A stretch of DNA of 64,000 bases, taken from Bacteroidales bacterium. Its GTDB lineage: Bacteria > Bacteroidota > Bacteroidia > Bacteroidales > F082. Every line of letters begins with the position of its first letter. The first letter of the stretch is position 1. Positions 1 to 64,000 of this stretch are shown piece by piece. Made by a program: the position numbers and the translations under genes. The DNA is taken from NCBI GenBank assembly GCA_030683155.1, contig JAUXMV010000015.1, positions 1-64,000 of the forward strand, in the 5' to 3' direction. The notes under the pieces were generated by a model that did no database searches, was not told the DNA's origin, and saw only the letters and a list, made by a program, of their open reading frames with translations.

Positions 1-30
1 CCACCCCCTCCCCAAAAAACATAACTCTCT

Positions 31-59
31 GTCATTCCGAACGAAGTGAGGAATCTCAT
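31..59. repeat. Possible dispersed intergenic repeat, one copy
   Basis: The stretch gtcattccgaacgaagtgag followed by gaatctca is an imperfect palindrome (ATTCC...GGAAT). I recall similar 'cattccgaacgaagtgaggaatctc' sequences scattered between genes in Bacteroidota genomes. Only one copy lies in this window, so repetition cannot be shown here. The rest of bases 1-203 holds no gene I can support. Confidence 0.35.
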
Positions 60-203
60 AGTCAAATTGTAATATTTCATTTATTTACCGGACACTACTG
101 AAAAAAATTCTATTTCTTCTTTTCGATGTTGCTACATCTTACATCTATGAATTATTGCCAGGATTAAAAAAGTTTGCACTTGGTTGAAAAATCATCCGGA
201 ATT

Positions 204-929
204 TCAACTTCTAAGAGTAGAACTTCCATTTTCACCAAGTTTATCTGATAGGAAATTAATTTCTTTTTTAAGCTCATCTATTTGTTTTTCATTACTTTCA
301 ACCAATTTATCAAAGAGATTAATTTCTTCTGTTTTAAGTTTTAAAATCTGTTCTGTACGTTTATTTTTGGTCACATCAATGACGGTTATAAGACATTTTT
401 GTTCGTCTTCTGAAACAATGCCTTCAAGCAATACACTTTTTGCCTGATCACTTTTAACAATTAACCTTATTTCATTCTTTTCTTTAATTTTTGAGTCAAA
501 TACTTGGTTGATGAATTCGCGGAAAATAAATTTCGTATCCAAAGTGACATATTGAATGAAATTTTTGCCTACGAGATTTGCACGTTCTAAGCCAAGCATT
601 TTTGCTCCTGTGAGATTTAACTCACTGATAACACCCTCCTTGCTAAGGGTAAAATATCCGGTATGTGCAAATTCATACACCTCGGCATATTTATCACTCG
701 ATTTTTTCGATGCATTCCTTGCTTTTTGTAACTCATCGTTTTGCATCTCTAACTCAATCTGATGAACATCAAGTTCATGAAGCAGCTTTTGTATATCTCC
801 TTCATTCAGACTTAATTTTCGAGCTTTTCGAATCCTGATTGCTTTTGCTTTCGTTTTATCCTCAAGCATTTTTTCGGCTTTCTGACGAAGCAAAAGAGCA
901 TCTTCAGCACTCATTTTTCCATTTTTCAT
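204..929 (-). CDS. PAS-domain protein without an output domain
   Basis: This 241-aa cytoplasmic protein has three parts. Residues 1-80 are a charged helical region ending in a segment rich in ELDVHQIELEMQNDEL, typical of the N-terminus of Bacteroidota sensor proteins. Residues ~80-190 are one PAS domain (YEFAHTGYFTLSKEG then NLTGAKMLG). The C-terminal ~45 residues form a coiled coil. There is no histidine-kinase, GGDEF or HTH domain, so it is a sensor or adaptor rather than a complete signalling protein. It lies 117 bases downstream of the CheB-CheR-PAS gene on the same strand and may work with it. The PAS ligand is unknown. PAS assignment is firm; role is inferred. Confidence 0.75.
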   Translation of the reverse strand: MKNGKMSAEDALLLRQKAEKMLEDKTKAKAIRIRKARKLSLNEGDIQKLLHELDVHQIELEMQNDELQKARNASKKSSDKYAEVYEFAHTGYFTLSKEGVISELNLTGAKMLGLERANLVGKNFIQYVTLDTKFIFREFINQVFDSKIKEKNEIRLIVKSDQAKSVLLEGIVSEDEQKCLITVIDVTKNKRTEQILKLKTEEINLFDKLVESNEKQIDELKKEINFLSDKLGENGSSTLRS

Positions 930-1046
930 TTTTTCTGTTATATGTAATTTATATCAAACATTTCTATAGACTGTTTGGTTCAAAATCTTCCAATTCCAAT
1001 CTTAATTTCATTCTTAAGTAAACGCAAAAGCCAGTTACTCTTTTAT

Positions 1047-3986
1047 TCAATCTGAAAGGTTTGACCCAAAAACAATGAAATCACCTTCCCTTCCCATCTC
1101 ATCAAAAATTTTAAACACAGTCCATTTTATCTGTATCAATTCTCCTTTGTCATTATTAATCTTGCTCACAAAACTATTGTTACTGCTATCATTCGCAACC
1201 TTACTCAGCATTTCAGGAAAACTATTGATTGATTCTTTTGGCAGAAAAAGTTTATCAAAGCCTTTACCGATTACCTTGTCGCGACTGCTCCCTAAAAGCT
1301 TCTCAGCCATAGGATTGAATTCAATCACATTACCCTCAGAAGACAAACTTATCATCGCGCCCGGAACTGATTGAATAAATCCACGAAGCATCTGTTGCGT
1401 CTTGGTAATAGCAATCTCCAGGAGTTTTGATTTTGTAATATCAATGAAAGTAATAACCAAACCTTCAATTTTATCCTGAGTAGTGCGATAAGGCATTATT
1501 CTGATTTTAAACCATCGCTTATCGAATGTAGCCACCTCCTTTTCAATGAATACCAATGTGCGCAAAACTTCTTTTGAATCATTATACAATTCGGGATAAT
1601 CCAGTTCATTTACCTGATCAGTAAAAAGCCTTCCTATATCACTAGGTCTGAGTTTAAAAATCTTGGTAGCCGGAAACGTAAATTGTCTTATTTTCAATTC
1701 TTTATCAAGAAAAAGCGTTGGTATTTCGATACTGTTGAGAAGGTTATTCATATCGTTGTTCACCCTTGCATAGTCATCCACTTTGCTTTGCAATTCAGCA
1801 TTCACGGTATGAAGTTCTTCGTTCAGGCTCTGCATTTCCTCCTTTGAAGTAGTTAGCTCTTCATTGGTCGATTGTAATTCTTCATTGGTCGATTGAAGTT
1901 CTTCGTTGGTCGATTTCAGCTCCTCCTGCGAAGTCTGCATCTCTTCTCTGGCACTTTGCAATTCCTCCTTGAATCGTTTAAGTTCATTCTCTAATTCTAT
2001 CTGGTATTCGCTTTTGCTATGTTTTTTAGTTTTTGCGCTAGATTGTTTAACGCTCGTTTTTGAGACATCAGTGAACACCACGAGTATTTTTCCATGTAAT
2101 GCAAGTGGCTTTTCAATTTGTTGAAGGGTAACATCAACAGCATATTCATGTTCGTTGTTTCCAATGAGGATACTTTTTAAACTTACTTTTTCAAAATTCT
2201 GCTTTGCTTTCCTGAAAGCAGTGGGTAACTCATTGCGCAAACCTTCCCTTGCCATCGCAAAAATGTTCATGTTGGCTTTTCCGGCTGCAGGCTCAAGATA
2301 TTTGCCTGTACTGCCGGTAATATAAAGTATGTCGCCCTGATCGGCAACGAGCACACTTGAAGGAGAAAACTGTTGTAAAAGGATTTGATCAGTAAGGCTT
2401 TGAATGTTGTCCGGTATTTTTGTAGAGGTCATGTTTTTACCAATATTTATTTTAGAGATTGAAAAAGAGCCTGGAAAATCGAAAAGTTCCTCTTGCTTAG
2501 GTAAGCCTGATTTCATGTAGATTTTGAATTTTGAATCAACCAAAGAATATAATCTGCTATGTGCGCTGTTGGTTTCTGCACTTCCTAAGATCAAAATTCC
2601 ACCATTGTTCAAGCTGTAATGAAAAAGTGACAAAAGTTTCTTTTGCAATTCAGGCTCCAGATAAATGAGTAAATTCCGGCAGATCAGTATATCAAGTTTC
2701 GTAAATGGAGGATCTTTTATAACATTCTGTGGCGCAAAAACAATCATTTCACGAATTTCGTTGATCACACGATATTGATCTTCACTTTTTTTGAAAAAAC
2801 GATTCAAGCGATCTTGAGATACATCTGCTACGATATTTGCAGGATAAATACCTTTCCGTGCAACCTCAATGGCGTTGGCATCTAAATCTGTAGCAAAAAT
2901 CTGAAGTGATAAATTGATTTCCGGCTTTAGTTTATTGATAACTTCTTTAAACAGAATTGCCAGTGAATAAGCTTCTTCGCCCGTTGAACATGCTGGTATC
3001 CAAGCTCTTAACATGTAACTTTGTTTGTAACTTTTTACCAGCAAAGGCAATACTTTTTCCTTTAAATGCTCCCAAACATCACTATCGCGGAAAAAACTTG
3101 TCACACCAATCAATAATTCTTTGAATAGAATATCTATTTCAGACGTATTTTCCTGTAAATATCTGACATAGGACGCAATTTTCGATAGCTGATGAATACC
3201 CATGCGTCTTTCAATACGACGATACAGCGTGTTTTTTTTATACAGCGAGAAGTCATGTCCGGTTTGAGACCTCAAGAGAATCACAATTTTTTCGAGAGAA
3301 CTGCTGTCTTTTTCCGACTCCTTTATAGATGCTTCATGGAATGGCTGATCAAGGAGTTTGATAAGCTTTGAGGGCAACTCATTTGGAGGTGCAACGATAT
3401 CAACAACAACCGATTCTATTGCTGAGCGCGGCATGCTGTCATATTTTGATGATGCGGGATCCTGAACCAACACCATGCCATTGGATTCTTTTATTGCTTT
3501 CAAACCCAAACTACCATCAGAACCCATACCCGAAAGAATAATTCCTATTGAATCAGTACTTCTGTCGGCAGCAAGTGATCGCAAAAAGAAATCGATCGGC
3601 AGTCTTAATCCACGTGATTCCATAGGTTCAAACAGATGCAATGAATTGTTCATAATCGACATGCTTGTGTTTGAAGGAATTACATAAACGCAGTTAGGCT
3701 CAATCTGCATGAGGTCAGTGACAGTAAAAACCTTCATTTCAGTGGTTCTTTGCAGTATTTCGCACAAGATTCCCTTATGATTCGGATCGAGGTGCTGAAT
3801 CACGACAAAGGCCAATCCTGTATTAAAAGGCATATTATTAAAAAACTGCTCCAATGCTTCCAAACCTCCGGCTGAAGCTCCAATTGCGACAACAGGTATT
3901 TTCAGTATTTCATCATCTGAAATACCATTGGGTTTTTTTCCAATGTTCTGTTTAGTTTTGGCCTCTGGTTTGATTTGTTTTTTCAT
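1047..3986 (-). CDS. CheB-CheR-PAS fusion protein
   Basis: The 979-aa protein has these domains in order. A CheB methylesterase (~30-215) shows the Ser motif GASAGG, the His in VIQHLDPNH and the Asp in GMGSDG. A CheR methyltransferase (~245-500) shows the SAM-binding region PACSTGEEAYSLA and CRNLLIYL. A PAS-like region follows (~535-650). A long heptad coiled coil (~655-745) has repeated EELQSTNEEL units. Two C-terminal PAS domains follow (~750-855 and ~860-975). CheB has no receiver domain and no kinase is fused. Fusions of this kind usually act with hybrid kinases rather than classical chemotaxis, but no partner kinase or methyl-accepting receptor lies here. Substrate and partner are unknown. 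The PAS protein downstream is a candidate partner. Confidence 0.9.
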   Translation of the reverse strand: MKKQIKPEAKTKQNIGKKPNGISDDEILKIPVVAIGASAGGLEALEQFFNNMPFNTGLAFVVIQHLDPNHKGILCEILQRTTEMKVFTVTDLMQIEPNCVYVIPSNTSMSIMNNSLHLFEPMESRGLRLPIDFFLRSLAADRSTDSIGIILSGMGSDGSLGLKAIKESNGMVLVQDPASSKYDSMPRSAIESVVVDIVAPPNELPSKLIKLLDQPFHEASIKESEKDSSSLEKIVILLRSQTGHDFSLYKKNTLYRRIERRMGIHQLSKIASYVRYLQENTSEIDILFKELLIGVTSFFRDSDVWEHLKEKVLPLLVKSYKQSYMLRAWIPACSTGEEAYSLAILFKEVINKLKPEINLSLQIFATDLDANAIEVARKGIYPANIVADVSQDRLNRFFKKSEDQYRVINEIREMIVFAPQNVIKDPPFTKLDILICRNLLIYLEPELQKKLLSLFHYSLNNGGILILGSAETNSAHSRLYSLVDSKFKIYMKSGLPKQEELFDFPGSFSISKINIGKNMTSTKIPDNIQSLTDQILLQQFSPSSVLVADQGDILYITGSTGKYLEPAAGKANMNIFAMAREGLRNELPTAFRKAKQNFEKVSLKSILIGNNEHEYAVDVTLQQIEKPLALHGKILVVFTDVSKTSVKQSSAKTKKHSKSEYQIELENELKRFKEELQSAREEMQTSQEELKSTNEELQSTNEELQSTNEELTTSKEEMQSLNEELHTVNAELQSKVDDYARVNNDMNNLLNSIEIPTLFLDKELKIRQFTFPATKIFKLRPSDIGRLFTDQVNELDYPELYNDSKEVLRTLVFIEKEVATFDKRWFKIRIMPYRTTQDKIEGLVITFIDITKSKLLEIAITKTQQMLRGFIQSVPGAMISLSSEGNVIEFNPMAEKLLGSSRDKVIGKGFDKLFLPKESINSFPEMLSKVANDSSNNSFVSKINNDKGELIQIKWTVFKIFDEMGREGDFIVFGSNLSD

Positions 3987-4099
3987 AAAGACACTTTTAT
4001 CGACTGAAAAAAAATATATTGCTACAAATCAATGCTTTAAATAACTCCAAGAGTTGTTTTTTTCGAGGCTGTTTATTATTTGGGTAAAAGTACATCATA

Positions 4100-4107
4100 C
4101 AAAGATA
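4100..4107 (-). promoter_or_regulatory. Candidate -7 element for the CheB-CheR gene
   Basis: On the minus strand this reads TATCTTTG, matching the Bacteroidota -7 consensus TAnnTTTG, about 113 nt upstream of the start codon. No clear -33 TTG lies at the expected distance, so the call rests on the -7 box alone. Confidence 0.35.
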
Positions 4108-4221
4108 TAAAGCAATTTTTTGATAAAAAAGTTAAATCAACTCAGGTTAAAATTTAAAATATTCAATTTCAACCCCCTAGAAAGTAAGACAAAAGAAACC
4201 TTAATTATTTTTCAATTTTTC

Positions 4222-4251
4222 TTGCAGTTTCAAAAAAAGGTCTTACTTTTG
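4222..4251 (+). promoter_or_regulatory. Promoter of tRNA-Asp
   Basis: A -33 TTG (4222-4224) and a perfect -7 box TACTTTTG (4244-4251) are separated by 19 nt, the spacing of the Bacteroidota primary sigma factor. The tRNA begins 33 nt downstream. Confidence 0.8.
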
Positions 4252-4284
4252 CAACGCTTTAGGGCAACAAGTTCTTTGGTAAAC

Positions 4285-4359
4285 GGATCGGTAGTTCAGT
4301 TTGGTTAGAATACGTGCCTGTCACGCACGGGGTCGCGGGTTCGAGTCCCGTCCGGTCCG
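4285..4359 (+). tRNA. tRNA-Asp (GTC)
   Basis: The full cloverleaf can be drawn. The acceptor stem pairs GGATCGG with CCGGTCC (one G-T pair). The D arm contains GTTCAGTTTGGTTAGAAT. The anticodon stem CGTGC/GCACG encloses CTGTCAC, with anticodon GTC at 4320-4322. The T arm is GCGGG TTCGAGT CCCGT, and the discriminator base is G. CCA is not encoded (the next bases are CTC). The sequence is very close to E. coli tRNA-Asp, with one extra T in the D loop. Confidence 0.97.
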
Positions 4360-4382
4360 CTCTTTAAGATTACAAATCTTAT

Positions 4383-4418
4383 AAAAACGCTAATTTTTAA
4401 TGAGTTAGCGTTTTTTTT
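4383..4418 (+). terminator. Rho-independent terminator after tRNA-Asp
   Basis: The stem AACGCTAA / TTAGCGTT is followed by a run of eight T (4411-4418), starting about 25 nt after the tRNA. Confidence 0.8.
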
Positions 4419-4460
4419 GTTTACACAACACCCAAATTTTTCATTCTTTCTCATAAAAAA

Positions 4461-4505
4461 GGTGTCCAAATCGGTGTCCATTTTAGACAGTTTTTTATGG
4501 ACACC
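4461..4505. repeat. Cluster of GGTGTCCA repeats beside tRNA-Asp
   Basis: GGTGTCCA occurs twice as direct repeats (4461-4468 and 4473-4480) and once inverted (4498-4505). The second and third copies form a 9-bp inverted repeat GGTGTCCAT/ATGGACACC around an AT-rich spacer. Repeats next to a tRNA 3' end resemble recombinase arm sites or a scar of an integrated element, but no integrase gene is present. An operator is also possible. Confidence 0.5.
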
Positions 4506-4590
4506 AATTTTCGAGAAGTTGGCCAAATGTAATGGCCTGCGTTAGGATAATGAAAAAGCTTTGCAACTTTGTGTTAATGTCCGGCAAATT

Positions 4591-4710
4591 TTAGCTGCAT
4601 TGTCCTAGTAGAACCCAGATAATCACAAAAACTACAATGGTGCCCAAGCAGCCGCCACCTAATTTCGATGCTCCGTATCCTGAAATTAATCCCCTAAATA
4701 AATTATTCAT
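4591..4710 (-). CDS. Small Gly-rich membrane peptide, 39 aa
   Basis: This ORF is below the track's length cut-off. It starts MNNLFRGLISGYGASKLGGG, continues through a hydrophobic segment (residues ~22-36, GTIVVFVIIWVLLG) and ends QCS. It looks like a single-pass membrane peptide with a short amphipathic, glycine-rich N-terminus. A -7 box TACTTTTG lies about 90 nt upstream on the same strand. The reading frame has clear protein-like composition in otherwise AT-rich spacer DNA, and there is no competing ORF. Function is unknown. It could be a conserved small protein of Bacteroidota, which a tblastn search would show. Confidence 0.6.
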   Translation of the reverse strand: MNNLFRGLISGYGASKLGGGCLGTIVVFVIIWVLLGQCS

Positions 4711-4798
4711 TTGTAATTATGTTTATTAAGTGTTAAGCTACAGATTTTTAATATTTCAAAGGTGAACAATTCCAACAGTGAATCATTATACAATTCAA

Positions 4799-4806
4799 CA
4801 AAAGTA
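4799..4806 (-). promoter_or_regulatory. Candidate -7 element for the 39-aa peptide
   Basis: The minus strand reads TACTTTTG, a perfect match to TAnnTTTG, 88 nt before the start codon at 4710. No convincing -33 box was seen. Confidence 0.4.
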
Positions 4807-4943
4807 TTGCATTCTTCACATCTTTATGTTTTCTTTTCGTTGAAGGGTACCACTAAATTCAAGATAGTCTAATGGTAAATTTAATCGCTGCTTTGCCAAA
4901 GTACTGCTATTAAAAATTCCTTCTCCAAAAATTTATTTGCAGT

Positions 4944-5798
4944 TTATTTTTCCGCAAACTCTATCAACGCTTTGTTAAACTTCTTCGTTTCTTCCAGAAA
5001 CAGGCTATGTCCGCTTTTTTCGAAAGCAACAAGTTTAGATTTAGCAATACCTGCTTTCATTTGTTCGGCCAGGTCGAAAGAGCAGATTTTATCCTTTTTA
5101 CCGTGCAAAATCAATGTTGGAATGTTGATTTTTACAATATCAGGCCTCATATCTGTATCACGCAAAGCAACCAAACATTCGGCGGTTGCATGGGACGAAG
5201 CGCTCAAACCAATCCCATTCAACCAATTGACCATTCCTTCATTTAATGAAGTCTCGGTTGCCGAAAATATCTTTGCAAAATCAGACAGAAGTTTTGGACG
5301 ATCTTCATTATTTTGTTTAATCAGTTCATCAACTGCACTTTGTAGTAGATTGAACGGGAAATCCTCACGCTGTGTCCAAATCGGGACTGCTGCTCCGGCC
5401 AAAACCAGTTTGGTTACATGTCCTTCATTGTATGCCGATACAAACCGGACAGCAATTGCACCACCCATAGAAAAACCAACCATCATTGCATCTTTTATAT
5501 CCAGTTTGTCCAAAATTCGCTTGATATCCAAGGCATGAATATTGTAATCGTAGGCTCCAAAAGGTTTGTCTGATTTGCCAAAACCTCTTAAAGTGATACC
5601 AATAACGCGAAAATTTTTATTTACCAGATCGTTGTATTGGTACTCATACATCTCGTCACTTAAAGGCCAACCGTGTATCAAAACAATGGGGTTGCCATTG
5701 CCTGCATCCGTAACGTGTAGGTTCACATTCGTTTCAACCTTAATGTATTCGGCTCTGGCCTTCTCTTTATGTGTTTTTTCTTTAATATTTTCCATCAT
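4944..5798 (-). CDS. Alpha/beta hydrolase
   Basis: The 284-aa protein has the alpha/beta-hydrolase fold. The oxyanion region is VLIHGWPLS, the nucleophile elbow is GFSMGG (Ser ~111), the acidic residue lies near ILHGKKDKIC, and the catalytic His is in SGHSLFLEE close to the C-terminus. The WP after HG and RGFGKSDKP resemble cofactor-free haloperoxidase/esterase members. The substrate cannot be told. There is no signal peptide, so it is cytoplasmic. Its start overlaps the stop of the 79-aa gene by 4 bases, implying translational coupling. It is the last gene of a likely four-gene operon (flavoprotein, baeRF, 79-aa, hydrolase). Confidence 0.88.
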   Translation of the reverse strand: MMENIKEKTHKEKARAEYIKVETNVNLHVTDAGNGNPIVLIHGWPLSDEMYEYQYNDLVNKNFRVIGITLRGFGKSDKPFGAYDYNIHALDIKRILDKLDIKDAMMVGFSMGGAIAVRFVSAYNEGHVTKLVLAGAAVPIWTQREDFPFNLLQSAVDELIKQNNEDRPKLLSDFAKIFSATETSLNEGMVNWLNGIGLSASSHATAECLVALRDTDMRPDIVKINIPTLILHGKKDKICSFDLAEQMKAGIAKSKLVAFEKSGHSLFLEETKKFNKALIEFAEK

Positions 5799-6034
5799 TT
5801 CATGTTTGGGTTCAGAGGATGTTGCTTTTTATATTTTTGCAACATCAAACTCAGCGATTCATAATAAGTTTTTAAAACATTCAGATTTATATCCGGATCT
5901 TCTTCATTGGGAACTGTCACCGGCATTTCTTCGATAAATTTGGAAAGCTCTGGATAATGCTCATGGATTGTCAATGTAATTTCCAGGATTTTTGAGTTCA
6001 AATCCTTTTCGAGTTCTTCGTTTGTCATGTCCAA
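5795..6034 (-). CDS. Small acidic helical protein of unknown function
   Basis: The 79-aa protein is predicted largely helical: an N-terminal acidic helix (MTNEELEKDLNSKI), a central turn VTVPNEEDPD, and a C-terminal helix ending in a basic tail. No Cys, membrane segment or signal peptide is seen. I do not recognise a family. It sits 6 nt after the baeRF gene and overlaps the hydrolase start by 4 nt, so it is almost certainly translated as part of that operon. It could be a partner or adaptor of one of its neighbours. Confidence 0.75.
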   Translation of the reverse strand: MDMTNEELEKDLNSKILEITLTIHEHYPELSKFIEEMPVTVPNEEDPDINLNVLKTYYESLSLMLQKYKKQHPLNPNMK

Positions 6035-6040
6035 CTTTTT

Positions 6041-7195
6041 TCAATATCGAAAGATTGCTGCAAGGCCTGTTTCCGAAGGTAATTTTTCTGTTGGCAGAAC
6101 CATAACCTGACCGCCCATTTTTGTTACTAATTCTGCCATATCGTCAAGCAAATCATCTACTTTCGGATTTGTTAAATCCTTTTTTTGTGTATTGCCTGTA
6201 ATCAGATTTGTTATTCGAACAGCAATCTTCCGGTCTGCTTCAATAAGAAGAGTATCAACTCTGCCTTCGACAGCAGCTAAAGCAACTTCCTTAATGTCAT
6301 CACTTCCTTTTCCATCTGCCTTTGCCTGCTCAAATCTTGAAACAAAACTGTCAAGTTTCATTAAATACACAGGTTCCATTATTTCCCAGGCAAGATTTAC
6401 AAGTTTATCAGCTGAAACAGATGTCGGGTTGATTGAAATGCTTTTGTCCAGCAGCAATGGATTTTTATTTACTTTTTGAAACAAGCTATGGTGTTCGGGC
6501 AAAGCTGCAAGAATAAGTGGCCAACCTTTAGGTTTTGAATATATATCGTAAATATTATTCGCAACCACTCGAAAAAACCGCTCAGCGTCTTTATCCACCT
6601 CATCTTTTTTACCACCATGACCGTGGTGCATACTTGTGCTTTCACCTCCTGTTCCACCGTAAGATGCAACCGTCGAATGCTTGTCGGTCAAATCGTCACC
6701 GAGTGCATCTGTTATGGTTCTTGGAATTCCAGCCATGATTTCTATCTCGTCAAGTGAATGGCGGTTACCTTCAAAAAGCCGGATATCATGAAGACTTAAG
6801 CCCAAAACATGATAGCGATCGGTCGATTGCAGATAATGCCTGAGAGGCTTCGTGTGAAAACTATCAGCCACAATTGCGACTTCTTCAACAGATACTGGAA
6901 AACCTACAATTTTAACAACTTCGTTAGCACTAAAAACAGCCAAACCATTTAATGTATGATTCCATAAACTGTCATCATTGACAAGGGCTTCCAAAGGTTC
7001 CAGATGTTTTTTTGCTTCACTGGCTGAGTATTTTTTTAAAAGCGATTCTTCCAATTGCTTGAGAAGGTTTTTAAATCTGATTGGATCCTGAAGATTTTCA
7101 GGATGACTTCGGTGAGTAGGCATGTAGAGAGAAAGGCATGGTTCCTGACTTATTGCCTGGAGTTCCTGGATGAATTCTTTACTTAGTAATTCCAT
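6041..7195 (-). CDS. baeRF-family protein (release-factor-like, family 3/7 type)
   Basis: The 384-aa protein matches the bacterial homologues of archaeo-eukaryotic release factor eRF1 (baeRF). Family-like features are the N-terminal LYMPTHR, QDPIRFKNLL, the H/G-rich loop MHHGHGG near residue 190, the VEGRVDTLL segment near 310, and the C-terminal AAIFRY. These proteins are thought to act on stalled or hibernating ribosomes, but the function of this subfamily is not proven. It has no membrane segment. The gene starts 15 nt after the stop of the flavoprotein gene and sits among a universal stress gene and a CheB gene, which suggests a stress or stationary-phase role. Confidence 0.8.
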   Translation of the reverse strand: MELLSKEFIQELQAISQEPCLSLYMPTHRSHPENLQDPIRFKNLLKQLEESLLKKYSASEAKKHLEPLEALVNDDSLWNHTLNGLAVFSANEVVKIVGFPVSVEEVAIVADSFHTKPLRHYLQSTDRYHVLGLSLHDIRLFEGNRHSLDEIEIMAGIPRTITDALGDDLTDKHSTVASYGGTGGESTSMHHGHGGKKDEVDKDAERFFRVVANNIYDIYSKPKGWPLILAALPEHHSLFQKVNKNPLLLDKSISINPTSVSADKLVNLAWEIMEPVYLMKLDSFVSRFEQAKADGKGSDDIKEVALAAVEGRVDTLLIEADRKIAVRITNLITGNTQKKDLTNPKVDDLLDDMAELVTKMGGQVMVLPTEKLPSETGLAAIFRY

Positions 7196-7210
7196 AGTTT
7201 TTCTTTTATT

Positions 7211-7882
7211 TTATATTTCTTCTATTGTAATTGCTTTTTTATCTATTCCCAAATTTGTCAATTGCTTTTGTATTGTATCCATCATGGGTGGTGGGCCACA
7301 TATATAATATTGCTTGTCAAAGCCGGCTATACTTTCCTTTAAGAAGCCTTCGTCTATTTGTCCGTGTGCATACCCGTCTGCTATTTCATCAGATAAAATG
7401 TTGATGAAATTTTCTCCCAACAACTTTTTAAATTCGAGGGCAAGTATGATATCATCTTTGGTTTTGTTAGCAAAAATGAGTTTGTTTCCACCTGTCTCAT
7501 TTTTTGATTGCAGATACCTGAAAATGCAAATAAACGGTGTGACTCCGGCGCCTCCCGCAATAAATACCCCTTCGCCCTTATACTCGATTGCACCAAAAAC
7601 ATCATGCAGAATCAGCTCGTCATTTTTGTCGAGTTGTTTCATTTCGTTGGTGACACCCTTGTGTGCAGGATAAGTTTTGATGATAAATTCAAGAAAATCA
7701 TTCTCAGGCAACGAAGTGAAAGTAAATGGTCTTTTTTCATCAGACCAACCGTCTTTGTTAATTGCAATTTCAGTTGCCTGTCCAGGATTGAAGTTGTATT
7801 TCTGAGGTCTTTCAGTTACAATTTGTAAAACATCGTGCGTGACGTGTTTGATTGATTTAATTTTTACGAGATGTTGTTTCAT
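7211..7882 (-). CDS. Ferredoxin-NADP reductase-like flavoprotein
   Basis: From MKQHLVKIKS the protein is 223 aa. The track start adds 17 residues that look untranslated. The FAD domain (~1-95) carries the RPFTFTS flavin-binding motif. The NAD(P) domain (~100-223) has GGAGVTPF and the terminal CGPPPMMD. There is no 2Fe-2S domain, so electrons must go to a separate partner, which is not visible here. It heads the operon with baeRF, the 79-aa gene and the hydrolase. The ATGTAAAACATGTAA-type motif lies 86 nt upstream of this start, which also favours it over the longer ORF. Confidence 0.87.
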   Translation of the reverse strand: MKQHLVKIKSIKHVTHDVLQIVTERPQKYNFNPGQATEIAINKDGWSDEKRPFTFTSLPENDFLEFIIKTYPAHKGVTNEMKQLDKNDELILHDVFGAIEYKGEGVFIAGGAGVTPFICIFRYLQSKNETGGNKLIFANKTKDDIILALEFKKLLGENFINILSDEIADGYAHGQIDEGFLKESIAGFDKQYYICGPPPMMDTIQKQLTNLGIDKKAITIEEI

Positions 7883-7968
7883 ATAAAAGTATTTCGTTTG
7901 TTCCTTAATGATGAATGGTGCTATTTTATTCATGAATTATGGAAAGGCGAAGTTCCGAACCATTTCAC

Positions 7969-7982
7969 TTACATGTTTTACA
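7969..7982 (-). promoter_or_regulatory. Shared 14-mer upstream of the flavoprotein operon
   Basis: Read on the coding (minus) strand this is TGTAAAACATGTAA, identical to the site upstream of the 11613 adhesin gene and in the same orientation. It ends 86 nt before the flavoprotein start. It is a partial tandem of the 9-mer AACATGTAA. A binding site for an unidentified regulator is inferred. Confidence 0.55.
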
Positions 7983-8092
7983 GAACTATCAGGAAAACTT
8001 ACATCATTCTCATGTTACATCGCATCATAGCTTAACAATTATTCAAACAAAAAACATGTAGTTATATACTTATTATGCTTTGCATGAGACAT

Positions 8093-8713
8093 TTACTTTT
8101 CGAAACTGAAACTTTCCTGATTTTCTTTTTTTTCTTTTCGAGCGATTCGTGCAATTTCTTTGGCAATATTTTCAGGCGAAAGAATAAAGTCGATGCACCC
8201 GCTGGCTATAGCGGATTCCGGCATGTCAGGATATGCTGCTGTCTCAGGTTTTTGAGCGATGGTAATGCCACCAACTTCCTTTATACCACAAAGTGCTTCT
8301 GCACCATCACCATCATAGCCTGAAACTATTACTGCGATTAATTTGCCGTCCCAATTCTGAGTGAGAGAGCGCATGAAAATAGTGATTACATCGGGCCATC
8401 CCCACGGTTTTGAGATGGGCTTCAGACGAAACTCTCCGTTAAGAACATGTAAATCACGTTTTTCAGGAATGATGAAAACATGATTAGGGACAATGTCTAA
8501 TTTCTCCCTAATCAGTCTGACAGGCATCTCAGTGTAACCCGGCAAAATTTGATGCAACATGGTGGCAACTATTCTAAGGTGATTAACTATTACGATTGCG
8601 ACACCCAGGTCGGATGGCAGATTTTTCAATAAACACGTATAGGCCTCCAGCCCTCCGGCCGAACCGCCTACACAGACGATTGGAAAGTCTTTTGCAGAGT
8701 TTCTCGTTTTCAT
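8093..8713 (-). CDS. Solitary CheB methylesterase-domain protein
   Basis: The 206-aa protein consists of one CheB catalytic domain. It keeps the Ser motif GGSAGG, the His in VNHL and the Asp in SGYDGDGAE, where classical CheB reads GMGxDG. There is no receiver domain, so it is not controlled by phosphorylation in the usual way. No chemoreceptor or cheR stands nearby; the CheB-CheR fusion at 1047-3986 is the only related protein. Its place between a universal stress gene and the baeRF operon suggests a non-chemotactic role. A spacer of 111 nt separates it from the universal stress gene on the same strand. Confidence 0.88.
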   Translation of the reverse strand: MKTRNSAKDFPIVCVGGSAGGLEAYTCLLKNLPSDLGVAIVIVNHLRIVATMLHQILPGYTEMPVRLIREKLDIVPNHVFIIPEKRDLHVLNGEFRLKPISKPWGWPDVITIFMRSLTQNWDGKLIAVIVSGYDGDGAEALCGIKEVGGITIAQKPETAAYPDMPESAIASGCIDFILSPENIAKEIARIARKEKKENQESFSFEK

Positions 8714-8824
8714 ATTTTATGTCTCCAAATCAGTCAGAAAAGTAAATCAACTTGTCTCTATGCCAGAATCGTATTTTCTTTCTGAGCTGCACTGTATTAT
8801 TGCATTTGTCAGCCGACTTCGTCT

Positions 8825-9310
8825 TTAATCTTTCTTTTTTGTTGGGATCAAAAACACTGGAATCCGGGTTTGTCTCAAAACTTCTTCTGTAACGCTTCCA
8901 ACCAGGATGTTTTCCAGCCATTTTTGACTATGGGAACCCATAACAATGATATCGGCTTTCATTTCGTTTGCAGTCTCCAAAATGGCGCCTGCAATGACTC
9001 CTTCATTTACAATTGTCCGGATATTCACATCCCCTAAATGTCGTTTGGTTTTGTCGAGGAAAAACTGTGCAGCATTTCTGAGTCCATCAACAGTATCAAG
9101 CTGCATTTGGGATGAATCAATGTATCCGGCAAAACCCATAACAGGCGAGAATCCGGTTGAAGTATAATACGTTGAATCGGTTATTACATGCAACAAAGTA
9201 ACTTCGGCGCCCATCGATTTTGCCATTGAGAAACCTTGCTCTGTTACCATTTGTGCTGTTGGGTTATAATCTACTGCAATCAGTACATGTCTAAATTGAA
9301 TTGTGTTCAT
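8825..9310 (-). CDS. Universal stress protein (UspA family)
   Basis: The single-domain Usp has 161 aa. The N-terminal strand is HVLIAVDYNPTAQM, and the nucleotide-binding end is VMGSHSQKWLENILVGSVTEEVL. The ATP-type motif is G-x2-G-x9-G-S/T; here the second Gly is Ser (GSHS), so ATP binding may be weakened. Proteins of this family form dimers and accumulate under starvation or redox stress. A regulatory motif and TTTGTAC element are found upstream (see 9356-9424), shared with the adhesin gene. Confidence 0.9.
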   Translation of the reverse strand: MNTIQFRHVLIAVDYNPTAQMVTEQGFSMAKSMGAEVTLLHVITDSTYYTSTGFSPVMGFAGYIDSSQMQLDTVDGLRNAAQFFLDKTKRHLGDVNIRTIVNEGVIAGAILETANEMKADIIVMGSHSQKWLENILVGSVTEEVLRQTRIPVFLIPTKKKD

Positions 9311-9613
9311 AATACAGGTTTATCTTTTTTAATTAATGATGTGATTTAGGGAGTACAAAATAATAGCGTAATTGCTTCCTGGTTGTTACAATAGTTTTAT
9401 AAAGAATTACATGATTTACATGTTTTGGTAAAAGCTGGAAGTCCAAAGATGAAGCCAAAAGACTGAAATAGCCAGAAGGAAATCCGATTATAATAACCTG
9501 GAATCAAAAGATGTAGGACGCAAATCAGATGTAAGAAAATCCGCGAAAGATGTAAGTTTTCCTCATAGTTCTGTAATGGAATCGAATGCTTATTGCCGCA
9601 CCTTTGACACTCT
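9311..9613. other. Divergent intergenic region, usp / AsmA-like
   Basis: Besides the usp motif, three GATGTA(A/G)G copies on the + strand (near 9509, 9528 and 9549) are spaced 19 and 21 nt apart, about two helical turns. They lie just upstream of the AsmA-like gene start at 9614. GCACCTTTG near 9596 resembles a weak -7 box for that gene. No gene is supported here. Confidence 0.35.
9356..9424 (-). promoter_or_regulatory. Tandem CATGTAA motif plus TTTGTAC upstream of the usp gene
   Basis: The minus strand reads AACATGTAAATCATGTAA (9424-9407), two 9-nt units, ending 96 nt before the usp start. After 47 nt comes TTTGTAC (9359-9353), a near match to the end of a -7 box. The adhesin upstream region has the same two parts at the same 47-nt spacing and in the same orientation. 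An activator-dependent promoter is inferred. Confidence 0.5.
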
Positions 9614-11224
9614 ATGAAACGAAATAAATTATTGAAAATCCTAGTTGGAATAGTCGCATTCTTTCTATTGCTCATACTTATAGCTGTTATTTTCATTGAG
9701 CCATGGACAGTGAAGAAAATTGAGTCAGCATTTAATAAAAATGCTGATAAATTTCACATGGAAATTGAGAATGTCAAAATCTCACTCATTAAATCAGGCA
9801 TAACGCTTAATAATGTTACCATTGTCTCAAAGCTTCAGAATGACAGTCTGACAAATTTAAAAGCTGAAATTGCTGCCATTGAATTCAAGGGTATTAAGCT
9901 TTTTAAAGCAATGTTCAAAAATGACGTCGAAGTCAGAGAAGTAAATATTTTCAACAGTCATGTTGCAGGAAAGTTCCCATTTAAGGGAAAAGCCGGGCCT
10001 GCTAAAGTTTCGCCCTTAAACATCAGAATCAAAAACCTGGTGTTTGATCGACTGGTTATAGACATAAAAGACGAAGTTACATCACAAGCTTTTTGGCTGT
10101 ATGATGCTTTTATAAATGTTTATGATTTACAGCTTGCTAAACTTGATACTATTTCAAAGGATATATTTAAGCAATTGGATTTCAATGCACAACAATACAG
10201 AACTGTTACATCTGACAGCATGTACACGATAAAATCTGTCGGAATAAACTACTCTGCAACTTCAAATTTCCTGGTTGTTGATAGTTTTTCTGTTCAACCG
10301 AATTACAGTAATTATGAGTTCACTGCCCGGCATCAATTTGAAATTGATCGCATTGAAGCCGGGCTCAGCCAGATATCATTTCGTGAATTTTCTGCCACTG
10401 AATATATAAAATCAGGAAACCTTATAAGTTCATATATCGAAATCGGAAAATTTGAGATGAGTGTTTTTCGTGATAAACGCAAAGAATTCAACCATGTAAA
10501 CAAACCTGCATTTCAAGAAATACTCTATAACTATCCGGGTAAAATCGGCATTGATTCTATCGGTATTTTGGACGGAGGTATAACCTATACCGAACATGCC
10601 GAAAAAGCTAACGAGCCTGGCATTATCACTTTTGATAGGTTTAATGCGCTAATTTTCAATATTTTAAATGATACCATTTACAAAACAAAAAAAGCTTATA
10701 TCGGATTCAATGCTGAAGCTTTTTTAATGGACAAGGCAAAATTGACTGTACAAATGAAGAGCCGGCTATTCGACAGTCAGAACACCTTTGCTGTGAATGG
10801 CAAGCTTTTAGGAATTGAAGCAATGGAATTGAACCCAATTTTGGAGAAAAATGCATTCATCTACGCGACATCGGGAAAAATTGAGGCTATGAATTTTAGT
10901 TTTACAGCGAACAACACAAAATCTTCCGGACAAATGAAGCTACTTTATGAGGGATTGAATGTTGCTGTTAAGAATAAAATGACGGATGATACAACTGCTG
11001 TAAAAGAGCGGGTGATATCTGTCATTGCCAATATGTTAATCATGCATTCGAACCCTATGCCGGACGAAGAGGCGAGACAGGGAGTGATTGTTTTCGAAAG
11101 AAATCCTGAGAAAAGTTTTTTCAGTTACTGCGCCAAATCACTTTTTTCGGGCATCAAAAGCAGTGTTATAAAAAGCCCGGATACACCTAGGAAGAGCAGT
11201 TTGCAAAAAAAGGACAACCCATAA
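9614..11224 (+). CDS. AsmA/DUF748-like membrane-anchored protein
   Basis: The 536-aa protein has one N-terminal membrane helix (residues ~8-30, KILVGIVAFFLLLILIAVIF) followed by a long beta-rich periplasmic part with no Cys motif. The opening VKKIESAFNKN..FHMEIENVKISLI...GITLNNVTI is typical of AsmA/TamB-like proteins, in which repeated beta strands form a hydrophobic groove linking inner and outer membranes. Those proteins affect lipid transport and outer-membrane biogenesis. Family placement is by overall pattern and not by a single motif. It is divergent from the usp gene and precedes the adhesin locus by ~390 nt without obvious coupling. Confidence 0.6.
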   Translation: MKRNKLLKILVGIVAFFLLLILIAVIFIEPWTVKKIESAFNKNADKFHMEIENVKISLIKSGITLNNVTIVSKLQNDSLTNLKAEIAAIEFKGIKLFKAMFKNDVEVREVNIFNSHVAGKFPFKGKAGPAKVSPLNIRIKNLVFDRLVIDIKDEVTSQAFWLYDAFINVYDLQLAKLDTISKDIFKQLDFNAQQYRTVTSDSMYTIKSVGINYSATSNFLVVDSFSVQPNYSNYEFTARHQFEIDRIEAGLSQISFREFSATEYIKSGNLISSYIEIGKFEMSVFRDKRKEFNHVNKPAFQEILYNYPGKIGIDSIGILDGGITYTEHAEKANEPGIITFDRFNALIFNILNDTIYKTKKAYIGFNAEAFLMDKAKLTVQMKSRLFDSQNTFAVNGKLLGIEAMELNPILEKNAFIYATSGKIEAMNFSFTANNTKSSGQMKLLYEGLNVAVKNKMTDDTTAVKERVISVIANMLIMHSNPMPDEEARQGVIVFERNPEKSFFSYCAKSLFSGIKSSVIKSPDTPRKSSLQKKDNP

Positions 11225-11612
11225 GTTAAAATGCATCTTCGATGCTGTTTATCCCTCTGTTCTACTTCATTCTAAAGTTAAATCTATGAGAGATATATAT
11301 TGCAAAACTCCAATTAAGAAAATATGCAGCATGGTGTCTAAATGTAACCACATTTATCAGCAAAGGTATTTTCAAATTAATCTTCTTTGAATATCAATCA
11401 TTCTTTTGATACTTCTTCTTAACCCCAAACTTCATCTAACTTTTGTACTTTGATGGATAGCAGTTAAAAAAAATGATTCCCTTGATGATCTACATGATGA
11501 TTTTTTAAACATGTAAAACATGTAACCTTTATACAGTTAAGTGTAACCCTTTTCGGTCTGAATAGGCTGAACTTTGTACCAAATATTTTTTCACACTTAA
11601 TACCCGGTTAAA
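11225..11612 (+). other. Long leader and regulatory region of the adhesin gene
   Basis: No gene is seen in these 388 bases. Near the 3' end lie the tandem motif (11510-11525), the nonamer ACAGTTAAG (11533-11541), and AACTTTGTACC (11571-11580), where TTTG is probably part of a -7 box. The nonamer equals a known LytTR-type half-site, but one copy may be chance. Transcription would begin near 11583, leaving a leader of about 30 nt. Confidence 0.45.
11510..11525 (+). promoter_or_regulatory. Shared tandem motif upstream of the adhesin gene
   Basis: CATGTAAAACATGTAA contains two CATGTAA units at a 9-nt period. Its last 14 bases are identical to the site before the flavoprotein operon. It ends 87 nt before the start codon, and TTTGTAC (11573-11579) follows after 47 nt, exactly as at the usp gene. 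Confidence 0.55.
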
Positions 11613-14600
11613 ATGAAAAGTAAACTTCTACTTCTTTTAACAATCATTGCTCTTCTATCTTTCCGAAATAATAATTTTGCACAGTCGCCTAACCTTGGGG
11701 CTGCCTCAAATTTTGCATTATTTACGGCAGCTGGAGAATTAACAAATGTTGGAGCATCAGTCGTCACTGGCGATGTTGGAACATATGTAGGAGCTCTCAC
11801 AGGTTTTCCTCCCGGAATTGTAATAGGAGAAATTTATCCTGTTGGTCACCCGATTTTAGCACAAGCTGCAATCGATCTGGGGCTCGCCTATACAGATTTG
11901 GCATCAAGACCATGTGATGTTGTGTTAGGAACTCCATTTGGAAATGGACAAACACTTAACCCGGGCGTTTATTGCCTCGGCAGTGCAGCAACACTGAATG
12001 GCGAATTAATATTAGATGGACTTGGAAACCCGGATGCGCTATTTATCATTCAGATAGACGGGGCATTAGCAACAAGTGGAAACTCGAGTATTACACTCAT
12101 TAATGGAGCTTCGATCGACAATGTATATTGGCAGATAAATGGTGCATTTACGCTGAATGAAGGTTCAATTTTCAGAGGCATAATAGTCGCTAATGGTCAG
12201 ATTGAATTGCTGGAAGCTTCAACGCTTTATGGCCAGGCGCTCTCAATAGCAGGTGCTATTCTTCTGCATAATAATTTAGTTACAATTCCGATGCCACCTG
12301 AGGCACCAGAGGTGACAGTAATTCAACCTGACTGCCTTGTACCTACTGGTACCATCATCGTAAACTCACCTTTGGGACCAGGCTTAACCTATAGTATAGG
12401 TGCAGGCTATCAATCAAGTTCTATTTTCAGTTCTCTGGCACCTGGCACCTACACTGTTACAGTTATGAACGCTGACGGTCTTATTTCAGAGTCAATATCT
12501 GTTACGATCAATGCCCAACCTATAACACCTCCCCCACCTGAGGTTGTGGCACTTCAGCCGGATTGTTTTATCAATACCGGTACTATCACCGTCATTTCTC
12601 CTTTGGGTCCCGGCTTAACCTACAGCATTGGCGGAGCTTATCAGTCAAATCCTGTTTTTACAAATGTTTTGCCTAATTCATACAACGTCACTGTGATGAG
12701 TGAAGATGGTTGTATCTCGCCGGCTACGATTGTCATTATCGAGCCTTCATTGGATGCGCCCGAAGCACCGCAGGTGGTGGCACTTCAGCCGGATTGTTTT
12801 ATCAATACCGGTACTATCACCGTCACTTCTCCTTTGGGTCCTGGCTTAACCTACAGCATTGGCGGGGCTTATCAGTCGAATCCTGTTTTTACAAATGTTT
12901 TGCCTAACTCGTACAACGTCACTGTGATGAGTGAAGACGGATGTATTTCTCCCGCTACCATCGTAATTATTGAGCCTGCATTGGATCTTCCTCTAGCGCC
13001 TCAGGTTGTGGCACTTCAACCGGATTGCTTTATCAATACGGGTACAATCACCATTACCTCACCCATAGGGCCAGGTTTAATGTACAGCATTGGCGGGGCT
13101 TATCAGTCCAATCCTGTCTTTACAAATGTTTTACCAAATACATACAATGTCACTGTGATGAGTGAAGACGGCTGTATTTCGCCCGCTACAATCGTAATTA
13201 TTGAGCCTGCTTTGGATCTTCCACTAGCGCCTCAGGTTGTGGCACTTCAGCCGGATTGTTTTATCAATACCGGAACCATCACTGTTACTTCACCTACAGG
13301 GCCTGGTTTAACGTATAGCATTGGCGGGGCTTATCAGTCCAATCCTGTCTTTTCAAATGTGTTGCCCAATACTTACAACGTAACCGTCATGAGTGAAGAC
13401 GGCTGTATTTCTCCCGCTACAATCGTAATTATTGAGCCTGCTCCTGAAACACCGGAAGCACCGCAGGTGGTGGCGCTTCAGCCGGATTGCTTTATCAATA
13501 CAGGCACTATCACTGTTACCTCACCTATAGGTCCAGGTTTAACGTACAGCATTGGCGGGGCTTACCAGTCCAATCCTGTATTTACAGAGGTCTTACCCAA
13601 TTCGTATAACGTCACTGTGATGAGTGAAGATGGTTGTATATCGCCTGCTACGATTGTAATTATCGACAACCAACCTTTAACGCCAATCGCAGATGCTGGT
13701 CCGGACAGAACTATTTGCCAGAACACAAGTACGCAGATTGGCTCAGAAGCCATTTCAGGAAATACCTACAGTTGGAGTTCTGATCCGACTGGCTTTACCT
13801 CAAACCTCGCGAATCCAACGGTAAGTCCAATGGTAGAAACTACTTACATCTTAACAGTAACCACAATACTCGGTGGCTGTCAAAGTACAGATTCAGTTAC
13901 AGTTTTTATTGACATGCCTCCTTTGATTATCGCGCAACCTGTTGATCAGATAGTATGTGAAGGTGAATCAGTAAGTTTCATTGTAATTGCAAGTGGTACT
14001 AACCTAAGCTATCAATGGAGAAAAGGATTGGTAAATCTAACTAACGGAGGAAACATATCAGGCGTCAACTCTTCTATACTGACAATAGTTCAGGTTACAC
14101 TCTCTGATGCAGCAAACAATTATAATGTTGTCGTCAGCGGAATCTGTTTACCTGCTGCTGTTTCTATTGATGTATCACTTATTGTAAATCCGATACCTGT
14201 AGCCATTGCAAGTAGTAATTCTCCGGTCTGTGAAGGCGATCCAATACAATTGACAGCGGAAACAGTGCAGGGAGCATCTTATTACTGGACGGGTCCAAAT
14301 GGTTTTACTTCGACAGAACAAAATCCATATATTTCTTCAACAACAGCATTATACTCGGGCAGTTATACATTGGTTGTCACAGCAAACGGATGCGCTTCAA
14401 CAGCAACGACGCTTATCGTTTTCATCAACGAATGCTGTATTAATATTCCTGAAGGCTTCTCACCGAACGCTGATGGAATAAACGACTATTATGTTATCAG
14501 GGGGATTGACTGTTATCCCAATAACTCAATTATTATCTATAACCGATGGGGCAACAAAGTATATGAAGCCAGTCCATACAAAAATGACTGGGATGGCAGA

Positions 14601-14717
14601 ACAGATTTTGGTATCACAATCGGCGGAGATAAATTGCCTGTTGGAACCTACTTCTATCTTTTGAATTTGGGCGATGGTTCAGATATTATTAAAGGCTTTA
14701 TTTACCTTAACAAGTAA
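11613..14717 (+). CDS. Ice-binding-fold (DUF3494) adhesin with SprB-like repeats and type B T9SS tail
   Basis: The 1034-aa secreted protein has a signal peptide (1-23). A DUF3494 beta-solenoid as in ice-binding proteins follows (~25-225), with NLGAASNFALFTAAGELTNVG, TGDVGTYVGALTGF, NPGVYCLGSAATLNG and ALFIIQIDGAL. Six 77-aa repeats follow (~234-695), each with QPDCFINTGTITV and YNVTVMSEDGCIS, related to SprB repeats. Ig/PKD-like domains come next (~700-930). The C-terminal domain (~935-1034) is of the gliding-motility type (PEGFSPNADGINDYY...IYNRWGNKVYE). That tail is a type B T9SS signal, whose export usually needs a PorP/SprF partner; one follows directly. DUF3494 domains in non-polar bacteria may serve adhesion; ice binding is not shown. 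Confidence 0.88.
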   Translation: MKSKLLLLLTIIALLSFRNNNFAQSPNLGAASNFALFTAAGELTNVGASVVTGDVGTYVGALTGFPPGIVIGEIYPVGHPILAQAAIDLGLAYTDLASRPCDVVLGTPFGNGQTLNPGVYCLGSAATLNGELILDGLGNPDALFIIQIDGALATSGNSSITLINGASIDNVYWQINGAFTLNEGSIFRGIIVANGQIELLEASTLYGQALSIAGAILLHNNLVTIPMPPEAPEVTVIQPDCLVPTGTIIVNSPLGPGLTYSIGAGYQSSSIFSSLAPGTYTVTVMNADGLISESISVTINAQPITPPPPEVVALQPDCFINTGTITVISPLGPGLTYSIGGAYQSNPVFTNVLPNSYNVTVMSEDGCISPATIVIIEPSLDAPEAPQVVALQPDCFINTGTITVTSPLGPGLTYSIGGAYQSNPVFTNVLPNSYNVTVMSEDGCISPATIVIIEPALDLPLAPQVVALQPDCFINTGTITITSPIGPGLMYSIGGAYQSNPVFTNVLPNTYNVTVMSEDGCISPATIVIIEPALDLPLAPQVVALQPDCFINTGTITVTSPTGPGLTYSIGGAYQSNPVFSNVLPNTYNVTVMSEDGCISPATIVIIEPAPETPEAPQVVALQPDCFINTGTITVTSPIGPGLTYSIGGAYQSNPVFTEVLPNSYNVTVMSEDGCISPATIVIIDNQPLTPIADAGPDRTICQNTSTQIGSEAISGNTYSWSSDPTGFTSNLANPTVSPMVETTYILTVTTILGGCQSTDSVTVFIDMPPLIIAQPVDQIVCEGESVSFIVIASGTNLSYQWRKGLVNLTNGGNISGVNSSILTIVQVTLSDAANNYNVVVSGICLPAAVSIDVSLIVNPIPVAIASSNSPVCEGDPIQLTAETVQGASYYWTGPNGFTSTEQNPYISSTTALYSGSYTLVVTANGCASTATTLIVFINECCINIPEGFSPNADGINDYYVIRGIDCYPNNSIIIYNRWGNKVYEASPYKNDWDGRTDFGITIGGDKLPVGTYFYLLNLGDGSDIIKGFIYLNK
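12312..13697 (+). repeat. Six tandem 231-bp coding repeats
   Basis: The repeat phase is exact: the codons preceding CAG/CAA-CCG/CCT of QPDC fall at 12321, 12552, 12783, 13014, 13245 and 13476, always 231 bp apart. Copies 2-6 are nearly identical in DNA (for example cattggcggggcttatcagt recurs). Copy 1 is diverged. Such repeats can expand or contract by recombination, changing the stalk length of the surface protein. Confidence 0.9.
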
Positions 14718-14758
14718 TTCAGCAAAACCAAGGAATAACCCTAATAATAAAATACAAG

Positions 14759-15700
14759 ATGAAAACCCTAAATATAATTCTGTTCGTAATGATACTAACC
14801 TTTGTGGGTCTGACAGTGCATGCACAGCAGCTTCCAATGTTTACGCATTACATGAATAATACCCTGGTGGTAAATCCGGCTTATGCAGGTAGCAGAGAAG
14901 CGCTGACAGTAACGGCACTCCATCGTTCTCAATGGGTTAACTTCCCTGGTTCACCTAAAACACAAACACTGACTTTGCATTCTCCAATAAAATATAAACA
15001 TATTGGATTAGGTTTAGCTGTATTTAATGATAAAATCGGGCCGACAAATAATTCGTCAGTTTTTGGATATTATTCATTTATTATGCAGGTATCCGAAAAA
15101 TCAAAGTTAGCGCTTGGTTTAAGTGGTGGTATCAATATTTTTCAGGCCAATTTAAGTACGCTTAACCTGGATGAAAAGGTTGACCCGGCCTTTATGTACA
15201 ATATCAACAATCATGTGATGCCCAATTTTGGTTTTGGTGTATATTATTCAAGGGAGCGCTTTTATGCAGGTCTTTCAGTGCCTAATTTATTAGAAAACAG
15301 TTATGCTGTTACTGAGCAGGCAAATAAAAACACATTGATAGGAAAAGAAAAAAGGCATTACTATTTTATTGCTGGTTCGATGCTTCGACTCACTGATAAT
15401 CTCGATTTTAAACCAACAGGCCTAATCAAAATGACGTTAGGAGCGCCTATTGAAGCCGATCTTACTGCTTCTTTCGTGATCATGAAGAAACTCTTGGTAG
15501 GTGCAATGTTCCGTACGGGTGATGCCTTTGGTGGTTTGGTCGGACTGGATATTTCTGAGCAATTGCATATTGGTTATTCATTCGACTATTCTTATGGTTT
15601 AAAAACGTTTAAATATCATCAAGGTAGTCATGAAATATTACTAAGATATGATTTCATTTTTACCAACAGAAGGCAAATTCATTCTCCAAGATATTTTTAA
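14759..15700 (+). CDS. PorP/SprF-family outer-membrane protein
   Basis: The 313-aa protein has a signal peptide (1-22, cleaved after VHA) and the family hallmark QQLPMFTHYMNNTLVVNPAYAGSR, then QWVNFPGSP and a beta-barrel-like series ending ILLRYDFIF. PorP/SprF proteins sit in the outer membrane and are linked to T9SS secretion. Those encoded next to a type B CTD protein probably help export or anchor that one substrate. It lies 41 nt after the adhesin gene and 19 nt before the OmpA-type gene, making a three-gene unit. Confidence 0.92.
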   Translation: MKTLNIILFVMILTFVGLTVHAQQLPMFTHYMNNTLVVNPAYAGSREALTVTALHRSQWVNFPGSPKTQTLTLHSPIKYKHIGLGLAVFNDKIGPTNNSSVFGYYSFIMQVSEKSKLALGLSGGINIFQANLSTLNLDEKVDPAFMYNINNHVMPNFGFGVYYSRERFYAGLSVPNLLENSYAVTEQANKNTLIGKEKRHYYFIAGSMLRLTDNLDFKPTGLIKMTLGAPIEADLTASFVIMKKLLVGAMFRTGDAFGGLVGLDISEQLHIGYSFDYSYGLKTFKYHQGSHEILLRYDFIFTNRRQIHSPRYF

Positions 15701-15719
15701 TTCTTTAAAAAAAAATATA

Positions 15720-18194
15720 ATGAAAAATTTACTTATTCCCATTCTCATATTTGCAGGGATCAGCATGAACGCTATTGGGCAAGAGAAATCCAGTAAAGAA
15801 TTAAAAGGCGACAAATACTATTTCAATTACTCCTTTGATAAGTCCATTGACTTGTACAATCGGGCCAATCAATTGACCCCGGAAGGCCAGCGTAATTTGG
15901 CAGTAAGTTACAGCAACATTGATAAAACGATTGAATCTGAAGAGGCGTATTTAAAACTAATAAACACAGGAAAAGACATTTTACCTGAAGATTACTACAG
16001 TTATTCAATGATTCTAAAGTCAAATGGCAAAAATGCCGAATCGCAAAAATGGATGGATAAATTTATTGAATTAAAACCTAACGATTTACGTGTTAAAGAT
16101 TATCTATCGCATAAAGCTTCATTGCCGGAATTAAAAAAGGATTTCGGGAAGTATAAAATAGTACATCAAAATATCAATAGTGAGGCGCTGGATTTTGGAA
16201 CCAGTTACTATAAAGATCAGATCGTTTTTGCCTCCACCAGATCGACACCAAGGATGATCGTCCGTAAATACAACTGGACAGGAAAACCCTTCTGGGATAT
16301 CTACGTTTCTGATGTGGATGGCGGCCAGTTAAAAAGCCCGGTTATTTTTGATAAAAGCATGAATGGCAAATTGCATGATGGGCCGGTAAGTTTCAACCAT
16401 GATGGCACGCAGATTGCTTACACAAAAAACAATTATGATCATAAACGAAAAGATGAGGTGATTGAATTGCAAATTTGGCTCAGCAGCTTCAAAGATGATC
16501 AATGGACTGATCCTGAACCATTTGTTCTCAACAATGTTAAATATTCCGTCGGACAGCCATTTCTGACTTCAGATGGAAGGACGATGTACTTTACAAGTGA
16601 TATGCCTGGAGGCTTTGGTGGTACGGATATTTACAGAATTACCAGAAACGCAGCTGGTGTGTGGGGAAAGGCAGAAAATCTGGGCAACCAGATCAATACC
16701 GAGGGTGATGAAATGTTTCCATTCCTGGAACAAAAAAGCAATACCTTTTTCTTCAGCTCAAATGGTCGTTTCGGCCTTGGAGGGCTCGATATGTTTACCA
16801 GCGTTATGAACGAAACAGGATTTGAGCAAGTTACCAATATGGGGAGTCCGTTAAATACCCAATACGATGATTTTGCGCTCATTATAAATAACAAAATGAA
16901 CAAAGGTTATTTCTCTTCCTCAAGACCCGGTGGCAAAGGAGGCGATGACATTTATGCATTTGATGTTTTGATCCCTGACATTATTGAAGATGTTGATTTT
17001 ATTGTAAAAGCACCCCTTAACATTCCGTATAAACCCATCATGAGAGAATATTTTCCGCTTAGAAACTATATTTTCTTTAAAGCAGGAACAACTGAGATAC
17101 CAGCACGTTATGTGTTACTCAAAAAAGATCAGGTCAGGGGATTTAAAGAAGATCAGCTCGAAAGCATCGCTTCTTTGAATGTCAATGCGCGTTCAGCCCG
17201 CCAAATGACGGTTTATTACAACATTTTAAATATTCTGGGCGACAGGATGGGGAAAAACCCATCGTCATCCATCAAGCTGGTTGGCTCATCTGCCCAAGGA
17301 CCTGAACAGGCACTCAAAATGGCTGAATCTTGCAAGAATTATCTCGTGGACGTATTCGATATAAACCCATCGAGGATTCTTGTAGAAGGACGCAATAAAC
17401 CAAAAATTCCTTCAGAAAAAGTAGGCGGCAAGCTTGAACTTGAGTTGCTGCGTGAAGAAGATGAAAGGGTATCCATCGAAAGTGCTACACCGGCTATATT
17501 GAATCAATTTTACAGCGGCAATGAAAGCATGCCTTTCGAACCTGTTCAAATTGTGAATGGTCAGGAAAATTCAGTAGATGGTTTTGCTACTTTCAATGTG
17601 GCTGGGGCGGAAAAAACACTCAGGTCATGGGCTTTGAAACTCGAAGGCGAAAATGGTGAAGTCCAACATTTTGGACCATTCACGCAAGAAATGGTTGAAA
17701 TTGATCAAAGAAGTATTTTGGGAGATAATCTTAAGCACAACTATAAGGTGACTATGACAGGCCAAACCAAATCTGGCGCGGTCATTACCAAAGAGTCAAA
17801 CCTGCAACTTGAGCTTCTGCCTCCAGTTACCGGTCCTGAAGTAACTAGATTCAGCATCATTTTTGAATTTGATGACTCAAGATCTATTTCTATCTATGAA
17901 AAATATCTGACTGATGTGGTAGTGCCAAAAGTGTCTTCTGGCGGAAGTCTGATTATCCATGGTTTTACAGATGTTATCGGCGAAGTAGAGCACAACAGAA
18001 AATTGTCCATAGCAAGGGCTACTGAAGTAAAAAACATCATTGAAAAAGGTCTTTCAAATGCCGGTATAAAAGATGTTAAACTCGATGTGCAAGGTTTCGG
18101 CGAGAATATCGATACTGCTCCTTTCGAAAACTTGTTGCCTGAAAGGCACTTTTATAACAGAACTGTTATTATCGATATCATTCCTCCTCAATAA
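15720..18194 (+). CDS. PorE-like OmpA-family protein (TPR, PD40, two OmpA-like domains)
   Basis: The start MKNLLIPILIFAG at 15720 gives a clear signal peptide; the track start adds 24 residues that overlap porP. The 824-aa protein has TPR-like helices (~25-140), then PD40 beta-propeller repeats (~150-430; MYFTSDMPGGFGGTDIY, FFFSSNGRFGLGGLDMF, GYFSSSRPGGKGGDDIY). An OmpA-like fold with weak motifs follows (~440-590), then a beta domain, then a C-terminal OmpA-like domain (~711-824, FEFDDSRS...GFTDVIGEVEHNRKLSIARA) likely to bind peptidoglycan. This layout resembles PorE of the T9SS, which links PorP to the wall. Two OmpA-like modules in one protein are unusual. Confidence 0.85.
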   Translation: MKNLLIPILIFAGISMNAIGQEKSSKELKGDKYYFNYSFDKSIDLYNRANQLTPEGQRNLAVSYSNIDKTIESEEAYLKLINTGKDILPEDYYSYSMILKSNGKNAESQKWMDKFIELKPNDLRVKDYLSHKASLPELKKDFGKYKIVHQNINSEALDFGTSYYKDQIVFASTRSTPRMIVRKYNWTGKPFWDIYVSDVDGGQLKSPVIFDKSMNGKLHDGPVSFNHDGTQIAYTKNNYDHKRKDEVIELQIWLSSFKDDQWTDPEPFVLNNVKYSVGQPFLTSDGRTMYFTSDMPGGFGGTDIYRITRNAAGVWGKAENLGNQINTEGDEMFPFLEQKSNTFFFSSNGRFGLGGLDMFTSVMNETGFEQVTNMGSPLNTQYDDFALIINNKMNKGYFSSSRPGGKGGDDIYAFDVLIPDIIEDVDFIVKAPLNIPYKPIMREYFPLRNYIFFKAGTTEIPARYVLLKKDQVRGFKEDQLESIASLNVNARSARQMTVYYNILNILGDRMGKNPSSSIKLVGSSAQGPEQALKMAESCKNYLVDVFDINPSRILVEGRNKPKIPSEKVGGKLELELLREEDERVSIESATPAILNQFYSGNESMPFEPVQIVNGQENSVDGFATFNVAGAEKTLRSWALKLEGENGEVQHFGPFTQEMVEIDQRSILGDNLKHNYKVTMTGQTKSGAVITKESNLQLELLPPVTGPEVTRFSIIFEFDDSRSISIYEKYLTDVVVPKVSSGGSLIIHGFTDVIGEVEHNRKLSIARATEVKNIIEKGLSNAGIKDVKLDVQGFGENIDTAPFENLLPERHFYNRTVIIDIIPPQ

Positions 18195-18202
18195 AATAAT
18201 AA

Positions 18203-18238
18203 AACCGGAAATCTATTCTTTCGAATTGATTTCCGGTT
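18203..18238 (+). terminator. Hairpin after the adhesin/porP/OmpA unit
   Basis: A perfect 11-bp stem AACCGGAAATC / GATTTCCGGTT with a 14-nt loop begins 9 nt after the stop codon. No T run follows (TAATAAATT), so it may act as a Rho-assisted or mRNA-protecting hairpin instead of a classical terminator. Confidence 0.6.
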
Positions 18239-18606
18239 AATAAATTCCTAACGGATGTAATTTCGTACCCAATAAATATTCCATGAATCTCTCGTGCGTT
18301 TTTTCTAAAAGCTGATGGCTTTTAAGAGATAACGAGATGCTCATGGGTGAAGGGTTCCGGTTTATCAGAACCTCCCATGTTCTGGATTCGCTACGGTTTA
18401 CTTGCTTTCAAAAATCACCTGATTACTTCTACTTCAAAGCCATTGGTGCACTAATAATCTATGCGTAACTGCCCCACCAACTCCTCCATAAAACTTATAA
18501 TCAATAATTTTCAATGGCATGGCAACTTAGAGCTGGCAAGCAGTTTTCAATCTGATGTTATGATGGTTGTTGTCCTACTATTTCGGAAATAAATCCATGA
18601 AAAAAA
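18239..18606. other. Intergenic region without a supported gene
   Basis: These 368 bases lie between convergent genes. I see only short inverted repeats (for example AAAAGC...GCTTTT near 18307) and no ORF, RNA or promoter that I can support. Confidence 0.4.
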
Positions 18607-19791
18607 TTAATCTTTTTCTGGGTTAATGTCTACCCATCGTTTTTGAAAATAGCCCTGATGCAAATTTATTTCAATCGTATTTTTCAGACTTTTTTGAAAA
18701 TCTTTGCTGTGGTGGCTCACAAAAACGGGCTTTTCAACACCATCAATTTCCAGTTTCACGACAAAGTTCCCCAGCGAAGTTCCTGAATTGGGAGAATAAT
18801 AGGCATCTATCACTGTTGCTATTTTCGTTTCTGGCAGTGAGTTTTCGCAATGCATGTTCGACCAGGTGACTATGCCTGAAGATGCAAGATAGATGCCTAT
18901 TGCAGCCATCGAACCCAATACAGTAAAAGTTTTGAAGCTTTTTTTATTTCGTCGCTGGTAGGATGTTTGGGTCGAGATGATCAAAGGAATTGAAAAAACA
19001 AAAAAGGAGATGAACCAATATTTTAGTTTTATTGCACGCAGGCTGTCAATTTCAGAAACAAAACTTTTACTTCCGCCAAATCCAAAATATATAAACATGC
19101 CACCTATGAGTATGAGAAGCGTCAAAACAAGCATGAACATTGGCATGTAGGAAGTTTCTGCATCTGATTTATGAAGCATTTCATTCCATTTTCGGTTCAT
19201 AATTATCAAAGGATCATTGCTGTTTTCCAGATAGATGGCTTTTTCAAAAATCAAAGCAAAAACTGAAGCTTCAATTCTGGCTGTTTCATTCCAGTTACTG
19301 ACAGTAAAGAGCTGATGCTTTCTTTCTTCTGATGTGACTAGATTTAGGTGAAATGCTGTTGCATTTTTTGTAACTATTTTGCTGTGATTGATCTCTTTGA
19401 CATCATCAAATCTGATTATTAAAGCCTCGTGAACAAATTTGGAGAAAGGACCAACAGCTTTGAATTTTATTTCCTTTCTGCTGGTGTTAATCTCGATTTC
19501 ATTCAACTTTAGAAACCTTATCATCATAAAAAAAATAAAGAGGCTAAGTATTGTCACAAAAGAGTATATCAGCTTATTGGTAAAAGGATCATCATTGTAG
19601 GACCATTGATAACTAATAAGATGCGGGGTAAAAAGAAGGATGGGATAAAATATCCGTAGCATCCATAGTATGGCAGGAGCAGGGTAAAAAAGAAAAGAAT
19701 GCTCTGCCGCCTTAAACTTGAATGAGCTAAACCAGTCTTTAGTATAATCTTCAAAAAAGGCTTTTGCCTCTTCGCGGGATATTTCGGCCAT
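18607..19791 (-). CDS. Integral membrane protein of unknown function
   Basis: The 394-aa protein has hydrophobic segments near residues ~35-60, ~72-95, ~218-240, ~258-275 and ~290-310. A soluble insert (~100-210) reads like a PH-type beta domain (EIEINTSRKEIKFKAVGPF..LIIRFDDVKEI). A C-terminal soluble part (~325-394, IATVIDAYYSPNSGT..VVKLEIDG) resembles the extracytoplasmic part of DUF3592-type proteins. No catalytic motif is seen. It is a single gene with its own spacer on both sides. I cannot name a function. Confidence 0.65.
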   Translation of the reverse strand: MAEISREEAKAFFEDYTKDWFSSFKFKAAEHSFLFYPAPAILWMLRIFYPILLFTPHLISYQWSYNDDPFTNKLIYSFVTILSLFIFFMMIRFLKLNEIEINTSRKEIKFKAVGPFSKFVHEALIIRFDDVKEINHSKIVTKNATAFHLNLVTSEERKHQLFTVSNWNETARIEASVFALIFEKAIYLENSNDPLIIMNRKWNEMLHKSDAETSYMPMFMLVLTLLILIGGMFIYFGFGGSKSFVSEIDSLRAIKLKYWFISFFVFSIPLIISTQTSYQRRNKKSFKTFTVLGSMAAIGIYLASSGIVTWSNMHCENSLPETKIATVIDAYYSPNSGTSLGNFVVKLEIDGVEKPVFVSHHSKDFQKSLKNTIEINLHQGYFQKRWVDINPEKD

Positions 19792-19931
19792 ATTGTTTAG
19801 TCTTTATGCACTGATAACACCTTTGCGTTAAGGCATTAAAGCAACAAAAAGCTAAAATAGAATAATTCTGAAATAAATCGGGATGCTGTTTCTAAAAGAA
19901 ACTATAAAAGTGCTGGCGGAGCCAATAAAGA

Positions 19932-20705
19932 TCAATACTTGTTGAAACGCTTTCCGAAAGCATAGCTAATGTAGAAATTCACAAATAAACGCTGATTTCG
20001 GTCATCATCTAACATGCGGAGTCCCTGAGGAAAAAACTCTGTCACAGCACCTGCTTCAAAAGATTTTGTTGATGTTTTAACATTTCCAAACTCAAAGTTA
20101 AAACCAAATTTAGCATAAGCTCCGGGAACAACTTTAATTTCATTGAGTCCTTTTGTGAATGGCGCTCTTCCGTATATATCATCCCATGAAACATCTGAAT
20201 TGAATCGCTCTGTAGCAATGGTATATCCAAGACCACCCTGAGGAGACTGATTGATTTTGATTACAAAAAGATAATATGGTTTTTCGAAGGCAATACTGGC
20301 ACCTGCTTCCCACAGCCAGCGCAATTCTACTCCACCCCAATAGGGTTTTCTGTTGAGCAGATACTTGTTTGAAATACCAGCCCGCATAACAAAAACATCG
20401 TTGAGCTTGCCATAAACATAGCGTTTTGAGTTGGCATAATAGGGATTAATAATTTTAATTTGCTTGTTTGAATGCAACGAAACAAACTCAAAAGCAAAAA
20501 TACGGGTGCTAAAAACAGTTTTATTGAGTCCGGCTCTGTATCCAAGACCCAATCCGTTGGAGTGAGCAAGAACCACACCCGACTTTTCATTGCTGTAGAT
20601 AATGGTGTTTTCTAGTGTGTCAGCTGAAAATGATCGTTGAGCCCTGATTTCCTTATTCTGAATCAGTAAAAAAAATAAACAGGATAAAATAAGGAGCCTC
20701 GTCAT
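19932..20705 (-). CDS. Outer-membrane beta-barrel protein
   Basis: The 257-aa protein has a signal peptide (1-22, cleaved near IRAQ) followed by alternating polar/hydrophobic strands (GVVLAHSNGLGLGYRAG, TRIFAFEFVSLHS, LFVNFYISYAFGKRFNKY). Its aromatic-rich end suits an outer-membrane barrel. No enzymatic motif is present. It lies 61 nt downstream of the small lipoprotein gene and may be cotranscribed with it. The function is unknown. Confidence 0.65.
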   Translation of the reverse strand: MTRLLILSCLFFLLIQNKEIRAQRSFSADTLENTIIYSNEKSGVVLAHSNGLGLGYRAGLNKTVFSTRIFAFEFVSLHSNKQIKIINPYYANSKRYVYGKLNDVFVMRAGISNKYLLNRKPYWGGVELRWLWEAGASIAFEKPYYLFVIKINQSPQGGLGYTIATERFNSDVSWDDIYGRAPFTKGLNEIKVVPGAYAKFGFNFEFGNVKTSTKSFEAGAVTEFFPQGLRMLDDDRNQRLFVNFYISYAFGKRFNKY

Positions 20706-20766
20706 AGAAATTTCTTTAATGAATTAAGGCAAAAAATCAAACAGGCTATATGTCATTTACTTGTAC

Positions 20767-20895
20767 TCAATACTTTACTTCTCGCTGATACTTCTGTGTT
20801 TCGCCATAAGCAGCACATTTAGATGACGATTTACAAGAAGCAAGCAACAAGGATGCTGCAAAGACTAATGAAGCAAAAACAAGGACTTTTTTCAT
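20767..20895 (-). CDS. Small lipoprotein, 42 aa
   Basis: The true start is MKKVLVFASL at 20895; the track's 84-aa version adds 42 unlikely residues that run over the ung start. The signal peptide ends with the lipobox LLASC (Cys 21). The mature peptide is only 22 residues (CKSSSKCAAYGETQKYQREVKY-like, Ser/Lys/Tyr rich). It should be lipid-anchored in the outer or inner membrane. Similar tiny lipoproteins with a CxAYG(E/S) core occur in Bacteroidota as I recall, without known role. A -7 box lies 35 nt upstream. Confidence 0.65.
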   Translation of the reverse strand: MKKVLVFASLVFAASLLLASCKSSSKCAAYGETQKYQREVKY

Positions 20896-20930
20896 ATATT
20901 TACAAAGTTTTTTAATCTCACAATAAAGGA

Positions 20931-20938
20931 CAAAGTTA
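20931..20938 (-). promoter_or_regulatory. Candidate -7 box of the small lipoprotein gene
   Basis: The minus strand reads TAACTTTG (TAnnTTTG consensus), 35 nt before the start at 20895. It lies inside the longer track ORF, supporting the shorter lipoprotein. Confidence 0.45.
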
Positions 20939-21002
20939 ATGGTTTTGTCTGAATAACTTAAAATTTTGCTATAAATTGTGCTACAAAAGCCAAGATTGAA
21001 CC

Positions 21003-21683
21003 ATGTCAACAATAAATCCAATTATTGAATCCAGCTGGTATGAAGCATTGAAAGGAGAGTTTGAATCTACCTATTTCACTGATTTAAAGAACTTTCTTGT
21101 CAACGAAAGAAAACAACATATTGTTTATCCTCCAGGGAATCTTATTTTCAATGCATTCAACCTGACTCCTCTGCCAGCAGTTAAGGCAGTCATTTTAGGT
21201 CAAGACCCCTACCATGGTCCGGGGCAAGCACATGGTCTTTGTTTTTCTGTGCCACATGGAGTGGATACACCGCCAAGTCTGAAAAATATTTTCAAAGAAC
21301 TGAAATCAGACCTCGGTATAAATCCTCCAAATCACGGAAATTTGGAAAAATGGGCAAAAGAGGGTGTGCTTCTGATCAATGCTACGCTCACAGTAAGGGC
21401 TGCTCAGGCAGGTTCACATCAGGGCAAAGGCTGGGAAAAATTTACTGATGCAGCAATCAGAGCTGTTTCTGATAATCGTGCCGGAATAGTTTTCATCCTG
21501 TGGGGAAACTATGCCATTGCCAAAGAAGGGCTGATTGATCAAAGTAAACATTTTGTGCTGAAAGCTCCGCATCCCTCTCCTTTAGCAGCATCAAGAGGAT
21601 TTTTCGGCTGCAAGCATTTCTCAAAAACCAATGAATTACTTCAAAATGCAGGACTAATGCCCGTGAACTGGGGTTTATCCTAA
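21003..21683 (+). CDS. ung: Uracil-DNA glycosylase
   Basis: The 226-aa protein is of normal family length. It carries the catalytic water-activating motif GQDPYHGPGQAHGLCFSV (Asp in GQDPYH), the uracil-specificity residues in LLINATLTV, and the DNA-intercalation loop HPSPLAASRGFFGCKHFS. The enzyme removes uracil from DNA after cytosine deamination, starting base-excision repair. It is transcribed divergently from the small lipoprotein gene, with rdgB following 66 nt downstream. Both ung and rdgB keep abnormal bases out of DNA, so cotranscription is sensible. Confidence 0.97.
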   Translation: MSTINPIIESSWYEALKGEFESTYFTDLKNFLVNERKQHIVYPPGNLIFNAFNLTPLPAVKAVILGQDPYHGPGQAHGLCFSVPHGVDTPPSLKNIFKELKSDLGINPPNHGNLEKWAKEGVLLINATLTVRAAQAGSHQGKGWEKFTDAAIRAVSDNRAGIVFILWGNYAIAKEGLIDQSKHFVLKAPHPSPLAASRGFFGCKHFSKTNELLQNAGLMPVNWGLS

Positions 21684-21749
21684 ACAGATTTTATTATAGT
21701 AAAAATTGTTTTTTAACACTTTAAATCATTTTTAGCTATTCAAGATATT

Positions 21750-22334
21750 ATGAGAGAAATCATTTTTGCAACAAACAACCAACATAAACTAGAAGAAATA
21801 ACTTCCATCACAAAAGATAGGATCAATCTATTAAGTCTGAAAGACATTGGTTTTGACGGAGATATACCCGAAACTTCAGATTCTATCGAAGGCAACGCAA
21901 TTCAGAAAGCGGCCTACATTTTTGATCGTTTTGCAAAGGAATGTTTTGCTGACGATACTGGCCTTGAAGTTGAAGCACTCAATGGTGCGCCGGGTGTGTG
22001 GTCAGCGAGATATGCAGGCGAAAATGCTACCTATCAGGATAATGTTATAAAACTGCTTGATGCGCTTAAAGGATCAACAAATCGTAAGGCCAGATTCAAA
22101 ACCGTAATTGCCTTAAAAAACAGTGAAGAAACAATCACCTTCGAAGGCATCATCAACGGACAGATTATTGAAACTGCAAGAGGGAACAGTGGTTTTGGCT
22201 ATGACCCCGTTTTTGTTCCGGATGGCTATTATCAAACTTTTGCGGAAATGTCGTCCGAACTAAAAAACACCATTAGTCACAGGGCTTTGGCAACAATAAA
22301 GCTGACAAAATATTTACTGGATAACCTCAGATAA
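21750..22334 (+). CDS. rdgB: XTP/dITP pyrophosphatase (RdgB/HAM1)
   Basis: The 194-aa protein shows the substrate loop IIFATNNQHKLEEI, the metal-binding FADDTGLEVEALNGAPGVWSARYAG and the C-terminal GFGYDPVFVPDGY and SHRALA. It hydrolyses non-canonical purine triphosphates (XTP, dITP) to the monophosphates. The 3' end overlaps the convergent ddl gene by 8 nt. It follows ung, a related genome-protection function. Confidence 0.96.
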   Translation: MREIIFATNNQHKLEEITSITKDRINLLSLKDIGFDGDIPETSDSIEGNAIQKAAYIFDRFAKECFADDTGLEVEALNGAPGVWSARYAGENATYQDNVIKLLDALKGSTNRKARFKTVIALKNSEETITFEGIINGQIIETARGNSGFGYDPVFVPDGYYQTFAEMSSELKNTISHRALATIKLTKYLLDNLR

Positions 22335-23310
22335 CATTTTCGATAGCCATACCAAAAAAGTCTGACAAGGAAATACCCATCACTTCTGCCTGCTGAGGGA
22401 TAATGCTGGCAGCCGACATTCCCGGGACGGTATTCACTTCAAGGAAATAAATATCTTCATCAGTTAGAATAAAATCAAATCTTACAAACCCGCGACAGCT
22501 GAGCCTGTTATACAATTGTGCAGCCAAAGCCTTAATTTCAAGGTCAATATCCTCATCAACATCAGCCGGTGTAATTTCGTCAGATTTTCCTTTCGTATAT
22601 TTGGCGTCATAATCAAAAAATTCATTTTTGCTTATGATTTCAGTAAGCGGCAAAACTATCATCCTGCCTTTGAATTCGAAAACACCGCAACCAATCTCTC
22701 TGCCCTTGATAAAAGATTCAATCAAAGCAAATTCGTCATCCATAAAAGCTTTTTCAAGCGCAGGTTGAAGCTCTTCTTCCAAATTCACTTTACTCACTCC
22801 AACACTTGAGCCATTGCTGTTGGGTTTTACAAAAATTGGCAGGCCAAGTTCTGAGATTATTTCGCTTGCCTTGAAAGACTGTCCACGTCGAAGCAAAATT
22901 GAATCTGCAAGGGCAACCCCAACAGATTTAACAACCTGTTTACAAAAATCCTTGTTAAAAGTTAAGGCAGAAACAATATGATTTGAGCTGGTATAAGGAA
23001 TCCCTAACATATCAAAGTAGCCGAGCAACTTTCCGTCTTCACCGGGAGTGCCATGCAAAGCATTGAAAACAACATCAAAAATTACCTTTTCTCCACCCAC
23101 TGAAAGAGAAAAATCATTTTTATCAATAGCGATAACGACATCTTCAGAAGGTTTGAAAAACCAATCTTTGCCTTTAATATAAATCACAAATGGCCGAAAT
23201 TTTTCTTTGTCAAGAAATTTCGAAACAACATTTCCACTCTGAACAGAAATTTCATATTCGCCTGAATCTCCACCACATACAATGGCTACATTTTTCCTTT
23301 TCGTTGTCAT
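22327..23310 (-). CDS. ddl: D-alanine--D-alanine ligase
   Basis: The 327-aa ATP-grasp enzyme has the N-terminal CGGDSGEYEISVQSG, the ATP-grasp loop KPNSNGSSVGVSKV, the Mg-binding FDFILTDEDIYFLEVNTVPGM, and the usual length. It makes the D-Ala-D-Ala dipeptide for peptidoglycan in the cytoplasm. The gene overlaps rdgB tail-to-tail by 8 nt. Divergent from it lies the PASTA-protein operon. Confidence 0.95.
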   Translation of the reverse strand: MTTKRKNVAIVCGGDSGEYEISVQSGNVVSKFLDKEKFRPFVIYIKGKDWFFKPSEDVVIAIDKNDFSLSVGGEKVIFDVVFNALHGTPGEDGKLLGYFDMLGIPYTSSNHIVSALTFNKDFCKQVVKSVGVALADSILLRRGQSFKASEIISELGLPIFVKPNSNGSSVGVSKVNLEEELQPALEKAFMDDEFALIESFIKGREIGCGVFEFKGRMIVLPLTEIISKNEFFDYDAKYTKGKSDEITPADVDEDIDLEIKALAAQLYNRLSCRGFVRFDFILTDEDIYFLEVNTVPGMSAASIIPQQAEVMGISLSDFFGMAIENVI

Positions 23311-23380
23311 AATAATTGTAAGATTGACTTATCACTAATTTGAGCTCTCCAAATGAGAGTCTTTGCTTGCAAATATTCCG

Positions 23381-23388
23381 TAATTTTG
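23381..23388 (+). promoter_or_regulatory. Candidate -7 box of the PASTA/T9SS/RluD operon
   Basis: TAATTTTG matches TAnnTTTG. TTTG at 23362-23365 could be a close-set -33 element (15-nt spacer). The start codon is 92 nt downstream. Confidence 0.45.
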
Positions 23389-23480
23389 CCCCAACAGGCA
23401 ATAAATCAGGCAATCTAAAGTTTTTGTGTTAAGCCTGTTTTATATGGCGAAATTAAAAATAAAAGAGTCCGATTGATTGA

Positions 23481-24314
23481 ATGAAAAAGAAATTCTTATT
23501 GCATCTGCTTTTTGCAATCTTCATATTAATATTGTTGAGCTGGGGAGTTCTTTCGATGCTTGATCGTTATACACGTCATGGTGAAGTCTATATCGTACCT
23601 GACTTTTTAGGTCTGGACCATCAGGATGTGATGAGTCAATACGACGAACAGTTCAGGTTTATTGTCGCCGACAGCATTTATGAGAAGGGAATGAATCATG
23701 GCGCTGTTCTTCAGCAAGATCCTTTACCCGGATCAAAAGTTAAAAAAGGCAGAAACCTGTATTTAATAATTGTTGCCAGACAACCAGATAAAGTTTTGAT
23801 GCCTAATCTTGCAAATCTTTCATTGCGTCAGGCGATGGTAACGCTCGAATCGGCCGGATTAATTATTAATGACCTTAGCTTTGTGGAACATTTTGCCCGC
23901 AATGCCGTTGTAGGTCAGCTGCACGATGGCGAACCAATTGAACCGGGAACGCAACTTTTCAGAGGCTCTCCAATTGATCTTGTACTTGGCAATGGAGGAA
24001 ATCTGTTGAAAGTACCTTTTCCGATGATATTTGGAAAAAAGCCATACGAAGCTAAGCAAATTCTAAGGTATGCCACTTTGAATGTGGGCAATGAACACTT
24101 TTTAGATGGAAACGATACAATCAATTCCAGAGTATATAAGATTCAGCCCTTTGTGAAGCCAGGAAGTGAAATACTTCCCGGAACCTATATCACCATCTGG
24201 TATCGTTCGGATGCGTTGATCAATTTCGATGAATTCCTAAACGATAGTCTTTTCATCGAAGAAATTGAAGATGACACTATTAATCAAGAACTTTACGAAG
24301 AAGAAATTATATGA
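23481..24314 (+). CDS. PASTA-domain membrane protein
   Basis: The 277-aa protein has one N-terminal membrane helix (~8-27) followed by three PASTA-like repeats (~40-105, ~108-175, ~178-245: IVPDFLGLDHQDV, MPNLANLSLRQAMVTLESAGL, KVPFPMIFGKKPYEAKQIL). The tail is acidic. PASTA domains bind peptidoglycan or muropeptides, but here there is no Ser/Thr kinase or penicillin-binding domain. In the operon it is followed, with a 4-nt overlap, by a T9SS-secreted protein and then RluD. I recall this gene order in other Bacteroidota. A role in wall sensing or anchoring is inferred. Confidence 0.82.
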   Translation: MKKKFLLHLLFAIFILILLSWGVLSMLDRYTRHGEVYIVPDFLGLDHQDVMSQYDEQFRFIVADSIYEKGMNHGAVLQQDPLPGSKVKKGRNLYLIIVARQPDKVLMPNLANLSLRQAMVTLESAGLIINDLSFVEHFARNAVVGQLHDGEPIEPGTQLFRGSPIDLVLGNGGNLLKVPFPMIFGKKPYEAKQILRYATLNVGNEHFLDGNDTINSRVYKIQPFVKPGSEILPGTYITIWYRSDALINFDEFLNDSLFIEEIEDDTINQELYEEEII

Positions 24315-26440
24315 TATCGTTCAGATTTCAGATACCATTTATTTTACTGGTTTTTTCAGCAGTATCTACCAGTTTTGGCCAGGAAGTCTTAAGTGGCTTA
24401 CAGTTTAATCAGGAAAAAATTCAGGAAAGCATTAAGCCACAACTTAAAGCCGGAGGCACAGAAAATTCAGCCCTCACCCTACCCTTTTTTGATGATTTCT
24501 CTGAAACCAGAATTTATCCGGATCAGCGTAAATGGATGGATAATTTTGTTTTTGTCAACAAAGATTTTCCTGTATTACCCACAAATTCAGGCGCTGCAAC
24601 CTTTGATGTGATCGATCAAAATGGCAAGGTGTACCCTCACGCCAATTCAAACTCTTTTGTAGCAGATTTCCTCACATCAAGGTTTATTAGGCTTGATTCA
24701 ATATTGACAGGAATTCCAAGAAAACTTACTCCTGCAGATTCTGTTTATCTAAGTTTCTATTACCAACCTCAAGGCAGGGGCAATAGTCCGGAGCCGTCAG
24801 ATTCATTGGTGCTTCAACTTGGATATCCAACCGGAGCAATGGTTTTTGACTATGTCGATTCAATTACAATACCCGTCGACTTTATTCTTATTGCCAATGG
24901 TATCGAACGGATTTTGCCACTCGACAGAGTCTATGCGCCTGATGGCTGCGACACTCTTTTTCTAATAAGTAACAGAATATACACCTGGGGTGATGATATA
25001 ACTTTACCCTGCGATACGGTTTTCAAACCCGAAGTAATATGGAGATCCGTTTGGTCTGCCCCCGGATCAACACTTGAAGCATTTGTTCAGGCCAATGGTG
25101 ACTATTTCAAGCAGGTACTGATTCCAATCACCGACACACTTTATTTTAGTCGTGATTTTCAGTTTCGTTTTTTCAATTATGGCAGTATTGCTGACAATGT
25201 AAATCCGGGTGCAAGAGGAAATGTTGACCAGTGGAGTATCGATTTTGTTTACCTGAATCGCAACAGAAGGTTCAATGATTTTTATTATGAAAAGATCGGT
25301 TTTAGTGAAAGAGCACCTTCGTTTCTAAAAAGATACGAATCAATGCCTTATCGGCAATACCGCGCTGCACCCACTGTGGCTATAAAAGCTGAGATTGAGC
25401 TACGCATCACAAATCTTAGTCAAAATACCAGAAACACAAAATACCGTTATGTTGTAAAACAGGTTGAAGGCGAACAGCTTTTTGGCTGGGATGGTGGGAA
25501 CTGCAACCTTGCTTCCTATCGCATAGGTGGTTTCCAAACATGTGCTACCGGCTGTGGCGCTAAACATGCCTGCCCTCCAATTGCATCGTTATTTGCCCTC
25601 GACTTTGATGTAGATACTGCTTCATTTTTTATAAGACATTTTGTAAGCGATTCGTCAGGAACCAATATTCTTGTTGATTCATTGGTTTACCGACAAGGCT
25701 TTTACAACTATTTCGCTTACGATGATGGCACTCCTGAAAGAGGTTACGGTCTTGAGCCCGCTGGTGGATATCTGGCTCTTCAGTATAATTTAAGCACCAG
25801 TGACACCCTGAAATCTATACAGATCCTTTTTAACAAAACTCTCAACAATGCCAATGACAAAAGGTTTGATCTGATTGTCTGGAGAGACCTCAACGGACAA
25901 CCCGGTGAAGTTATTTACCGAAAAAATAATCTCAGGCCAGAATGGAGTGATGAACTTTATGGATTTCATACCTATTTCCTTGAACAACCTGTAATTCTGA
26001 ATGGAAACTTCTACATCGGATTGATGCAGCAGGAATCAGGCAGTTTAAACATTGGTTTTGACGCTGTAAATAACAGTAAGCAATATCTTTTCTTCAACAC
26101 AAATGGTATCTGGCAGAACAGTATATACGATGGTTCCCTCATGATGCGACCTGTTTTTGGCTCTGGAATTGCAATCGGTGTGGATGAAACTGAGGTTAGA
26201 ATGCCTGCCATCACACATTATCCAAATCCATCTACCGGTCAAATTCATTTCAAGGTTGCTGAAAATGAATCTTTTATACCAAATACAATTCATCTGTTTG
26301 ACCTCACAGGAAGAACTGTGTTCGAAGTGCCATTTTCAAATAGTATTGATGTTTCCTTTTTACCAGCCGGATTTTATCTGCTGAAAATTGTAAGTCGCGA
26401 CAATGTGACTTACACCTCCAAAATTATGATTACCAAATAA
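24311..26440 (+). CDS. Secreted protein with type A T9SS C-terminal domain
   Basis: The 709-aa protein has a signal peptide (1-23, cleaved near SFGQ) and a large beta-rich body with no enzymatic motif I recognise. The C-terminal ~75 residues form a typical type A T9SS sorting domain (YPNPSTGQIHFKV...HLFDLTGRTVF...LPAGFYLLKIV). The body contains DFSETRIYPD, found early in several secreted Bacteroidota proteins, and a cluster of Cys near 395-415 (CNLASY, CATGCGAKHACPP) suggesting disulphides. It should be exported through T9SS and attached or released at the cell surface. Start overlaps the PASTA gene by 4 nt. Confidence 0.85.
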   Translation: MISFRFQIPFILLVFSAVSTSFGQEVLSGLQFNQEKIQESIKPQLKAGGTENSALTLPFFDDFSETRIYPDQRKWMDNFVFVNKDFPVLPTNSGAATFDVIDQNGKVYPHANSNSFVADFLTSRFIRLDSILTGIPRKLTPADSVYLSFYYQPQGRGNSPEPSDSLVLQLGYPTGAMVFDYVDSITIPVDFILIANGIERILPLDRVYAPDGCDTLFLISNRIYTWGDDITLPCDTVFKPEVIWRSVWSAPGSTLEAFVQANGDYFKQVLIPITDTLYFSRDFQFRFFNYGSIADNVNPGARGNVDQWSIDFVYLNRNRRFNDFYYEKIGFSERAPSFLKRYESMPYRQYRAAPTVAIKAEIELRITNLSQNTRNTKYRYVVKQVEGEQLFGWDGGNCNLASYRIGGFQTCATGCGAKHACPPIASLFALDFDVDTASFFIRHFVSDSSGTNILVDSLVYRQGFYNYFAYDDGTPERGYGLEPAGGYLALQYNLSTSDTLKSIQILFNKTLNNANDKRFDLIVWRDLNGQPGEVIYRKNNLRPEWSDELYGFHTYFLEQPVILNGNFYIGLMQQESGSLNIGFDAVNNSKQYLFFNTNGIWQNSIYDGSLMMRPVFGSGIAIGVDETEVRMPAITHYPNPSTGQIHFKVAENESFIPNTIHLFDLTGRTVFEVPFSNSIDVSFLPAGFYLLKIVSRDNVTYTSKIMITK

Positions 26441-26446
26441 AATTGA

Positions 26447-27502
26447 ATGATTGAAGATCAACTTAATATTGAAGCAGAACTTAATGAGGAAAACAGCGAG
26501 CTTTATGAGCATTTTCGTATTGTAGCCGACAAAGGGCAATCTCAATTGCGTGTGGACAAGTTTCTGATGAACAGAATTATGAATGTTTCACGCAATAAAA
26601 TTCAGCAGACAGCAAAAGCAGGAAACATCTTAGTAAATAATATTGCTGTAAAATCTAACTATAAGATCAAACCGGAGGATGTAATTACTGTTGTTTTTAG
26701 TTTTCCTCCCCGTGAAGTTGACATCAATCCTGAGAACATTCCTTTAGATATCGTTTATGAGGATGAACACATTATTATTGTAAACAAACAGGCAAATCTT
26801 GTTGTGCATCCCGGACATGCCAACTTTACGGGAACCCTGCTCAATGCACTTGCATATCATTTTCATCATTCCGGCAATCAAAATGTGGAAAATGGTTTTG
26901 GTTATCTTGTTCACCGAATCGATAAAGATACAACAGGCCTTCTGATAATTGCAAAAGATGAGATTTCGCAGTCGAGGCTTGCCAAACAGTTTTTTGACCA
27001 CTCCATTGAGCGTCGTTATCAAGCACTTACGTGGGGTGATTTCAGCGAGGAAGAAGGCACAATTGAAGGTCATATCGGAAGAAGCCTGAAAGACAGAAGG
27101 GTTATGACAGTTTTTCCAGAAGGGGAATACGGCAAGGAAGCAGTTTCGCATTATACTGTACTAAAGCGTTTTGGCTATGTCAGTTTGGTTGAATGCCGCC
27201 TCGAAACCGGCCGAACACATCAGATTAGAGCTCATTTCAGACATATAGGACATCCGCTTTTCAATGATGTAACCTATGGAGGAAATGCAATCCTTAAAGG
27301 AACTACATTCACGAAATATAAACAGTTTATTGAAAACTGTTTCAAAATTATTCCCCGTCATGCATTGCATGCAAAATCATTGGGTTTCATTCATCCTGCA
27401 ACCGGGAAGTTTATGCGTTTTGAATCGGAATTGCCGGAAGACATGCGAATGGTTATTGAAAAATGGGAAAAGTATGTAGCTACGAGACCTGATGCTGAAT
27501 AG
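26447..27502 (+). CDS. rluD: RluD-family 23S rRNA pseudouridine synthase
   Basis: The 351-aa protein has an N-terminal S4 RNA-binding domain (~35-90, LRVDKFLMNRIMNVSRNKIQQTAKAG) and a catalytic domain with HRIDKDTTGLLIIAK, where the Asp is the nucleophile. The conserved ETGRTHQIRAHFRHIGHPL follows. RluD-type enzymes modify uridines in helix 69 of 23S rRNA; the exact target cannot be assigned from sequence. It lies 6 nt after the T9SS protein gene. The stop is only 5 nt from that of the convergent protease gene. Confidence 0.92.
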   Translation: MIEDQLNIEAELNEENSELYEHFRIVADKGQSQLRVDKFLMNRIMNVSRNKIQQTAKAGNILVNNIAVKSNYKIKPEDVITVVFSFPPREVDINPENIPLDIVYEDEHIIIVNKQANLVVHPGHANFTGTLLNALAYHFHHSGNQNVENGFGYLVHRIDKDTTGLLIIAKDEISQSRLAKQFFDHSIERRYQALTWGDFSEEEGTIEGHIGRSLKDRRVMTVFPEGEYGKEAVSHYTVLKRFGYVSLVECRLETGRTHQIRAHFRHIGHPLFNDVTYGGNAILKGTTFTKYKQFIENCFKIIPRHALHAKSLGFIHPATGKFMRFESELPEDMRMVIEKWEKYVATRPDAE

Positions 27503-27507
27503 AACAA

Positions 27508-29385
27508 CTATCTGGCGATAATCAATTTCAGGTTTTTATCTACAAACTTATCCAAAACCCTTACCACATAGGCCCCTCGTGTTGGATGATGAAGCACAAC
27601 CCTCAGGCGCGAACCGTCAATGAAAGCTTCAAAAGATACGATTCTGCCTTGCGCATCATAAATTTCTATTTCTGTATCCGGGGTTAGGTCGATGCCAAAG
27701 CTGAGTTCAAAAACATTTTCAGCCGGGTTGGGAAACAAAAATGGCTTTACACTGATAAATTTTTCTTTTAAAAGTGTATCTGCTGTTGAAGAATTGGATA
27801 CTATCAATCGCACATCAAATGTTCCAAACTGCTCATAAAAAATTGCAGGCGGCTTCATTTCTGAACTTTTGTCAGGGTTTCCTCCTTCAAAAAACCATGA
27901 ATAGGTCTCAATTTTACCACTTGAAAGATTCTCGAAGTCAACTTTTTGATTGATACTGATTTCCTTCCTTTTTGCATCAAAATCAGCAAGTACAAAAAGT
28001 GTGTCTGAACCCAGTCCGCCTAAAACCTGAATACCGCTATTGTCAGGATCGAGCCATGGTTTCAACTGTAAAGCAGACACAGTGCCATTTGATTCCCATG
28101 CATAACTTACTTTGCCGTAGTAATCAGCACCCGAAGTATTTGAGCAACTTGAAATACCTCCTGTAAGCATGCCAACAATTCTTCCGTTGCTATCAAACAA
28201 TGGTGAACCTGAAGAACCTCCCTCAGTTACCCCAAAACCATTTTCAGTTTGCGACCAATTGACTCTCCAATATTTTTCATCCGGATTGGATCCTCCAAAA
28301 CCATAACCGCTCGATACTGGCCTTGCAGTAAAGGTTGAAATTTTCTTGACGTCACCATCAGGATGATGAATACTAGTTCCTGATGTGGTTACATTATTCT
28401 GACGAGACCAGCCGTTAAAGAAAGGATTGTATGTTTTAGGAACATCCTGAAGCAATCGAAGCAGTTTGAAATCGGATCCCTCACTTGTACCATTGGTTGC
28501 TTTTGAAATCAGATTTGCACCTGTCAAAGTTTGTGCAACGGGCTCAGCCAAAGGATTATTACATGAAGTTGTTTCATAGTTAAAAGCAAAAATCCATTGT
28601 GCGTAATCTGCAGCACTTGACAACTCGCCACAATGGTTTGCCGTTAAAAAATAAGGTGTTTCGTCGTTTCTTGCGTTGTTAATGAGAGAGCCTGTGCAAT
28701 AAAAAAGACCTGAACCCTGCTTCACCAAAATGCGTGCAACACCACGTTTTTGTCGCTGCCATTCGGCACCTTCTGTACAATTAACATTCACCTGACAAGA
28801 GCCGGAAGTACCATATCCTGAAACAGACTTATCAGAAAACAACAATCCAATTTCTGAAATAAGGAAATCGTAATCAGAGGACTCAATGTCTGTTTCAAAG
28901 TGTAAAATAACACGTTCACTTTCAAGAGGTTCGATACTGAAAGGATGACCTTCAACCCTGCTTATCTGTGTATATGCACCCAGAATTTTCTTTCTGTCAG
29001 CAGAAATCACAAAAAATTTACCCTTTTCTCCCGGTTCAAAATGCTTGAAATAGAAACTCAAATTCGAACTATTTTCAACATTTATAACCATTCTCCACAC
29101 TTTCAGTCCTGACTCAGGAAAAAGTATCCAGGTTCCATTTGTTGATGGATCTATTTCCACCTGAGAGGTAATTCCAATCAATGGCGGAGTATTATCTGGT
29201 AATTTCATCTGATCTGCTTGCTCTTTTCTCAATGAAAGATGCATTTCTTCCGTTTCAAAATCAATTGCATGACGGAATGGAATTCCAACATCCTTCAATT
29301 GAGCCACAGCATCTTGCGCAAAAAAAAGTGATAAAAAAAGTATTTGAATACCGATGAATATTACTATTCTGAAGTAGTTAAACAT
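27508..29385 (-). CDS. Secreted trypsin-like serine protease with PKD and T9SS domains
   Basis: The 625-aa protein has a signal peptide (1-28), a pro-region (~30-190), then a trypsin/lysyl-endopeptidase-like domain (~195-450). Its catalytic residues appear to be His in YFLTANHCG, Asp in SEGSDFKLLRL and Ser in EGGSSGSPLF. Cys residues in SGSCQVNVNCTEG and FYCTGSL suggest disulphides. A PKD domain (~465-550, YSWFFEGG) and a type A T9SS tail (~553-625, FPNPAENVFELSF...IYDAQGRIV) complete it. It should digest external proteins, perhaps cleaving after Lys as in lysyl endopeptidases, which is inferred. The gene stands alone between convergent rluD and divergent hldD. Confidence 0.9.
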   Translation of the reverse strand: MFNYFRIVIFIGIQILFLSLFFAQDAVAQLKDVGIPFRHAIDFETEEMHLSLRKEQADQMKLPDNTPPLIGITSQVEIDPSTNGTWILFPESGLKVWRMVINVENSSNLSFYFKHFEPGEKGKFFVISADRKKILGAYTQISRVEGHPFSIEPLESERVILHFETDIESSDYDFLISEIGLLFSDKSVSGYGTSGSCQVNVNCTEGAEWQRQKRGVARILVKQGSGLFYCTGSLINNARNDETPYFLTANHCGELSSAADYAQWIFAFNYETTSCNNPLAEPVAQTLTGANLISKATNGTSEGSDFKLLRLLQDVPKTYNPFFNGWSRQNNVTTSGTSIHHPDGDVKKISTFTARPVSSGYGFGGSNPDEKYWRVNWSQTENGFGVTEGGSSGSPLFDSNGRIVGMLTGGISSCSNTSGADYYGKVSYAWESNGTVSALQLKPWLDPDNSGIQVLGGLGSDTLFVLADFDAKRKEISINQKVDFENLSSGKIETYSWFFEGGNPDKSSEMKPPAIFYEQFGTFDVRLIVSNSSTADTLLKEKFISVKPFLFPNPAENVFELSFGIDLTPDTEIEIYDAQGRIVSFEAFIDGSRLRVVLHHPTRGAYVVRVLDKFVDKNLKLIIAR

Positions 29386-29488
29386 AGTAGAATTTTAATT
29401 AGCTAAATTAGATATTGTTTGCTTTCATGCTTCAAGTGAATGGAGATTTTTCATTTTAGGATACTTTAAGCTACTTTCTAAAAAATGG

Positions 29489-29496
29489 TACTTTTG
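29489..29496 (+). promoter_or_regulatory. Candidate -7 box of hldD
   Basis: TACTTTTG is a perfect TAnnTTTG box, 15 nt before the ATG at 29512. It overlaps the longer track ORF (29485), supporting the shorter start. No -33 TTG was found at the usual distance. Confidence 0.5.
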
Positions 29497-29511
29497 CAAA
29501 AACATTTGAAT

Positions 29512-30477
29512 ATGATTGTTATTACAGGTGCAGCCGGCTTCATTGGAAGCGTTGTTGCAGGTTACCTTAACGAAGAAAAGTATGAAAATCTTGTGCTTGT
29601 TGATGCTTTTAACAGGCCCGATAAAGCATTTAATTACGAAAACAAAAAATATACGCAGCTCGTTGAGCGTGATTCCTTTTTTGAATGGATTGAGAAGAAC
29701 CACAAGGATGTGGAATGGGTGATCCATTTGGGCGCCAGAACAGACACTACCGAATTCGATGTAAAAGTTTTTGACAAACTGAACCTGAATTACTCAAAAG
29801 ATATCTGGAAAATCTGCTCAAAATACGAATTACCTTTAATATATGCCTCTTCGGCAGCTACTTATGGAATGGGTGAATTTGGATATGAAGACAATCATGC
29901 TTTAGTTGAAAAACTTAAACCGCTCAATCCATATGGTGAATCTAAAAATGATTTTGACAAATGGGCACTGGATCAAACTGAACAACCTTCATTCTGGGCA
30001 GGCTTAAAGTTCTTTAATGTATACGGTCCGAACGAATATCACAAAGGACGGATGGCATCTGTGATCTTCCATGCTTACAAGCAAATTAATGAAAAAGGCA
30101 GTGTTAATTTATTCAGGTCACACCATCCGGATTTCAAGGATGGCATGCAGCTCCGTGATTTCATTTATGTAAAAGATGTGGCAAGGGTAATCCATTTTCT
30201 AATGAAAAACAAACCTGCAAATGGCCTCTATAACCTTGGAACCGGCGAAGCGAGGGCATTTCTCGATTTGGCAAAAAACACTTTCAATGCTTTGGGCAAA
30301 ACACCTGAAATAAGTTTTATTGATACCCCGATTGATATAAGAGATAAATACCAGTATTTCACTGAGGCAAAGATGGATAAGCTTCGGAAAGCAGGCTACA
30401 ACGAAAAATTCACATCGTTGGAAGAAGGGGTTGATGATTATGTAAGAAACTATCTTGTAAAAGGACGCTGTTTTTGA
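29512..30477 (+). CDS. hldD: ADP-L-glycero-D-manno-heptose 6-epimerase
   Basis: From MIVITGAAGF the protein is 321 aa, normal for the family; the track start adds nine residues that overlap the promoter. It is a short-chain dehydrogenase-like epimerase with the NAD(P)-binding GAAGFIGS, the sugar-binding TDTTEFD and the YxxxK pair in NPYGESK. KFFNVYGPNEYHKGRMASV is diagnostic of HldD. It converts ADP-D,D-heptose to the L,D form for the inner core of lipopolysaccharide. The 3' end overlaps the convergent MerR gene by 28 nt. Confidence 0.93.
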   Translation: MIVITGAAGFIGSVVAGYLNEEKYENLVLVDAFNRPDKAFNYENKKYTQLVERDSFFEWIEKNHKDVEWVIHLGARTDTTEFDVKVFDKLNLNYSKDIWKICSKYELPLIYASSAATYGMGEFGYEDNHALVEKLKPLNPYGESKNDFDKWALDQTEQPSFWAGLKFFNVYGPNEYHKGRMASVIFHAYKQINEKGSVNLFRSHHPDFKDGMQLRDFIYVKDVARVIHFLMKNKPANGLYNLGTGEARAFLDLAKNTFNALGKTPEISFIDTPIDIRDKYQYFTEAKMDKLRKAGYNEKFTSLEEGVDDYVRNYLVKGRCF

Positions 30478-30815
30478 TTGATCAGCTTTTGTTCTAATTC
30501 CTTGTCTAGACCGATTAAAAAGTTCTTAATCCTGTTAAATGTTTCGAGGTAAACGATTTTCTCTTCTACAACTTCGAAATCATTTTTAAGCACCTCGCGC
30601 GCCCCTTGAAGTGTGTAGCCTTTCACTTTAACAAGGTTATAGATGATATGCAGATAGCGCATGTCTCTTTCTGTAAACAGGCGGTTCCCTTTCTTGTTCT
30701 TTTTTGGTTTAAGAATATCAAACTCTTTCTCCCAAAATCTTATTAATGAAGTGTTTACCTGAAATGTTTCAGCCACTTCACCAATACTGTAATAAATTTT
30801 AGTTGATTTGGCCAT
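30450..30815 (-). CDS. MerR-family transcriptional regulator
   Basis: The 121-aa protein has an N-terminal MerR winged helix (YYSIGEVAETFQVNTSLIRFWEKEF, then RLFTERDMRYLHII) and a C-terminal coiled coil. No metal-binding Cys are present, so it is not a metal sensor of the usual type. In many Bacteroidota a short MerR protein of this sort stands beside the M23 peptidase and alaS, as here (M23 stop to MerR start 5 nt). The regulated genes are unknown. It shares 28 nt with the end of hldD on the other strand. Confidence 0.9.
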   Translation of the reverse strand: MAKSTKIYYSIGEVAETFQVNTSLIRFWEKEFDILKPKKNKKGNRLFTERDMRYLHIIYNLVKVKGYTLQGAREVLKNDFEVVEEKIVYLETFNRIKNFLIGLDKELEQKLINQKQRPFTR

Positions 30816-30820
30816 GATTA

Positions 30821-31792
30821 TTAATCCATGGTTTGTGAAGGGAGCAATGACAACTCAAGGATCATTTCGTATTCCTCTGGTGTCAAATCGTTAAAGAAAA
30901 AATGGATAGGATTTACCGGGCGGTCTCCCTTATGCACTTCATAATGAAGGTGAGGTGAAGTAGATTTGCCGGTACTTCCGACCTTTCCGATAAGTTGTCC
31001 GCGTTTCACTTTTTCGCCTCTTTTTATGCTAAATGCGCTAAGATGACCATAGAGTGTTTTGTATCCAAAACCGTGATCGATAATGATTGTGTTTCCGTAG
31101 CCAAAATAGCTTCTTTCAACTTTTGACACCACACCATCACCGGTTGCAAAAACTTCAGTCCCGGTTGTAGCAGAGAAATCAACCCCCTGATGAAACTTAT
31201 TCACCTTATAGAATGGATCAAGTCTGACACCAAAATGTGAAGAAATTCTTCGGATATCATGGTTTTTTATAGGTTGAATGGCAGGAATCGAAGCAAGCAT
31301 CTCACTTTTGTTGCGCGCTAAATCATAGACTTCATCAAAAGATTTTGATTGCACATATAGCTGACTTGCGATGCGATCAAGTCTTTTGGCTGTCTCAACC
31401 ACAATCTCAGAGTTTTTGAAACCAATGAGTTTCTCATATCGGTCGGTGCCACCAAAACCTGCGCGACGCACAGAGCTCGGAATAGGTTCAGCCTCAAATA
31501 TGGTGCGATAGATATAGTCGTCCCTTTGCTGAAGATCGGCAACCAACTTGTCCATCGATTCAAGTCGATTTGACATAAATTCATATTGCAGCTTCAGAAA
31601 GTCAAGCTCGCGTTTTTGCATTCGTTCTTTTGGAGAACCAAAAAAATGAAAAGCAATGAAAACAAAAACAGCTGCAAAAGCACCGGTAGTGAGGATATAA
31701 GACAAGACACCGAAAAGGCGCTGTTTCCAATTCACCCTGTATAATTCATACGAAAGTGATTTTTGATTGAAAACATATTTTTGACGGGCCAT
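30821..31792 (-). CDS. M23-family (LytM) metallopeptidase
   Basis: The 323-aa protein has one membrane helix (~28-50), a coiled coil (~55-110) and a C-terminal LytM domain (~185-300). The zinc ligands are visible: H in HQGVDF, D four residues on, and HLHYE. GYGNTIIIDHGFGYKTLYGHL matches the active-site strand. These enzymes cut peptide bridges of peptidoglycan, or act as inactive activators of amidases; the motifs here look active. It is anchored in the inner membrane facing the periplasm. The MerR gene follows after 5 nt, and alaS is divergent. Confidence 0.93.
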   Translation of the reverse strand: MARQKYVFNQKSLSYELYRVNWKQRLFGVLSYILTTGAFAAVFVFIAFHFFGSPKERMQKRELDFLKLQYEFMSNRLESMDKLVADLQQRDDYIYRTIFEAEPIPSSVRRAGFGGTDRYEKLIGFKNSEIVVETAKRLDRIASQLYVQSKSFDEVYDLARNKSEMLASIPAIQPIKNHDIRRISSHFGVRLDPFYKVNKFHQGVDFSATTGTEVFATGDGVVSKVERSYFGYGNTIIIDHGFGYKTLYGHLSAFSIKRGEKVKRGQLIGKVGSTGKSTSPHLHYEVHKGDRPVNPIHFFFNDLTPEEYEMILELSLLPSQTMD

Positions 31793-31847
31793 ATTCAGAG
31801 GTTCAGTGAGAATTGATTTTTAAGCCAGCAAAATTAATAAAATAACC

Positions 31848-31855
31848 TAAATTTG
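31848..31855 (+). promoter_or_regulatory. Candidate -7 box of alaS
   Basis: TAAATTTG matches TAnnTTTG, 51 nt before the alaS start. No -33 TTG at the standard spacing. Confidence 0.45.
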
Positions 31856-31906
31856 CAAACTTTACTGAAATGTTAAAAACTTGAAAAATACAATAACTTT
31901 ATAAAA

Positions 31907-34531
31907 ATGAACTCCTTACAGATTAGAAACATCTTTCTTGAATTCTTTAAGTCGAAACAGCATTCTATCGTTTCATCTGCACCCATCGTTGTGAAGGATG
32001 ATCCAACCCTTATGTTTACAAATGCAGGGATGAATCAGTTCAAGGATTTTTTTCTTGGAAATGCTGCTCCAACTTCCAACCGTATCGCAAACACCCAAAA
32101 ATGTTTAAGGGTTTCCGGCAAGCACAACGACCTCGAAGAAGTTGGTTATGACACCTATCATCATACGATGTTCGAAATGTTGGGTAATTGGTCTTTTGGA
32201 GATTATTTCAAAAAAGAAGCCATTGAATGGGCATGGGAATTGCTGACCGAAATTTATAAAATAGACAAAGACCGGCTTTACGTGAGTGTTTTTGGAGGTG
32301 ACAGTGCTGATGGGCTTGATAAAGACAATGAAGCTTTCGAGTTTTGGAAAAAAATTGTTCCGGAAAGCCGCATAATTTATGGAAGTAAAAAAGATAATTT
32401 CTGGGAAATGGGAGACACAGGCCCTTGTGGACCATGCTCAGAAATTCATGTTGATATAAGAGATGATGCTGAACGTAAGTTTATCGACGGCAAATCTCTC
32501 GTAAATAATGATCATCCTGAAGTAATTGAAATCTGGAATCTGGTTTTTATTGAGTTCAACAGACAAGCCAATGGTAGCCTCGTAAAACTACCTTCAAGAC
32601 ATGTTGACACAGGTATGGGATTCGAACGATTGACAATGGCGTTGCAAGGAAAAAAATCAAACTATGATACTGACATTTTTCAACCCATCCTTCAGGAAAT
32701 AGCACATCTCGCAAAGCTTACCTATGGCAGTGACAATCAAAAGGATATAGCCATGAGGGTTATAGCCGACCACCTGAGAGCTGTTGCTTTTACGATTGCC
32801 GATGGTCAGTTGCCATCCAATACCGGCGCTGGCTATGTAATTCGCAGAATATTGAGAAGAGCTGTCAGGTATGGTTTTACTTTCCTTGGGTTTGAGGAAC
32901 CTTTTGTTTATAAGCTTCTTAATGTTTTAAAAAGCCAGATGTCGGATAATTTCCCTGAACTGGCTTCACAATATGAATTGGTTTCAAAGGTCATTTATGA
33001 AGAAGAAGCTTCCTTCCTAAGAACCCTTGCTCAAGGAATTCGGCGTTTTGAGCAATATTCAGAATCACACAAAGAAATCGCAACAATCGAAGGAAATTTT
33101 GCTTTTGAATTATTTGATACCTACGGCTTCCCTATTGACCTAACGAATCTTTTGGCTAAGGAAAAAGGCCTTGATGTTGACATGGACGGTTTTCACGCCA
33201 AACTGAACGAACAAAAAAACAGATCACGCAAAGCAGCTGAAACCGCTGCCGGCGACTGGGTAATTGTGAACAAGAACTTTTCGAAAACAGAATTTATTGG
33301 TTATGAGCATCTGGAAGCAGAAGTGCAAATCATTCGCTATCGGGAAGTTGTCTCAAAAAAGAAAAAACATTTTGAAATTGTTTTGAATAAAACACCTTTT
33401 TATGCCGAGTCGGGCGGACAAATCGGCGACACAGGTCATTTGATAAATCAGGATGAAAAATTGGTTATTTTCAATACTCTAAAAGAAAACAATCTGATTG
33501 TTCATCTATCCAATGACTTACCTCAGAATCCTGAAAAGTCATTTTTAGCCAGAGTAGATGCTGAAAAGAGGTTATCAATTGTCAATAACCATAGCGCTAC
33601 ACATATTATGCATGCGGCACTCAGGCAAGTGTTGGGAAATCATGTTGAACAAAAAGGTTCGCTCGTTGATCATGAGCGGTTACGTTTTGATTTCAGTCAT
33701 TTTGGCAAAATGACACATGAGGAAATCCGACGCGTTGAAAAAATTGTAAACGATAGAATCAGACAAAATATTCCACGTCAGGCCTTGCATGATGTGCCAA
33801 TAGAAGAAGCAAAAGCTATGGGAGCCATGGCGCTTTTCGGCGAAAAATATGGTGAACATGTGAGAGTTATTATGTTTAATCCTGAGTTTTCTGTGGAGTT
33901 ATGCGGAGGCACACATGTTGAAGCCACAGGCCAAATTGGCTCCTTTCGAATCATAAGTGAAGGCGCAATTGCTGCCGGTGTAAGACGCGTGGAAGCTGTT
34001 ACCGGACAAGCTGCTGAAGATTTTGCTAACAAACATATTGATCAGTTGCTGCAAATTCGTGAAATAGTTAAAAGTACCGGCGATGTTGTGCGTGGAGTTC
34101 AGCAACTTTCAGAAAATCATAGTGAACTTCAGAAAAAGATTGAGGTTCTGCTACTTGAAAAAGCAAATATTATGGCAGACCAACTCATTCAAAAAGCAGA
34201 AATAGTTAATGGCATTCAACTGATTTGTCAGTCAATCAATGAAGATGGTGAAATGGCCAAGAACATTGCAATACAAATTAAAAATAAAGTCAATAACTTT
34301 GTCGTACTGCTTTACGGTCAGAATGAAGGCAAAGCAATGATTTGTTTAATGGTAACCGATGACCTCATTGAATCGAAAAAAATCGATGCATCAGCACTAA
34401 TAAAATCTGTTTCGAAAGAAATTCAAGGTGGCGGTGGGGGTCAAAAACATCTTGCAACTGCTGGAGGAAAAAATCCTGATGGGCTAAGTAAGGCAATAAA
34501 AATGATCATTGAAACAATTAAATCATTGTAA
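31907..34531 (+). CDS. alaS: Alanine--tRNA ligase
   Basis: The 874-aa protein is full length. The class II catalytic core is at the N-terminus (PTLMFTNAGMNQFKD, TMFEMLGNWSFGDYFKKEA). The editing domain shows the zinc-binding HSATHIMHAAL and CGGTHVEATG. The C-terminal DHHA1 part ends with QGGGGGQKHLATAGG. It charges tRNA-Ala and clears mischarged Ser/Gly-tRNA-Ala. It is transcribed alone, divergent from the M23 gene. Confidence 0.98.
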   Translation: MNSLQIRNIFLEFFKSKQHSIVSSAPIVVKDDPTLMFTNAGMNQFKDFFLGNAAPTSNRIANTQKCLRVSGKHNDLEEVGYDTYHHTMFEMLGNWSFGDYFKKEAIEWAWELLTEIYKIDKDRLYVSVFGGDSADGLDKDNEAFEFWKKIVPESRIIYGSKKDNFWEMGDTGPCGPCSEIHVDIRDDAERKFIDGKSLVNNDHPEVIEIWNLVFIEFNRQANGSLVKLPSRHVDTGMGFERLTMALQGKKSNYDTDIFQPILQEIAHLAKLTYGSDNQKDIAMRVIADHLRAVAFTIADGQLPSNTGAGYVIRRILRRAVRYGFTFLGFEEPFVYKLLNVLKSQMSDNFPELASQYELVSKVIYEEEASFLRTLAQGIRRFEQYSESHKEIATIEGNFAFELFDTYGFPIDLTNLLAKEKGLDVDMDGFHAKLNEQKNRSRKAAETAAGDWVIVNKNFSKTEFIGYEHLEAEVQIIRYREVVSKKKKHFEIVLNKTPFYAESGGQIGDTGHLINQDEKLVIFNTLKENNLIVHLSNDLPQNPEKSFLARVDAEKRLSIVNNHSATHIMHAALRQVLGNHVEQKGSLVDHERLRFDFSHFGKMTHEEIRRVEKIVNDRIRQNIPRQALHDVPIEEAKAMGAMALFGEKYGEHVRVIMFNPEFSVELCGGTHVEATGQIGSFRIISEGAIAAGVRRVEAVTGQAAEDFANKHIDQLLQIREIVKSTGDVVRGVQQLSENHSELQKKIEVLLLEKANIMADQLIQKAEIVNGIQLICQSINEDGEMAKNIAIQIKNKVNNFVVLLYGQNEGKAMICLMVTDDLIESKKIDASALIKSVSKEIQGGGGGQKHLATAGGKNPDGLSKAIKMIIETIKSL

Positions 34532-34654
34532 ATCATATTTTTAATAAAAATATTTGTTAAACTTCTCTAAAAATATTTGTTGAAATACCTGTTAATAAAT
34601 TCATTGTTTTTGATAACTAATTGTTTATTTTTGATAAATATTTTGCGATATTTA

Positions 34655-34684
34655 CATCTTGAAATTAATTAGGATTTCAAGATG
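34655..34684. promoter_or_regulatory. Perfect 11-bp inverted repeat upstream of the TPR gene
   Basis: CATCTTGAAAT (34655-34665) and ATTTCAAGATG (34674-34684) are perfect inverses around an 8-nt loop, ending 20 nt before the start codon at 34705. The preceding ~110 nt are AT-rich with repeated AAAATATTTGTT and TTTTTGATAA. It could be an operator or an mRNA hairpin controlling the ribosome site. No T run follows, so it is not a terminator. Confidence 0.5.
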
Positions 34685-34704
34685 ACAAAAACAAAAGCTT
34701 AAAT

Positions 34705-35955
34705 ATGAAAAATTCGATCATAACTGTCCTTTTTATTTGCTTTATACAACTACTACCTGCGCAGACTATGGACTATTATGATCTTCAGGACTTCTCTATT
34801 ATGAGTCCAGTTCAGTCGGGCATTTATGATGCGCTTGGATGGTCAATGCAAGACAATGGCAAGTGGGCCTTTGAAGATAACAAAATTCCCTATTCTGACA
34901 GCCGGTCAAATAATTCGCGTCCGGAAGGGTTAAATACGCTTGGTCAAGACAATTTCATCTCACTTGAGTTGAGAAAAATTATGATTGACGACATCCAATA
35001 CAACGTCTTAGTAAAAATATATAATGATGGTGAATTTGAGTTTCCGTTTCTTCAAAGAAACTGGAGTGCTTTTAAGTCACTTGATTTTTATGTTTTCAGA
35101 AGCGAAAAACTCAAAGAGCTTTTGCCTGAAGAAATGCCTTACAATGTTATGTATCTGGTAGATTTGAGGTGTTATGCTGTTGGAACAATAAAAAACTATG
35201 AGAAGAGTGTCTTCATGGGAAAAAATCTCAACCTGGCAAAATATTCTACAGGTGTTATAAGTAACTTTCAAGCTACTAAAAGTGGCTATGAAGAACAAAT
35301 AATCAGGTCTATTCAAGATAGAAAACTTGGAAAGAGTATTAACGATGGTAATTTAATTTTTGCCGTTTATCCAATCAAGGCACAGGATAAAGAGAAGACA
35401 CGTTTCAAACTGATAAAGTCATATTTAAACGACAACCTTCTTAAAATGCAAACTTCTCCTGACAATTGGAGGCATTTATTCAGTGAAACATTTTATGAAG
35501 TTGACTTCAATATTTATCATAATTTCATTTCACAATCATTATCCTATTTTGTTGAAGTCGACAAAGCAGTGACCGCATATGACTCCCATTATAATTGGGG
35601 AATGTTACGTTACCAAATAGGAGATTATGTTGGCGCTCTGGAAGCATTTAATAAAGCATTTGAGGAAAACCCAAAAACCGATGACTTCATGATTTATGCC
35701 TATCGAGGCAACACCCGAAGTAAAATGGGTCTCCATCGTGAAGCTATTGCCGATTTCGACAGAGCAATTATTTTAAGACCAAAACGCGTTGTTGATTATC
35801 CAAACTGGATTCGCAATTATTTCAACCGTGGTGTTGCAAAATACTATCTAAACAATAGTTCCGGGGCATGTGAAGATTGGAAAAAAGCTTATGATATGGG
35901 CTATGGTAGTGCAGGTGAATACTTGAATGATTTTTGTGGCATTAAAACAAAATAG
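34705..35955 (+). CDS. Secreted TPR-repeat protein
   Basis: The 416-aa protein has a signal peptide (1-19, cleaved near LLPA-QT). The N-terminal ~270 residues form a domain with no family I recognise (DYYDLQDFSIMSPVQSG, FDFYVFRSEKL-like strands). Three or so TPR repeats follow (~290-400): SHYNWGMLRYQIGDYVGALEAF, AYRGNTRSKMGLHREAIADF and YFNRGVAKYYLNNSSGACEDW. It is likely periplasmic and acts in protein-protein contacts. The next gene begins 2 nt after its stop. Confidence 0.75.
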   Translation: MKNSIITVLFICFIQLLPAQTMDYYDLQDFSIMSPVQSGIYDALGWSMQDNGKWAFEDNKIPYSDSRSNNSRPEGLNTLGQDNFISLELRKIMIDDIQYNVLVKIYNDGEFEFPFLQRNWSAFKSLDFYVFRSEKLKELLPEEMPYNVMYLVDLRCYAVGTIKNYEKSVFMGKNLNLAKYSTGVISNFQATKSGYEEQIIRSIQDRKLGKSINDGNLIFAVYPIKAQDKEKTRFKLIKSYLNDNLLKMQTSPDNWRHLFSETFYEVDFNIYHNFISQSLSYFVEVDKAVTAYDSHYNWGMLRYQIGDYVGALEAFNKAFEENPKTDDFMIYAYRGNTRSKMGLHREAIADFDRAIILRPKRVVDYPNWIRNYFNRGVAKYYLNNSSGACEDWKKAYDMGYGSAGEYLNDFCGIKTK

Positions 35956-35957
35956 GC

Positions 35958-37133
35958 ATGTTAGATAAACTACTTTTCAAAATCCTATTCGTTGTTTTGT
36001 TCATTTCTTTGATGATAACTACAAAAGCTTATCCTCAGGAAGATATGAACAACAACGAACTAAGTAGTTGGCAAATAGGCTTATATGGTGGTTTTTCTCA
36101 ATATTACGGTGACATAAGCAACAAAACATATTTTCAGAAATTTTCGGGTGAAACAGGAATTTCTTTTGGGTTACATTTCAGAAGACACTTTAACGAAAAT
36201 TTCGGTTTAGGTGTGGCATTCAACAGATCGAATTTGTTAAGTAAAAAAGATTTTCAAGCAGATCAGACAACACCTTTTAATAGAGAATATACCGGAACCT
36301 TAAATCATTTTTCAGTACATAGTTATCTGAATTTTTCAAATTTTTTCTGGGGCTATACGGATAGAAAATTAAATATTTATGGAACCTTAGGACTTGGATA
36401 TGCAACCTGGACAGGTACCTTAAGAAATAGTCTTAATGGCTCTGTAGTCGAAGACGCCAGCACTGCATTAAGTAAAAATCTTAGCAAAGCTGCTCCTTCA
36501 TTTCCTGCAACTTTCGGCATAGAATATTCATTGAGTGAAAACTTAAAATTAACTTTTGAAGGAACGTTGTTAACGATTTTTTCTGATGATCTTGATTATT
36601 ACAGGGATGGATATCAATATGATATCATAACCCAAACTCATTTTGGTATCAGCTATTTCATTAAAAGCGGAGGCTCTGCAAGAAGAGTCAAACAACCATC
36701 TGGAACAAAATCTTCTTCTTCGCGTTGGGAGCCTTTAATGCCTGTCAGTGTTATTGAATATGAGGTATTTCCTGAGTTGCCTTCAGAGAGAAAATCTAAA
36801 ATAGAAATTCCACCACTGACATTAACACCTGTTCAGGAAAAAGTTGTTCCACAACCTGCGTCCTCTCCAGCCTTTGAATTTCGGGTACAGATTTATGCCA
36901 AGAGCCAAAGAGTAACAAGCTCGACATCAATTTACAGAAACATTCAGTTTGAGTACCCAATCATTGAAAATCATTTCAATGGAATATACCGCTACTCAAC
37001 TGGTAGTTTCAGATCTTATTCCGATGCAGAATCATACGCCCGTCAGCTTCAGAGCAGAGGTGTTTATGATGCATTTGTTGTTGCATACCGAAACAATGAA
37101 AGAGTCAGTATTACATCTGAAATGAAGAGATAG
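35958..37133 (+). CDS. Beta-barrel protein with C-terminal SPOR-like domain
   Basis: The 391-aa protein has a signal peptide (~1-26), then a beta-rich, barrel-like region (~35-235; SSWQIGLYGGFSQYYGDIS, FGLHFRRHFNENFGLGVAF, THFGISYFIKSG). A Pro/Ser-rich linker (~240-305) and a SPOR-like domain (~308-385; FEFRVQIYAKSQR..YRYSTGSFRSYSDAESYARQLQSRG) follow. SPOR domains bind glycan strands stripped of peptide stems, so the protein probably links the outer membrane to the wall. A barrel joined to SPOR is a Bacteroidota-type arrangement. It is coupled to the TPR gene upstream (2-nt gap). Confidence 0.78.
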   Translation: MLDKLLFKILFVVLFISLMITTKAYPQEDMNNNELSSWQIGLYGGFSQYYGDISNKTYFQKFSGETGISFGLHFRRHFNENFGLGVAFNRSNLLSKKDFQADQTTPFNREYTGTLNHFSVHSYLNFSNFFWGYTDRKLNIYGTLGLGYATWTGTLRNSLNGSVVEDASTALSKNLSKAAPSFPATFGIEYSLSENLKLTFEGTLLTIFSDDLDYYRDGYQYDIITQTHFGISYFIKSGGSARRVKQPSGTKSSSSRWEPLMPVSVIEYEVFPELPSERKSKIEIPPLTLTPVQEKVVPQPASSPAFEFRVQIYAKSQRVTSSTSIYRNIQFEYPIIENHFNGIYRYSTGSFRSYSDAESYARQLQSRGVYDAFVVAYRNNERVSITSEMKR

Positions 37134-37381
37134 TTTTCTGAAAAATAGTAGCCTTCATTCATGCTCAGCTTCCTAAATCTTATAAAGCTTTAACTTTTCT
37201 GGCATTTAAGTAAAATTTCAGCCAGCGAAAAGTGAAATAATTTCACAATCGATATCAGTAATTCTCCTTCAGGCATGTATTATGTACTGTTAAAGACAAT
37301 TTCAAATGTACTCAAATCAAAGATTATCAAAAAATAAGCAGTGCCTTCTCAAATAATTTTTGAGTAAAAGGCCGGCATTTA
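37134..37381. other. Intergenic region between convergent genes
   Basis: No gene seen. A short hairpin CTCAAA-TAATT-TTTGAG near 37350 precedes the strong hairpin at 37382-37431. Nothing else can be supported. Confidence 0.35.
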
Positions 37382-37431
37382 AAAACCCATTGCATTTCTT
37401 GTCAAAACTTTACAAGAATGCAATGGGTTTA
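37382..37431 (-). terminator. Long hairpin terminator, probably bidirectional
   Basis: AAACCCATTGCAT-T-TCTTGT pairs with ACAAGAATGCAATGGGTTT around a 9-nt loop, with one bulged T. The stem has 19 bp or so, with A/T flanks on both sides. It lies 42 nt after the stop of the DUF2750-like gene and on the + strand can also serve the SPOR gene. Confidence 0.75.
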
Positions 37432-37473
37432 TGTCTTCAAAGCCATCGAAAACAAAGAAGGTAAATTTATTTC

Positions 37474-37800
37474 CTATTTTTTTCGAAGGTCAAGAATAAT
37501 CTTCTGAAGCTGAGCTGCCTCAAATGGTAAAATTCTGCCGTCAGTTTCGGTTGTAAGGCCGATCCACATTTCATCCTCCTGAAGTTCGTTCAACCATGTG
37601 ATAAATTCCTTCAATTCCATTTCAACCGTTTCATAGCCATTCCATTCGTCAAGGATAGAAGCTGCCGCAGCTTTTTCATTTGGCCATACTGGCAAATAAG
37701 AAATCTTGTTTTCGCCCTCAAGCATAGCAAAAAGCCCGTCATCAGCCTGAAGCAACCAAACAGTGTTGCTTTCAATTATTTCATTCAAAAAAGCTTCCAT
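37474..37800 (-). CDS. DUF2750-like small protein
   Basis: From MEAFLNEIIES the protein is 108 aa; the track's extra 12 residues look like leader. Features are VWLLQADDGLFAML, YLPVWPNEKAAAAS, and an acidic helix with EFITWLNELQEDEMWIGL. This pattern resembles DUF2750, a family of small cytoplasmic proteins with unknown function. It lies 65 nt after the ABC-F gene on the same strand. The family match is by memory of the W/P/E pattern and should be tested with the profile. Confidence 0.6.
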   Translation of the reverse strand: MEAFLNEIIESNTVWLLQADDGLFAMLEGENKISYLPVWPNEKAAAASILDEWNGYETVEMELKEFITWLNELQEDEMWIGLTTETDGRILPFEAAQLQKIILDLRKK

Positions 37801-37865
37801 AATAATTTTCTTTCTTAAAACTTTAATAACTAACAAGTTAAAATATTATCCATCTTTATCTTACA

Positions 37866-39770
37866 CTAAGAATCGTTGCCAATTTCATCAAGCTCAAGCC
37901 ATCTCATCATTTTATCATCCAGTAAATCATCAATCTCAGTAATGCGTCTTGAAGCCTGCTCAATTTCTTGATAATTTACAGTGGAATCATGCATTTTATC
38001 AACCAACGCAGCTTTCTCCTTTTCCATTGCAGCAATCTCCTTTTCCAGACCTTCAAATTCCATCTGCTCTTTATAGCTGCGTTTAATTTTTTTTGAGTTT
38101 GTAGCTGAGTTTGGTTTTGAAGATTCTATTCTATTTGATTTGGCAGCTTCAGCTGCTTTAAGCTCCTTATCCCTCAGTTCACTGGCTTCTTTGTATTCGG
38201 TATAATTTCCCACAAAACCTTTTACCACACCTTTTCCTTCAAAAACGAACAATTGATCAACCACCTGATCCATGAAATATCTGTCGTGAGATACAATGAT
38301 CAGGCAACCTTGATAGTTTTGAATAAAATCTTCCAAAGTTTGGAGTGTTAATAAATCAAGATCGTTGGTCGGCTCGTCCAGGATCAGAAAATTGGGATTT
38401 TTAATAAGTACCGTAAGCAAATAAAGTCGTCGTTTTTCGCCGCCACTCAACAAAGAAACCGGTTGATTTTGTATTGAAGGCGGAAACATAAAACGCGTTA
38501 ATAGTTGCGATGCCGTTGCTGTTAATCCATTTCCTAAAGGTACAACATCAGCAATTTCTTTAACGACATCAATGATTTTCTTGTCGTCATTAAACTGAAT
38601 TCCTTTTTGCGTATAATAGCCAAAGACAATGGTATCACCAGGAAGCACTCTTCCCTTGTCTGGTATTTCTGTTCCGGTAAGAAGATTCAGAAAGCTTGTC
38701 TTTCCAACCCCATTATCTCCAACAATTCCGATACGCTCTCCTTTGGTAAACATATAATCGAAGCCTTCGAGAATGACAATGTCACTGTATTTCTTATGTA
38801 CATTGCGCATCTCCAGAATTTTACTACCCATTCTGTTCATCGCAATCTGCAGTTGCAATTGCTGCTGGATTCTATGATTTCCTGCTTTTTCCTTTAACTC
38901 ATAAAAAGCGTCAATCCTGCTTTTTGACTTGGTTGTTCTGGCTTTTGGCATGCGCCGCATCCATTCTCTTTCCTGCTTAAGCAGCTGACCAGCCTTTTCT
39001 AACTCAACCCGCATTGCCGCTTCCCGTTCTGCGCTTTTCTCGAGATAATAAGAAAAATTACCCTTATGATGGTAAAGTGTTCCAAAAGTCAGTTCAAGGA
39101 TGTTGTTGCAAACCCTGTCAAGGAAATAACGGTCATGCGTAACCATCAGAAGCGTGATATTGGTTTGCTTGAGATAACGTTCAAGCCATTCAATCATAGC
39201 AATATCAAGGTGATTTGTTGGCTCATCAAGCAACAACAAATCAGGTTCATCAAGCAGCAACATAGCGAGGGCAAGCCTCTTTATCTGACCTCCTGAAAGT
39301 GAGCTGATCTTTTGGCTCATGTCAGTAAGCTCAAATCTTGTCAGCATTTCTTTCAGCCTGCGTTCGTAATCCCAGGCGTGTAATGCATCCATTCGGACCG
39401 TTACAGATTCAAGCTGCTGATGTGTTTCCATACTGCCCGACTCATGCTGAGCTGCCAATACAGACTCATATTCGCGAATGGTTTTCAAAACAATATTGTG
39501 CGCACTATTAATCAGCGCATCGATTGAAAGTTCTTCATCAAACTTTGGATGCTGTTCAAGAAAGCCTAAGCGTAAACCGTCCGCAAAAGTTATTATACCA
39601 CTATCAGGTTCATCTCTTCCCATCAAAAGGCGCATCAAGGTAGTTTTTCCGGCACCATTCACAGCGATTAAAGCTGTTTTCTCGCCTTTGGAAATGCCAA
39701 AACTCAACTTTGTAAAAAGCGTTTTGTCGCCGTAAGATTTTGAAATATTTTCAACGGAAAGGTAATTCAT
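37866..39770 (-). CDS. ABC-F family ATPase (Uup-like)
   Basis: The 634-aa protein has two ABC modules and no membrane segment. Module 1 has Walker A GAGKTT, signature LSGGQIKRLALAMLL, Walker B LLLLDEPTNHLD. The linker (~240-320) is charged. Module 2 has GDNGVGKTSFLN, LSGGEKRRLYLL and FLILDEPTNDLD. A C-terminal coiled coil (~540-634) is typical of Uup. ABC-F proteins bind the ribosomal E site or, for Uup, branched DNA intermediates. I cannot separate the two, but the C-terminal coiled coil favours Uup. No antibiotic-resistance role is implied. Confidence 0.9.
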   Translation of the reverse strand: MNYLSVENISKSYGDKTLFTKLSFGISKGEKTALIAVNGAGKTTLMRLLMGRDEPDSGIITFADGLRLGFLEQHPKFDEELSIDALINSAHNIVLKTIREYESVLAAQHESGSMETHQQLESVTVRMDALHAWDYERRLKEMLTRFELTDMSQKISSLSGGQIKRLALAMLLLDEPDLLLLDEPTNHLDIAMIEWLERYLKQTNITLLMVTHDRYFLDRVCNNILELTFGTLYHHKGNFSYYLEKSAEREAAMRVELEKAGQLLKQEREWMRRMPKARTTKSKSRIDAFYELKEKAGNHRIQQQLQLQIAMNRMGSKILEMRNVHKKYSDIVILEGFDYMFTKGERIGIVGDNGVGKTSFLNLLTGTEIPDKGRVLPGDTIVFGYYTQKGIQFNDDKKIIDVVKEIADVVPLGNGLTATASQLLTRFMFPPSIQNQPVSLLSGGEKRRLYLLTVLIKNPNFLILDEPTNDLDLLTLQTLEDFIQNYQGCLIIVSHDRYFMDQVVDQLFVFEGKGVVKGFVGNYTEYKEASELRDKELKAAEAAKSNRIESSKPNSATNSKKIKRSYKEQMEFEGLEKEIAAMEKEKAALVDKMHDSTVNYQEIEQASRRITEIDDLLDDKMMRWLELDEIGNDS

Positions 39771-39891
39771 AGGATATATAAGTGATTCAGTCTATTTAAA
39801 AACAGGTGGCGAAATTACGACAATTTGGCGGGTAGATAATCAAAAATCCAACGACTGGATTCACAACCTGAATGACAATCCTATATAATCT

Positions 39892-39930
39892 CAAAAAAAA
39901 TATCCCGGCAACAGAATCGATGCCGGGATA
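39892..39930 (-). terminator. Terminator of the hydrogenase operon
   Basis: TATCCCGGCA and TGCCGGGATA form a perfect 10-bp stem with a 10-nt loop. On the minus strand a run of eight T follows. It begins about 33 nt after the stop of the DHOD-like gene, so that gene is the last of the hox transcript. Confidence 0.85.
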
Positions 39931-39963
39931 CCACTCATGTAATTTGGCTGGGCCTTGCGGCAA

Positions 39964-40947
39964 TTAATCAAAATTCTTTTTCATGTACTGTAATCTTTCG
40001 AAACCAGCAGTGTTCTCTGGTAATTTGTTTACCAAACCACGGAAGTCATCGATTGATTTGTAACCATGCTTTTTCATCCAATCCTCCAAGCCCTTTACTA
40101 TCTCTCTGAGATAAGGAATGCCATTTTGGTACAGCGTTGTGCATATTTGAGTTACGGTGGCTCCTGCAAGCAACTGTTTTGCAACACCAATAGAATAATG
40201 GATTCCGGTTGAGGCTGCAATATCAGCAGGTAGACCATTGGCACTTAACAAAGCTATCCAGCGTAAAGCAATCGATTTTTCGTCGGGACTCGAAAAAACA
40301 TTGTCTGTTACTACCTTTAATGAAGCAATGTCAATATCAGGGTTGTAGAAACGATTAAACAAAACAAGACCATCCGCTCCAGCCTCAGCTAAGCGAAAAG
40401 CTATTGCCATGGTATTTGTAAAATAAGGCCCAAGTTTAACCGAAACCGGAATTGTAACTTGTTTCTTTACCTCTTTCACAATATTAACATAGGTATCTTC
40501 AATCTGCTGACTCGAAATATTTCGGTCAAATGGAAAAATGGCAATATTCAGCTCGATCGCATCAGCACCAGCATCCTGCATCTTAGCTGCAAACTTTGTC
40601 CATTCAACAGGGCTCACGCAGTTAACACTTGCAATAACAGGTATTTCAACTTCGCTTTTTGAATTTTTTATCAGTTTGAGATATTCATCCACACCTGATT
40701 CTTTTGAGATATTAACTACGTATTCTGATGCTTCGGGATACCAGAAATAGAGTTCATTGCTTCGAAGTTTTGACTCAATACGAGCGACAATCTGCTCTTC
40801 GAAAAGCGACTTAAGCACAACAGCTCCGGCTCCAGCCTTTGCGCAAGCTTTCACGTTTTCAACTGTTCCGGTGAGTTTTGAACTGCTCACAACGATGGGA
40901 TTATTCAATGCTAATCCGAGATAAGTTGTTGATAAATCCATTTTCAA
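39964..40947 (-). CDS. Dihydroorotate dehydrogenase-like protein lacking the usual catalytic loop
   Basis: The 327-aa protein is a TIM-barrel flavoprotein of the PyrD/PreA superfamily. It shows LGLALNNPIVVSSSKLT near the N-terminus, SVNCVSP, SVKLGPYF and the phosphate-binding DIAASTGIHYSIGVAKQLLAGA. True DHODs carry Asn-x-Ser-Cys-Pro-Asn (Cys base) or a Ser in this loop; here it reads ELNIAIFPFDRN with neither Cys nor Ser. It therefore probably does not oxidise dihydroorotate. It follows the hydrogenase protease gene by 23 nt and shares the operon terminator. A redox role tied to the hydrogenase is possible but unproven. Confidence 0.8.
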   Translation of the reverse strand: MKMDLSTTYLGLALNNPIVVSSSKLTGTVENVKACAKAGAGAVVLKSLFEEQIVARIESKLRSNELYFWYPEASEYVVNISKESGVDEYLKLIKNSKSEVEIPVIASVNCVSPVEWTKFAAKMQDAGADAIELNIAIFPFDRNISSQQIEDTYVNIVKEVKKQVTIPVSVKLGPYFTNTMAIAFRLAEAGADGLVLFNRFYNPDIDIASLKVVTDNVFSSPDEKSIALRWIALLSANGLPADIAASTGIHYSIGVAKQLLAGATVTQICTTLYQNGIPYLREIVKGLEDWMKKHGYKSIDDFRGLVNKLPENTAGFERLQYMKKNFD

Positions 40948-40970
40948 GTTTATTAGATTTTCAAATTTTA

Positions 40971-41462
40971 TTAAATTTTAATACGTTGCAAAATCTCCTG
41001 CCTTTTTTCATCAAGAAATTTTGTTAAAAAACCGAAAGCTATTTCCAGATTTTTTTGTGCCATTTGAGTTAGTTCTTCTTTGAAGTCCCATTCATATCCC
41101 CGAACGTGTAAAAGCCATGCTTCGGGCACTTTACCATATATTTTCTGACAAAGATCAATCACAAATGAACAGGAAACTGCATGCATTGAGAATTCAACCC
41201 TTGCATCGGAAGCTTCAACTTTTGTGAAAGAGTAATCTTCAATATCCTCTTGCGAAGCATCTACAAAAACAACAAGTGTTTTATCTGAAACTGCCGCCGC
41301 ATCTTCAATATTAAGCTGATAGTTACAATCGGTTGATAGCTGTGGAAATGGATTTTCGATCAGCCAGTTTTCAAGCATTTGAACAAAAGCAGCGCCAAGG
41401 CCGTCATCCTGTCGGCCAGGATTGCCATATCCATATACAAGTATCCTGCTGTCTGAATCCAT
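40971..41462 (-). CDS. hoxW: [NiFe] hydrogenase maturation protease
   Basis: From MDSDSRILVYGYGNPGRQDDG the protein is 163 aa; the track start overlaps hoxH. It has the family N-terminus (YGYGNPGRQDDGLG), an acidic metal ligand (Asp in VFVDAS) and a later His (MHAVSCSFVIDL). These proteases sense nickel in the large subunit and remove its C-terminal peptide. The start lies 1 nt after the hoxH stop, so translation is coupled to that of its substrate. Confidence 0.9.
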   Translation of the reverse strand: MDSDSRILVYGYGNPGRQDDGLGAAFVQMLENWLIENPFPQLSTDCNYQLNIEDAAAVSDKTLVVFVDASQEDIEDYSFTKVEASDARVEFSMHAVSCSFVIDLCQKIYGKVPEAWLLHVRGYEWDFKEELTQMAQKNLEIAFGFLTKFLDEKRQEILQRIKI

Positions 41463-41463
41463 T

Positions 41464-42918
41464 CTATTGTGATACTTTTCTATCGATAACCTGCTCATTG
41501 GCGTCGAGAAGGGTTATCTCGAGCGGCATTTTTCCAAGTGCATGTGTTGCGCAACTCAAACAAGGGTCATAGGCACGAATTGCAACTTCAACAGCATTCA
41601 TCATACCTTCTGTAATAACTTCTTTTCCAGTCATAACAGCTTTGGCTACATGATTGACTGAACGGTTCATGGGCTCATTGTTGTTTGTTGTCGAAACAAT
41701 AAGGTTTGCCATTTCAATCTGATCATTATCGTTTATGCGATAGTGGTGGAAGAGTGTTCCGCGTGGTGCTTCAATAAGGCCCACACCTTCTTTTTGCTTG
41801 GTTCCTTTCGTTACAAGGTCATCACCTAAGATATCCGGATCGTTGAGTAATTCTCTGATCATTTCGGCAGCATGAAGTGTCTCGATAAGGCGTGCATAAT
41901 GCATATGCATGCAATGATTGTTTGGCTTGCCAAAGGTCATAGCCTTATAAATCTCAAATTCAGCCTGAGCCAGTGGTGATGGTATAAAATCAACTGTATT
42001 AAGCCTTGCCAAAGGACCTACACGATACCAGCCCTGTTCTTTACCATATTCTTTCAGATAAGGGAATTTCATATAACTCCATGATTTCACCTCTTCTTCA
42101 ATATAGTTTGTGTACTCCTGATAATCAATGTCATGGAGTATTTTCTTTCCATCAGCATCCACGGCTCTGAGCACGCCATGATAAAGATCGAGCGCACCGT
42201 CTTTTCTTACTAAACTCAAGTGATTACTTGGGAAATAAGCGAAATTATCAATGAAATCCTTGTTGGCAAAGTAATAGTTTTTAAAGAATTCCAAAGCTTC
42301 CTGAGCCCAGCTTACCATTTTATCAGCATTAAGCGGGTCGGCACCTTTTAGAAATTCATCTCGTTCCTCTATACTAAGACTTTTGTTAATCCCACCTGGA
42401 ATTGCTCCAGTTCCATGAATTTTTTTACCGGCTGTGGCACGGATTATTTCCTGTCCGAATTTACGCATCATTACGCCCTGAACAGCTAGTGCAGGATTCG
42501 TCAATGCGATACCAATAATATTTCTTATTGCCGGGTCACCATCAATTCCAAAAAGGAAATCGGGAGCACTAAGATGGAAAAAGTGCAGCACATGCGACTG
42601 GAAGAACTGGCCATAATGCATCAGACGTCGCATTTTTTCGCCTGTTGCTGTTAAACCATGACCAGTTCCGGCGCCAACAATTACATCCAACGCTTTCGCT
42701 GCTGCCAAATGATGGCTCACAGGACAGATTCCACAAAGTCTTTGAACGAGTACCGGAGCTTCCCAATAGGGTCTGCCCTGCACAAAACGCTCAAATCCAC
42801 GAAATTCAACAATATGCAGCCGGCTTTGCTTTATTTCTCCTTTGTCATCCATGAAGATGGTGACTTTACCATGTCCTTCGACACGGGTTACAGGTTCTAT
42901 CGTAATTTTCTTCGACAT
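41464..42918 (-). CDS. hoxH: NAD-linked [NiFe] hydrogenase large subunit
   Basis: From MSKKITIEPVTRVEGHGKV the protein is 484 aa, close to the ~488 aa of Ralstonia HoxH. The nickel-iron ligands are present: RLCGICPVSHH at the N-terminus and DPCLSCATH at the C-terminus. After the His there is a 25-residue tail (ALGKMP...VSQ), which HoxW must remove after nickel insertion. VTRVEGHG and the overall order fit group 3d, the bidirectional NAD(P)-linked type. It is cytoplasmic. hoxY precedes it by 16 nt. Confidence 0.96.
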   Translation of the reverse strand: MSKKITIEPVTRVEGHGKVTIFMDDKGEIKQSRLHIVEFRGFERFVQGRPYWEAPVLVQRLCGICPVSHHLAAAKALDVIVGAGTGHGLTATGEKMRRLMHYGQFFQSHVLHFFHLSAPDFLFGIDGDPAIRNIIGIALTNPALAVQGVMMRKFGQEIIRATAGKKIHGTGAIPGGINKSLSIEERDEFLKGADPLNADKMVSWAQEALEFFKNYYFANKDFIDNFAYFPSNHLSLVRKDGALDLYHGVLRAVDADGKKILHDIDYQEYTNYIEEEVKSWSYMKFPYLKEYGKEQGWYRVGPLARLNTVDFIPSPLAQAEFEIYKAMTFGKPNNHCMHMHYARLIETLHAAEMIRELLNDPDILGDDLVTKGTKQKEGVGLIEAPRGTLFHHYRINDNDQIEMANLIVSTTNNNEPMNRSVNHVAKAVMTGKEVITEGMMNAVEVAIRAYDPCLSCATHALGKMPLEITLLDANEQVIDRKVSQ

Positions 42919-42934
42919 GATTTGTTTTGTTAGA

Positions 42935-43483
42935 TTAGTCAAATTTCACAACTTCGTATGGCAACTTCATCGGGTCTCCTGTAAGAAGCGCTACAAGGGC
43001 ATTCCAGATAAGATCAGCACTTGGAGGACATCCTGGCAGAAAGTAGTCAATTTTTACGATTTCGTGACACGGATAAACTTTGTCGAGAAGCATTGGCAGC
43101 TCATCGTCATTTGGTAAAATATGGCTTTTGTTCAATTGAACTGTTGGTCCGCCTATATATGCTTCATGCAGACACTCCTCAACCGGAATTCCGTTGCGCA
43201 TGGCTGGAAGCCCACCCATGATGGCACATTCGCCCAATGAAATAAGTATCTTGCAATTCTTTCTGAAAGAACGCAAAACTTCCACATTCTCGCTGTTGCA
43301 GCATCCGCCTTCAATGATACCAATATCTACAGGTTTGGTAAAGGTTTTAATGTCATCAACAGGAGATTTGTTAAATTCAACCAATTCGATCAGTTGAAGA
43401 ATTCTTTCGTCAATATCCAGAATTGACATATGGCAGCCGAAACATCCGGCAAGCGAAGTAGTCGCTAATACAGGTTTACTCAT
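42935..43483 (-). CDS. hoxY: NAD-linked hydrogenase small subunit
   Basis: The 182-aa protein has no Tat signal and a single proximal [4Fe-4S] cluster. Ligands lie in LAGCFGCHMS, LGECAIMGG and PGCPP; a further GGCCNSEN is seen. This short form is typical of HoxY in group 3 hydrogenases. A strong Shine-Dalgarno AGGAGG (43491-43496) lies 7 nt before the start, which is uncommon in this phylum. It is the electron link between HoxH and HoxU/F. Confidence 0.95.
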   Translation of the reverse strand: MSKPVLATTSLAGCFGCHMSILDIDERILQLIELVEFNKSPVDDIKTFTKPVDIGIIEGGCCNSENVEVLRSFRKNCKILISLGECAIMGGLPAMRNGIPVEECLHEAYIGGPTVQLNKSHILPNDDELPMLLDKVYPCHEIVKIDYFLPGCPPSADLIWNALVALLTGDPMKLPYEVVKFD

Positions 43484-43500
43484 TGTTATTCCTCCTATTG

Positions 43501-44196
43501 TTAAACAGTTACATCGCTTCCGATGGGTTTCTTGTCAAATTTACGCTGTCCGATTGGTACGACAAAACCTTTTTCCTTGACGATAATTGACCCTACAGGA
43601 CAATTCTTCATCGCAAGCTCAGCTGTTTCTTTTGTCATATTTGCAGCAAGTTCTTTATCCAGAACAACTTCAAGGTGATTTCCCCTGTTGTGGAATGCAA
43701 AGTATGAACGGCCTTCTTTGTCTTTAATTGATTTTATACAGCGCTTGCACATGATACATCTGTCCTGATCTTTTATAATAAAAGGTGAAGATGCATCTAC
43801 TTCTCTTTTTGGAAAATCGTAAGGGAAGCGAGGCACCATCATTTGGTATAGATAGCCTAAAGCCTGCAATTCACAATTTCCGCTCTTTTCGCATGCCGGA
43901 CAAAAATGGTTTCCGCTTACAAACAGCAATTCGATGATACTTTTTCTCAATTCATTTATATCATTTGAATTACTTTCTATCTCCATACCGTCAGTCACAG
44001 GTGTGGTGCAGGAAGTCATCAGTCGTCCGTTAATTTTTACTGTACAAATACGGCATGATCCTTTTGGTTTCACGCCGGGCATATTGCAAAGTGTTGGGAT
44101 ATATATTCCATTCTGATGTGCTGCCTCAACGATATAAGTGCCTGCTTCGGCCATACATTCGTTGCCATCGATTTTAAATTTTATCAAATTACTCAT
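43501..44196 (-). CDS. hoxU: Hydrogenase diaphorase subunit HoxU
   Basis: The 231-aa protein resembles the N-terminal part of NuoG. It has a plant-type [2Fe-2S] domain (CNMPGVKPKGSCRICTV and a later Cys), a His/Cys motif HFCPACEKSGNC, and a ferredoxin-like [4Fe-4S] site CIMCKRCIKSI ending with NCPVGSI. It carries electrons between HoxF and HoxY. Spacing is 26 nt after hoxF and 17 nt before hoxY. Length matches HoxU of Ralstonia (~234 aa). Confidence 0.95.
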   Translation of the reverse strand: MSNLIKFKIDGNECMAEAGTYIVEAAHQNGIYIPTLCNMPGVKPKGSCRICTVKINGRLMTSCTTPVTDGMEIESNSNDINELRKSIIELLFVSGNHFCPACEKSGNCELQALGYLYQMMVPRFPYDFPKREVDASSPFIIKDQDRCIMCKRCIKSIKDKEGRSYFAFHNRGNHLEVVLDKELAANMTKETAELAMKNCPVGSIIVKEKGFVVPIGQRKFDKKPIGSDVTV

Positions 44197-44222
44197 TGGA
44201 ATTGATTTTTCAGTTTTCTAAA

Positions 44223-46031
44223 TCAGTGGTGGTTAAAATTTGGAACCCGTCCGACAAATTTGCACGAATCCTGCACAGAGGCTTCAAGGTTGAAACCCTG
44301 ATCAAACTCAACATCTTTCTGCAATAATACTTCATAAAGATGCCTGAAGTTTTTCAAGCTGCTCACAATTGGATTGCCGGCTGTTTGTCCAAGTCCGCAA
44401 CGACTAGCAATAAGTATCTTACTCCACTCTTTGAGCTCAGCAAGATCACTTTTCACGCCATTACCATTAAGTATTTTCACCAATTTGTTGCGCATTACCT
44501 GAGGCATGTTTCGGCAGGTGCTGCACGAGCCACAGGATTCGTCAATGAAAAATTCCATGAAATTTAGCACAACATCTTTAAGCAGGTTCCGCTGTTTTCC
44601 AAAAATAATCATTGAACCTCCAGTCGAAAGATCAGAATATCCCAGGGTACGATAAAACTCATCCGGTCCGATGAGTGTCCCCGAAGGCCCTCCTACCTGC
44701 ACGGCTTGTACGTCATATGCACCTACCATATTTAACATGTCCTCTACGTTGAAACCCCAGTTTACTTCATAAACACCGGGAAACATACAATCACCCGAAA
44801 TACTCAGGATTTTTGTACCTGTTGAATCTTCAGTGCCGAATTGAGTGAACCATTCGCCACCATTTTCGATAATTCTTACTGCAGTGGCAAATGTTTCGAC
44901 GTTATTAATGATTGTCGGCAGATTGAGGTAGCCCTTCTCAACCGGAAATGGTGGCTTATCGCGAGGCTCACCACGCTTTCCTTCAAGAGACTCCAACAAT
45001 GCTGACTCTTCGCCACACACATATGCTCCGGCACCAAATTGAATACGGATATCAAAGTTAAAGCCTTCAATACCACCAATATTTTCTCCTAAAAGATGCT
45101 GATTGCGCATTTTCTGCAACACATCTTCCAGATATTCTTTCATGTAACGATATTCATATCTGAGATAAAGAATGCCTTCATCGCCACCAATTGCATAACC
45201 CGCAATAGCCATTCCTTCGAAAACCAATTCAGGTTTTTCAGTCAAAATTACCCTGTCTTTAAAAGTACCGGGTTCACCTTCATCAGCATTACAAATAACA
45301 TAATGCTTTGGACCTTTTGCTCTGCGGCAAAATTCCCATTTAAATCCTGTTGGAAATCCGGCGCCTCCACGGCCACGAATGTGACTGTGTTTGATCTCCG
45401 CGATAACAGCTTCAGGAGACATCGTTGGAAGTACAGAATTTAACACTTTTCCAGTAGTGTAATCATCCGACAAAATCATTCCTTTTCGACGTATATTGCT
45501 CCAAACCATTGTTTTAAGCAAATGATGCTGATTTTTACCATCGCCATGGCTTTCATTGCTTAATTCATCAAGTTCTTTCCCTTCGCGCATATGGCGAATA
45601 ATTTCACGAACCCTGTAAGGGGTTAATTTGGTGAAAACTTTGTTGTTTATGATGGCTGCAGGCTCCTGATCATTCATGCCAATACAGGCAGTATTAAACA
45701 AGCCGATTAGCCCGTCATCAGTCACCTGGCCAAATTTCACGCCTGCTTCCTTTTCGAAAGCCTCTTTAATAGCTTGTCTGCCAAACATATAGGCAACAAC
45801 ACTATCATTTAGATAAATAGCATATTTGCCTCTGGGCTTAAGACTGAAAAAATGATAAAAGGTGATTGTCTGTTCAACATCCACTTGCGATAAACCCAGC
45901 ATGTGGGCCATCAATTCGATAGCTTCCCGACTGATGTAACCAAACTGTTCCTGAATATCGATAAGGATATCCATCAGTCGGTTTTTGTCAGTGCCATAAT
46001 TTTCAATGATTTGCTTGACAATATTTTTCAT
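44223..46031 (-). CDS. hoxF: Hydrogenase NADH-dehydrogenase subunit HoxF with fused NuoE-like domain
   Basis: The 602-aa protein equals Ralstonia HoxF in length. The NuoE-like part (~1-160; ITFYHFFSLKPRGKYAIYL) has lost the cluster ligands: the first Cys pair is absent (LNDSVVAYM) and only one Cys remains in NTACIGMND. The NuoF-like part has GRGGAGFPTGFKWEF, GEPGTFKDRV, GAGAYVCGEESAL (FMN and NAD sites) and the [4Fe-4S] motif ESCGSCSTC with a distant SRCGLG. It oxidises or reduces NAD at the FMN. It heads the operon hoxF-U-Y-H-W plus the DHOD-like gene. No hyp genes lie in the window, so metal-centre assembly must be encoded elsewhere. Confidence 0.96.
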   Translation of the reverse strand: MKNIVKQIIENYGTDKNRLMDILIDIQEQFGYISREAIELMAHMLGLSQVDVEQTITFYHFFSLKPRGKYAIYLNDSVVAYMFGRQAIKEAFEKEAGVKFGQVTDDGLIGLFNTACIGMNDQEPAAIINNKVFTKLTPYRVREIIRHMREGKELDELSNESHGDGKNQHHLLKTMVWSNIRRKGMILSDDYTTGKVLNSVLPTMSPEAVIAEIKHSHIRGRGGAGFPTGFKWEFCRRAKGPKHYVICNADEGEPGTFKDRVILTEKPELVFEGMAIAGYAIGGDEGILYLRYEYRYMKEYLEDVLQKMRNQHLLGENIGGIEGFNFDIRIQFGAGAYVCGEESALLESLEGKRGEPRDKPPFPVEKGYLNLPTIINNVETFATAVRIIENGGEWFTQFGTEDSTGTKILSISGDCMFPGVYEVNWGFNVEDMLNMVGAYDVQAVQVGGPSGTLIGPDEFYRTLGYSDLSTGGSMIIFGKQRNLLKDVVLNFMEFFIDESCGSCSTCRNMPQVMRNKLVKILNGNGVKSDLAELKEWSKILIASRCGLGQTAGNPIVSSLKNFRHLYEVLLQKDVEFDQGFNLEASVQDSCKFVGRVPNFNHH

Positions 46032-46097
46032 GAATGATAAAATTGGATGAATGATTCAATTTCAATGAACAATCCGTTACTGTTAATCGATTCACAA

Positions 46098-46105
46098 CAA
46101 AAGTA
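46098..46105 (-). promoter_or_regulatory. Candidate -7 box of the hox operon
   Basis: The minus strand reads TACTTTTG, a perfect TAnnTTTG box, 66 nt before the hoxF start. No -33 TTG at the usual spacing, suggesting activator dependence. Confidence 0.45.
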
Positions 46106-46188
46106 AACTCTTTTTTCTTTGGGAAGTAAGTCTGTAGAAATTTAGAATGTTTATAAATTAGTAAAGCCTAAAAAAGGAGGTGTTTGAA

Positions 46189-46310
46189 ATGCAGTTTAAT
46201 TAGAGCTGAAATTTAAAATGCAGGAAATTATAAAGAAATTTATTAATAAAGATTTCAATTTTGACACTATATATCAACACTTTACAAAGCTTAGCAAAAA
46301 ATTATTTTAA
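46189..46310 (+). other. Two tiny ORFs in the hox upstream region
   Basis: A strong Shine-Dalgarno (AAGGAGG, 46174-46180) is followed by ATG-CAG-TTT-AAT-TAG at 46189-46203, a four-residue ORF. Another ORF starts at 46218 with the same ATG-CAG and gives a 30-aa basic amphipathic peptide (MQEIIKKFINKDFNFDTIYQ...) ending at 46310. They lie antisense to the hox leader. This could be chance in AT-rich DNA. Confidence 0.25.
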
Positions 46311-46330
46311 AAAAATACATTTATGCTGGT

Positions 46331-47005
46331 TTACATATATGAAGGTTTTAGTGCCCGCAACACATGGCGCTTTCCAGGAGGACCTTTAAGTCTTTCAACT
46401 AAAAACCCTGCGTCCCGAAGCACCTTTTTAACAATGCCTTTAGAACTATATGTAACTAGAATGCCCTCAGGTTTCAAAGATTCAAATAGTTTTTTAAAAA
46501 TAACTTCTGACCATAACGCTGGTTGGGTTTCCGGACTAAATGCATCGAAGTAAATCAAATCATAAAAAGATGCTTCTGTCTGAAAATCATTGAAATCAGT
46601 CAGTGATTTATGCAAAATAAAATGATTGCCTATTGCTATGTCTGAATTCCATGCCGCTCTATGTATTTCCAAAAAAACGCTTTCTAAATGTCTATAAGAT
46701 TCATCAGATGTGTATTGTAGCGATATCACGATATCCAACGAAAGTGGAAAAAGTTCGAGTGACTTATAAAAAATCTGTTTGTTTTTTACCTCGTTGAAAG
46801 TTAACAGCACATTTAGACCGGTTCCAAAACCAAACTCCAAAATGTTAATTCTTTCACAAGGTTTCTTTAAAGTCAGAAAACCATTCTTAATAAAAACTGA
46901 TTGTGATTCAGTAATTGCTCCAAATTTGGAATGATAAGACTCATTCATTGCGCTATTAAAAACACTCAGTGAGTCATCATCGGTTTTGAATATTTGATTT
47001 TTCAT
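46331..47005 (-). CDS. mnmD: MnmD-like tRNA (5-methylaminomethyl-2-thiouridine) methyltransferase
   Basis: The 224-aa protein resembles the methyltransferase half of MnmC. It has the N-terminal TDDDSLSVFNSAMNESYHSKFGA, the SAM site LEFGFGTGLNVLL, the catalytic-region YFDAFSPETQPALWS and the C-terminal GPPGKRHVLRA. It completes the mnm5(s2)U34 modification of tRNAs. The oxidoreductase half of MnmC is absent, as in other free-standing MnmD proteins. It starts 11 nt after the stop of the lipoprotein gene upstream. Confidence 0.9.
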   Translation of the reverse strand: MKNQIFKTDDDSLSVFNSAMNESYHSKFGAITESQSVFIKNGFLTLKKPCERINILEFGFGTGLNVLLTFNEVKNKQIFYKSLELFPLSLDIVISLQYTSDESYRHLESVFLEIHRAAWNSDIAIGNHFILHKSLTDFNDFQTEASFYDLIYFDAFSPETQPALWSEVIFKKLFESLKPEGILVTYSSKGIVKKVLRDAGFLVERLKGPPGKRHVLRALKPSYM

Positions 47006-47016
47006 GCTGAATGCTT

Positions 47017-48297
47017 TTACTTTGAAGAGTATGAAAATCCAATCATATCAATAGTTTCAGGCAGATTGAACTGATTAAAGATTGTTCCATCAGGTTTGAT
47101 AATTTTCATAGAAAGGCCTTGAGCTGCATAAAGTAATTGCTGTTGTGGCTCAAAATTTACAATCATTTGAACAGGACTTTCAAAAATCTCGACAAGTTCA
47201 TTGTTCAAAAAATCACAATAAAAAATTTTGTGATTGGTGGCTAAAAGCAATTGACCATTTTTTGTGAATGCAGAAAAAACAGGCTGAAGATTATTTGACG
47301 AAAAAACTCTGTTTAAGTATTGATTTTGAATATTATAAATATCCACACTAAAGCCATTAGGATGCTTCAATACGAGTAAAATTCTTTTATCCGGCATCTC
47401 AAACATCCCTGAAAGCTCAGCTTCAATGAGTTCTTTGCGTGACAATGTGCCTGTAGCACCATAGTAAACAGACAAAATATGGCGGTTATCAGATAGTTTT
47501 TGTGCTGCGAAAATGTAGTTGTCTGTTTCAATAAGGTCGTAAGCAATGGTATCAACCTGCATCAAAGTTGTTAGCATTATCTGGCCTGTATTTCCATGAA
47601 TCTTTTTAATAAACCCGGCTTTTTCAGCGATTAGCAAATGGCTGTTTTTAGCAGAAAGTGCTGTGAAGTTTTTATGCGGAAAGGATGAAGAAATTGTCCA
47701 AAAAAGCTCATTTCCTCCCTGATTCCATGCTTGCAGTTCTGAAGGAAACTTTGTCATCAGGTATAACTTTCTTGTTTCAGCAACAGACAATAATGCCTCA
47801 ATTTCATAATCCACTTGCATCAATGGGCTGACGGCGCCGCTATTTGAATTCATTTTCCAAATTTTGCTCTTACCGGAATTTCTTCGCACAAGCAAAGCAT
47901 CAACATTGGATATGTCGTTACGCAAAAGTTTGACCTCTCTGTATTGATTTTTAACATTCACACCATCGCTGGCCTGAACATGGAGGAAATATGTCCCTGC
48001 CTTTAACGCGGCATCTTTGGAAAATACAACTTCAATCGTTGTGTCGTTTTTTTGTGGTACTATATATAAAGGTGTAACCACAGAAATTTTGTTTTCATTT
48101 AACAGGCCAAGTCTGACAGAAGCCAGATTGGAATTATCCATAACATGTACACTAAATCTGATGCTATCACCATCAAAAACATGACCTTCGGAAGGACTCA
48201 AAAAAATGATCTGAGGGAAAATTTCATCTGAATTCTTTCTGCATGCAAATAACAGAATCAAGAAAAAAAACAAGGATATTTTCGCTTTGATTTGCAT
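47017..48297 (-). CDS. Lipoprotein with Ig-like and beta-propeller-like parts
   Basis: The 426-aa protein has a lipoprotein signal: LILLFACRKN (Cys ~19). Then comes an Ig/cadherin-like domain (~28-125; FLSPSEGHVFDGDSIRFSVHVMDNS). The rest (~130-420) is a chain of beta repeats (NVDALLVRRNSGKSKIWKMNSNSG, KIFYCDFLNNELVEIFE) that looks like a propeller. No catalytic motif is seen. It is probably exposed on the periplasmic or outer face. It leads a small unit with mnmD. Function unknown. Confidence 0.7.
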   Translation of the reverse strand: MQIKAKISLFFFLILLFACRKNSDEIFPQIIFLSPSEGHVFDGDSIRFSVHVMDNSNLASVRLGLLNENKISVVTPLYIVPQKNDTTIEVVFSKDAALKAGTYFLHVQASDGVNVKNQYREVKLLRNDISNVDALLVRRNSGKSKIWKMNSNSGAVSPLMQVDYEIEALLSVAETRKLYLMTKFPSELQAWNQGGNELFWTISSSFPHKNFTALSAKNSHLLIAEKAGFIKKIHGNTGQIMLTTLMQVDTIAYDLIETDNYIFAAQKLSDNRHILSVYYGATGTLSRKELIEAELSGMFEMPDKRILLVLKHPNGFSVDIYNIQNQYLNRVFSSNNLQPVFSAFTKNGQLLLATNHKIFYCDFLNNELVEIFESPVQMIVNFEPQQQLLYAAQGLSMKIIKPDGTIFNQFNLPETIDMIGFSYSSK

Positions 48298-48322
48298 GAC
48301 TGGTTTCTTGTTGTTACTTTTG
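48291..48322 (+). promoter_or_regulatory. Promoter of the exonuclease gene
   Basis: TTTG (48291-48294) and TACTTTTG (48315-48322) are separated by 20 nt, a full match to the Bacteroidota promoter. It lies within the longer track ORF that starts at 48287, so the true start is downstream (48332 or, preferred, 48365). Confidence 0.75.
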
Positions 48323-48364
48323 GCTAAATTAATGAATTCTCCATTCTACCATCAATCAAAAAAC

Positions 48365-49075
48365 ATGATTTACAACCTCAATCTTTCCCGCGTGCTTTTT
48401 CTCGATGTAGAAACAGCGCCCCAGTTTCCCGACTATTTTGCCTTGGATGAAAACGGCAAGAGGCTTTGGGACAAAAAAGCAAGTCAACTTAAAACAAAAG
48501 AAGAATCAACGCCAGATGAGCTTTATAATCGCGCAGGTATTTATGCCGAATTCGGAAAAATCATCGTTATTTCCGTTGGTTATTTTAATGGAAGCGAGTT
48601 CAGGCTAAAATCATTTTATGGCGATGATGAAAAGATCCTGCTTGACGAATTTGCCACCTTGCTCAACCGGCATTACAACAATGCAGATGACGTTCTTTGT
48701 GCACATAACGGAAAGGAGTTTGACTTTCCATTCATTGCCAGACGCATGATAATCAACGGAATAGAATTGCCTTTCATTCTTCAGCTGGCTGGTAAAAAAC
48801 CATGGGAAATAAAACATCTTGACACCATGGAACTATGGAAATTTGGCGATTACAAAAACTACACCTCTCTCGACCTGCTTACATATATTTTTGGCATTCC
48901 AACACCGAAAGATGATATTGACGGAAGCATGGTCTGGAAGGTTTATTGGGAGGAAAAAGATCTTGAACGAATAAAAAACTATTGCCAGAAAGATGTTCTT
49001 GCAATCGCACAACTTATGAAACGCTATCTGAACCAACCACTTATAAAAGAAGAACAAGTCGTATTTATTCCCTGA
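48365..49075 (+). CDS. PolB-type 3'-5' exonuclease (DnaQ-like fold)
   Basis: From MIYNLNLSRVLFLDVETAP the protein is 236 aa. The DEDDy exonuclease motifs are complete: LDVETAP (D14, E16), HNGKEFDFPF and YCQKDV (Tyr and Asp of motif III). It is a free-standing 3'-5' exonuclease related to the proofreading domain of family B polymerases. No polymerase domain is attached. It lies 92 nt before the Cas4-like nuclease gene on the same strand, with dnaB after that. A role in DNA repair is likely. Confidence 0.88.
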   Translation: MIYNLNLSRVLFLDVETAPQFPDYFALDENGKRLWDKKASQLKTKEESTPDELYNRAGIYAEFGKIIVISVGYFNGSEFRLKSFYGDDEKILLDEFATLLNRHYNNADDVLCAHNGKEFDFPFIARRMIINGIELPFILQLAGKKPWEIKHLDTMELWKFGDYKNYTSLDLLTYIFGIPTPKDDIDGSMVWKVYWEEKDLERIKNYCQKDVLAIAQLMKRYLNQPLIKEEQVVFIP

Positions 49076-49167
49076 TACATGACGAATTGATTCAATACAT
49101 ATAATTACACTTCAAGAAACTTTCCTGAATTGAATAATAGCCTTCAAAAATTTTACAAATAGCATCA

Positions 49168-50622
49168 ATGACCAAACACGCTCTTTCAAAATCAACTTTT
49201 ATCCGTGGGCAGCAATGTCAGAAATCGCTCTATCTTCATTACAAAAGACCCTTTTTGCGTGATAAACTAAGCGCCGAACAACTGGCAAAATTCAGAAGAG
49301 GCACTGATGTCGGCGTTTTAGCACGGGATCTTTTTCCGGGAGGCCAGGATATGAGTCCTAAATCACCTTCCCAATATCAGAAAAAAAGAGAAGAAACAGC
49401 TGCAGCATTATCAGATCCGGATATCAATATTTTGTATGAAGCGGTATTTCAATATGACGACGTGCTGATCATGCTTGATGTTCTTGTAAGAGATGGTCAA
49501 TATTGGAAAGCATTCGAGGTTAAAAGTTCGCGCTCAATATCAGCTACTTATATAAAAGATGCTGCACTTCAGTTTTACGTGATTCGGGGTTGCGGCGTTC
49601 AGCTTTCAGATTTTTCACTGATCTATATAGATGAAAACTATGTGCTGAATGACACTTTGAATCTTGAAGATTTATTTATTCAACAAAGTGTTCTAAATGA
49701 AGTGATGGCTCAAAAAGAGGAAATCAGGCATCAAATTCATCTCTCAAAAGAGAGCCTTCAACTCACAAAATCACCTGATATAAACATAGGAATCCATTGT
49801 CAATACCCCTACCCTTGTGATTTCATTGGTCACTGTTGGAAAAATGTGCCGGCTAAAGGTGTTTTAAGTCTGAAAACTTTCAATAAAACAATGCTTTTTG
49901 ATCTTTATCACAATGGCACAACAGAAATCAGCCAATTTCCTGACAAACTTGCACTAACTTCTTCTCAAAAATCAGAGCTTGAAGCATTTAGAAACTCCAC
50001 ATTAACATTTAACGGAACATCCTTGAAAACCTTTTTTCAAAAAACTCCAACATCAAAAAAATATCACTCTCTGAAACTTATTGTTCAACAGCCTGCCGTT
50101 CCGGTCATCAAAGGTTCACGGCCTTACGAAATGCTGCCAGTGGCTGTTTCAGTTTTGAGCCATGACAGTAATGAGAGTGAAACCATATTATTTAGGCAAG
50201 ATCTTTCTGGTGGAGTGAAATTTTTAGATTTCGTTTCAGGTTTAAACAAAAAAACAGAATTGTTGATTACTGACGATGTGAATATTTTGCTTCAATGTAT
50301 TGAAGGAGTTGTTTTTTATACGAAAGAAGATCTATCTTCAGAACTTCAAAATCTTCACAATAAACTCGTTGGAGTTCGGCAAATCATTGAGGAATGCGAG
50401 GTTTTTCATCCTGATTTTTCTGATGGATGGAGCTTGGCTGATGTGGCCACTGTTCTTGGCGGGAAGAAACAATTATTAAAAGAAAACGTATTTCTAGTAA
50501 AGGATCTGCTCGAAGAAAATGAAACGGAAAAGCTTGAGCAGCTTTTTCAAAGAATCGTTCAATATGCCAAAGCAATTGATCTGTCGTTTCATTATTTTCA
50601 GGAAACTGCCAAAAATGAATAA
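49168..50622 (+). CDS. Cas4/DUF2779-like Fe-S nuclease with degraded exonuclease domain
   Basis: The 484-aa protein has an N-terminal PD-(D/E)XK nuclease (~1-225) of the RecB/Cas4 type. It shows E91, D104, E117-V-K119 and Q135, and four Cys for a [4Fe-4S] cluster: C17 (QQCQKSLYLHY) and C211, C217, C223 (HCQYPYPCDFIGHCW). The second half keeps the KGSRPYEMLPVAVS pattern of DUF2779 proteins (GTRPYQQ-P). However, the expected acidic DFET motif just before it is absent (SLKLIVQQPAVPV). So the nuclease half looks active and the exonuclease half dead. The gene directly upstream supplies an intact DEDDy exonuclease. It may act with it in end processing. Confidence 0.72.
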   Translation: MTKHALSKSTFIRGQQCQKSLYLHYKRPFLRDKLSAEQLAKFRRGTDVGVLARDLFPGGQDMSPKSPSQYQKKREETAAALSDPDINILYEAVFQYDDVLIMLDVLVRDGQYWKAFEVKSSRSISATYIKDAALQFYVIRGCGVQLSDFSLIYIDENYVLNDTLNLEDLFIQQSVLNEVMAQKEEIRHQIHLSKESLQLTKSPDINIGIHCQYPYPCDFIGHCWKNVPAKGVLSLKTFNKTMLFDLYHNGTTEISQFPDKLALTSSQKSELEAFRNSTLTFNGTSLKTFFQKTPTSKKYHSLKLIVQQPAVPVIKGSRPYEMLPVAVSVLSHDSNESETILFRQDLSGGVKFLDFVSGLNKKTELLITDDVNILLQCIEGVVFYTKEDLSSELQNLHNKLVGVRQIIEECEVFHPDFSDGWSLADVATVLGGKKQLLKENVFLVKDLLEENETEKLEQLFQRIVQYAKAIDLSFHYFQETAKNE

Positions 50623-50734
50623 TCTTTAAAATAGAATAAAATTCTAAAATGTTCTAAATCAGAAGTCAATGTTTTTTATTGTTTTTTCAAACCAAAAAGA
50701 TATTAACACCCACTATCGACTATACACTATTTTG

Positions 50735-50742
50735 TAATTTTG
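50735..50742 (+). promoter_or_regulatory. TAATTTTG box immediately before dnaB
   Basis: TAATTTTG is a perfect -7 match, but it ends only 4 nt before the dnaB ATG at 50747. If functional, transcription would begin at or after that ATG, so the mRNA would be leaderless or translation would start at the in-frame ATG at 50792. Confidence 0.4.
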
Positions 50743-50746
50743 GCCA

Positions 50747-52273
50747 ATGGAGAAAAATATAAGAAAACCAAAACCCAACAATATCAATCCCATGGATCAG
50801 CAACGCGAATTATTGCTGAGCCACGGAAGGGTTCCACCTCAAGCCCCGGATCTTGAAGAAGTTGTGCTCGGCGCAATGATGCTGGAAAAAGATGCAGTAA
50901 ACGCTGTAATCGACATTTTGCAACCAAATGTTTTTTATAAAGATGCACATCAAAAGATTTTTGAGGCTGTTCAGAGTCTATTTGCAAAGTCTGAACCCAT
51001 CGACATTTTAACTGTAACTAATGAGCTTCGTTTAAATGGAAATCTGGAGATTGTTGGCGGTCCTTATTATATTTCTCAACTCACCAACCGCGTTGTTTCT
51101 GCCGCCAACATTGAGTTTCATGCACGCATCATCATCCAAAAGCATATTCAGCGCGAACTTATCCGCATTTCATCAGACATCATCAAAGATGCTTATGAAG
51201 ACACTACAGATGTGTTCGATTTGCTTGATAAGGCTGAATCGGGGCTTTTTTCGGTAAGTGAGACCAACCTTAGAAGGAGTTTCAGCACGATGCCTGAGTT
51301 GGTGCAACAAGCCATAAAAGACATTGAAAATGCAAAAAGTGGCGATAACAGCCTTCGTGGCGTTCCTTCCGGTTTTACCGAGCTCGACAGAATAACGCAA
51401 GGATGGCAAAAAAGTGATCTCATCATTTTAGCTGCCCGTCCAAGTATGGGTAAAACTGCACTTGCGTTGAATCTGGCACGAAATGCTGCTGTTGGATTTA
51501 ACAAACCGGTTGCCTTTTTTTCACTTGAGATGTCTTCTGTTCAACTAGTTACGCGTTTAATTTCGAGCGAAACCTATCTTCCGGCTGAAAAACTTCGCAA
51601 AGGTGATCTGGCACAGCACGAATGGCAGCAACTGACAACAAAAGTTAGTCCATTGATCGAAGCCAAAATGTTCATTGATGACACACCACAGCTTTCAATT
51701 TTTGAACTTCGTGCAAAATGTCGCCGTCTCAAACAGCAGCACGATATTCAAATGGTTTTTGTCGATTATTTACAACTTATGACCTCAGGCGGCGAAAACC
51801 GCGGAAACCGTGAACAGGAAATCAGTAATATTTCACGGTCACTTAAAAGCCTTGCCAAAGAACTTGATATTCCTGTTCTGGCACTTTCGCAATTAAGCCG
51901 TTCCGTTGAAAACAGGCCCGGCTCAAAGAAACCAATTCTTTCCGACTTGCGCGAATCTGGTGCCATTGAGCAAGATGCCGACATGGTAATTTTCATATAC
52001 AGGCCTGAATATTATGGACTTGTTGAAGATGAAAACAACAATTCTCTTCAGGGTTTAGCCGTTGTAAATATTGCCAAGCACAGAAATGGTAAACTTGGCG
52101 ATGTAAATTTAAAATTCATTGGCACTTACGCAAAATTTGAAGACCCTGAGAATTTTGACAAACATCCACAGGAATTGATGCCTAACACAAGCTTTGAATT
52201 ACCCACAAAAACGATATCTTCCAGAATGAATGATGAATTTGATGTTGAACCAGATTATAATGACCCATTTTAA
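50747..52273 (+). CDS. dnaB: Replicative DNA helicase DnaB
   Basis: The 508-aa protein has the N-terminal DnaB domain (PQAPDLEEVVLGAMMLEKDA), linker, and RecA-like C-terminal helicase with Walker A ARPSMGKTALAL, the VFVDYLQLM Walker B and DLRESGAIEQDADMVIF. No intein is present. It unwinds DNA at the replication fork. The C-terminal tail (~470-508) is acidic and poorly conserved. The start is uncertain: 50747 (track) or 50792 (MDQQRELLLSHG). The next gene begins 12 nt after the stop. Confidence 0.96.
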   Translation: MEKNIRKPKPNNINPMDQQRELLLSHGRVPPQAPDLEEVVLGAMMLEKDAVNAVIDILQPNVFYKDAHQKIFEAVQSLFAKSEPIDILTVTNELRLNGNLEIVGGPYYISQLTNRVVSAANIEFHARIIIQKHIQRELIRISSDIIKDAYEDTTDVFDLLDKAESGLFSVSETNLRRSFSTMPELVQQAIKDIENAKSGDNSLRGVPSGFTELDRITQGWQKSDLIILAARPSMGKTALALNLARNAAVGFNKPVAFFSLEMSSVQLVTRLISSETYLPAEKLRKGDLAQHEWQQLTTKVSPLIEAKMFIDDTPQLSIFELRAKCRRLKQQHDIQMVFVDYLQLMTSGGENRGNREQEISNISRSLKSLAKELDIPVLALSQLSRSVENRPGSKKPILSDLRESGAIEQDADMVIFIYRPEYYGLVEDENNNSLQGLAVVNIAKHRNGKLGDVNLKFIGTYAKFEDPENFDKHPQELMPNTSFELPTKTISSRMNDEFDVEPDYNDPF

Positions 52274-52285
52274 AAAATCAATAAA

Positions 52286-53110
52286 ATGAAAAAACAAAAT
52301 CTTATTTCAGTGATTGCAATTGTGATGCTTTTAAGCAGCATACAGGTATTTTCAGCAAAAGAAGTTGAACTTTCCTACAAATTGGAGAAAGGTAAAAAGT
52401 ATGCAATGGAAATAAATAACAGGCAAACTATTTCAATGAATATGATGGGACAGAGCATGAATCTGACCCAAAACATTGTAATTAATCAGGAAATTCTGGT
52501 TGCGGATAAAATTGAAGACAGCTATACCCTTGAGCTAAACTATAAAAGAATTAGATTCAATCAAAATGCTATGGGTATGGAAATTCAATGGGACAGCGAT
52601 AAACCTGCAACAGAAGACCCGATTTCTCAACAAGTTGCCGCCTCTCTGGGCAAAGCAATCGGCACAACGGTAACAGCAATAATAGATCTACGGGGCCAGC
52701 CGCTCAGCAACAACCGCAGTGAAGTAATTACTGAAGCAAGCAATGTTTCTGGCTTTGAGTCGGGCATGATGATCGTATATGCAGGAAAAAAAGTTAGTGT
52801 TGGAGAAACCTGGCAAGTGAGCCTCAAACCTGATCCAAACAGCGACTTCACCATCACTTCAGATTATACTTTAGATGAAATTAAAGGGAAAAATGCCCAT
52901 ATAAGTTTTTCAGGCAACATAACCGGCACACAGCTCATGGGTGAAAAAGCTGAAATCAGTGGCACACTTTCAGGCAAAACAATTGTTGAACTAGCTTCAG
53001 GATGGATTGTTTCTGCAAGCATCAATCAAGCCATGGAAATGGAAATGGAGCAACAAGGCACAATAATTCCGATGCAAATGAACAGTTTCATTGAAATGAA
53101 TTCAAAGTAG
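52286..53110 (+). CDS. Secreted protein of unknown function (DUF6263-like)
   Basis: The 274-aa protein has a signal peptide (1-24, cleaved near FSAK). The mature part is beta-rich with Met-rich stretches (MNMMGQSMNLTQN, MEMEMEQQG). KGKKYAMEINNRQTISMNMMG at its start and VSVGETWQVSL in the middle resemble DUF6263. No catalytic residues were recognised. It is cotranscribed with dnaB by spacing, but there is no functional link. A terminator follows. Confidence 0.65.
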   Translation: MKKQNLISVIAIVMLLSSIQVFSAKEVELSYKLEKGKKYAMEINNRQTISMNMMGQSMNLTQNIVINQEILVADKIEDSYTLELNYKRIRFNQNAMGMEIQWDSDKPATEDPISQQVAASLGKAIGTTVTAIIDLRGQPLSNNRSEVITEASNVSGFESGMMIVYAGKKVSVGETWQVSLKPDPNSDFTITSDYTLDEIKGKNAHISFSGNITGTQLMGEKAEISGTLSGKTIVELASGWIVSASINQAMEMEMEQQGTIIPMQMNSFIEMNSK

Positions 53111-53140
53111 CGCTTAAAATTTAGCGTTGAAATAACAAAG

Positions 53141-53167
53141 AGCTGGTTAACCAACCGGCTTTTTTTT
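53141..53167 (+). terminator. Rho-independent terminator after the DUF6263-like gene
   Basis: AGCTGGTT / AACCGGCT form an 8-bp stem (one G-T pair) with a 4-nt loop AACC, followed by seven T. Confidence 0.85.
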
Positions 53168-53170
53168 ATT

Positions 53171-53178
53171 TACATTTG
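53171..53178 (+). promoter_or_regulatory. Candidate -7 box of the YdcF-like gene
   Basis: TACATTTG matches TAnnTTTG, 20 nt before the start at 53199, directly after the terminator T run. Confidence 0.45.
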
Positions 53179-53198
53179 CGAAGGATAAACAAACCCAA

Positions 53199-53918
53199 AT
53201 GATTGCAATTAAAACTACATTGAGATTTCTCTATCAATATTTAAGGAAGATCATTTACATCACGGGTTGGATTTTTATCGTAATGATAGCATTAAGTTTT
53301 ACTGATTATCCTTATCTGGTCTATCATTGGCTGGGAACAAGCAAAATCGAAAAAATTGATGACCCTAACTACATCGTTCTGATGGGTGCAGGCGGAATGC
53401 CCGGTCCACAAGGGTTATTGCGCTGTTATTATGCCGCCCTGGTAGCAGAAAAGTATCCGCAAAGTAAAATTATCGTTGCCCTGCCAGCTGATTCTGCTTC
53501 GTTTGAAGATAGTGACCACTTTGCTATGATTAACGAATTACTTCGATGGGGCATCGATTCAGAAAGAATTTTGTCAGAAATAAAGGGAACCAATACTTTT
53601 ACGCAAGCTGCTAATATAAAGCAAATTGCAGAAAACACTGAAGCAAAAGTCCTTGTAATTACTTCTCCTGAACATATGTACCGCAGTATTCTTACTTTCA
53701 AAAAAGCAGGATTTGAAACCGTTACTGGTGTTGCAACTTTTGAAAACTCCTTTGATGAAGAGCTTTTAATTGAAGATACTATTAAAGGTAAAAAAAGCTC
53801 AAAACCTGAAAGAAATCTTGATCTTCGTTACAATATGTGGAGCTACCTGCAATATGAAATTATCGTGATGAGGGAATTTACCGCAATAACTTACTATAAA
53901 TTAATGGGTTATATCTAG
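53199..53918 (+). CDS. YdcF/DUF218-family protein
   Basis: The 239-aa protein has an N-terminal membrane helix (~14-36). The DUF218 domain (~55-215) contains NYIVLMGAGGMPGP, KIIVALPAD, the acidic ERILSEIKGTNTFTQA and VLVITSPEHMYRSILTFKKAG. Members of the family are thought to act on cell-envelope or vitamin B12-related substrates (SanA, ElyC), without known reaction for most. It is transcribed alone and ends at a bidirectional terminator facing sucC. Confidence 0.82.
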   Translation: MIAIKTTLRFLYQYLRKIIYITGWIFIVMIALSFTDYPYLVYHWLGTSKIEKIDDPNYIVLMGAGGMPGPQGLLRCYYAALVAEKYPQSKIIVALPADSASFEDSDHFAMINELLRWGIDSERILSEIKGTNTFTQAANIKQIAENTEAKVLVITSPEHMYRSILTFKKAGFETVTGVATFENSFDEELLIEDTIKGKKSSKPERNLDLRYNMWSYLQYEIIVMREFTAITYYKLMGYI

Positions 53919-53944
53919 GCAAACCAACTAAACATAAACACATA

Positions 53945-53981
53945 AAAAAAGCCTGTACAGAATTCACTACACAGGCTTTTT
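53945..53981. terminator. Bidirectional terminator between ydcF-like and sucC
   Basis: AAAAAAGCCTGT and ACAGGCTTTTT pair around a 14-nt loop. A runs before and T runs after let it work on both strands of this convergent pair. Confidence 0.85.
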
Positions 53982-53998
53982 CAAAAAATGTATAAATC

Positions 53999-55189
53999 CT
54001 ACTTCAAAACTTCATTCACCAATGCCGCAGCATCCTGAAGTCTGATAGCTGAAAACACTTTCAAGCCGGATTTGTCTATAATTTCTTTTCCTTCTTCGGC
54101 ATTGGTACCTTGAAGACGAACAATAATGGGAACTTCAATTTCGCCAATATTGTTGTATGCATCCACTACACCCTGTGCAACGCGATCGCAACGAACTATT
54201 CCTCCAAAAATATTTACCAATATCGCCTTAACATTAGGATCTTTCAGAATAATTCTAAAACCTTCTTCTACCCTTTTCGCATTTGCGGTGCCACCAACAT
54301 CAAGGAAATTGGCCGGATCACCTCCCGACATTTTGATCATGTCCATTGTTGCCATTGCAAGCCCTGCTCCATTGACCATACAGCCTACATTGCCATCAAG
54401 TTTTACGTAATTCAAATCGAAACGACTGGCTTCCACTTCAATAGGATCTTCTTCATTGAGGTCGCGCATTCCGGCAATTTCAATCTGACGGAAAAGAGCG
54501 TTGTTGTCGATAACAACTTTAGCATCAGCAGCATATATTCTGTCATCAGCAGCTTTGATTACAGGATTGATCTCAAATAGGCTCGCATCCGATCCTTCGT
54601 AAGCTTTGTAAAGTGCAGCTACAAACTTCACCATCTCTTTAAAAGCAGTACCGGAGAGACCTAAATTAAAGGCGATTTTTCTGGCTTGAAATGCCTGTAA
54701 GCCAACTTTTGGATCAATTTCTTCTGTAAAGATTTGATCTGGTGTCTCCTCAGCAACCTTTTCAATATCCATCCCTCCTCTTGGAGAATACAAAATCATA
54801 TTTCTGCTTGTGGCCCGGTTAAGCAAAATACTCATATAAATTTCTGAAACAGGATATGGTCCTGGATAATAGATATTCTGCTCGACCAATACTTTTCTGA
54901 CATACTTTCCTTCGGCACTTGTTTGGGGAGTTATCAAAGTCATTCCAATAATCTGATCGGCAAAAAGCTCCACTTCTTCAATGGATTTGGCAATTTTTAC
55001 ACCACCGCCTTTGCCACGTCCACCGGCGTGAATCTGTGCTTTGACAGCCCATTTATCTGAACCTGTCATTTTTTGAATCTCCTTTGCTGCTTCAACAGCT
55101 TTTGCAGGTGATTCAGCTACAATACTCATAGGAACGGAAACGCCATATCCGCTTAGTATCTGTTTACCCTGAAACTCATGTAAATTCAT
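53999..55189 (-). CDS. sucC: Succinyl-CoA synthetase beta subunit
   Basis: From MNLHEFQGKQILSGYGV the protein is 396 aa, the usual length; the track start adds 22 residues covering the promoter. The ATP-grasp domain (~1-240) has KAQIHAGGRGKGGGVK, ILYSPRGGMDIEKVAEE and FEINPVIK. The C-terminal CoA-ligase domain has DVGGTANAKRVEEGF and NIFGGIVRCD. It works with SucD in the TCA cycle (succinyl-CoA to succinate plus ATP). No sucD lies next to it, so the alpha subunit is encoded elsewhere. Confidence 0.96.
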   Translation of the reverse strand: MNLHEFQGKQILSGYGVSVPMSIVAESPAKAVEAAKEIQKMTGSDKWAVKAQIHAGGRGKGGGVKIAKSIEEVELFADQIIGMTLITPQTSAEGKYVRKVLVEQNIYYPGPYPVSEIYMSILLNRATSRNMILYSPRGGMDIEKVAEETPDQIFTEEIDPKVGLQAFQARKIAFNLGLSGTAFKEMVKFVAALYKAYEGSDASLFEINPVIKAADDRIYAADAKVVIDNNALFRQIEIAGMRDLNEEDPIEVEASRFDLNYVKLDGNVGCMVNGAGLAMATMDMIKMSGGDPANFLDVGGTANAKRVEEGFRIILKDPNVKAILVNIFGGIVRCDRVAQGVVDAYNNIGEIEVPIIVRLQGTNAEEGKEIIDKSGLKVFSAIRLQDAAALVNEVLK

Positions 55190-55218
55190 AACGAAATAAT
55201 TCTGTGATTTTTGAAGTC

Positions 55219-55226
55219 CAAAAATA
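55219..55226 (-). promoter_or_regulatory. Candidate -7 box of sucC
   Basis: The minus strand reads TATTTTTG (TAnnTTTG), 29 nt before the start at 55189, inside the longer track ORF. Confidence 0.45.
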
Positions 55227-55342
55227 GAACTTTTTAGAGTATCTATTTCTATCAATCAAAGAAATCTTAAGTTTTTCTTTAACACATTCCGAAGAAGCTG
55301 AAACTGCAATGCTGACGAATACTGATTCGCGACAAAATTCTG

Positions 55343-55350
55343 TACCTTTG
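55343..55350 (+). promoter_or_regulatory. Candidate -7 box of lolD
   Basis: TACCTTTG matches TAnnTTTG, 21 nt before the ATG at 55372. It lies inside the longer track ORF (55309), so the shorter start is preferred. Confidence 0.5.
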
Positions 55351-55371
55351 CCCGGAAATCACATACTTAAA

Positions 55372-56022
55372 ATGATAAAGGCAAACGGAATTGTCAAAAA
55401 ATTCGGAAATCTTATCGTCCTCAAGGGGATAGATATGGTAGTAAAAGAAGGCGAAATCGTGTCAATAGTTGGTGCTTCGGGTGCAGGAAAATCAACATTA
55501 CTTCAAATATTAGGAACACTTGAAAAGCCGGATGAAGGCATTGTAACCATTGGAGGGACAGCAGTTAACAAGCTTTCAGACCAGGAGCTTTCAGCTTTCC
55601 GAAACCAAAAAATTGGCTTTGTTTTTCAGTTTCATCATTTGTTGCCAGAGTTTACTGCCCTCGAAAACATTTGCATACCTGCATTTATCGCTGGAACAGC
55701 TAAAAATAAAGCAATCGAAAGAGCAAAATATTTGCTTGATTACTTTAAACTTTCGGAGCGGGCCGAACATAAACCTTCTGAACTTTCCGGCGGCGAACAA
55801 CAGCGTGTAGCGGTCGCCCGGGCGCTCATGAATAATCCCGCAGTAGTACTCGCAGATGAGCCATCAGGCAATCTGGACTCAAATTCAGCCAACGAATTAC
55901 ACAAATTATTTTTCAAGCTGAGAGAAGAGTTTAACCAAACATTTATAATTGTAACACACAACCCCGAGCTTGCTGTTATGGCAGATCGAAAACTACATAT
56001 TGTCGATGGCCTGATTGAATAA
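55372..56022 (+). CDS. lolD: ABC transporter ATPase of the LolD type
   Basis: From [13 protein letters not shown] the protein is 216 aa. It has Walker [10 protein letters not shown], the Q loop, signature [15 protein letters not shown] and Walker [14 protein letters not shown]. This MacB/LolD subfamily couples ATP hydrolysis to membrane permeases that move lipoproteins to the outer membrane. No permease gene (lolC/E) is adjacent, so the substrate is inferred from the subfamily. It is divergent from sucC, and the large TPR gene follows 65 nt later. Confidence 0.88.
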
Positions 56023-56087
56023 TTCAGCTGCAATAAAAACCATCCTATATCGTTAATTAAAGTTACACCAGAAAGTTAAATATCCAT

Positions 56088-59000
56088 ATGTACCGACTTT
56101 TTACCCTGAAAGCCTTACTGCTTTTGCTGATCTTAATTGCCGTACAATTTTCATTGCAGGCACAGGAACCCCAGCAAAATTTCGAAAGTATCATGCGTTC
56201 TGCAAATGAAAAATTCGCTGAAAAAGATTATATCAGTGCCAAGACTTATTATGAAATGGCATTGCGATTCAGAGAAAATGACGCAACGGCAAAGAATCGC
56301 CTGGCAGAAACAGTAGATCTCATTCAGAAACAAATGGAACTGCAGGGAAGATTTTACCAAAACCTTGATGAAGGTGACAGGCTCAATCGTGAAGGCAAAA
56401 TTGAAGAAGCACTTGAATTTTATAACAAAGCACTAAGCATCTTTCCACAAGATAAATATACCCTGAGCCAGACAACAAAAATTAACGAAACCCTTAATGT
56501 AAACAATCAACGTCAGCAAAGCTATCAAACAGCAATGCAGTTGGGAGAGCAACTTCTTGAAAGCAAAAAGTTTGAAGAAGCTTTAGTGCAATTTAATCAG
56601 GCAACAACCATATTTCCAGATGAAAAACTCCCAAAAGAGCGCATTGCTTCAACACAAGTCTTATTGGGTAAACAGAAAGAAAAAGAACAACTTTTTAACA
56701 ATCTGAAAACCGAAGCCAACAACTTGATTCTTAGAAGAAACTATACAGATGCGATTGTCAAGATTGAAGAAGCTTTGACATTATTTCCTGACGACGCAGC
56801 CACAATAACTCAGCTAAGCGACACTAAAATGCTGGCCACAAAGGCAAACAGATACAATGAAATTCTGGCAAAAGCTGATGAAGCCTATGAGCTGAAAAAA
56901 CTTGACGAATCCAGAACGCTTTACAGACAGGCGCTGGAAGTTTGGCCTGAGCAAAACTATGCCATCGATATGGTTAACCGCATCGATCAATTCCTTAACA
57001 GCGATGCTTATTTAAAAGAAGTTGCTTTGAAAAAGTTACTTGCAGATGCCAACAACGAATACCTGGAAAAACGCTTTGAGGCTGCACTAAAAACCTACGG
57101 AAAAGTCCTTGAAATAGACGCAGAGCATATTTTGGCATCTGAACGCGTCACCGAAATCACTTTCATTTTAGCGCAAGCCAAGGCTGAACAGGAAAAAGAG
57201 ATTCGTTTTGCTGAATTCGTTTCAAAAGGAGATTTAGCAATGTCACAATCTGATTTTGCACAGGCAGTAACTTCCTACAGAGATGCTGTCGGAATCAAAC
57301 AAGATGACACTTCCTTAAATGCAAAACTGGCAGATGCTGAAAAGAAATTTGGTGATCAGCAACTTGCTTTGGAAAAAGGCAAGCAGTATAGCAAACTGAT
57401 TGAAGATGCTGATAAATTGTTTACAGAAAACAAACTGGACAATGCAAAAGTGCTTTATGCACAAGCAGTTGAAGTAGACAATACGCAAAGTTATCCGCGC
57501 CAGCAAATTGATAAAATAAATACACTTCTGGCTGAGGCTGAGAAAAAACAACAGGCTGATGCAGCCTATAACGAACTTTTGGCTGCTGCAAAACAATATT
57601 TCGATGCACGAAGCTGGGAACTTGCAATTTCAGAATATAATAAAGCACTTCAAATTAATCCTGATGCGGAACTTCCAAAACAGCAGATTACTGAAATAAA
57701 CAGAATCAAGGAAAATGAGGCATCTGAGTTGGCAAACAATCAGGCATACCAGGCATTTGTTGATGAAGGAAATTCTTCTTTAAGTCAAAAAAATTATGAA
57801 ACGGCCATCCAAGCTTTCACAAATGCATTAAGCCTTCGTCCTAACGAATCACTGCCAAAACAAAAGATTGCAGAAATTGAACGATTAGTGAACGAGGAAA
57901 AAGTGATGGCAGAAAAGGAATCCAGCTATGCAGCCCTTATTGCATCAGCAGATCAGCAATTTACCAATGAGAATTATGAAGGTGCAAGAGAAAACTATAA
58001 CAAAGCACTTGCGCTTTTCAGCGAAAGAGAACACCCTGCTTCACGCATAAAAGAAATCGGCAATATTGTTGCAGGAAAAGCTGCCGCTCAAGAACTTGAA
58101 GCAAGATATGCTGCTTTAATCAATGAGGCTGACACTGATTTCAATAGTAAAAATTATCAGTCTGCTCAGTTGAAATACACCGATGCCTTAGCGCTAAAAC
58201 CTTCTGAAAAGCATCCAAAAAGCAAACTTGAAGAGATAGGTGCTATCTTTTCAGATTTAGCCAAACAAGAAGAGCTGAATAAGAATTACTTACAAAAAAT
58301 CGAGCTTGCTGATCAACTCTATTCAAATGAGTTGCTCGATGATGCTCTCGCTGCCTATCGTGAAGCTTTACAGCTCAAACCCAATGAAAGTTATCCGCAG
58401 AGTCAGATAAGTTTGATTGAAACAAAAAAACAAGCGCTTGCCACAGCAAAAGAACTCGAGACACGCGTTAATAACCTTAAAGTTCAGGGAGATAACCTTC
58501 TTTCTAATAATCAGTTAACTGAAGCAAGTGGGATTTTTGACCAGATACTTTCTTTAGATCCTGCAAACATTTATGCCGCAGCAAAAAAGGCTGAAATAGC
58601 CCTTGCACTTGAGGCCATAGAACGCGAAAACAAAAGCAGATATGATGCTGCCATTGCAGAAGGTGATCGTCAGGTGGGCATTAATGAATATCAGTTGGCT
58701 GTTGTCTCTTTTAAAACTGCACTTGGATATAAAGCAAATGATCCTTATGCTACCCAAAGAATCAAACAGATTGAAGTGATTCTTGAAGAAAGGTTGCTCG
58801 CATTAAAATCAGAATACAATAAATTCGTGAGTGAGGCCGACAGAAGTTTTAATACCGGAAATTATGACAAAGCTATTGAAGCATATCTTAGAGCTGAAGG
58901 CATTAAACCTGATGAGCGTTATCCGAGAGAGATGATACACAAAATCGCTCAAATAATGGAGGCAAACAAGATAAGAGAGCTTAACGTTTCTCCTGTTCAG

Positions 59001-59312
59001 ATTGCAGCCAATGTCTCGAAAAGATTTGATTTTGAGCCTGTTGATGTTACCGAACGCAGGTCAAATTATATTCTGATCAAAGCAAAAAATTCTGGAAACA
59101 GCCCTTTCCCACTTCTGGTTAATTTTGGCAGTAAAAGTGGTAGAAACGGAGGTTTTGTTTTACCAATTCCAGAAAATGATAGTTACAACGATTTTATTGT
59201 CCGCATTGGTTCACAATACAAATGGTTCAGCGAAGACAATATTTATATTGAACTGCTCCCTGAAAACGGGAGTATTGAAGTAAGCATGATTCAGATTTCC
59301 AAAGGCAATTAG
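56088..59312 (+). CDS. Large secreted TPR-repeat protein, 1074 aa
   Basis: A signal peptide (1-25, cleaved near LQAQ) precedes about 14 repeats of ~65 aa. Each has the pattern Y-x2-LI-x2-AD..F-x-N-Y-x2-A...Y..AL.LKP-E..P-x-x-I-x-EI (for example ENYEGAREN, KNYQSAQLKYTDALALKPSEKHP). The repeats form TPR pairs that give a long superhelix, about 960 residues. The last ~100 residues form a beta domain (VTERRSNYILIKAKNSGNSP, SMIQIS). It is exported to the periplasm or surface and probably scaffolds other proteins. Repeats are diverged in DNA, so slippage is less likely than in the adhesin. Partner unknown. Confidence 0.8.
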   Translation: MYRLFTLKALLLLLILIAVQFSLQAQEPQQNFESIMRSANEKFAEKDYISAKTYYEMALRFRENDATAKNRLAETVDLIQKQMELQGRFYQNLDEGDRLNREGKIEEALEFYNKALSIFPQDKYTLSQTTKINETLNVNNQRQQSYQTAMQLGEQLLESKKFEEALVQFNQATTIFPDEKLPKERIASTQVLLGKQKEKEQLFNNLKTEANNLILRRNYTDAIVKIEEALTLFPDDAATITQLSDTKMLATKANRYNEILAKADEAYELKKLDESRTLYRQALEVWPEQNYAIDMVNRIDQFLNSDAYLKEVALKKLLADANNEYLEKRFEAALKTYGKVLEIDAEHILASERVTEITFILAQAKAEQEKEIRFAEFVSKGDLAMSQSDFAQAVTSYRDAVGIKQDDTSLNAKLADAEKKFGDQQLALEKGKQYSKLIEDADKLFTENKLDNAKVLYAQAVEVDNTQSYPRQQIDKINTLLAEAEKKQQADAAYNELLAAAKQYFDARSWELAISEYNKALQINPDAELPKQQITEINRIKENEASELANNQAYQAFVDEGNSSLSQKNYETAIQAFTNALSLRPNESLPKQKIAEIERLVNEEKVMAEKESSYAALIASADQQFTNENYEGARENYNKALALFSEREHPASRIKEIGNIVAGKAAAQELEARYAALINEADTDFNSKNYQSAQLKYTDALALKPSEKHPKSKLEEIGAIFSDLAKQEELNKNYLQKIELADQLYSNELLDDALAAYREALQLKPNESYPQSQISLIETKKQALATAKELETRVNNLKVQGDNLLSNNQLTEASGIFDQILSLDPANIYAAAKKAEIALALEAIERENKSRYDAAIAEGDRQVGINEYQLAVVSFKTALGYKANDPYATQRIKQIEVILEERLLALKSEYNKFVSEADRSFNTGNYDKAIEAYLRAEGIKPDERYPREMIHKIAQIMEANKIRELNVSPVQIAANVSKRFDFEPVDVTERRSNYILIKAKNSGNSPFPLLVNFGSKSGRNGGFVLPIPENDSYNDFIVRIGSQYKWFSEDNIYIELLPENGSIEVSMIQISKGN

Positions 59313-59360
59313 GCTGCCCAGAAAGTTACAGAATGGATTTTCATTTCTCGTAAACTTTTC

Positions 59361-59368
59361 TAAATTTG
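59361..59368 (+). promoter_or_regulatory. Candidate -7 box of the class V aminotransferase gene
   Basis: TAAATTTG matches TAnnTTTG, 91 nt before the chosen start at 59460 (67 nt before the track start at 59436). Confidence 0.4.
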
Positions 59369-59459
59369 CACATTGACACTTATTAATGCCTCATGCATTC
59401 ATAAAAGGCCAATAAGTTGTCATTGATGTGGGAAGATGCGTTTCCTCCCAGCGCAAAAT

Positions 59460-60938
59460 ATGGTTATGACAGATTTAGAAAAACATTTTGAATATTTTCG
59501 AAAACGGACAATTGGCAACGATTTAGTTTACAACAGTCCTTATGGCCCTCAAAAACTGTTATATGCTGATTGGATTGCCAGTGGCCGGCTTTATCAGCCT
59601 ATCGAAGACAGGATAACCAAAGATATTGGTCCGTTTGTAGGCAATACACATACCGAAACCAGTGAAACGGGAACTTTGATGACAAAGGCATATCACTATG
59701 CACACAAACTTATCAAAAAGCACGTCAATGCTGGTCCGGATGACGTGATTATTACCGCAGGCACCGGGATGACAACTGTTATTAATAAAATGCAGCGTAT
59801 CATGGGACTCAAAAATTGTCACATGATTCATTCCAAAGATTGTTTGCAGAAGGCCGAAAAACCTGTAGTATTTCTTAGTCACATGGAGCATCACTCAAAC
59901 CATACAAACTGGTTTGAAACAAATGTCGATGTTGTTGTTTTGCAGCCCGACAAAAATTTATGCATTGATTTGAATGAGTTAAAAAACCAGCTGGAAAAAT
60001 ATAAAGACCGAAACTTTAAAATCGGTTCTTTTACTGCATGCTCAAATGTTACCGGTATAGAAACGCCTTATCATGAAATGGCAAAAATCATGCACGAACA
60101 CGGAGGAGTAATTTTTGTTGATTTTGCTGCATCTGCACCTTATGTCGATATTGATATGCATCCCGCCGATGACGAAATGAAAAAACTGGATGCCATTTTC
60201 TTCAGTCCGCATAAATTCCTTGGTGGCCCCGGAAGCTCAGGCGTGATGATTTTCGACAGATCATTGTACAAGAGTCCATCACCTGACAACCCTGGTGGAG
60301 GAACCGTGGATTGGACTAACCCATGGGGAGAATATAAATACATTGATGATATTGAAATACGTGAAGATGGTGGTACCCCTGGTTTTTTACAGGCTATCAG
60401 AACGGCTCTGGCAATCGAGGTGAAAAACCAAATGAATACAGCAAAAATGCGTGAACGCGAGCATCAGCTGGTTCAGAAAGCATTTACAGAATTACGTAAA
60501 ATTGATGGTTTGCATATTCTTGCCGATAATGTTGAAAAGCGACTTGGGGTCTTTTCGTTCTATCTCGACAATATTCATTTCAACCTGGTTGTGAAACTAT
60601 TAAGCGATCGTTTTGGGATTCAGGTAAGGGGTGGTTGCGCCTGCGCCGGAACCTATGGACATTATCTGCTTGATGTAAGCCATGCTAAGTCAAGGGAAAT
60701 AACTGATCTGATAAACCATGGTGATCTTTCTGAAAAACCAGGCTGGATACGCGCTTCACTTCATCCAACAATGACAGATGATGAACTTGATACCCTTATA
60801 CTTGCAATTGGTCAGGTGAAAAAAAATCATCTTGAATGGCAAAATGACTATGAGTACAATAAATTTACCAACGAGTTCAGACACATAAACGAACCCGTCG
60901 ATAAAACAGTGGTTGTTAAACCTTGGTTTAACCTTTAA
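59460..60938 (+). CDS. Class V aminotransferase / cysteine desulfurase-like enzyme
   Basis: The protein is 492 aa from MVMTDLEKHFEYF (track start eight residues longer; choice uncertain). It is a PLP enzyme of the NifS/Csd fold. It has the cofactor region GTGMTTVINKM, SHMEHHSNHTNWFE, the PLP lysine in FFSPHKFLGGPGSSGVM and a Cys-bearing loop RGGCACAGTYGH. At ~490 aa it is longer than IscS/SufS, and no iscU or suf genes lie nearby, so it may not be a house-keeping desulfurase. Substrate unknown. It is convergent with the 55-aa gene. Confidence 0.85.
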   Translation: MVMTDLEKHFEYFRKRTIGNDLVYNSPYGPQKLLYADWIASGRLYQPIEDRITKDIGPFVGNTHTETSETGTLMTKAYHYAHKLIKKHVNAGPDDVIITAGTGMTTVINKMQRIMGLKNCHMIHSKDCLQKAEKPVVFLSHMEHHSNHTNWFETNVDVVVLQPDKNLCIDLNELKNQLEKYKDRNFKIGSFTACSNVTGIETPYHEMAKIMHEHGGVIFVDFAASAPYVDIDMHPADDEMKKLDAIFFSPHKFLGGPGSSGVMIFDRSLYKSPSPDNPGGGTVDWTNPWGEYKYIDDIEIREDGGTPGFLQAIRTALAIEVKNQMNTAKMREREHQLVQKAFTELRKIDGLHILADNVEKRLGVFSFYLDNIHFNLVVKLLSDRFGIQVRGGCACAGTYGHYLLDVSHAKSREITDLINHGDLSEKPGWIRASLHPTMTDDELDTLILAIGQVKKNHLEWQNDYEYNKFTNEFRHINEPVDKTVVVKPWFNL

Positions 60939-60956
60939 TGAAAAAGAAAATGGATC

Positions 60957-61124
60957 TTAAAAGGGAACTTTATGAGGATACATTGCCCTCACTATAATAA
61001 ATAAAGCCAGTGCCATCACACCGATGAGGCCAAATGTTACAGCCAAAGCCTTCTTATTTTTCGAAAAGAACCAAATTGTAAGACCGAAAAAAAACAGCGC
61101 CAGTATCAATAAAGTCAAAACCAT
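60957..61124 (-). CDS. Small two-helix membrane protein, 55 aa
   Basis: The ORF is just under the track's cut-off. It begins MVLTLLILALFFFGLTIWFF, has a short basic turn SKNKKA, a second hydrophobic helix (~28-46, LAVTFGLIGVMALALFII) and ends RAMYPHKVPF. This is a typical membrane hairpin. It starts 10 nt after the relA stop on the same strand and is surely part of that transcript. The whole stretch between the convergent genes is filled by it, which supports its reality. No family is recognised. Confidence 0.65.
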   Translation of the reverse strand: MVLTLLILALFFFGLTIWFFSKNKKALAVTFGLIGVMALALFIIVRAMYPHKVPF

Positions 61125-61134
61125 AATATTTATT

Positions 61135-63336
61135 TTAATCTATTCGGGCAACGCGCTCAACTCCCTGCACTTTGCCAATTCTGTGAAGTAATTGTTCAAG
61201 GTGATCTGTGTCCTTAATCTGTAAAGTAATCTTTCCTTCAAAGCGACCATCTCTGGTATCGAAAGTGATGCTGCGCATATTCACCTTCAAATCGCTTGAA
61301 ATTAATTTCGTAATTTCTCCAACAAGTCCGAGAGTATCTTTGCCTGAAACACGTATTGCAGTATTAAATGTAGGATTATCTTTCGACTCCTTCCATTTTA
61401 CATTCAGAAACCTGTAGGAATATCTTTGTCGTAAGCGTGCTGCATTTGGACAGTTTACCCTGTGAATAGTAATTCCTGTGTTAATTGTAACAAAACCAAA
61501 CACTTCGTCTCCAGGAATGGGATTGCAACATTTCGCAAGCTTATAATTCACATTGCTTATCGACTCATCAATTATAAGAAAATCATCTTTTGTACTTGAT
61601 TTAGTTACTTGACGACTTTCAGGATTGAACTCAGTTGCTTCAGCTTTTTGCGGTGGTTTGGTTTCATCACTTAAGCTTACCAAATGTTTCTTAAGATCTA
61701 CAAGGTCAATTTTTTCAGTTGCAATCATATGGTACAACTGAACAGCAGTTTTGGTTTTATAAAACTTGACCAGATGATTAATTACGTCATCAGAAGAGAC
61801 AATTTTCCAGTTTTTTAGCTTTCTGAGTAAAATCTCTTTTCCAACCTCGGCTTCTTTGAGCTCTTCTTCTTTAAGGTGTCTTTTGATCTTACTTTTCGCT
61901 CTTTCAGTAACAACAAAACTTAACCAATCTGGCTTTGGCGCTTGCTTCTTGGTGGTTAATATTTCAACTTTATCACCGTTGTGGAGTACATGTCTGATTG
62001 GCACAATTCTGTTGTTAACCCTTGCCCCACTGCAAGTTGAACCCACCTGTGTATGCACTTCGTAAGCAAAATCAAGTACCGTAGAACCACCTGGCAGCTG
62101 CTTAAGATCGCCGTTTGGAGTGAAAATGAAAATCTTGTCTGAGATTTGATTTTCGTCCCGCTTGTAAGACCCAAAATGTAGCTGACCGGGGTTTTCAATA
62201 ACATCTCTGATTTGATTTAGCCACTCCTCAGCATCTTTTTTCTCAGGCTTATCTTTATAAAGCCAGTGCGCAGCCTGACCCTTTTCAGCCGTCAGATCCA
62301 TACGTTCCGAACGTATCTGAACCTCAACCCATTTATCTTCCGGCCCTTTTACAGTTGTATGAAGTGACTCATAACCAGATGCTTTTGGGGAAGTTATCCA
62401 GTCGCGCAATCGTTTTGGATTTGGACTATAGAGATCAGTAACTATCGAATAAATCCTCCAACAATCTTCTTTTTCGCGTTTTGGTGGACTCTTTGTGATA
62501 ACACGCATTGCAAATAAATCATAAACCTGCTCAAAATCTACATTCTGATCTCTCATCTTTACATAGATGCTGGGTATAGATTTTGTCCTCCATTTAATTG
62601 AGCAATCCAATCCATGTTCATTCAGTTGTTGTTCTATTGGTTGGATGAAATTTTTCATCAACACTTCCTGTCTTGCCTTGCTTGCCTGAATTTTCTCGCT
62701 GATCTGTTCATAAACTTCAGGGTTCTCAAATTTCATTACCCTTTCTTCAAATTCAGCCTTGATGGTATATAAACCCAATCTGTGCGTGATGGGAATGTAA
62801 AGGTGTTTTACTTCGAGAATGAACTTTTCAAGCTTATCTTTATTCAGATCATCAGGATTTCGCAAATCAAAAAGTCGGTGCGCAATTTTGAGCAGAATCA
62901 CCCTAATATCTTCCACTAGCGTTAGGAAGAGCTTTCTGAACTGATCAGACTGAAAAGAGAGACGTTCGGTTGGCAACTCAGAAATCTTACAAAAACCTTT
63001 CAAAATGACGGCTACATCTTTACCAAAATCAGACTCAACTTGTGCCAGAAAGTTATCATTTTTGATGTCCATACTGTGCATGAAAGCTGCGATCACAGTA
63101 GAAGATTTTAAACCTAACTCAAAAACAGCAATCTTGGCAACTTCAAGATGATGCCAGATCATAGGCTTACCAGAGGTAAGATATTGATTTTGATAAATTT
63201 CAGAAGCTTTTGCAAAAGCTTTCATTACCAGTAGTTTCTCATCTTCAGAAAGCTGCTTTTCCAAAGCTTCCTGAAGTGAATCCCATGATTGATTCACCAA
63301 TAATTGTTCAGTTATGCTGTTTTCGCTGTTTTGCAT
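61135..63336 (-). CDS. relA: RelA-type (p)ppGpp synthetase with degenerate hydrolase domain
   Basis: From MQNSENSITEQ the protein is 733 aa (the longer track start lies in the floA terminator). The N-terminal HD region keeps HHLEVAKIAV but the key HDxxED reads MHSMDIKND, so hydrolysis is probably lost. The synthetase domain is intact: RTKSIPSIYVKM, YDLFAMRVI, SPKASGYESLHTTVKGP, VEVQIRSERMD. TGS (~390-450; FIFTPNGDLKQLPGGSTVLDFAY), helical/zinc-finger-like (KCCNPIPGDEV) and ACT (~655-733) domains follow. It makes (p)ppGpp on amino-acid starvation. A bifunctional SpoT-like enzyme is expected elsewhere. Confidence 0.9.
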   Translation of the reverse strand: MQNSENSITEQLLVNQSWDSLQEALEKQLSEDEKLLVMKAFAKASEIYQNQYLTSGKPMIWHHLEVAKIAVFELGLKSSTVIAAFMHSMDIKNDNFLAQVESDFGKDVAVILKGFCKISELPTERLSFQSDQFRKLFLTLVEDIRVILLKIAHRLFDLRNPDDLNKDKLEKFILEVKHLYIPITHRLGLYTIKAEFEERVMKFENPEVYEQISEKIQASKARQEVLMKNFIQPIEQQLNEHGLDCSIKWRTKSIPSIYVKMRDQNVDFEQVYDLFAMRVITKSPPKREKEDCWRIYSIVTDLYSPNPKRLRDWITSPKASGYESLHTTVKGPEDKWVEVQIRSERMDLTAEKGQAAHWLYKDKPEKKDAEEWLNQIRDVIENPGQLHFGSYKRDENQISDKIFIFTPNGDLKQLPGGSTVLDFAYEVHTQVGSTCSGARVNNRIVPIRHVLHNGDKVEILTTKKQAPKPDWLSFVVTERAKSKIKRHLKEEELKEAEVGKEILLRKLKNWKIVSSDDVINHLVKFYKTKTAVQLYHMIATEKIDLVDLKKHLVSLSDETKPPQKAEATEFNPESRQVTKSSTKDDFLIIDESISNVNYKLAKCCNPIPGDEVFGFVTINTGITIHRVNCPNAARLRQRYSYRFLNVKWKESKDNPTFNTAIRVSGKDTLGLVGEITKLISSDLKVNMRSITFDTRDGRFEGKITLQIKDTDHLEQLLHRIGKVQGVERVARID

Positions 63337-63352
63337 TATTTCGTACTGGTCG

Positions 63353-63392
63353 AAAAAAAACGTTTGTATCTTACCTGACACAAACGTTTTTT
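63353..63392 (-). terminator. Terminator of floA
   Basis: ACAAACGTTTTTT (63380-63392) pairs with AAAAAACGTTTGT (63355-63367) around a 12-nt loop; on the minus strand a T-rich run follows. It lies between the floA stop and the relA start. Confidence 0.75.
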
Positions 63393-63412
63393 AATCAGGA
63401 TTTATTCTTTAA

Positions 63413-64000
63413 TTATTTCTTTCCCATCTCCTTGTTTGAGCCTGATGAATGTTTTCCCTGCTCTGAAATACTTTCACGCATTTGGGTATCAGCCTGTATG
63501 TTCTGGAATTTGTAATAATCCATAATTCCAAGATTTCCACTCCTGAATGCTTCAGCAATTGCTTGAGGAATTAAAGCTTCAGCTTGAATAACATTTGCCC
63601 TAGCTTCCTGAGCCTTTGCCTTCATTTCTTGCTCAAGTGCAACAGCCATGGCTCTGCGCTCTTCGGCCTTGGCCTGAGCGATATTCTTATCTGCTTGTGC
63701 CTGATCCATCTGCAAGACTGCACCGATATTCTTTCCAATATCAATGTCTGCAATATCGATTGACAAAATCTCAAATGCAGTTCCAGAATCGAGTCCTTTG
63801 CGTAAAACAACCTTTGAAATTGAATCTGGATTTTCGAGAACTGACTTATGTGAATCAGCAGAACCGATGGATGAAACAATTCCTTCACCAACGCGGGCAA
63901 GAATAGTTTCTTCACCTGCACCACCTACCAATTGGCGTATATTTGCTCTTACTGTTACACGTGCAAGTGCGATTAGCTGAATACCGTCCTTGGCTACAGC
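63413..64000 (-). CDS. floA: Flotillin-like protein FloA, 5' part beyond the window
   Basis: The reading frame is open to the right edge: [27 protein letters not shown] precedes the track's TTG 'start', so the gene is cut there. The visible 195 residues are the end of the SPFH/PHB-like domain and the helical part rich in Ala/Gln/Glu ([36 protein letters not shown]), ending GSNKEMGKK. FloA (formerly YqfA) forms microdomains in the membrane. The N-terminal membrane segment lies outside the window. A terminator follows the stop. Confidence 0.92.

Follow-up and report, generated by a model that had tools for sequence, protein, structure and literature searches.

The TGTRAAWCATGTAA motif forms the distal half of a promoter module of about 65 bases. 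Judged from its sequence, this module is probably a composite activator-dependent promoter, at which an AraC-type protein would bind the half-sites and switch on stress and envelope genes. The window, i.e. the whole 64,000-nt stretch of DNA that was analysed, contains four clear sites, belonging to a flavoprotein operon, usp, a divergent AsmA-like gene and a surface adhesin gene, and a probable fifth site.

Architecture and occurrence of the promoter module

The module begins with TGTGAAWCATGTAAC, which is followed 21 bp on by a direct repeat, ATGTAAC, covering the −33 region; TTTG, the presumed −7 box, stands 26 nt beyond the proximal TGTAA. The two half-sites, TGTGAAWCATGTAAC and AAnTTATGTAAC, are thus direct and 21 bp apart with the proximal one over −33, which is the arrangement of AraC I1/I2-type sites. 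At the adhesin and usp genes and at the other non-coding sites of the genome, the flavoprotein site excepted, the promoter-proximal TGTAA was located 16 nt past the 14-mer and TTTG at 47 nt. This 16/47 spacing was rigid in 17 of 18 composite sites, and both distances were shifted by 1 in the remaining one. Among 123 pattern matches, TTTG lay exactly at 47 nt in 84 and at 46 nt in 8. In the seed set TTTG was invariant, A was found four bases before it in 15 of 17 sequences and the first T of TAnnTTTG was degenerate. TAnnTTTG is the −7 element recognised by the primary sigma factor of Bacteroidota, sigma-ABfr (PMC7366714). TTTGTAC fits this house-keeping element, so that the module would carry the −7 box of a primary-sigma promoter, in support of the original prediction of an activator-type site at a fixed distance from a downstream box.

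The motif had also been described as a tandem of 9-nt units. The strongest internal repeat was direct with a period of 21 bp (similarity 0.60), as against 0.40 for the 9-nt tandem, which was therefore rejected as the repeat unit and represents the two boxes within one half-site of about 15–17 bp. A CRP/FNR-type palindrome (TGTGA-N6-TAAC) was rejected because the best inverted similarity was 0.34, and a sigma-54 promoter because GG was absent at −24 in the sequences read.

The genome-wide search that had been proposed was carried out both by pattern and by profile. Exact TGTRAAWCATGTAA occurred in 8 copies in the 4.7-Mb genome and the reversed control in none. Seven copies were located upstream of genes; the eighth (C56) was dropped as a coding coincidence, being inside a gene. 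Three matches within 2 mismatches were found in the window where 0.68 were expected, an enrichment that is only suggestive by itself. With the profile, 21 composite sites were identified in the genome (E<0.01), almost all of them directly in front of genes. At least 117 loci were obtained when 85,000 named genomes were scanned; nearly all belong to Bacteroidota, with a single spacing. A new regulon that joins stress genes to the adhesin, as had been predicted, is supported. Cultured strains with the module include Prolixibacter bellariivorans and Proteiniphilum acetatigenes. The four clear window sites scored above the shuffled background, and comparison of orthologous upstream regions, also proposed originally, showed the footprints of three of them (usp, AsmA-like gene and flavoprotein operon) to be kept in two other genomes, G003 and L133.

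Sites in the window and predicted targets

The 14-mer TGTAAAACATGTAA was located at 7982-7969 (−) and 11512-11525 (+) and the usp variant TGTAAATCATGTAA at 9420-9407 (−), and the distances to the start codon of 86, 87 and 96 nt and the TTTGTAC 47 nt downstream at the adhesin and usp genes were confirmed. In the adhesin promoter the distal half-site, TGTAAAACATGTAAC, occupies 11512..11526 (+) within an R1 match at 11507-11579 (E=3.7e-12), and the promoter-proximal TGTAA is at 11542..11546 (+), 21 bp past the distal TGTAA and over the −33 region. The presumed −7 box, TTTG at 11573..11576 (+), fits TAnnTTTG (PMC7366714). This site scored 33.1 bits with a profile built without the window rows. Its predicted target (11613..14717, +) encodes an ice-binding-like (PF11999) repeat adhesin with a type IX secretion C-terminal domain.

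In the usp promoter the distal half-site, TGTAAATCATGTAAT, is at 9406..9420 (−; R1 match 9425-9353, E=8.9e-9), the promoter-proximal TGTAA at 9386..9390 (−) and the presumed −7 box, TTTG, at 9356..9359 (−). The predicted target is the universal stress protein gene (PF00582; 8825..9310, −). Behind it lies a gene for a CheB-type methylesterase domain protein (8093..8713, −), which is probably co-transcribed with usp because the two are on the same strand with a gap of 111 nt. The composite site of the divergent AsmA-like gene extends over 9542..9606 (+; R1 match 9545-9607, E=0.0015; 24.5 bits), with the distal TGTAA at 9551-9555, the proximal TGTAA at 9572-9576 and TTTG at 9603-9606. Its predicted target (9614..11224, +) encodes an AsmA/DUF748-like protein of 536 aa, the DUF748 match being below the curated cut-off. 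This site was absent from the original prediction, which also missed the proximal TGTAA and the genome- and phylum-wide extent of the module.

The flavoprotein site is real, but its 14-mer had been placed in the wrong register. The first TGTAA, i.e. the first half of that 14-mer, is the promoter-proximal repeat (7978..7982, −), and the true distal half-site, TGAGAATGATGTAAG, is at 7998..8012 (−); the second TGTAA is not kept in the congener. A weak −7 box, TTCG, is found at 7948..7951 (−) where TTTG stands elsewhere, and the same variant occurs in L039. The whole site scored 11.5 bits (R1 E=0.59). The flavoprotein gene has its conserved start at 7882, and the ATG at 7933 is not retained in the congener. 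The predicted target operon (4944..7882, −), whose co-transcription is suggested by gene spacing, encodes an NAD/FAD flavoprotein, a baeRF-family protein, a small ORF and an alpha/beta hydrolase. The probable fifth site (4756..4820, −; R1 match 4825-4754, E=0.04) consists of TGTGAAGAATGCAA, TATAA and TTTG (4759-4756). It scored −1.0 bits, close to the shuffled background, and its counterpart in G003 had E=2.8e-4. A glycine-rich membrane-like ORF of 39 residues lies behind it (4591..4710, −), and its DNA is kept in G003 and L133.

Sites in the same genome precede CsbD, lmo0937, YtxH, OmpA, Usp and ice-binding adhesin genes. About 20 targets per genome were predicted. Ice-binding-like (PF11999) adhesins were the commonest target family (42 of 236 sites); typical stress genes were represented by CsbD, YtxH, lmo0937, Usp and a Dps-like ferritin, and MlaE, of the Mla permease, also belonged to the predicted stress and envelope set.

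Candidate regulator and alternative explanations

The best candidate for the regulator is an AraC-family protein of about 187 residues with an Atx1/HMA-like N-terminal domain, in which Cys13 is invariant. In the genome that contains the window, its gene is at C37:66901-67455. Its C-terminal domain contains the AraC-type double helix-turn-helix (HTH_18, E=1.4e-15, over the curated cut-off), and its fold resembles those of AraC, MarA and AdpA. At least two sites were found in all 10 relatives with a strong AraC-type orthologue versus 3 of 27 others (p=8e-7). In the phylum sample, 24 of 25 site-bearing genomes encoded the AraC-type protein, and the within-family test of gene against sites gave p=1.7e-9; since the seeds of the protein profile came from the neighbourhoods of sites, these associations are mildly circular. 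The gene lay within 1.1 kb of 26 of 174 sites (0.27 expected) and was itself preceded by sites in five loci. A hybrid kinase and a stand-alone receiver were often encoded beside it, the receiver being present in 8 of 9 relatives that had a strong AraC-type protein and at least 8 sites.

There were also counter-cases. Under strict filters, no site was seen in 7 of the 19 genomes of the phylum sample that had a strong AraC-type protein, and G041 and G046, with 6 to 8 sites, had only a distant AraC-type relative. G022 and G222 each had two good sites and no AraC-type protein in the assembly; loss or mis-binning of the gene is possible there because contigs were short or the sites were at contig ends.

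Architecture, distribution, targets and the co-occurrence and linkage of the AraC-type gene come from sequence analysis, and from these we infer binding, activation, the kinase/receiver role and the signal. A short AraC-family protein with an AraC/MarA-like C-terminal domain would occupy both half-sites and bring RNA polymerase to the CsbD, lmo0937, YtxH, OmpA, MlaE, Usp, Dps and ice-binding adhesin genes, and in several genomes it may also activate its own gene. The signal would probably enter through the hybrid histidine kinase and the stand-alone receiver.

It is rather unlikely that another regulator, such as an OmpR, LytTR or NarL response regulator or an unlinked factor, binds the sites and that the AraC-type gene is merely a clustered target. 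The site-bearing G022 and G222 speak for such a regulator, as does the fact that hybrid kinase and receiver follow the richest regulons, and clustering of targets alone would give some linkage. However, the recurrent linked receiver had no DNA-binding domain in the domain search and was rejected as the DNA-binder, no DNA-binding family other than the AraC-type one (22 loci) recurred comparably in site neighbourhoods, and AraC gene presence predicts sites within families. The direct repeat of 21 bp at −33 resembles AraC sites and not the tandems of LytTR or OmpR. The OmpR- or LytTR-type regulator originally suggested is thus unsupported, because the repeat period is 21 bp and the protein whose gene follows the distribution of the sites is of the AraC family; no matching regulator was encoded with the sites.

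Use of TGTAAC as the −35 element of an alternative sigma factor, which would make the regulon sigma-driven and not activator-driven, is very improbable. ECF sigma factors recognise an AAC-type −35 element to which TGTAAC is similar, and in other phyla general stress responses are as a rule under sigma-factor control. Against this, the box downstream is TTTG preceded by nAnn, as in house-keeping promoters, the 26-nt spacing exceeds that of an ECF −35/−10 pair, and the conservation of the second, more distal TGTRA...TGTAAC is no lower, though a sigma factor would have no use for it. The idea that an AT-rich word recurs by chance agrees with the modest enrichment in the window and the intragenic copy, but it is already refuted by the genome-wide count against the reversed control, R1 E-values down to 4.5e-17, scores far over those of shuffles, rigid spacing, phylum-wide recurrence and conserved footprints.

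Significance and comparison with known systems

In the open-access literature on Bacteroidota stress, AraC, CsbD, YtxH and metal-associated domains we found no prior description of the module or its regulator, and no general-stress master regulator described for Bacteroidota. We give an even chance to a general stress response across Bacteroidota under the AraC-type activator, with a metal-chaperone-like sensor and a kinase/receiver phosphorelay, that couples stress protection to adhesion. Bacteroidota are among the most abundant phyla of bacteria, and the result supplies a promoter module that can be searched for and a candidate regulator whose gene neighbourhood is defined. With the module, the candidate and the targets in each genome, the question can therefore be tested directly in module-bearing cultured strains. 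Ice-binding-type surface adhesins would share their switch with stress proteins, and a regulon can provisionally be assigned to many genes whose function is unknown.

At araBAD of E. coli, AraC uses two direct half-sites, I1 and I2, which are spaced by about 21 bp and of which the proximal covers −35, and the module and the AraC-family C-terminal domain of the candidate are alike in this. The candidate differs in having an Atx1/HMA-like N-terminal domain and not the arabinose-binding cupin, and the module in having a Bacteroidota −33/−7 promoter and dozens of targets, compared with one sugar pathway. LytTR/OmpR-type sites are likewise direct repeats at a fixed distance upstream of a promoter, but here the linked gene is of the AraC family and the unit is a two-box half-site.

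CsbD, YtxH, Dps-like and lmo0937-family proteins are members of the SigB regulon of Bacillus and Listeria, and the predicted regulon overlaps it in this content. CsbD and YtxH both occur in a paper on SigB (PMC7824861). Unlike SigB control, the module has an activator site upstream of a house-keeping −7 box, no sigma factor was found with it, and its targets include adhesins, OmpA and the Mla permease. In B. thetaiotaomicron a second promoter motif, PM2, is tied to stress genes and its regulator is unknown (PMC7366714). The module is similarly a second Bacteroidota promoter motif linked to stress genes, but PM2, whose elements stand at −10 and −30, is nearly a palindrome, whereas the module has a direct repeat in front of a standard −7 box.

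A shared promoter element and its extent

Rechecking of the window sequence confirmed the three positions at which the original prediction had placed a shared 14-mer, before the flavoprotein operon, the usp gene and the adhesin gene. In the window alone its enrichment was modest, with three matches against 0.68 expected when two mismatches were allowed. The genome-wide search proposed as a check gave eight exact copies of TGTRAAWCATGTAA against none for the reversed control. Seven copies were located upstream of genes and one (contig C56) within a gene. Four non-genic copies lay beyond the window, one on contig C7 before the gene of a 105-residue protein, behind which lies a CHASE3-like kinase gene, and three on contig C37 before the genes of an lmo0937-family protein, a CsbD protein and an lmo0937-YtxH pair.

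Alignment of sites from this genome and its relatives revealed a further TGTAA 16 nt and a TTTG 47 nt after the 14-mer; the former had been missed in the original prediction. The two elements were present together or absent together, with a single partial exception (locus L039). The 16/47 spacing was found in 17 of 18 composite sites, and both elements were displaced by one in the remaining site. The conserved frame is AATGTGTGAAWCATGTAACTT...AAnTTATGTAAC...TCACCTTTGYA.

A profile of the composite site built from sequence only (R1) matched 21 sites in the same genome at E<0.01, almost all immediately upstream of genes. When 85,462 named genomes were scanned with a pattern, the matches listed comprised at least 117 loci, nearly throughout in Bacteroidota (Bacteroidales, Flavobacteriia, Chitinophagaceae and Saprospiraceae) and with one spacing except for a single chance-like match in an archaeal record. 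In one record labelled Myxococcales (L112), a composite site and an AraC gene of Bacteroidota type occurred together; this contig is probably mislabelled or mis-binned. Genes adjoining 236 distinct sites encoded ice-binding-like adhesins (42 sites), CsbD (24), OmpA (22), MlaE permease (13), lmo0937/DUF5670 (11), YtxH (8), cupins (6), the AraC-type regulator itself (5), Dps-like ferritin (4), Usp (3) and GH130 (3). The stress and envelope regulon is real and phylum-wide, and it is apparently undescribed in open-access papers. The prediction of a new regulon joining the stress block to the adhesin is upheld.

Sites and genes in the window

The window was scored with a profile from which its own rows had been removed. 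The four highest-ranking sites were those of the adhesin (33.1 bits), the AsmA-like gene (24.5 bits), the flavoprotein operon (11.5 bits) and usp (10.3 bits); in shuffled windows the maximum averaged −2.9 bits, and 10 bits was attained by 1 of 120. The usp and AsmA-like sites form a divergent pair, each member of which is kept in G003, a congener, and in L133, a genome of the Prolixibacteraceae. The flavoprotein site had been misread, as the second TGTAA of the 14-mer is not conserved there. The true half-sites are located at 8012-7998 and 7982-7978 and the −7 box is a weak TTCG, which explains why no TTTGTAC had been found at this gene. A fifth site (4825-4754) was weak in the window (E=0.04) and stronger in G003 (E=2.8e-4). 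It precedes a 39-residue ORF (4591-4710, minus strand), which is glycine-rich and membrane-like and for which Pfam gave no match; at the DNA level it is conserved in the congener and the Prolixibacteraceae genome.

In the plus-strand stretch 11613-18194, a PorP/SprF-like and an OmpA-like gene come after the adhesin gene, which has about five nearly identical repeats; therefore the regulon may drive a whole surface-adhesin operon. Elsewhere in the window, a gene run at 40971-46031 (minus strand) resembles, from translations alone, a bidirectional NAD-linked [NiFe] hydrogenase operon with a maturation protease.

An AraC-type candidate regulator

Two genes recur near the sites, one for an AraC-family protein of about 187 residues, at 22 loci, and one for a 144-residue stand-alone receiver, at 20 loci. 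A hybrid histidine kinase gene often separates the two. Composite sites were found upstream of the AraC-type gene itself in five loci. Among 37 relatives, two or more sites were present in all 10 whose orthologue was strong (280 bits or above), versus 3 of 27 others (p=8e-7). In a phylum sample, 24 of 25 site-bearing genomes encode a relative of the protein, its profile having been seeded from the neighbourhoods of sites. The association persists within four families (Mantel-Haenszel p=1.7e-9). Within 1.1 kb of the AraC-type gene lay 26 of 174 sites, spread over 20 genomes, against 0.27 expected. Of the 9 relatives that combine eight or more sites with a strong AraC orthologue, 8 have the receiver.

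Some genomes depart from this association. Two of them, G022 and G222, have two good sites apiece (contigs C72 and C8, and C28 and C77; loci L225-L228) and the AraC protein is absent; its gene may be missing from the assembly, the contigs may be mis-binned, or another regulator may act there. Genomes G041 and G046 carry 6 to 8 sites and only a distant relative of the protein, and of the 19 strong-AraC genomes in the phylum sample, 7 had no site when strict filters were applied. From its linkage and co-occurrence with the sites, the AraC-type protein is a strong candidate for the regulator, in place of the OmpR- or LytTR-type response regulator originally suggested.

A stress-gene island on contig C37 (41900-70200; L054, L055) holds eight or more composite sites. 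Its genes include, in this order, those for an AraC-type regulator, a PAS hybrid kinase, the 144-residue receiver and a second AraC-type regulator, an order repeated in relatives. The stand-alone receiver (L055:4429-4863) and its orthologues share a short, strongly conserved C-terminal tail, KMEKELNWYMERM.

No NCBIfam equivalog matched the AraC-type protein at or above its cut-off. In an AlphaFold2 model (pLDDT 88) its N-terminal domain has an Atx1-like beta-alpha-beta-beta-alpha-beta fold and its C-terminal domain resembles MarA, AdpA and AraC. The Atx1-type MxCxxC motif is mostly degenerated to MVSxRC with the Cys invariant, which suggests that the protein may sense a metal or thiol signal.

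Layout of the composite site

The TTTG of the composite site matches the Bacteroidota −7 box, TAnnTTTG (PMC7366714). Because of this fit, the proximal TGTAA is placed at about −33. Compared with itself, the site is most similar in direct orientation at an offset of 21 bp (0.60); an inverted repeat (0.34) and a 9-bp repeat unit (0.40) were rejected. At araBAD, AraC binds two half-sites in direct orientation with a spacing of 21 bp, of which the proximal one covers the −35 region. The composite site has the same layout, with direct half-sites at 21 bp and the proximal one at about −33.
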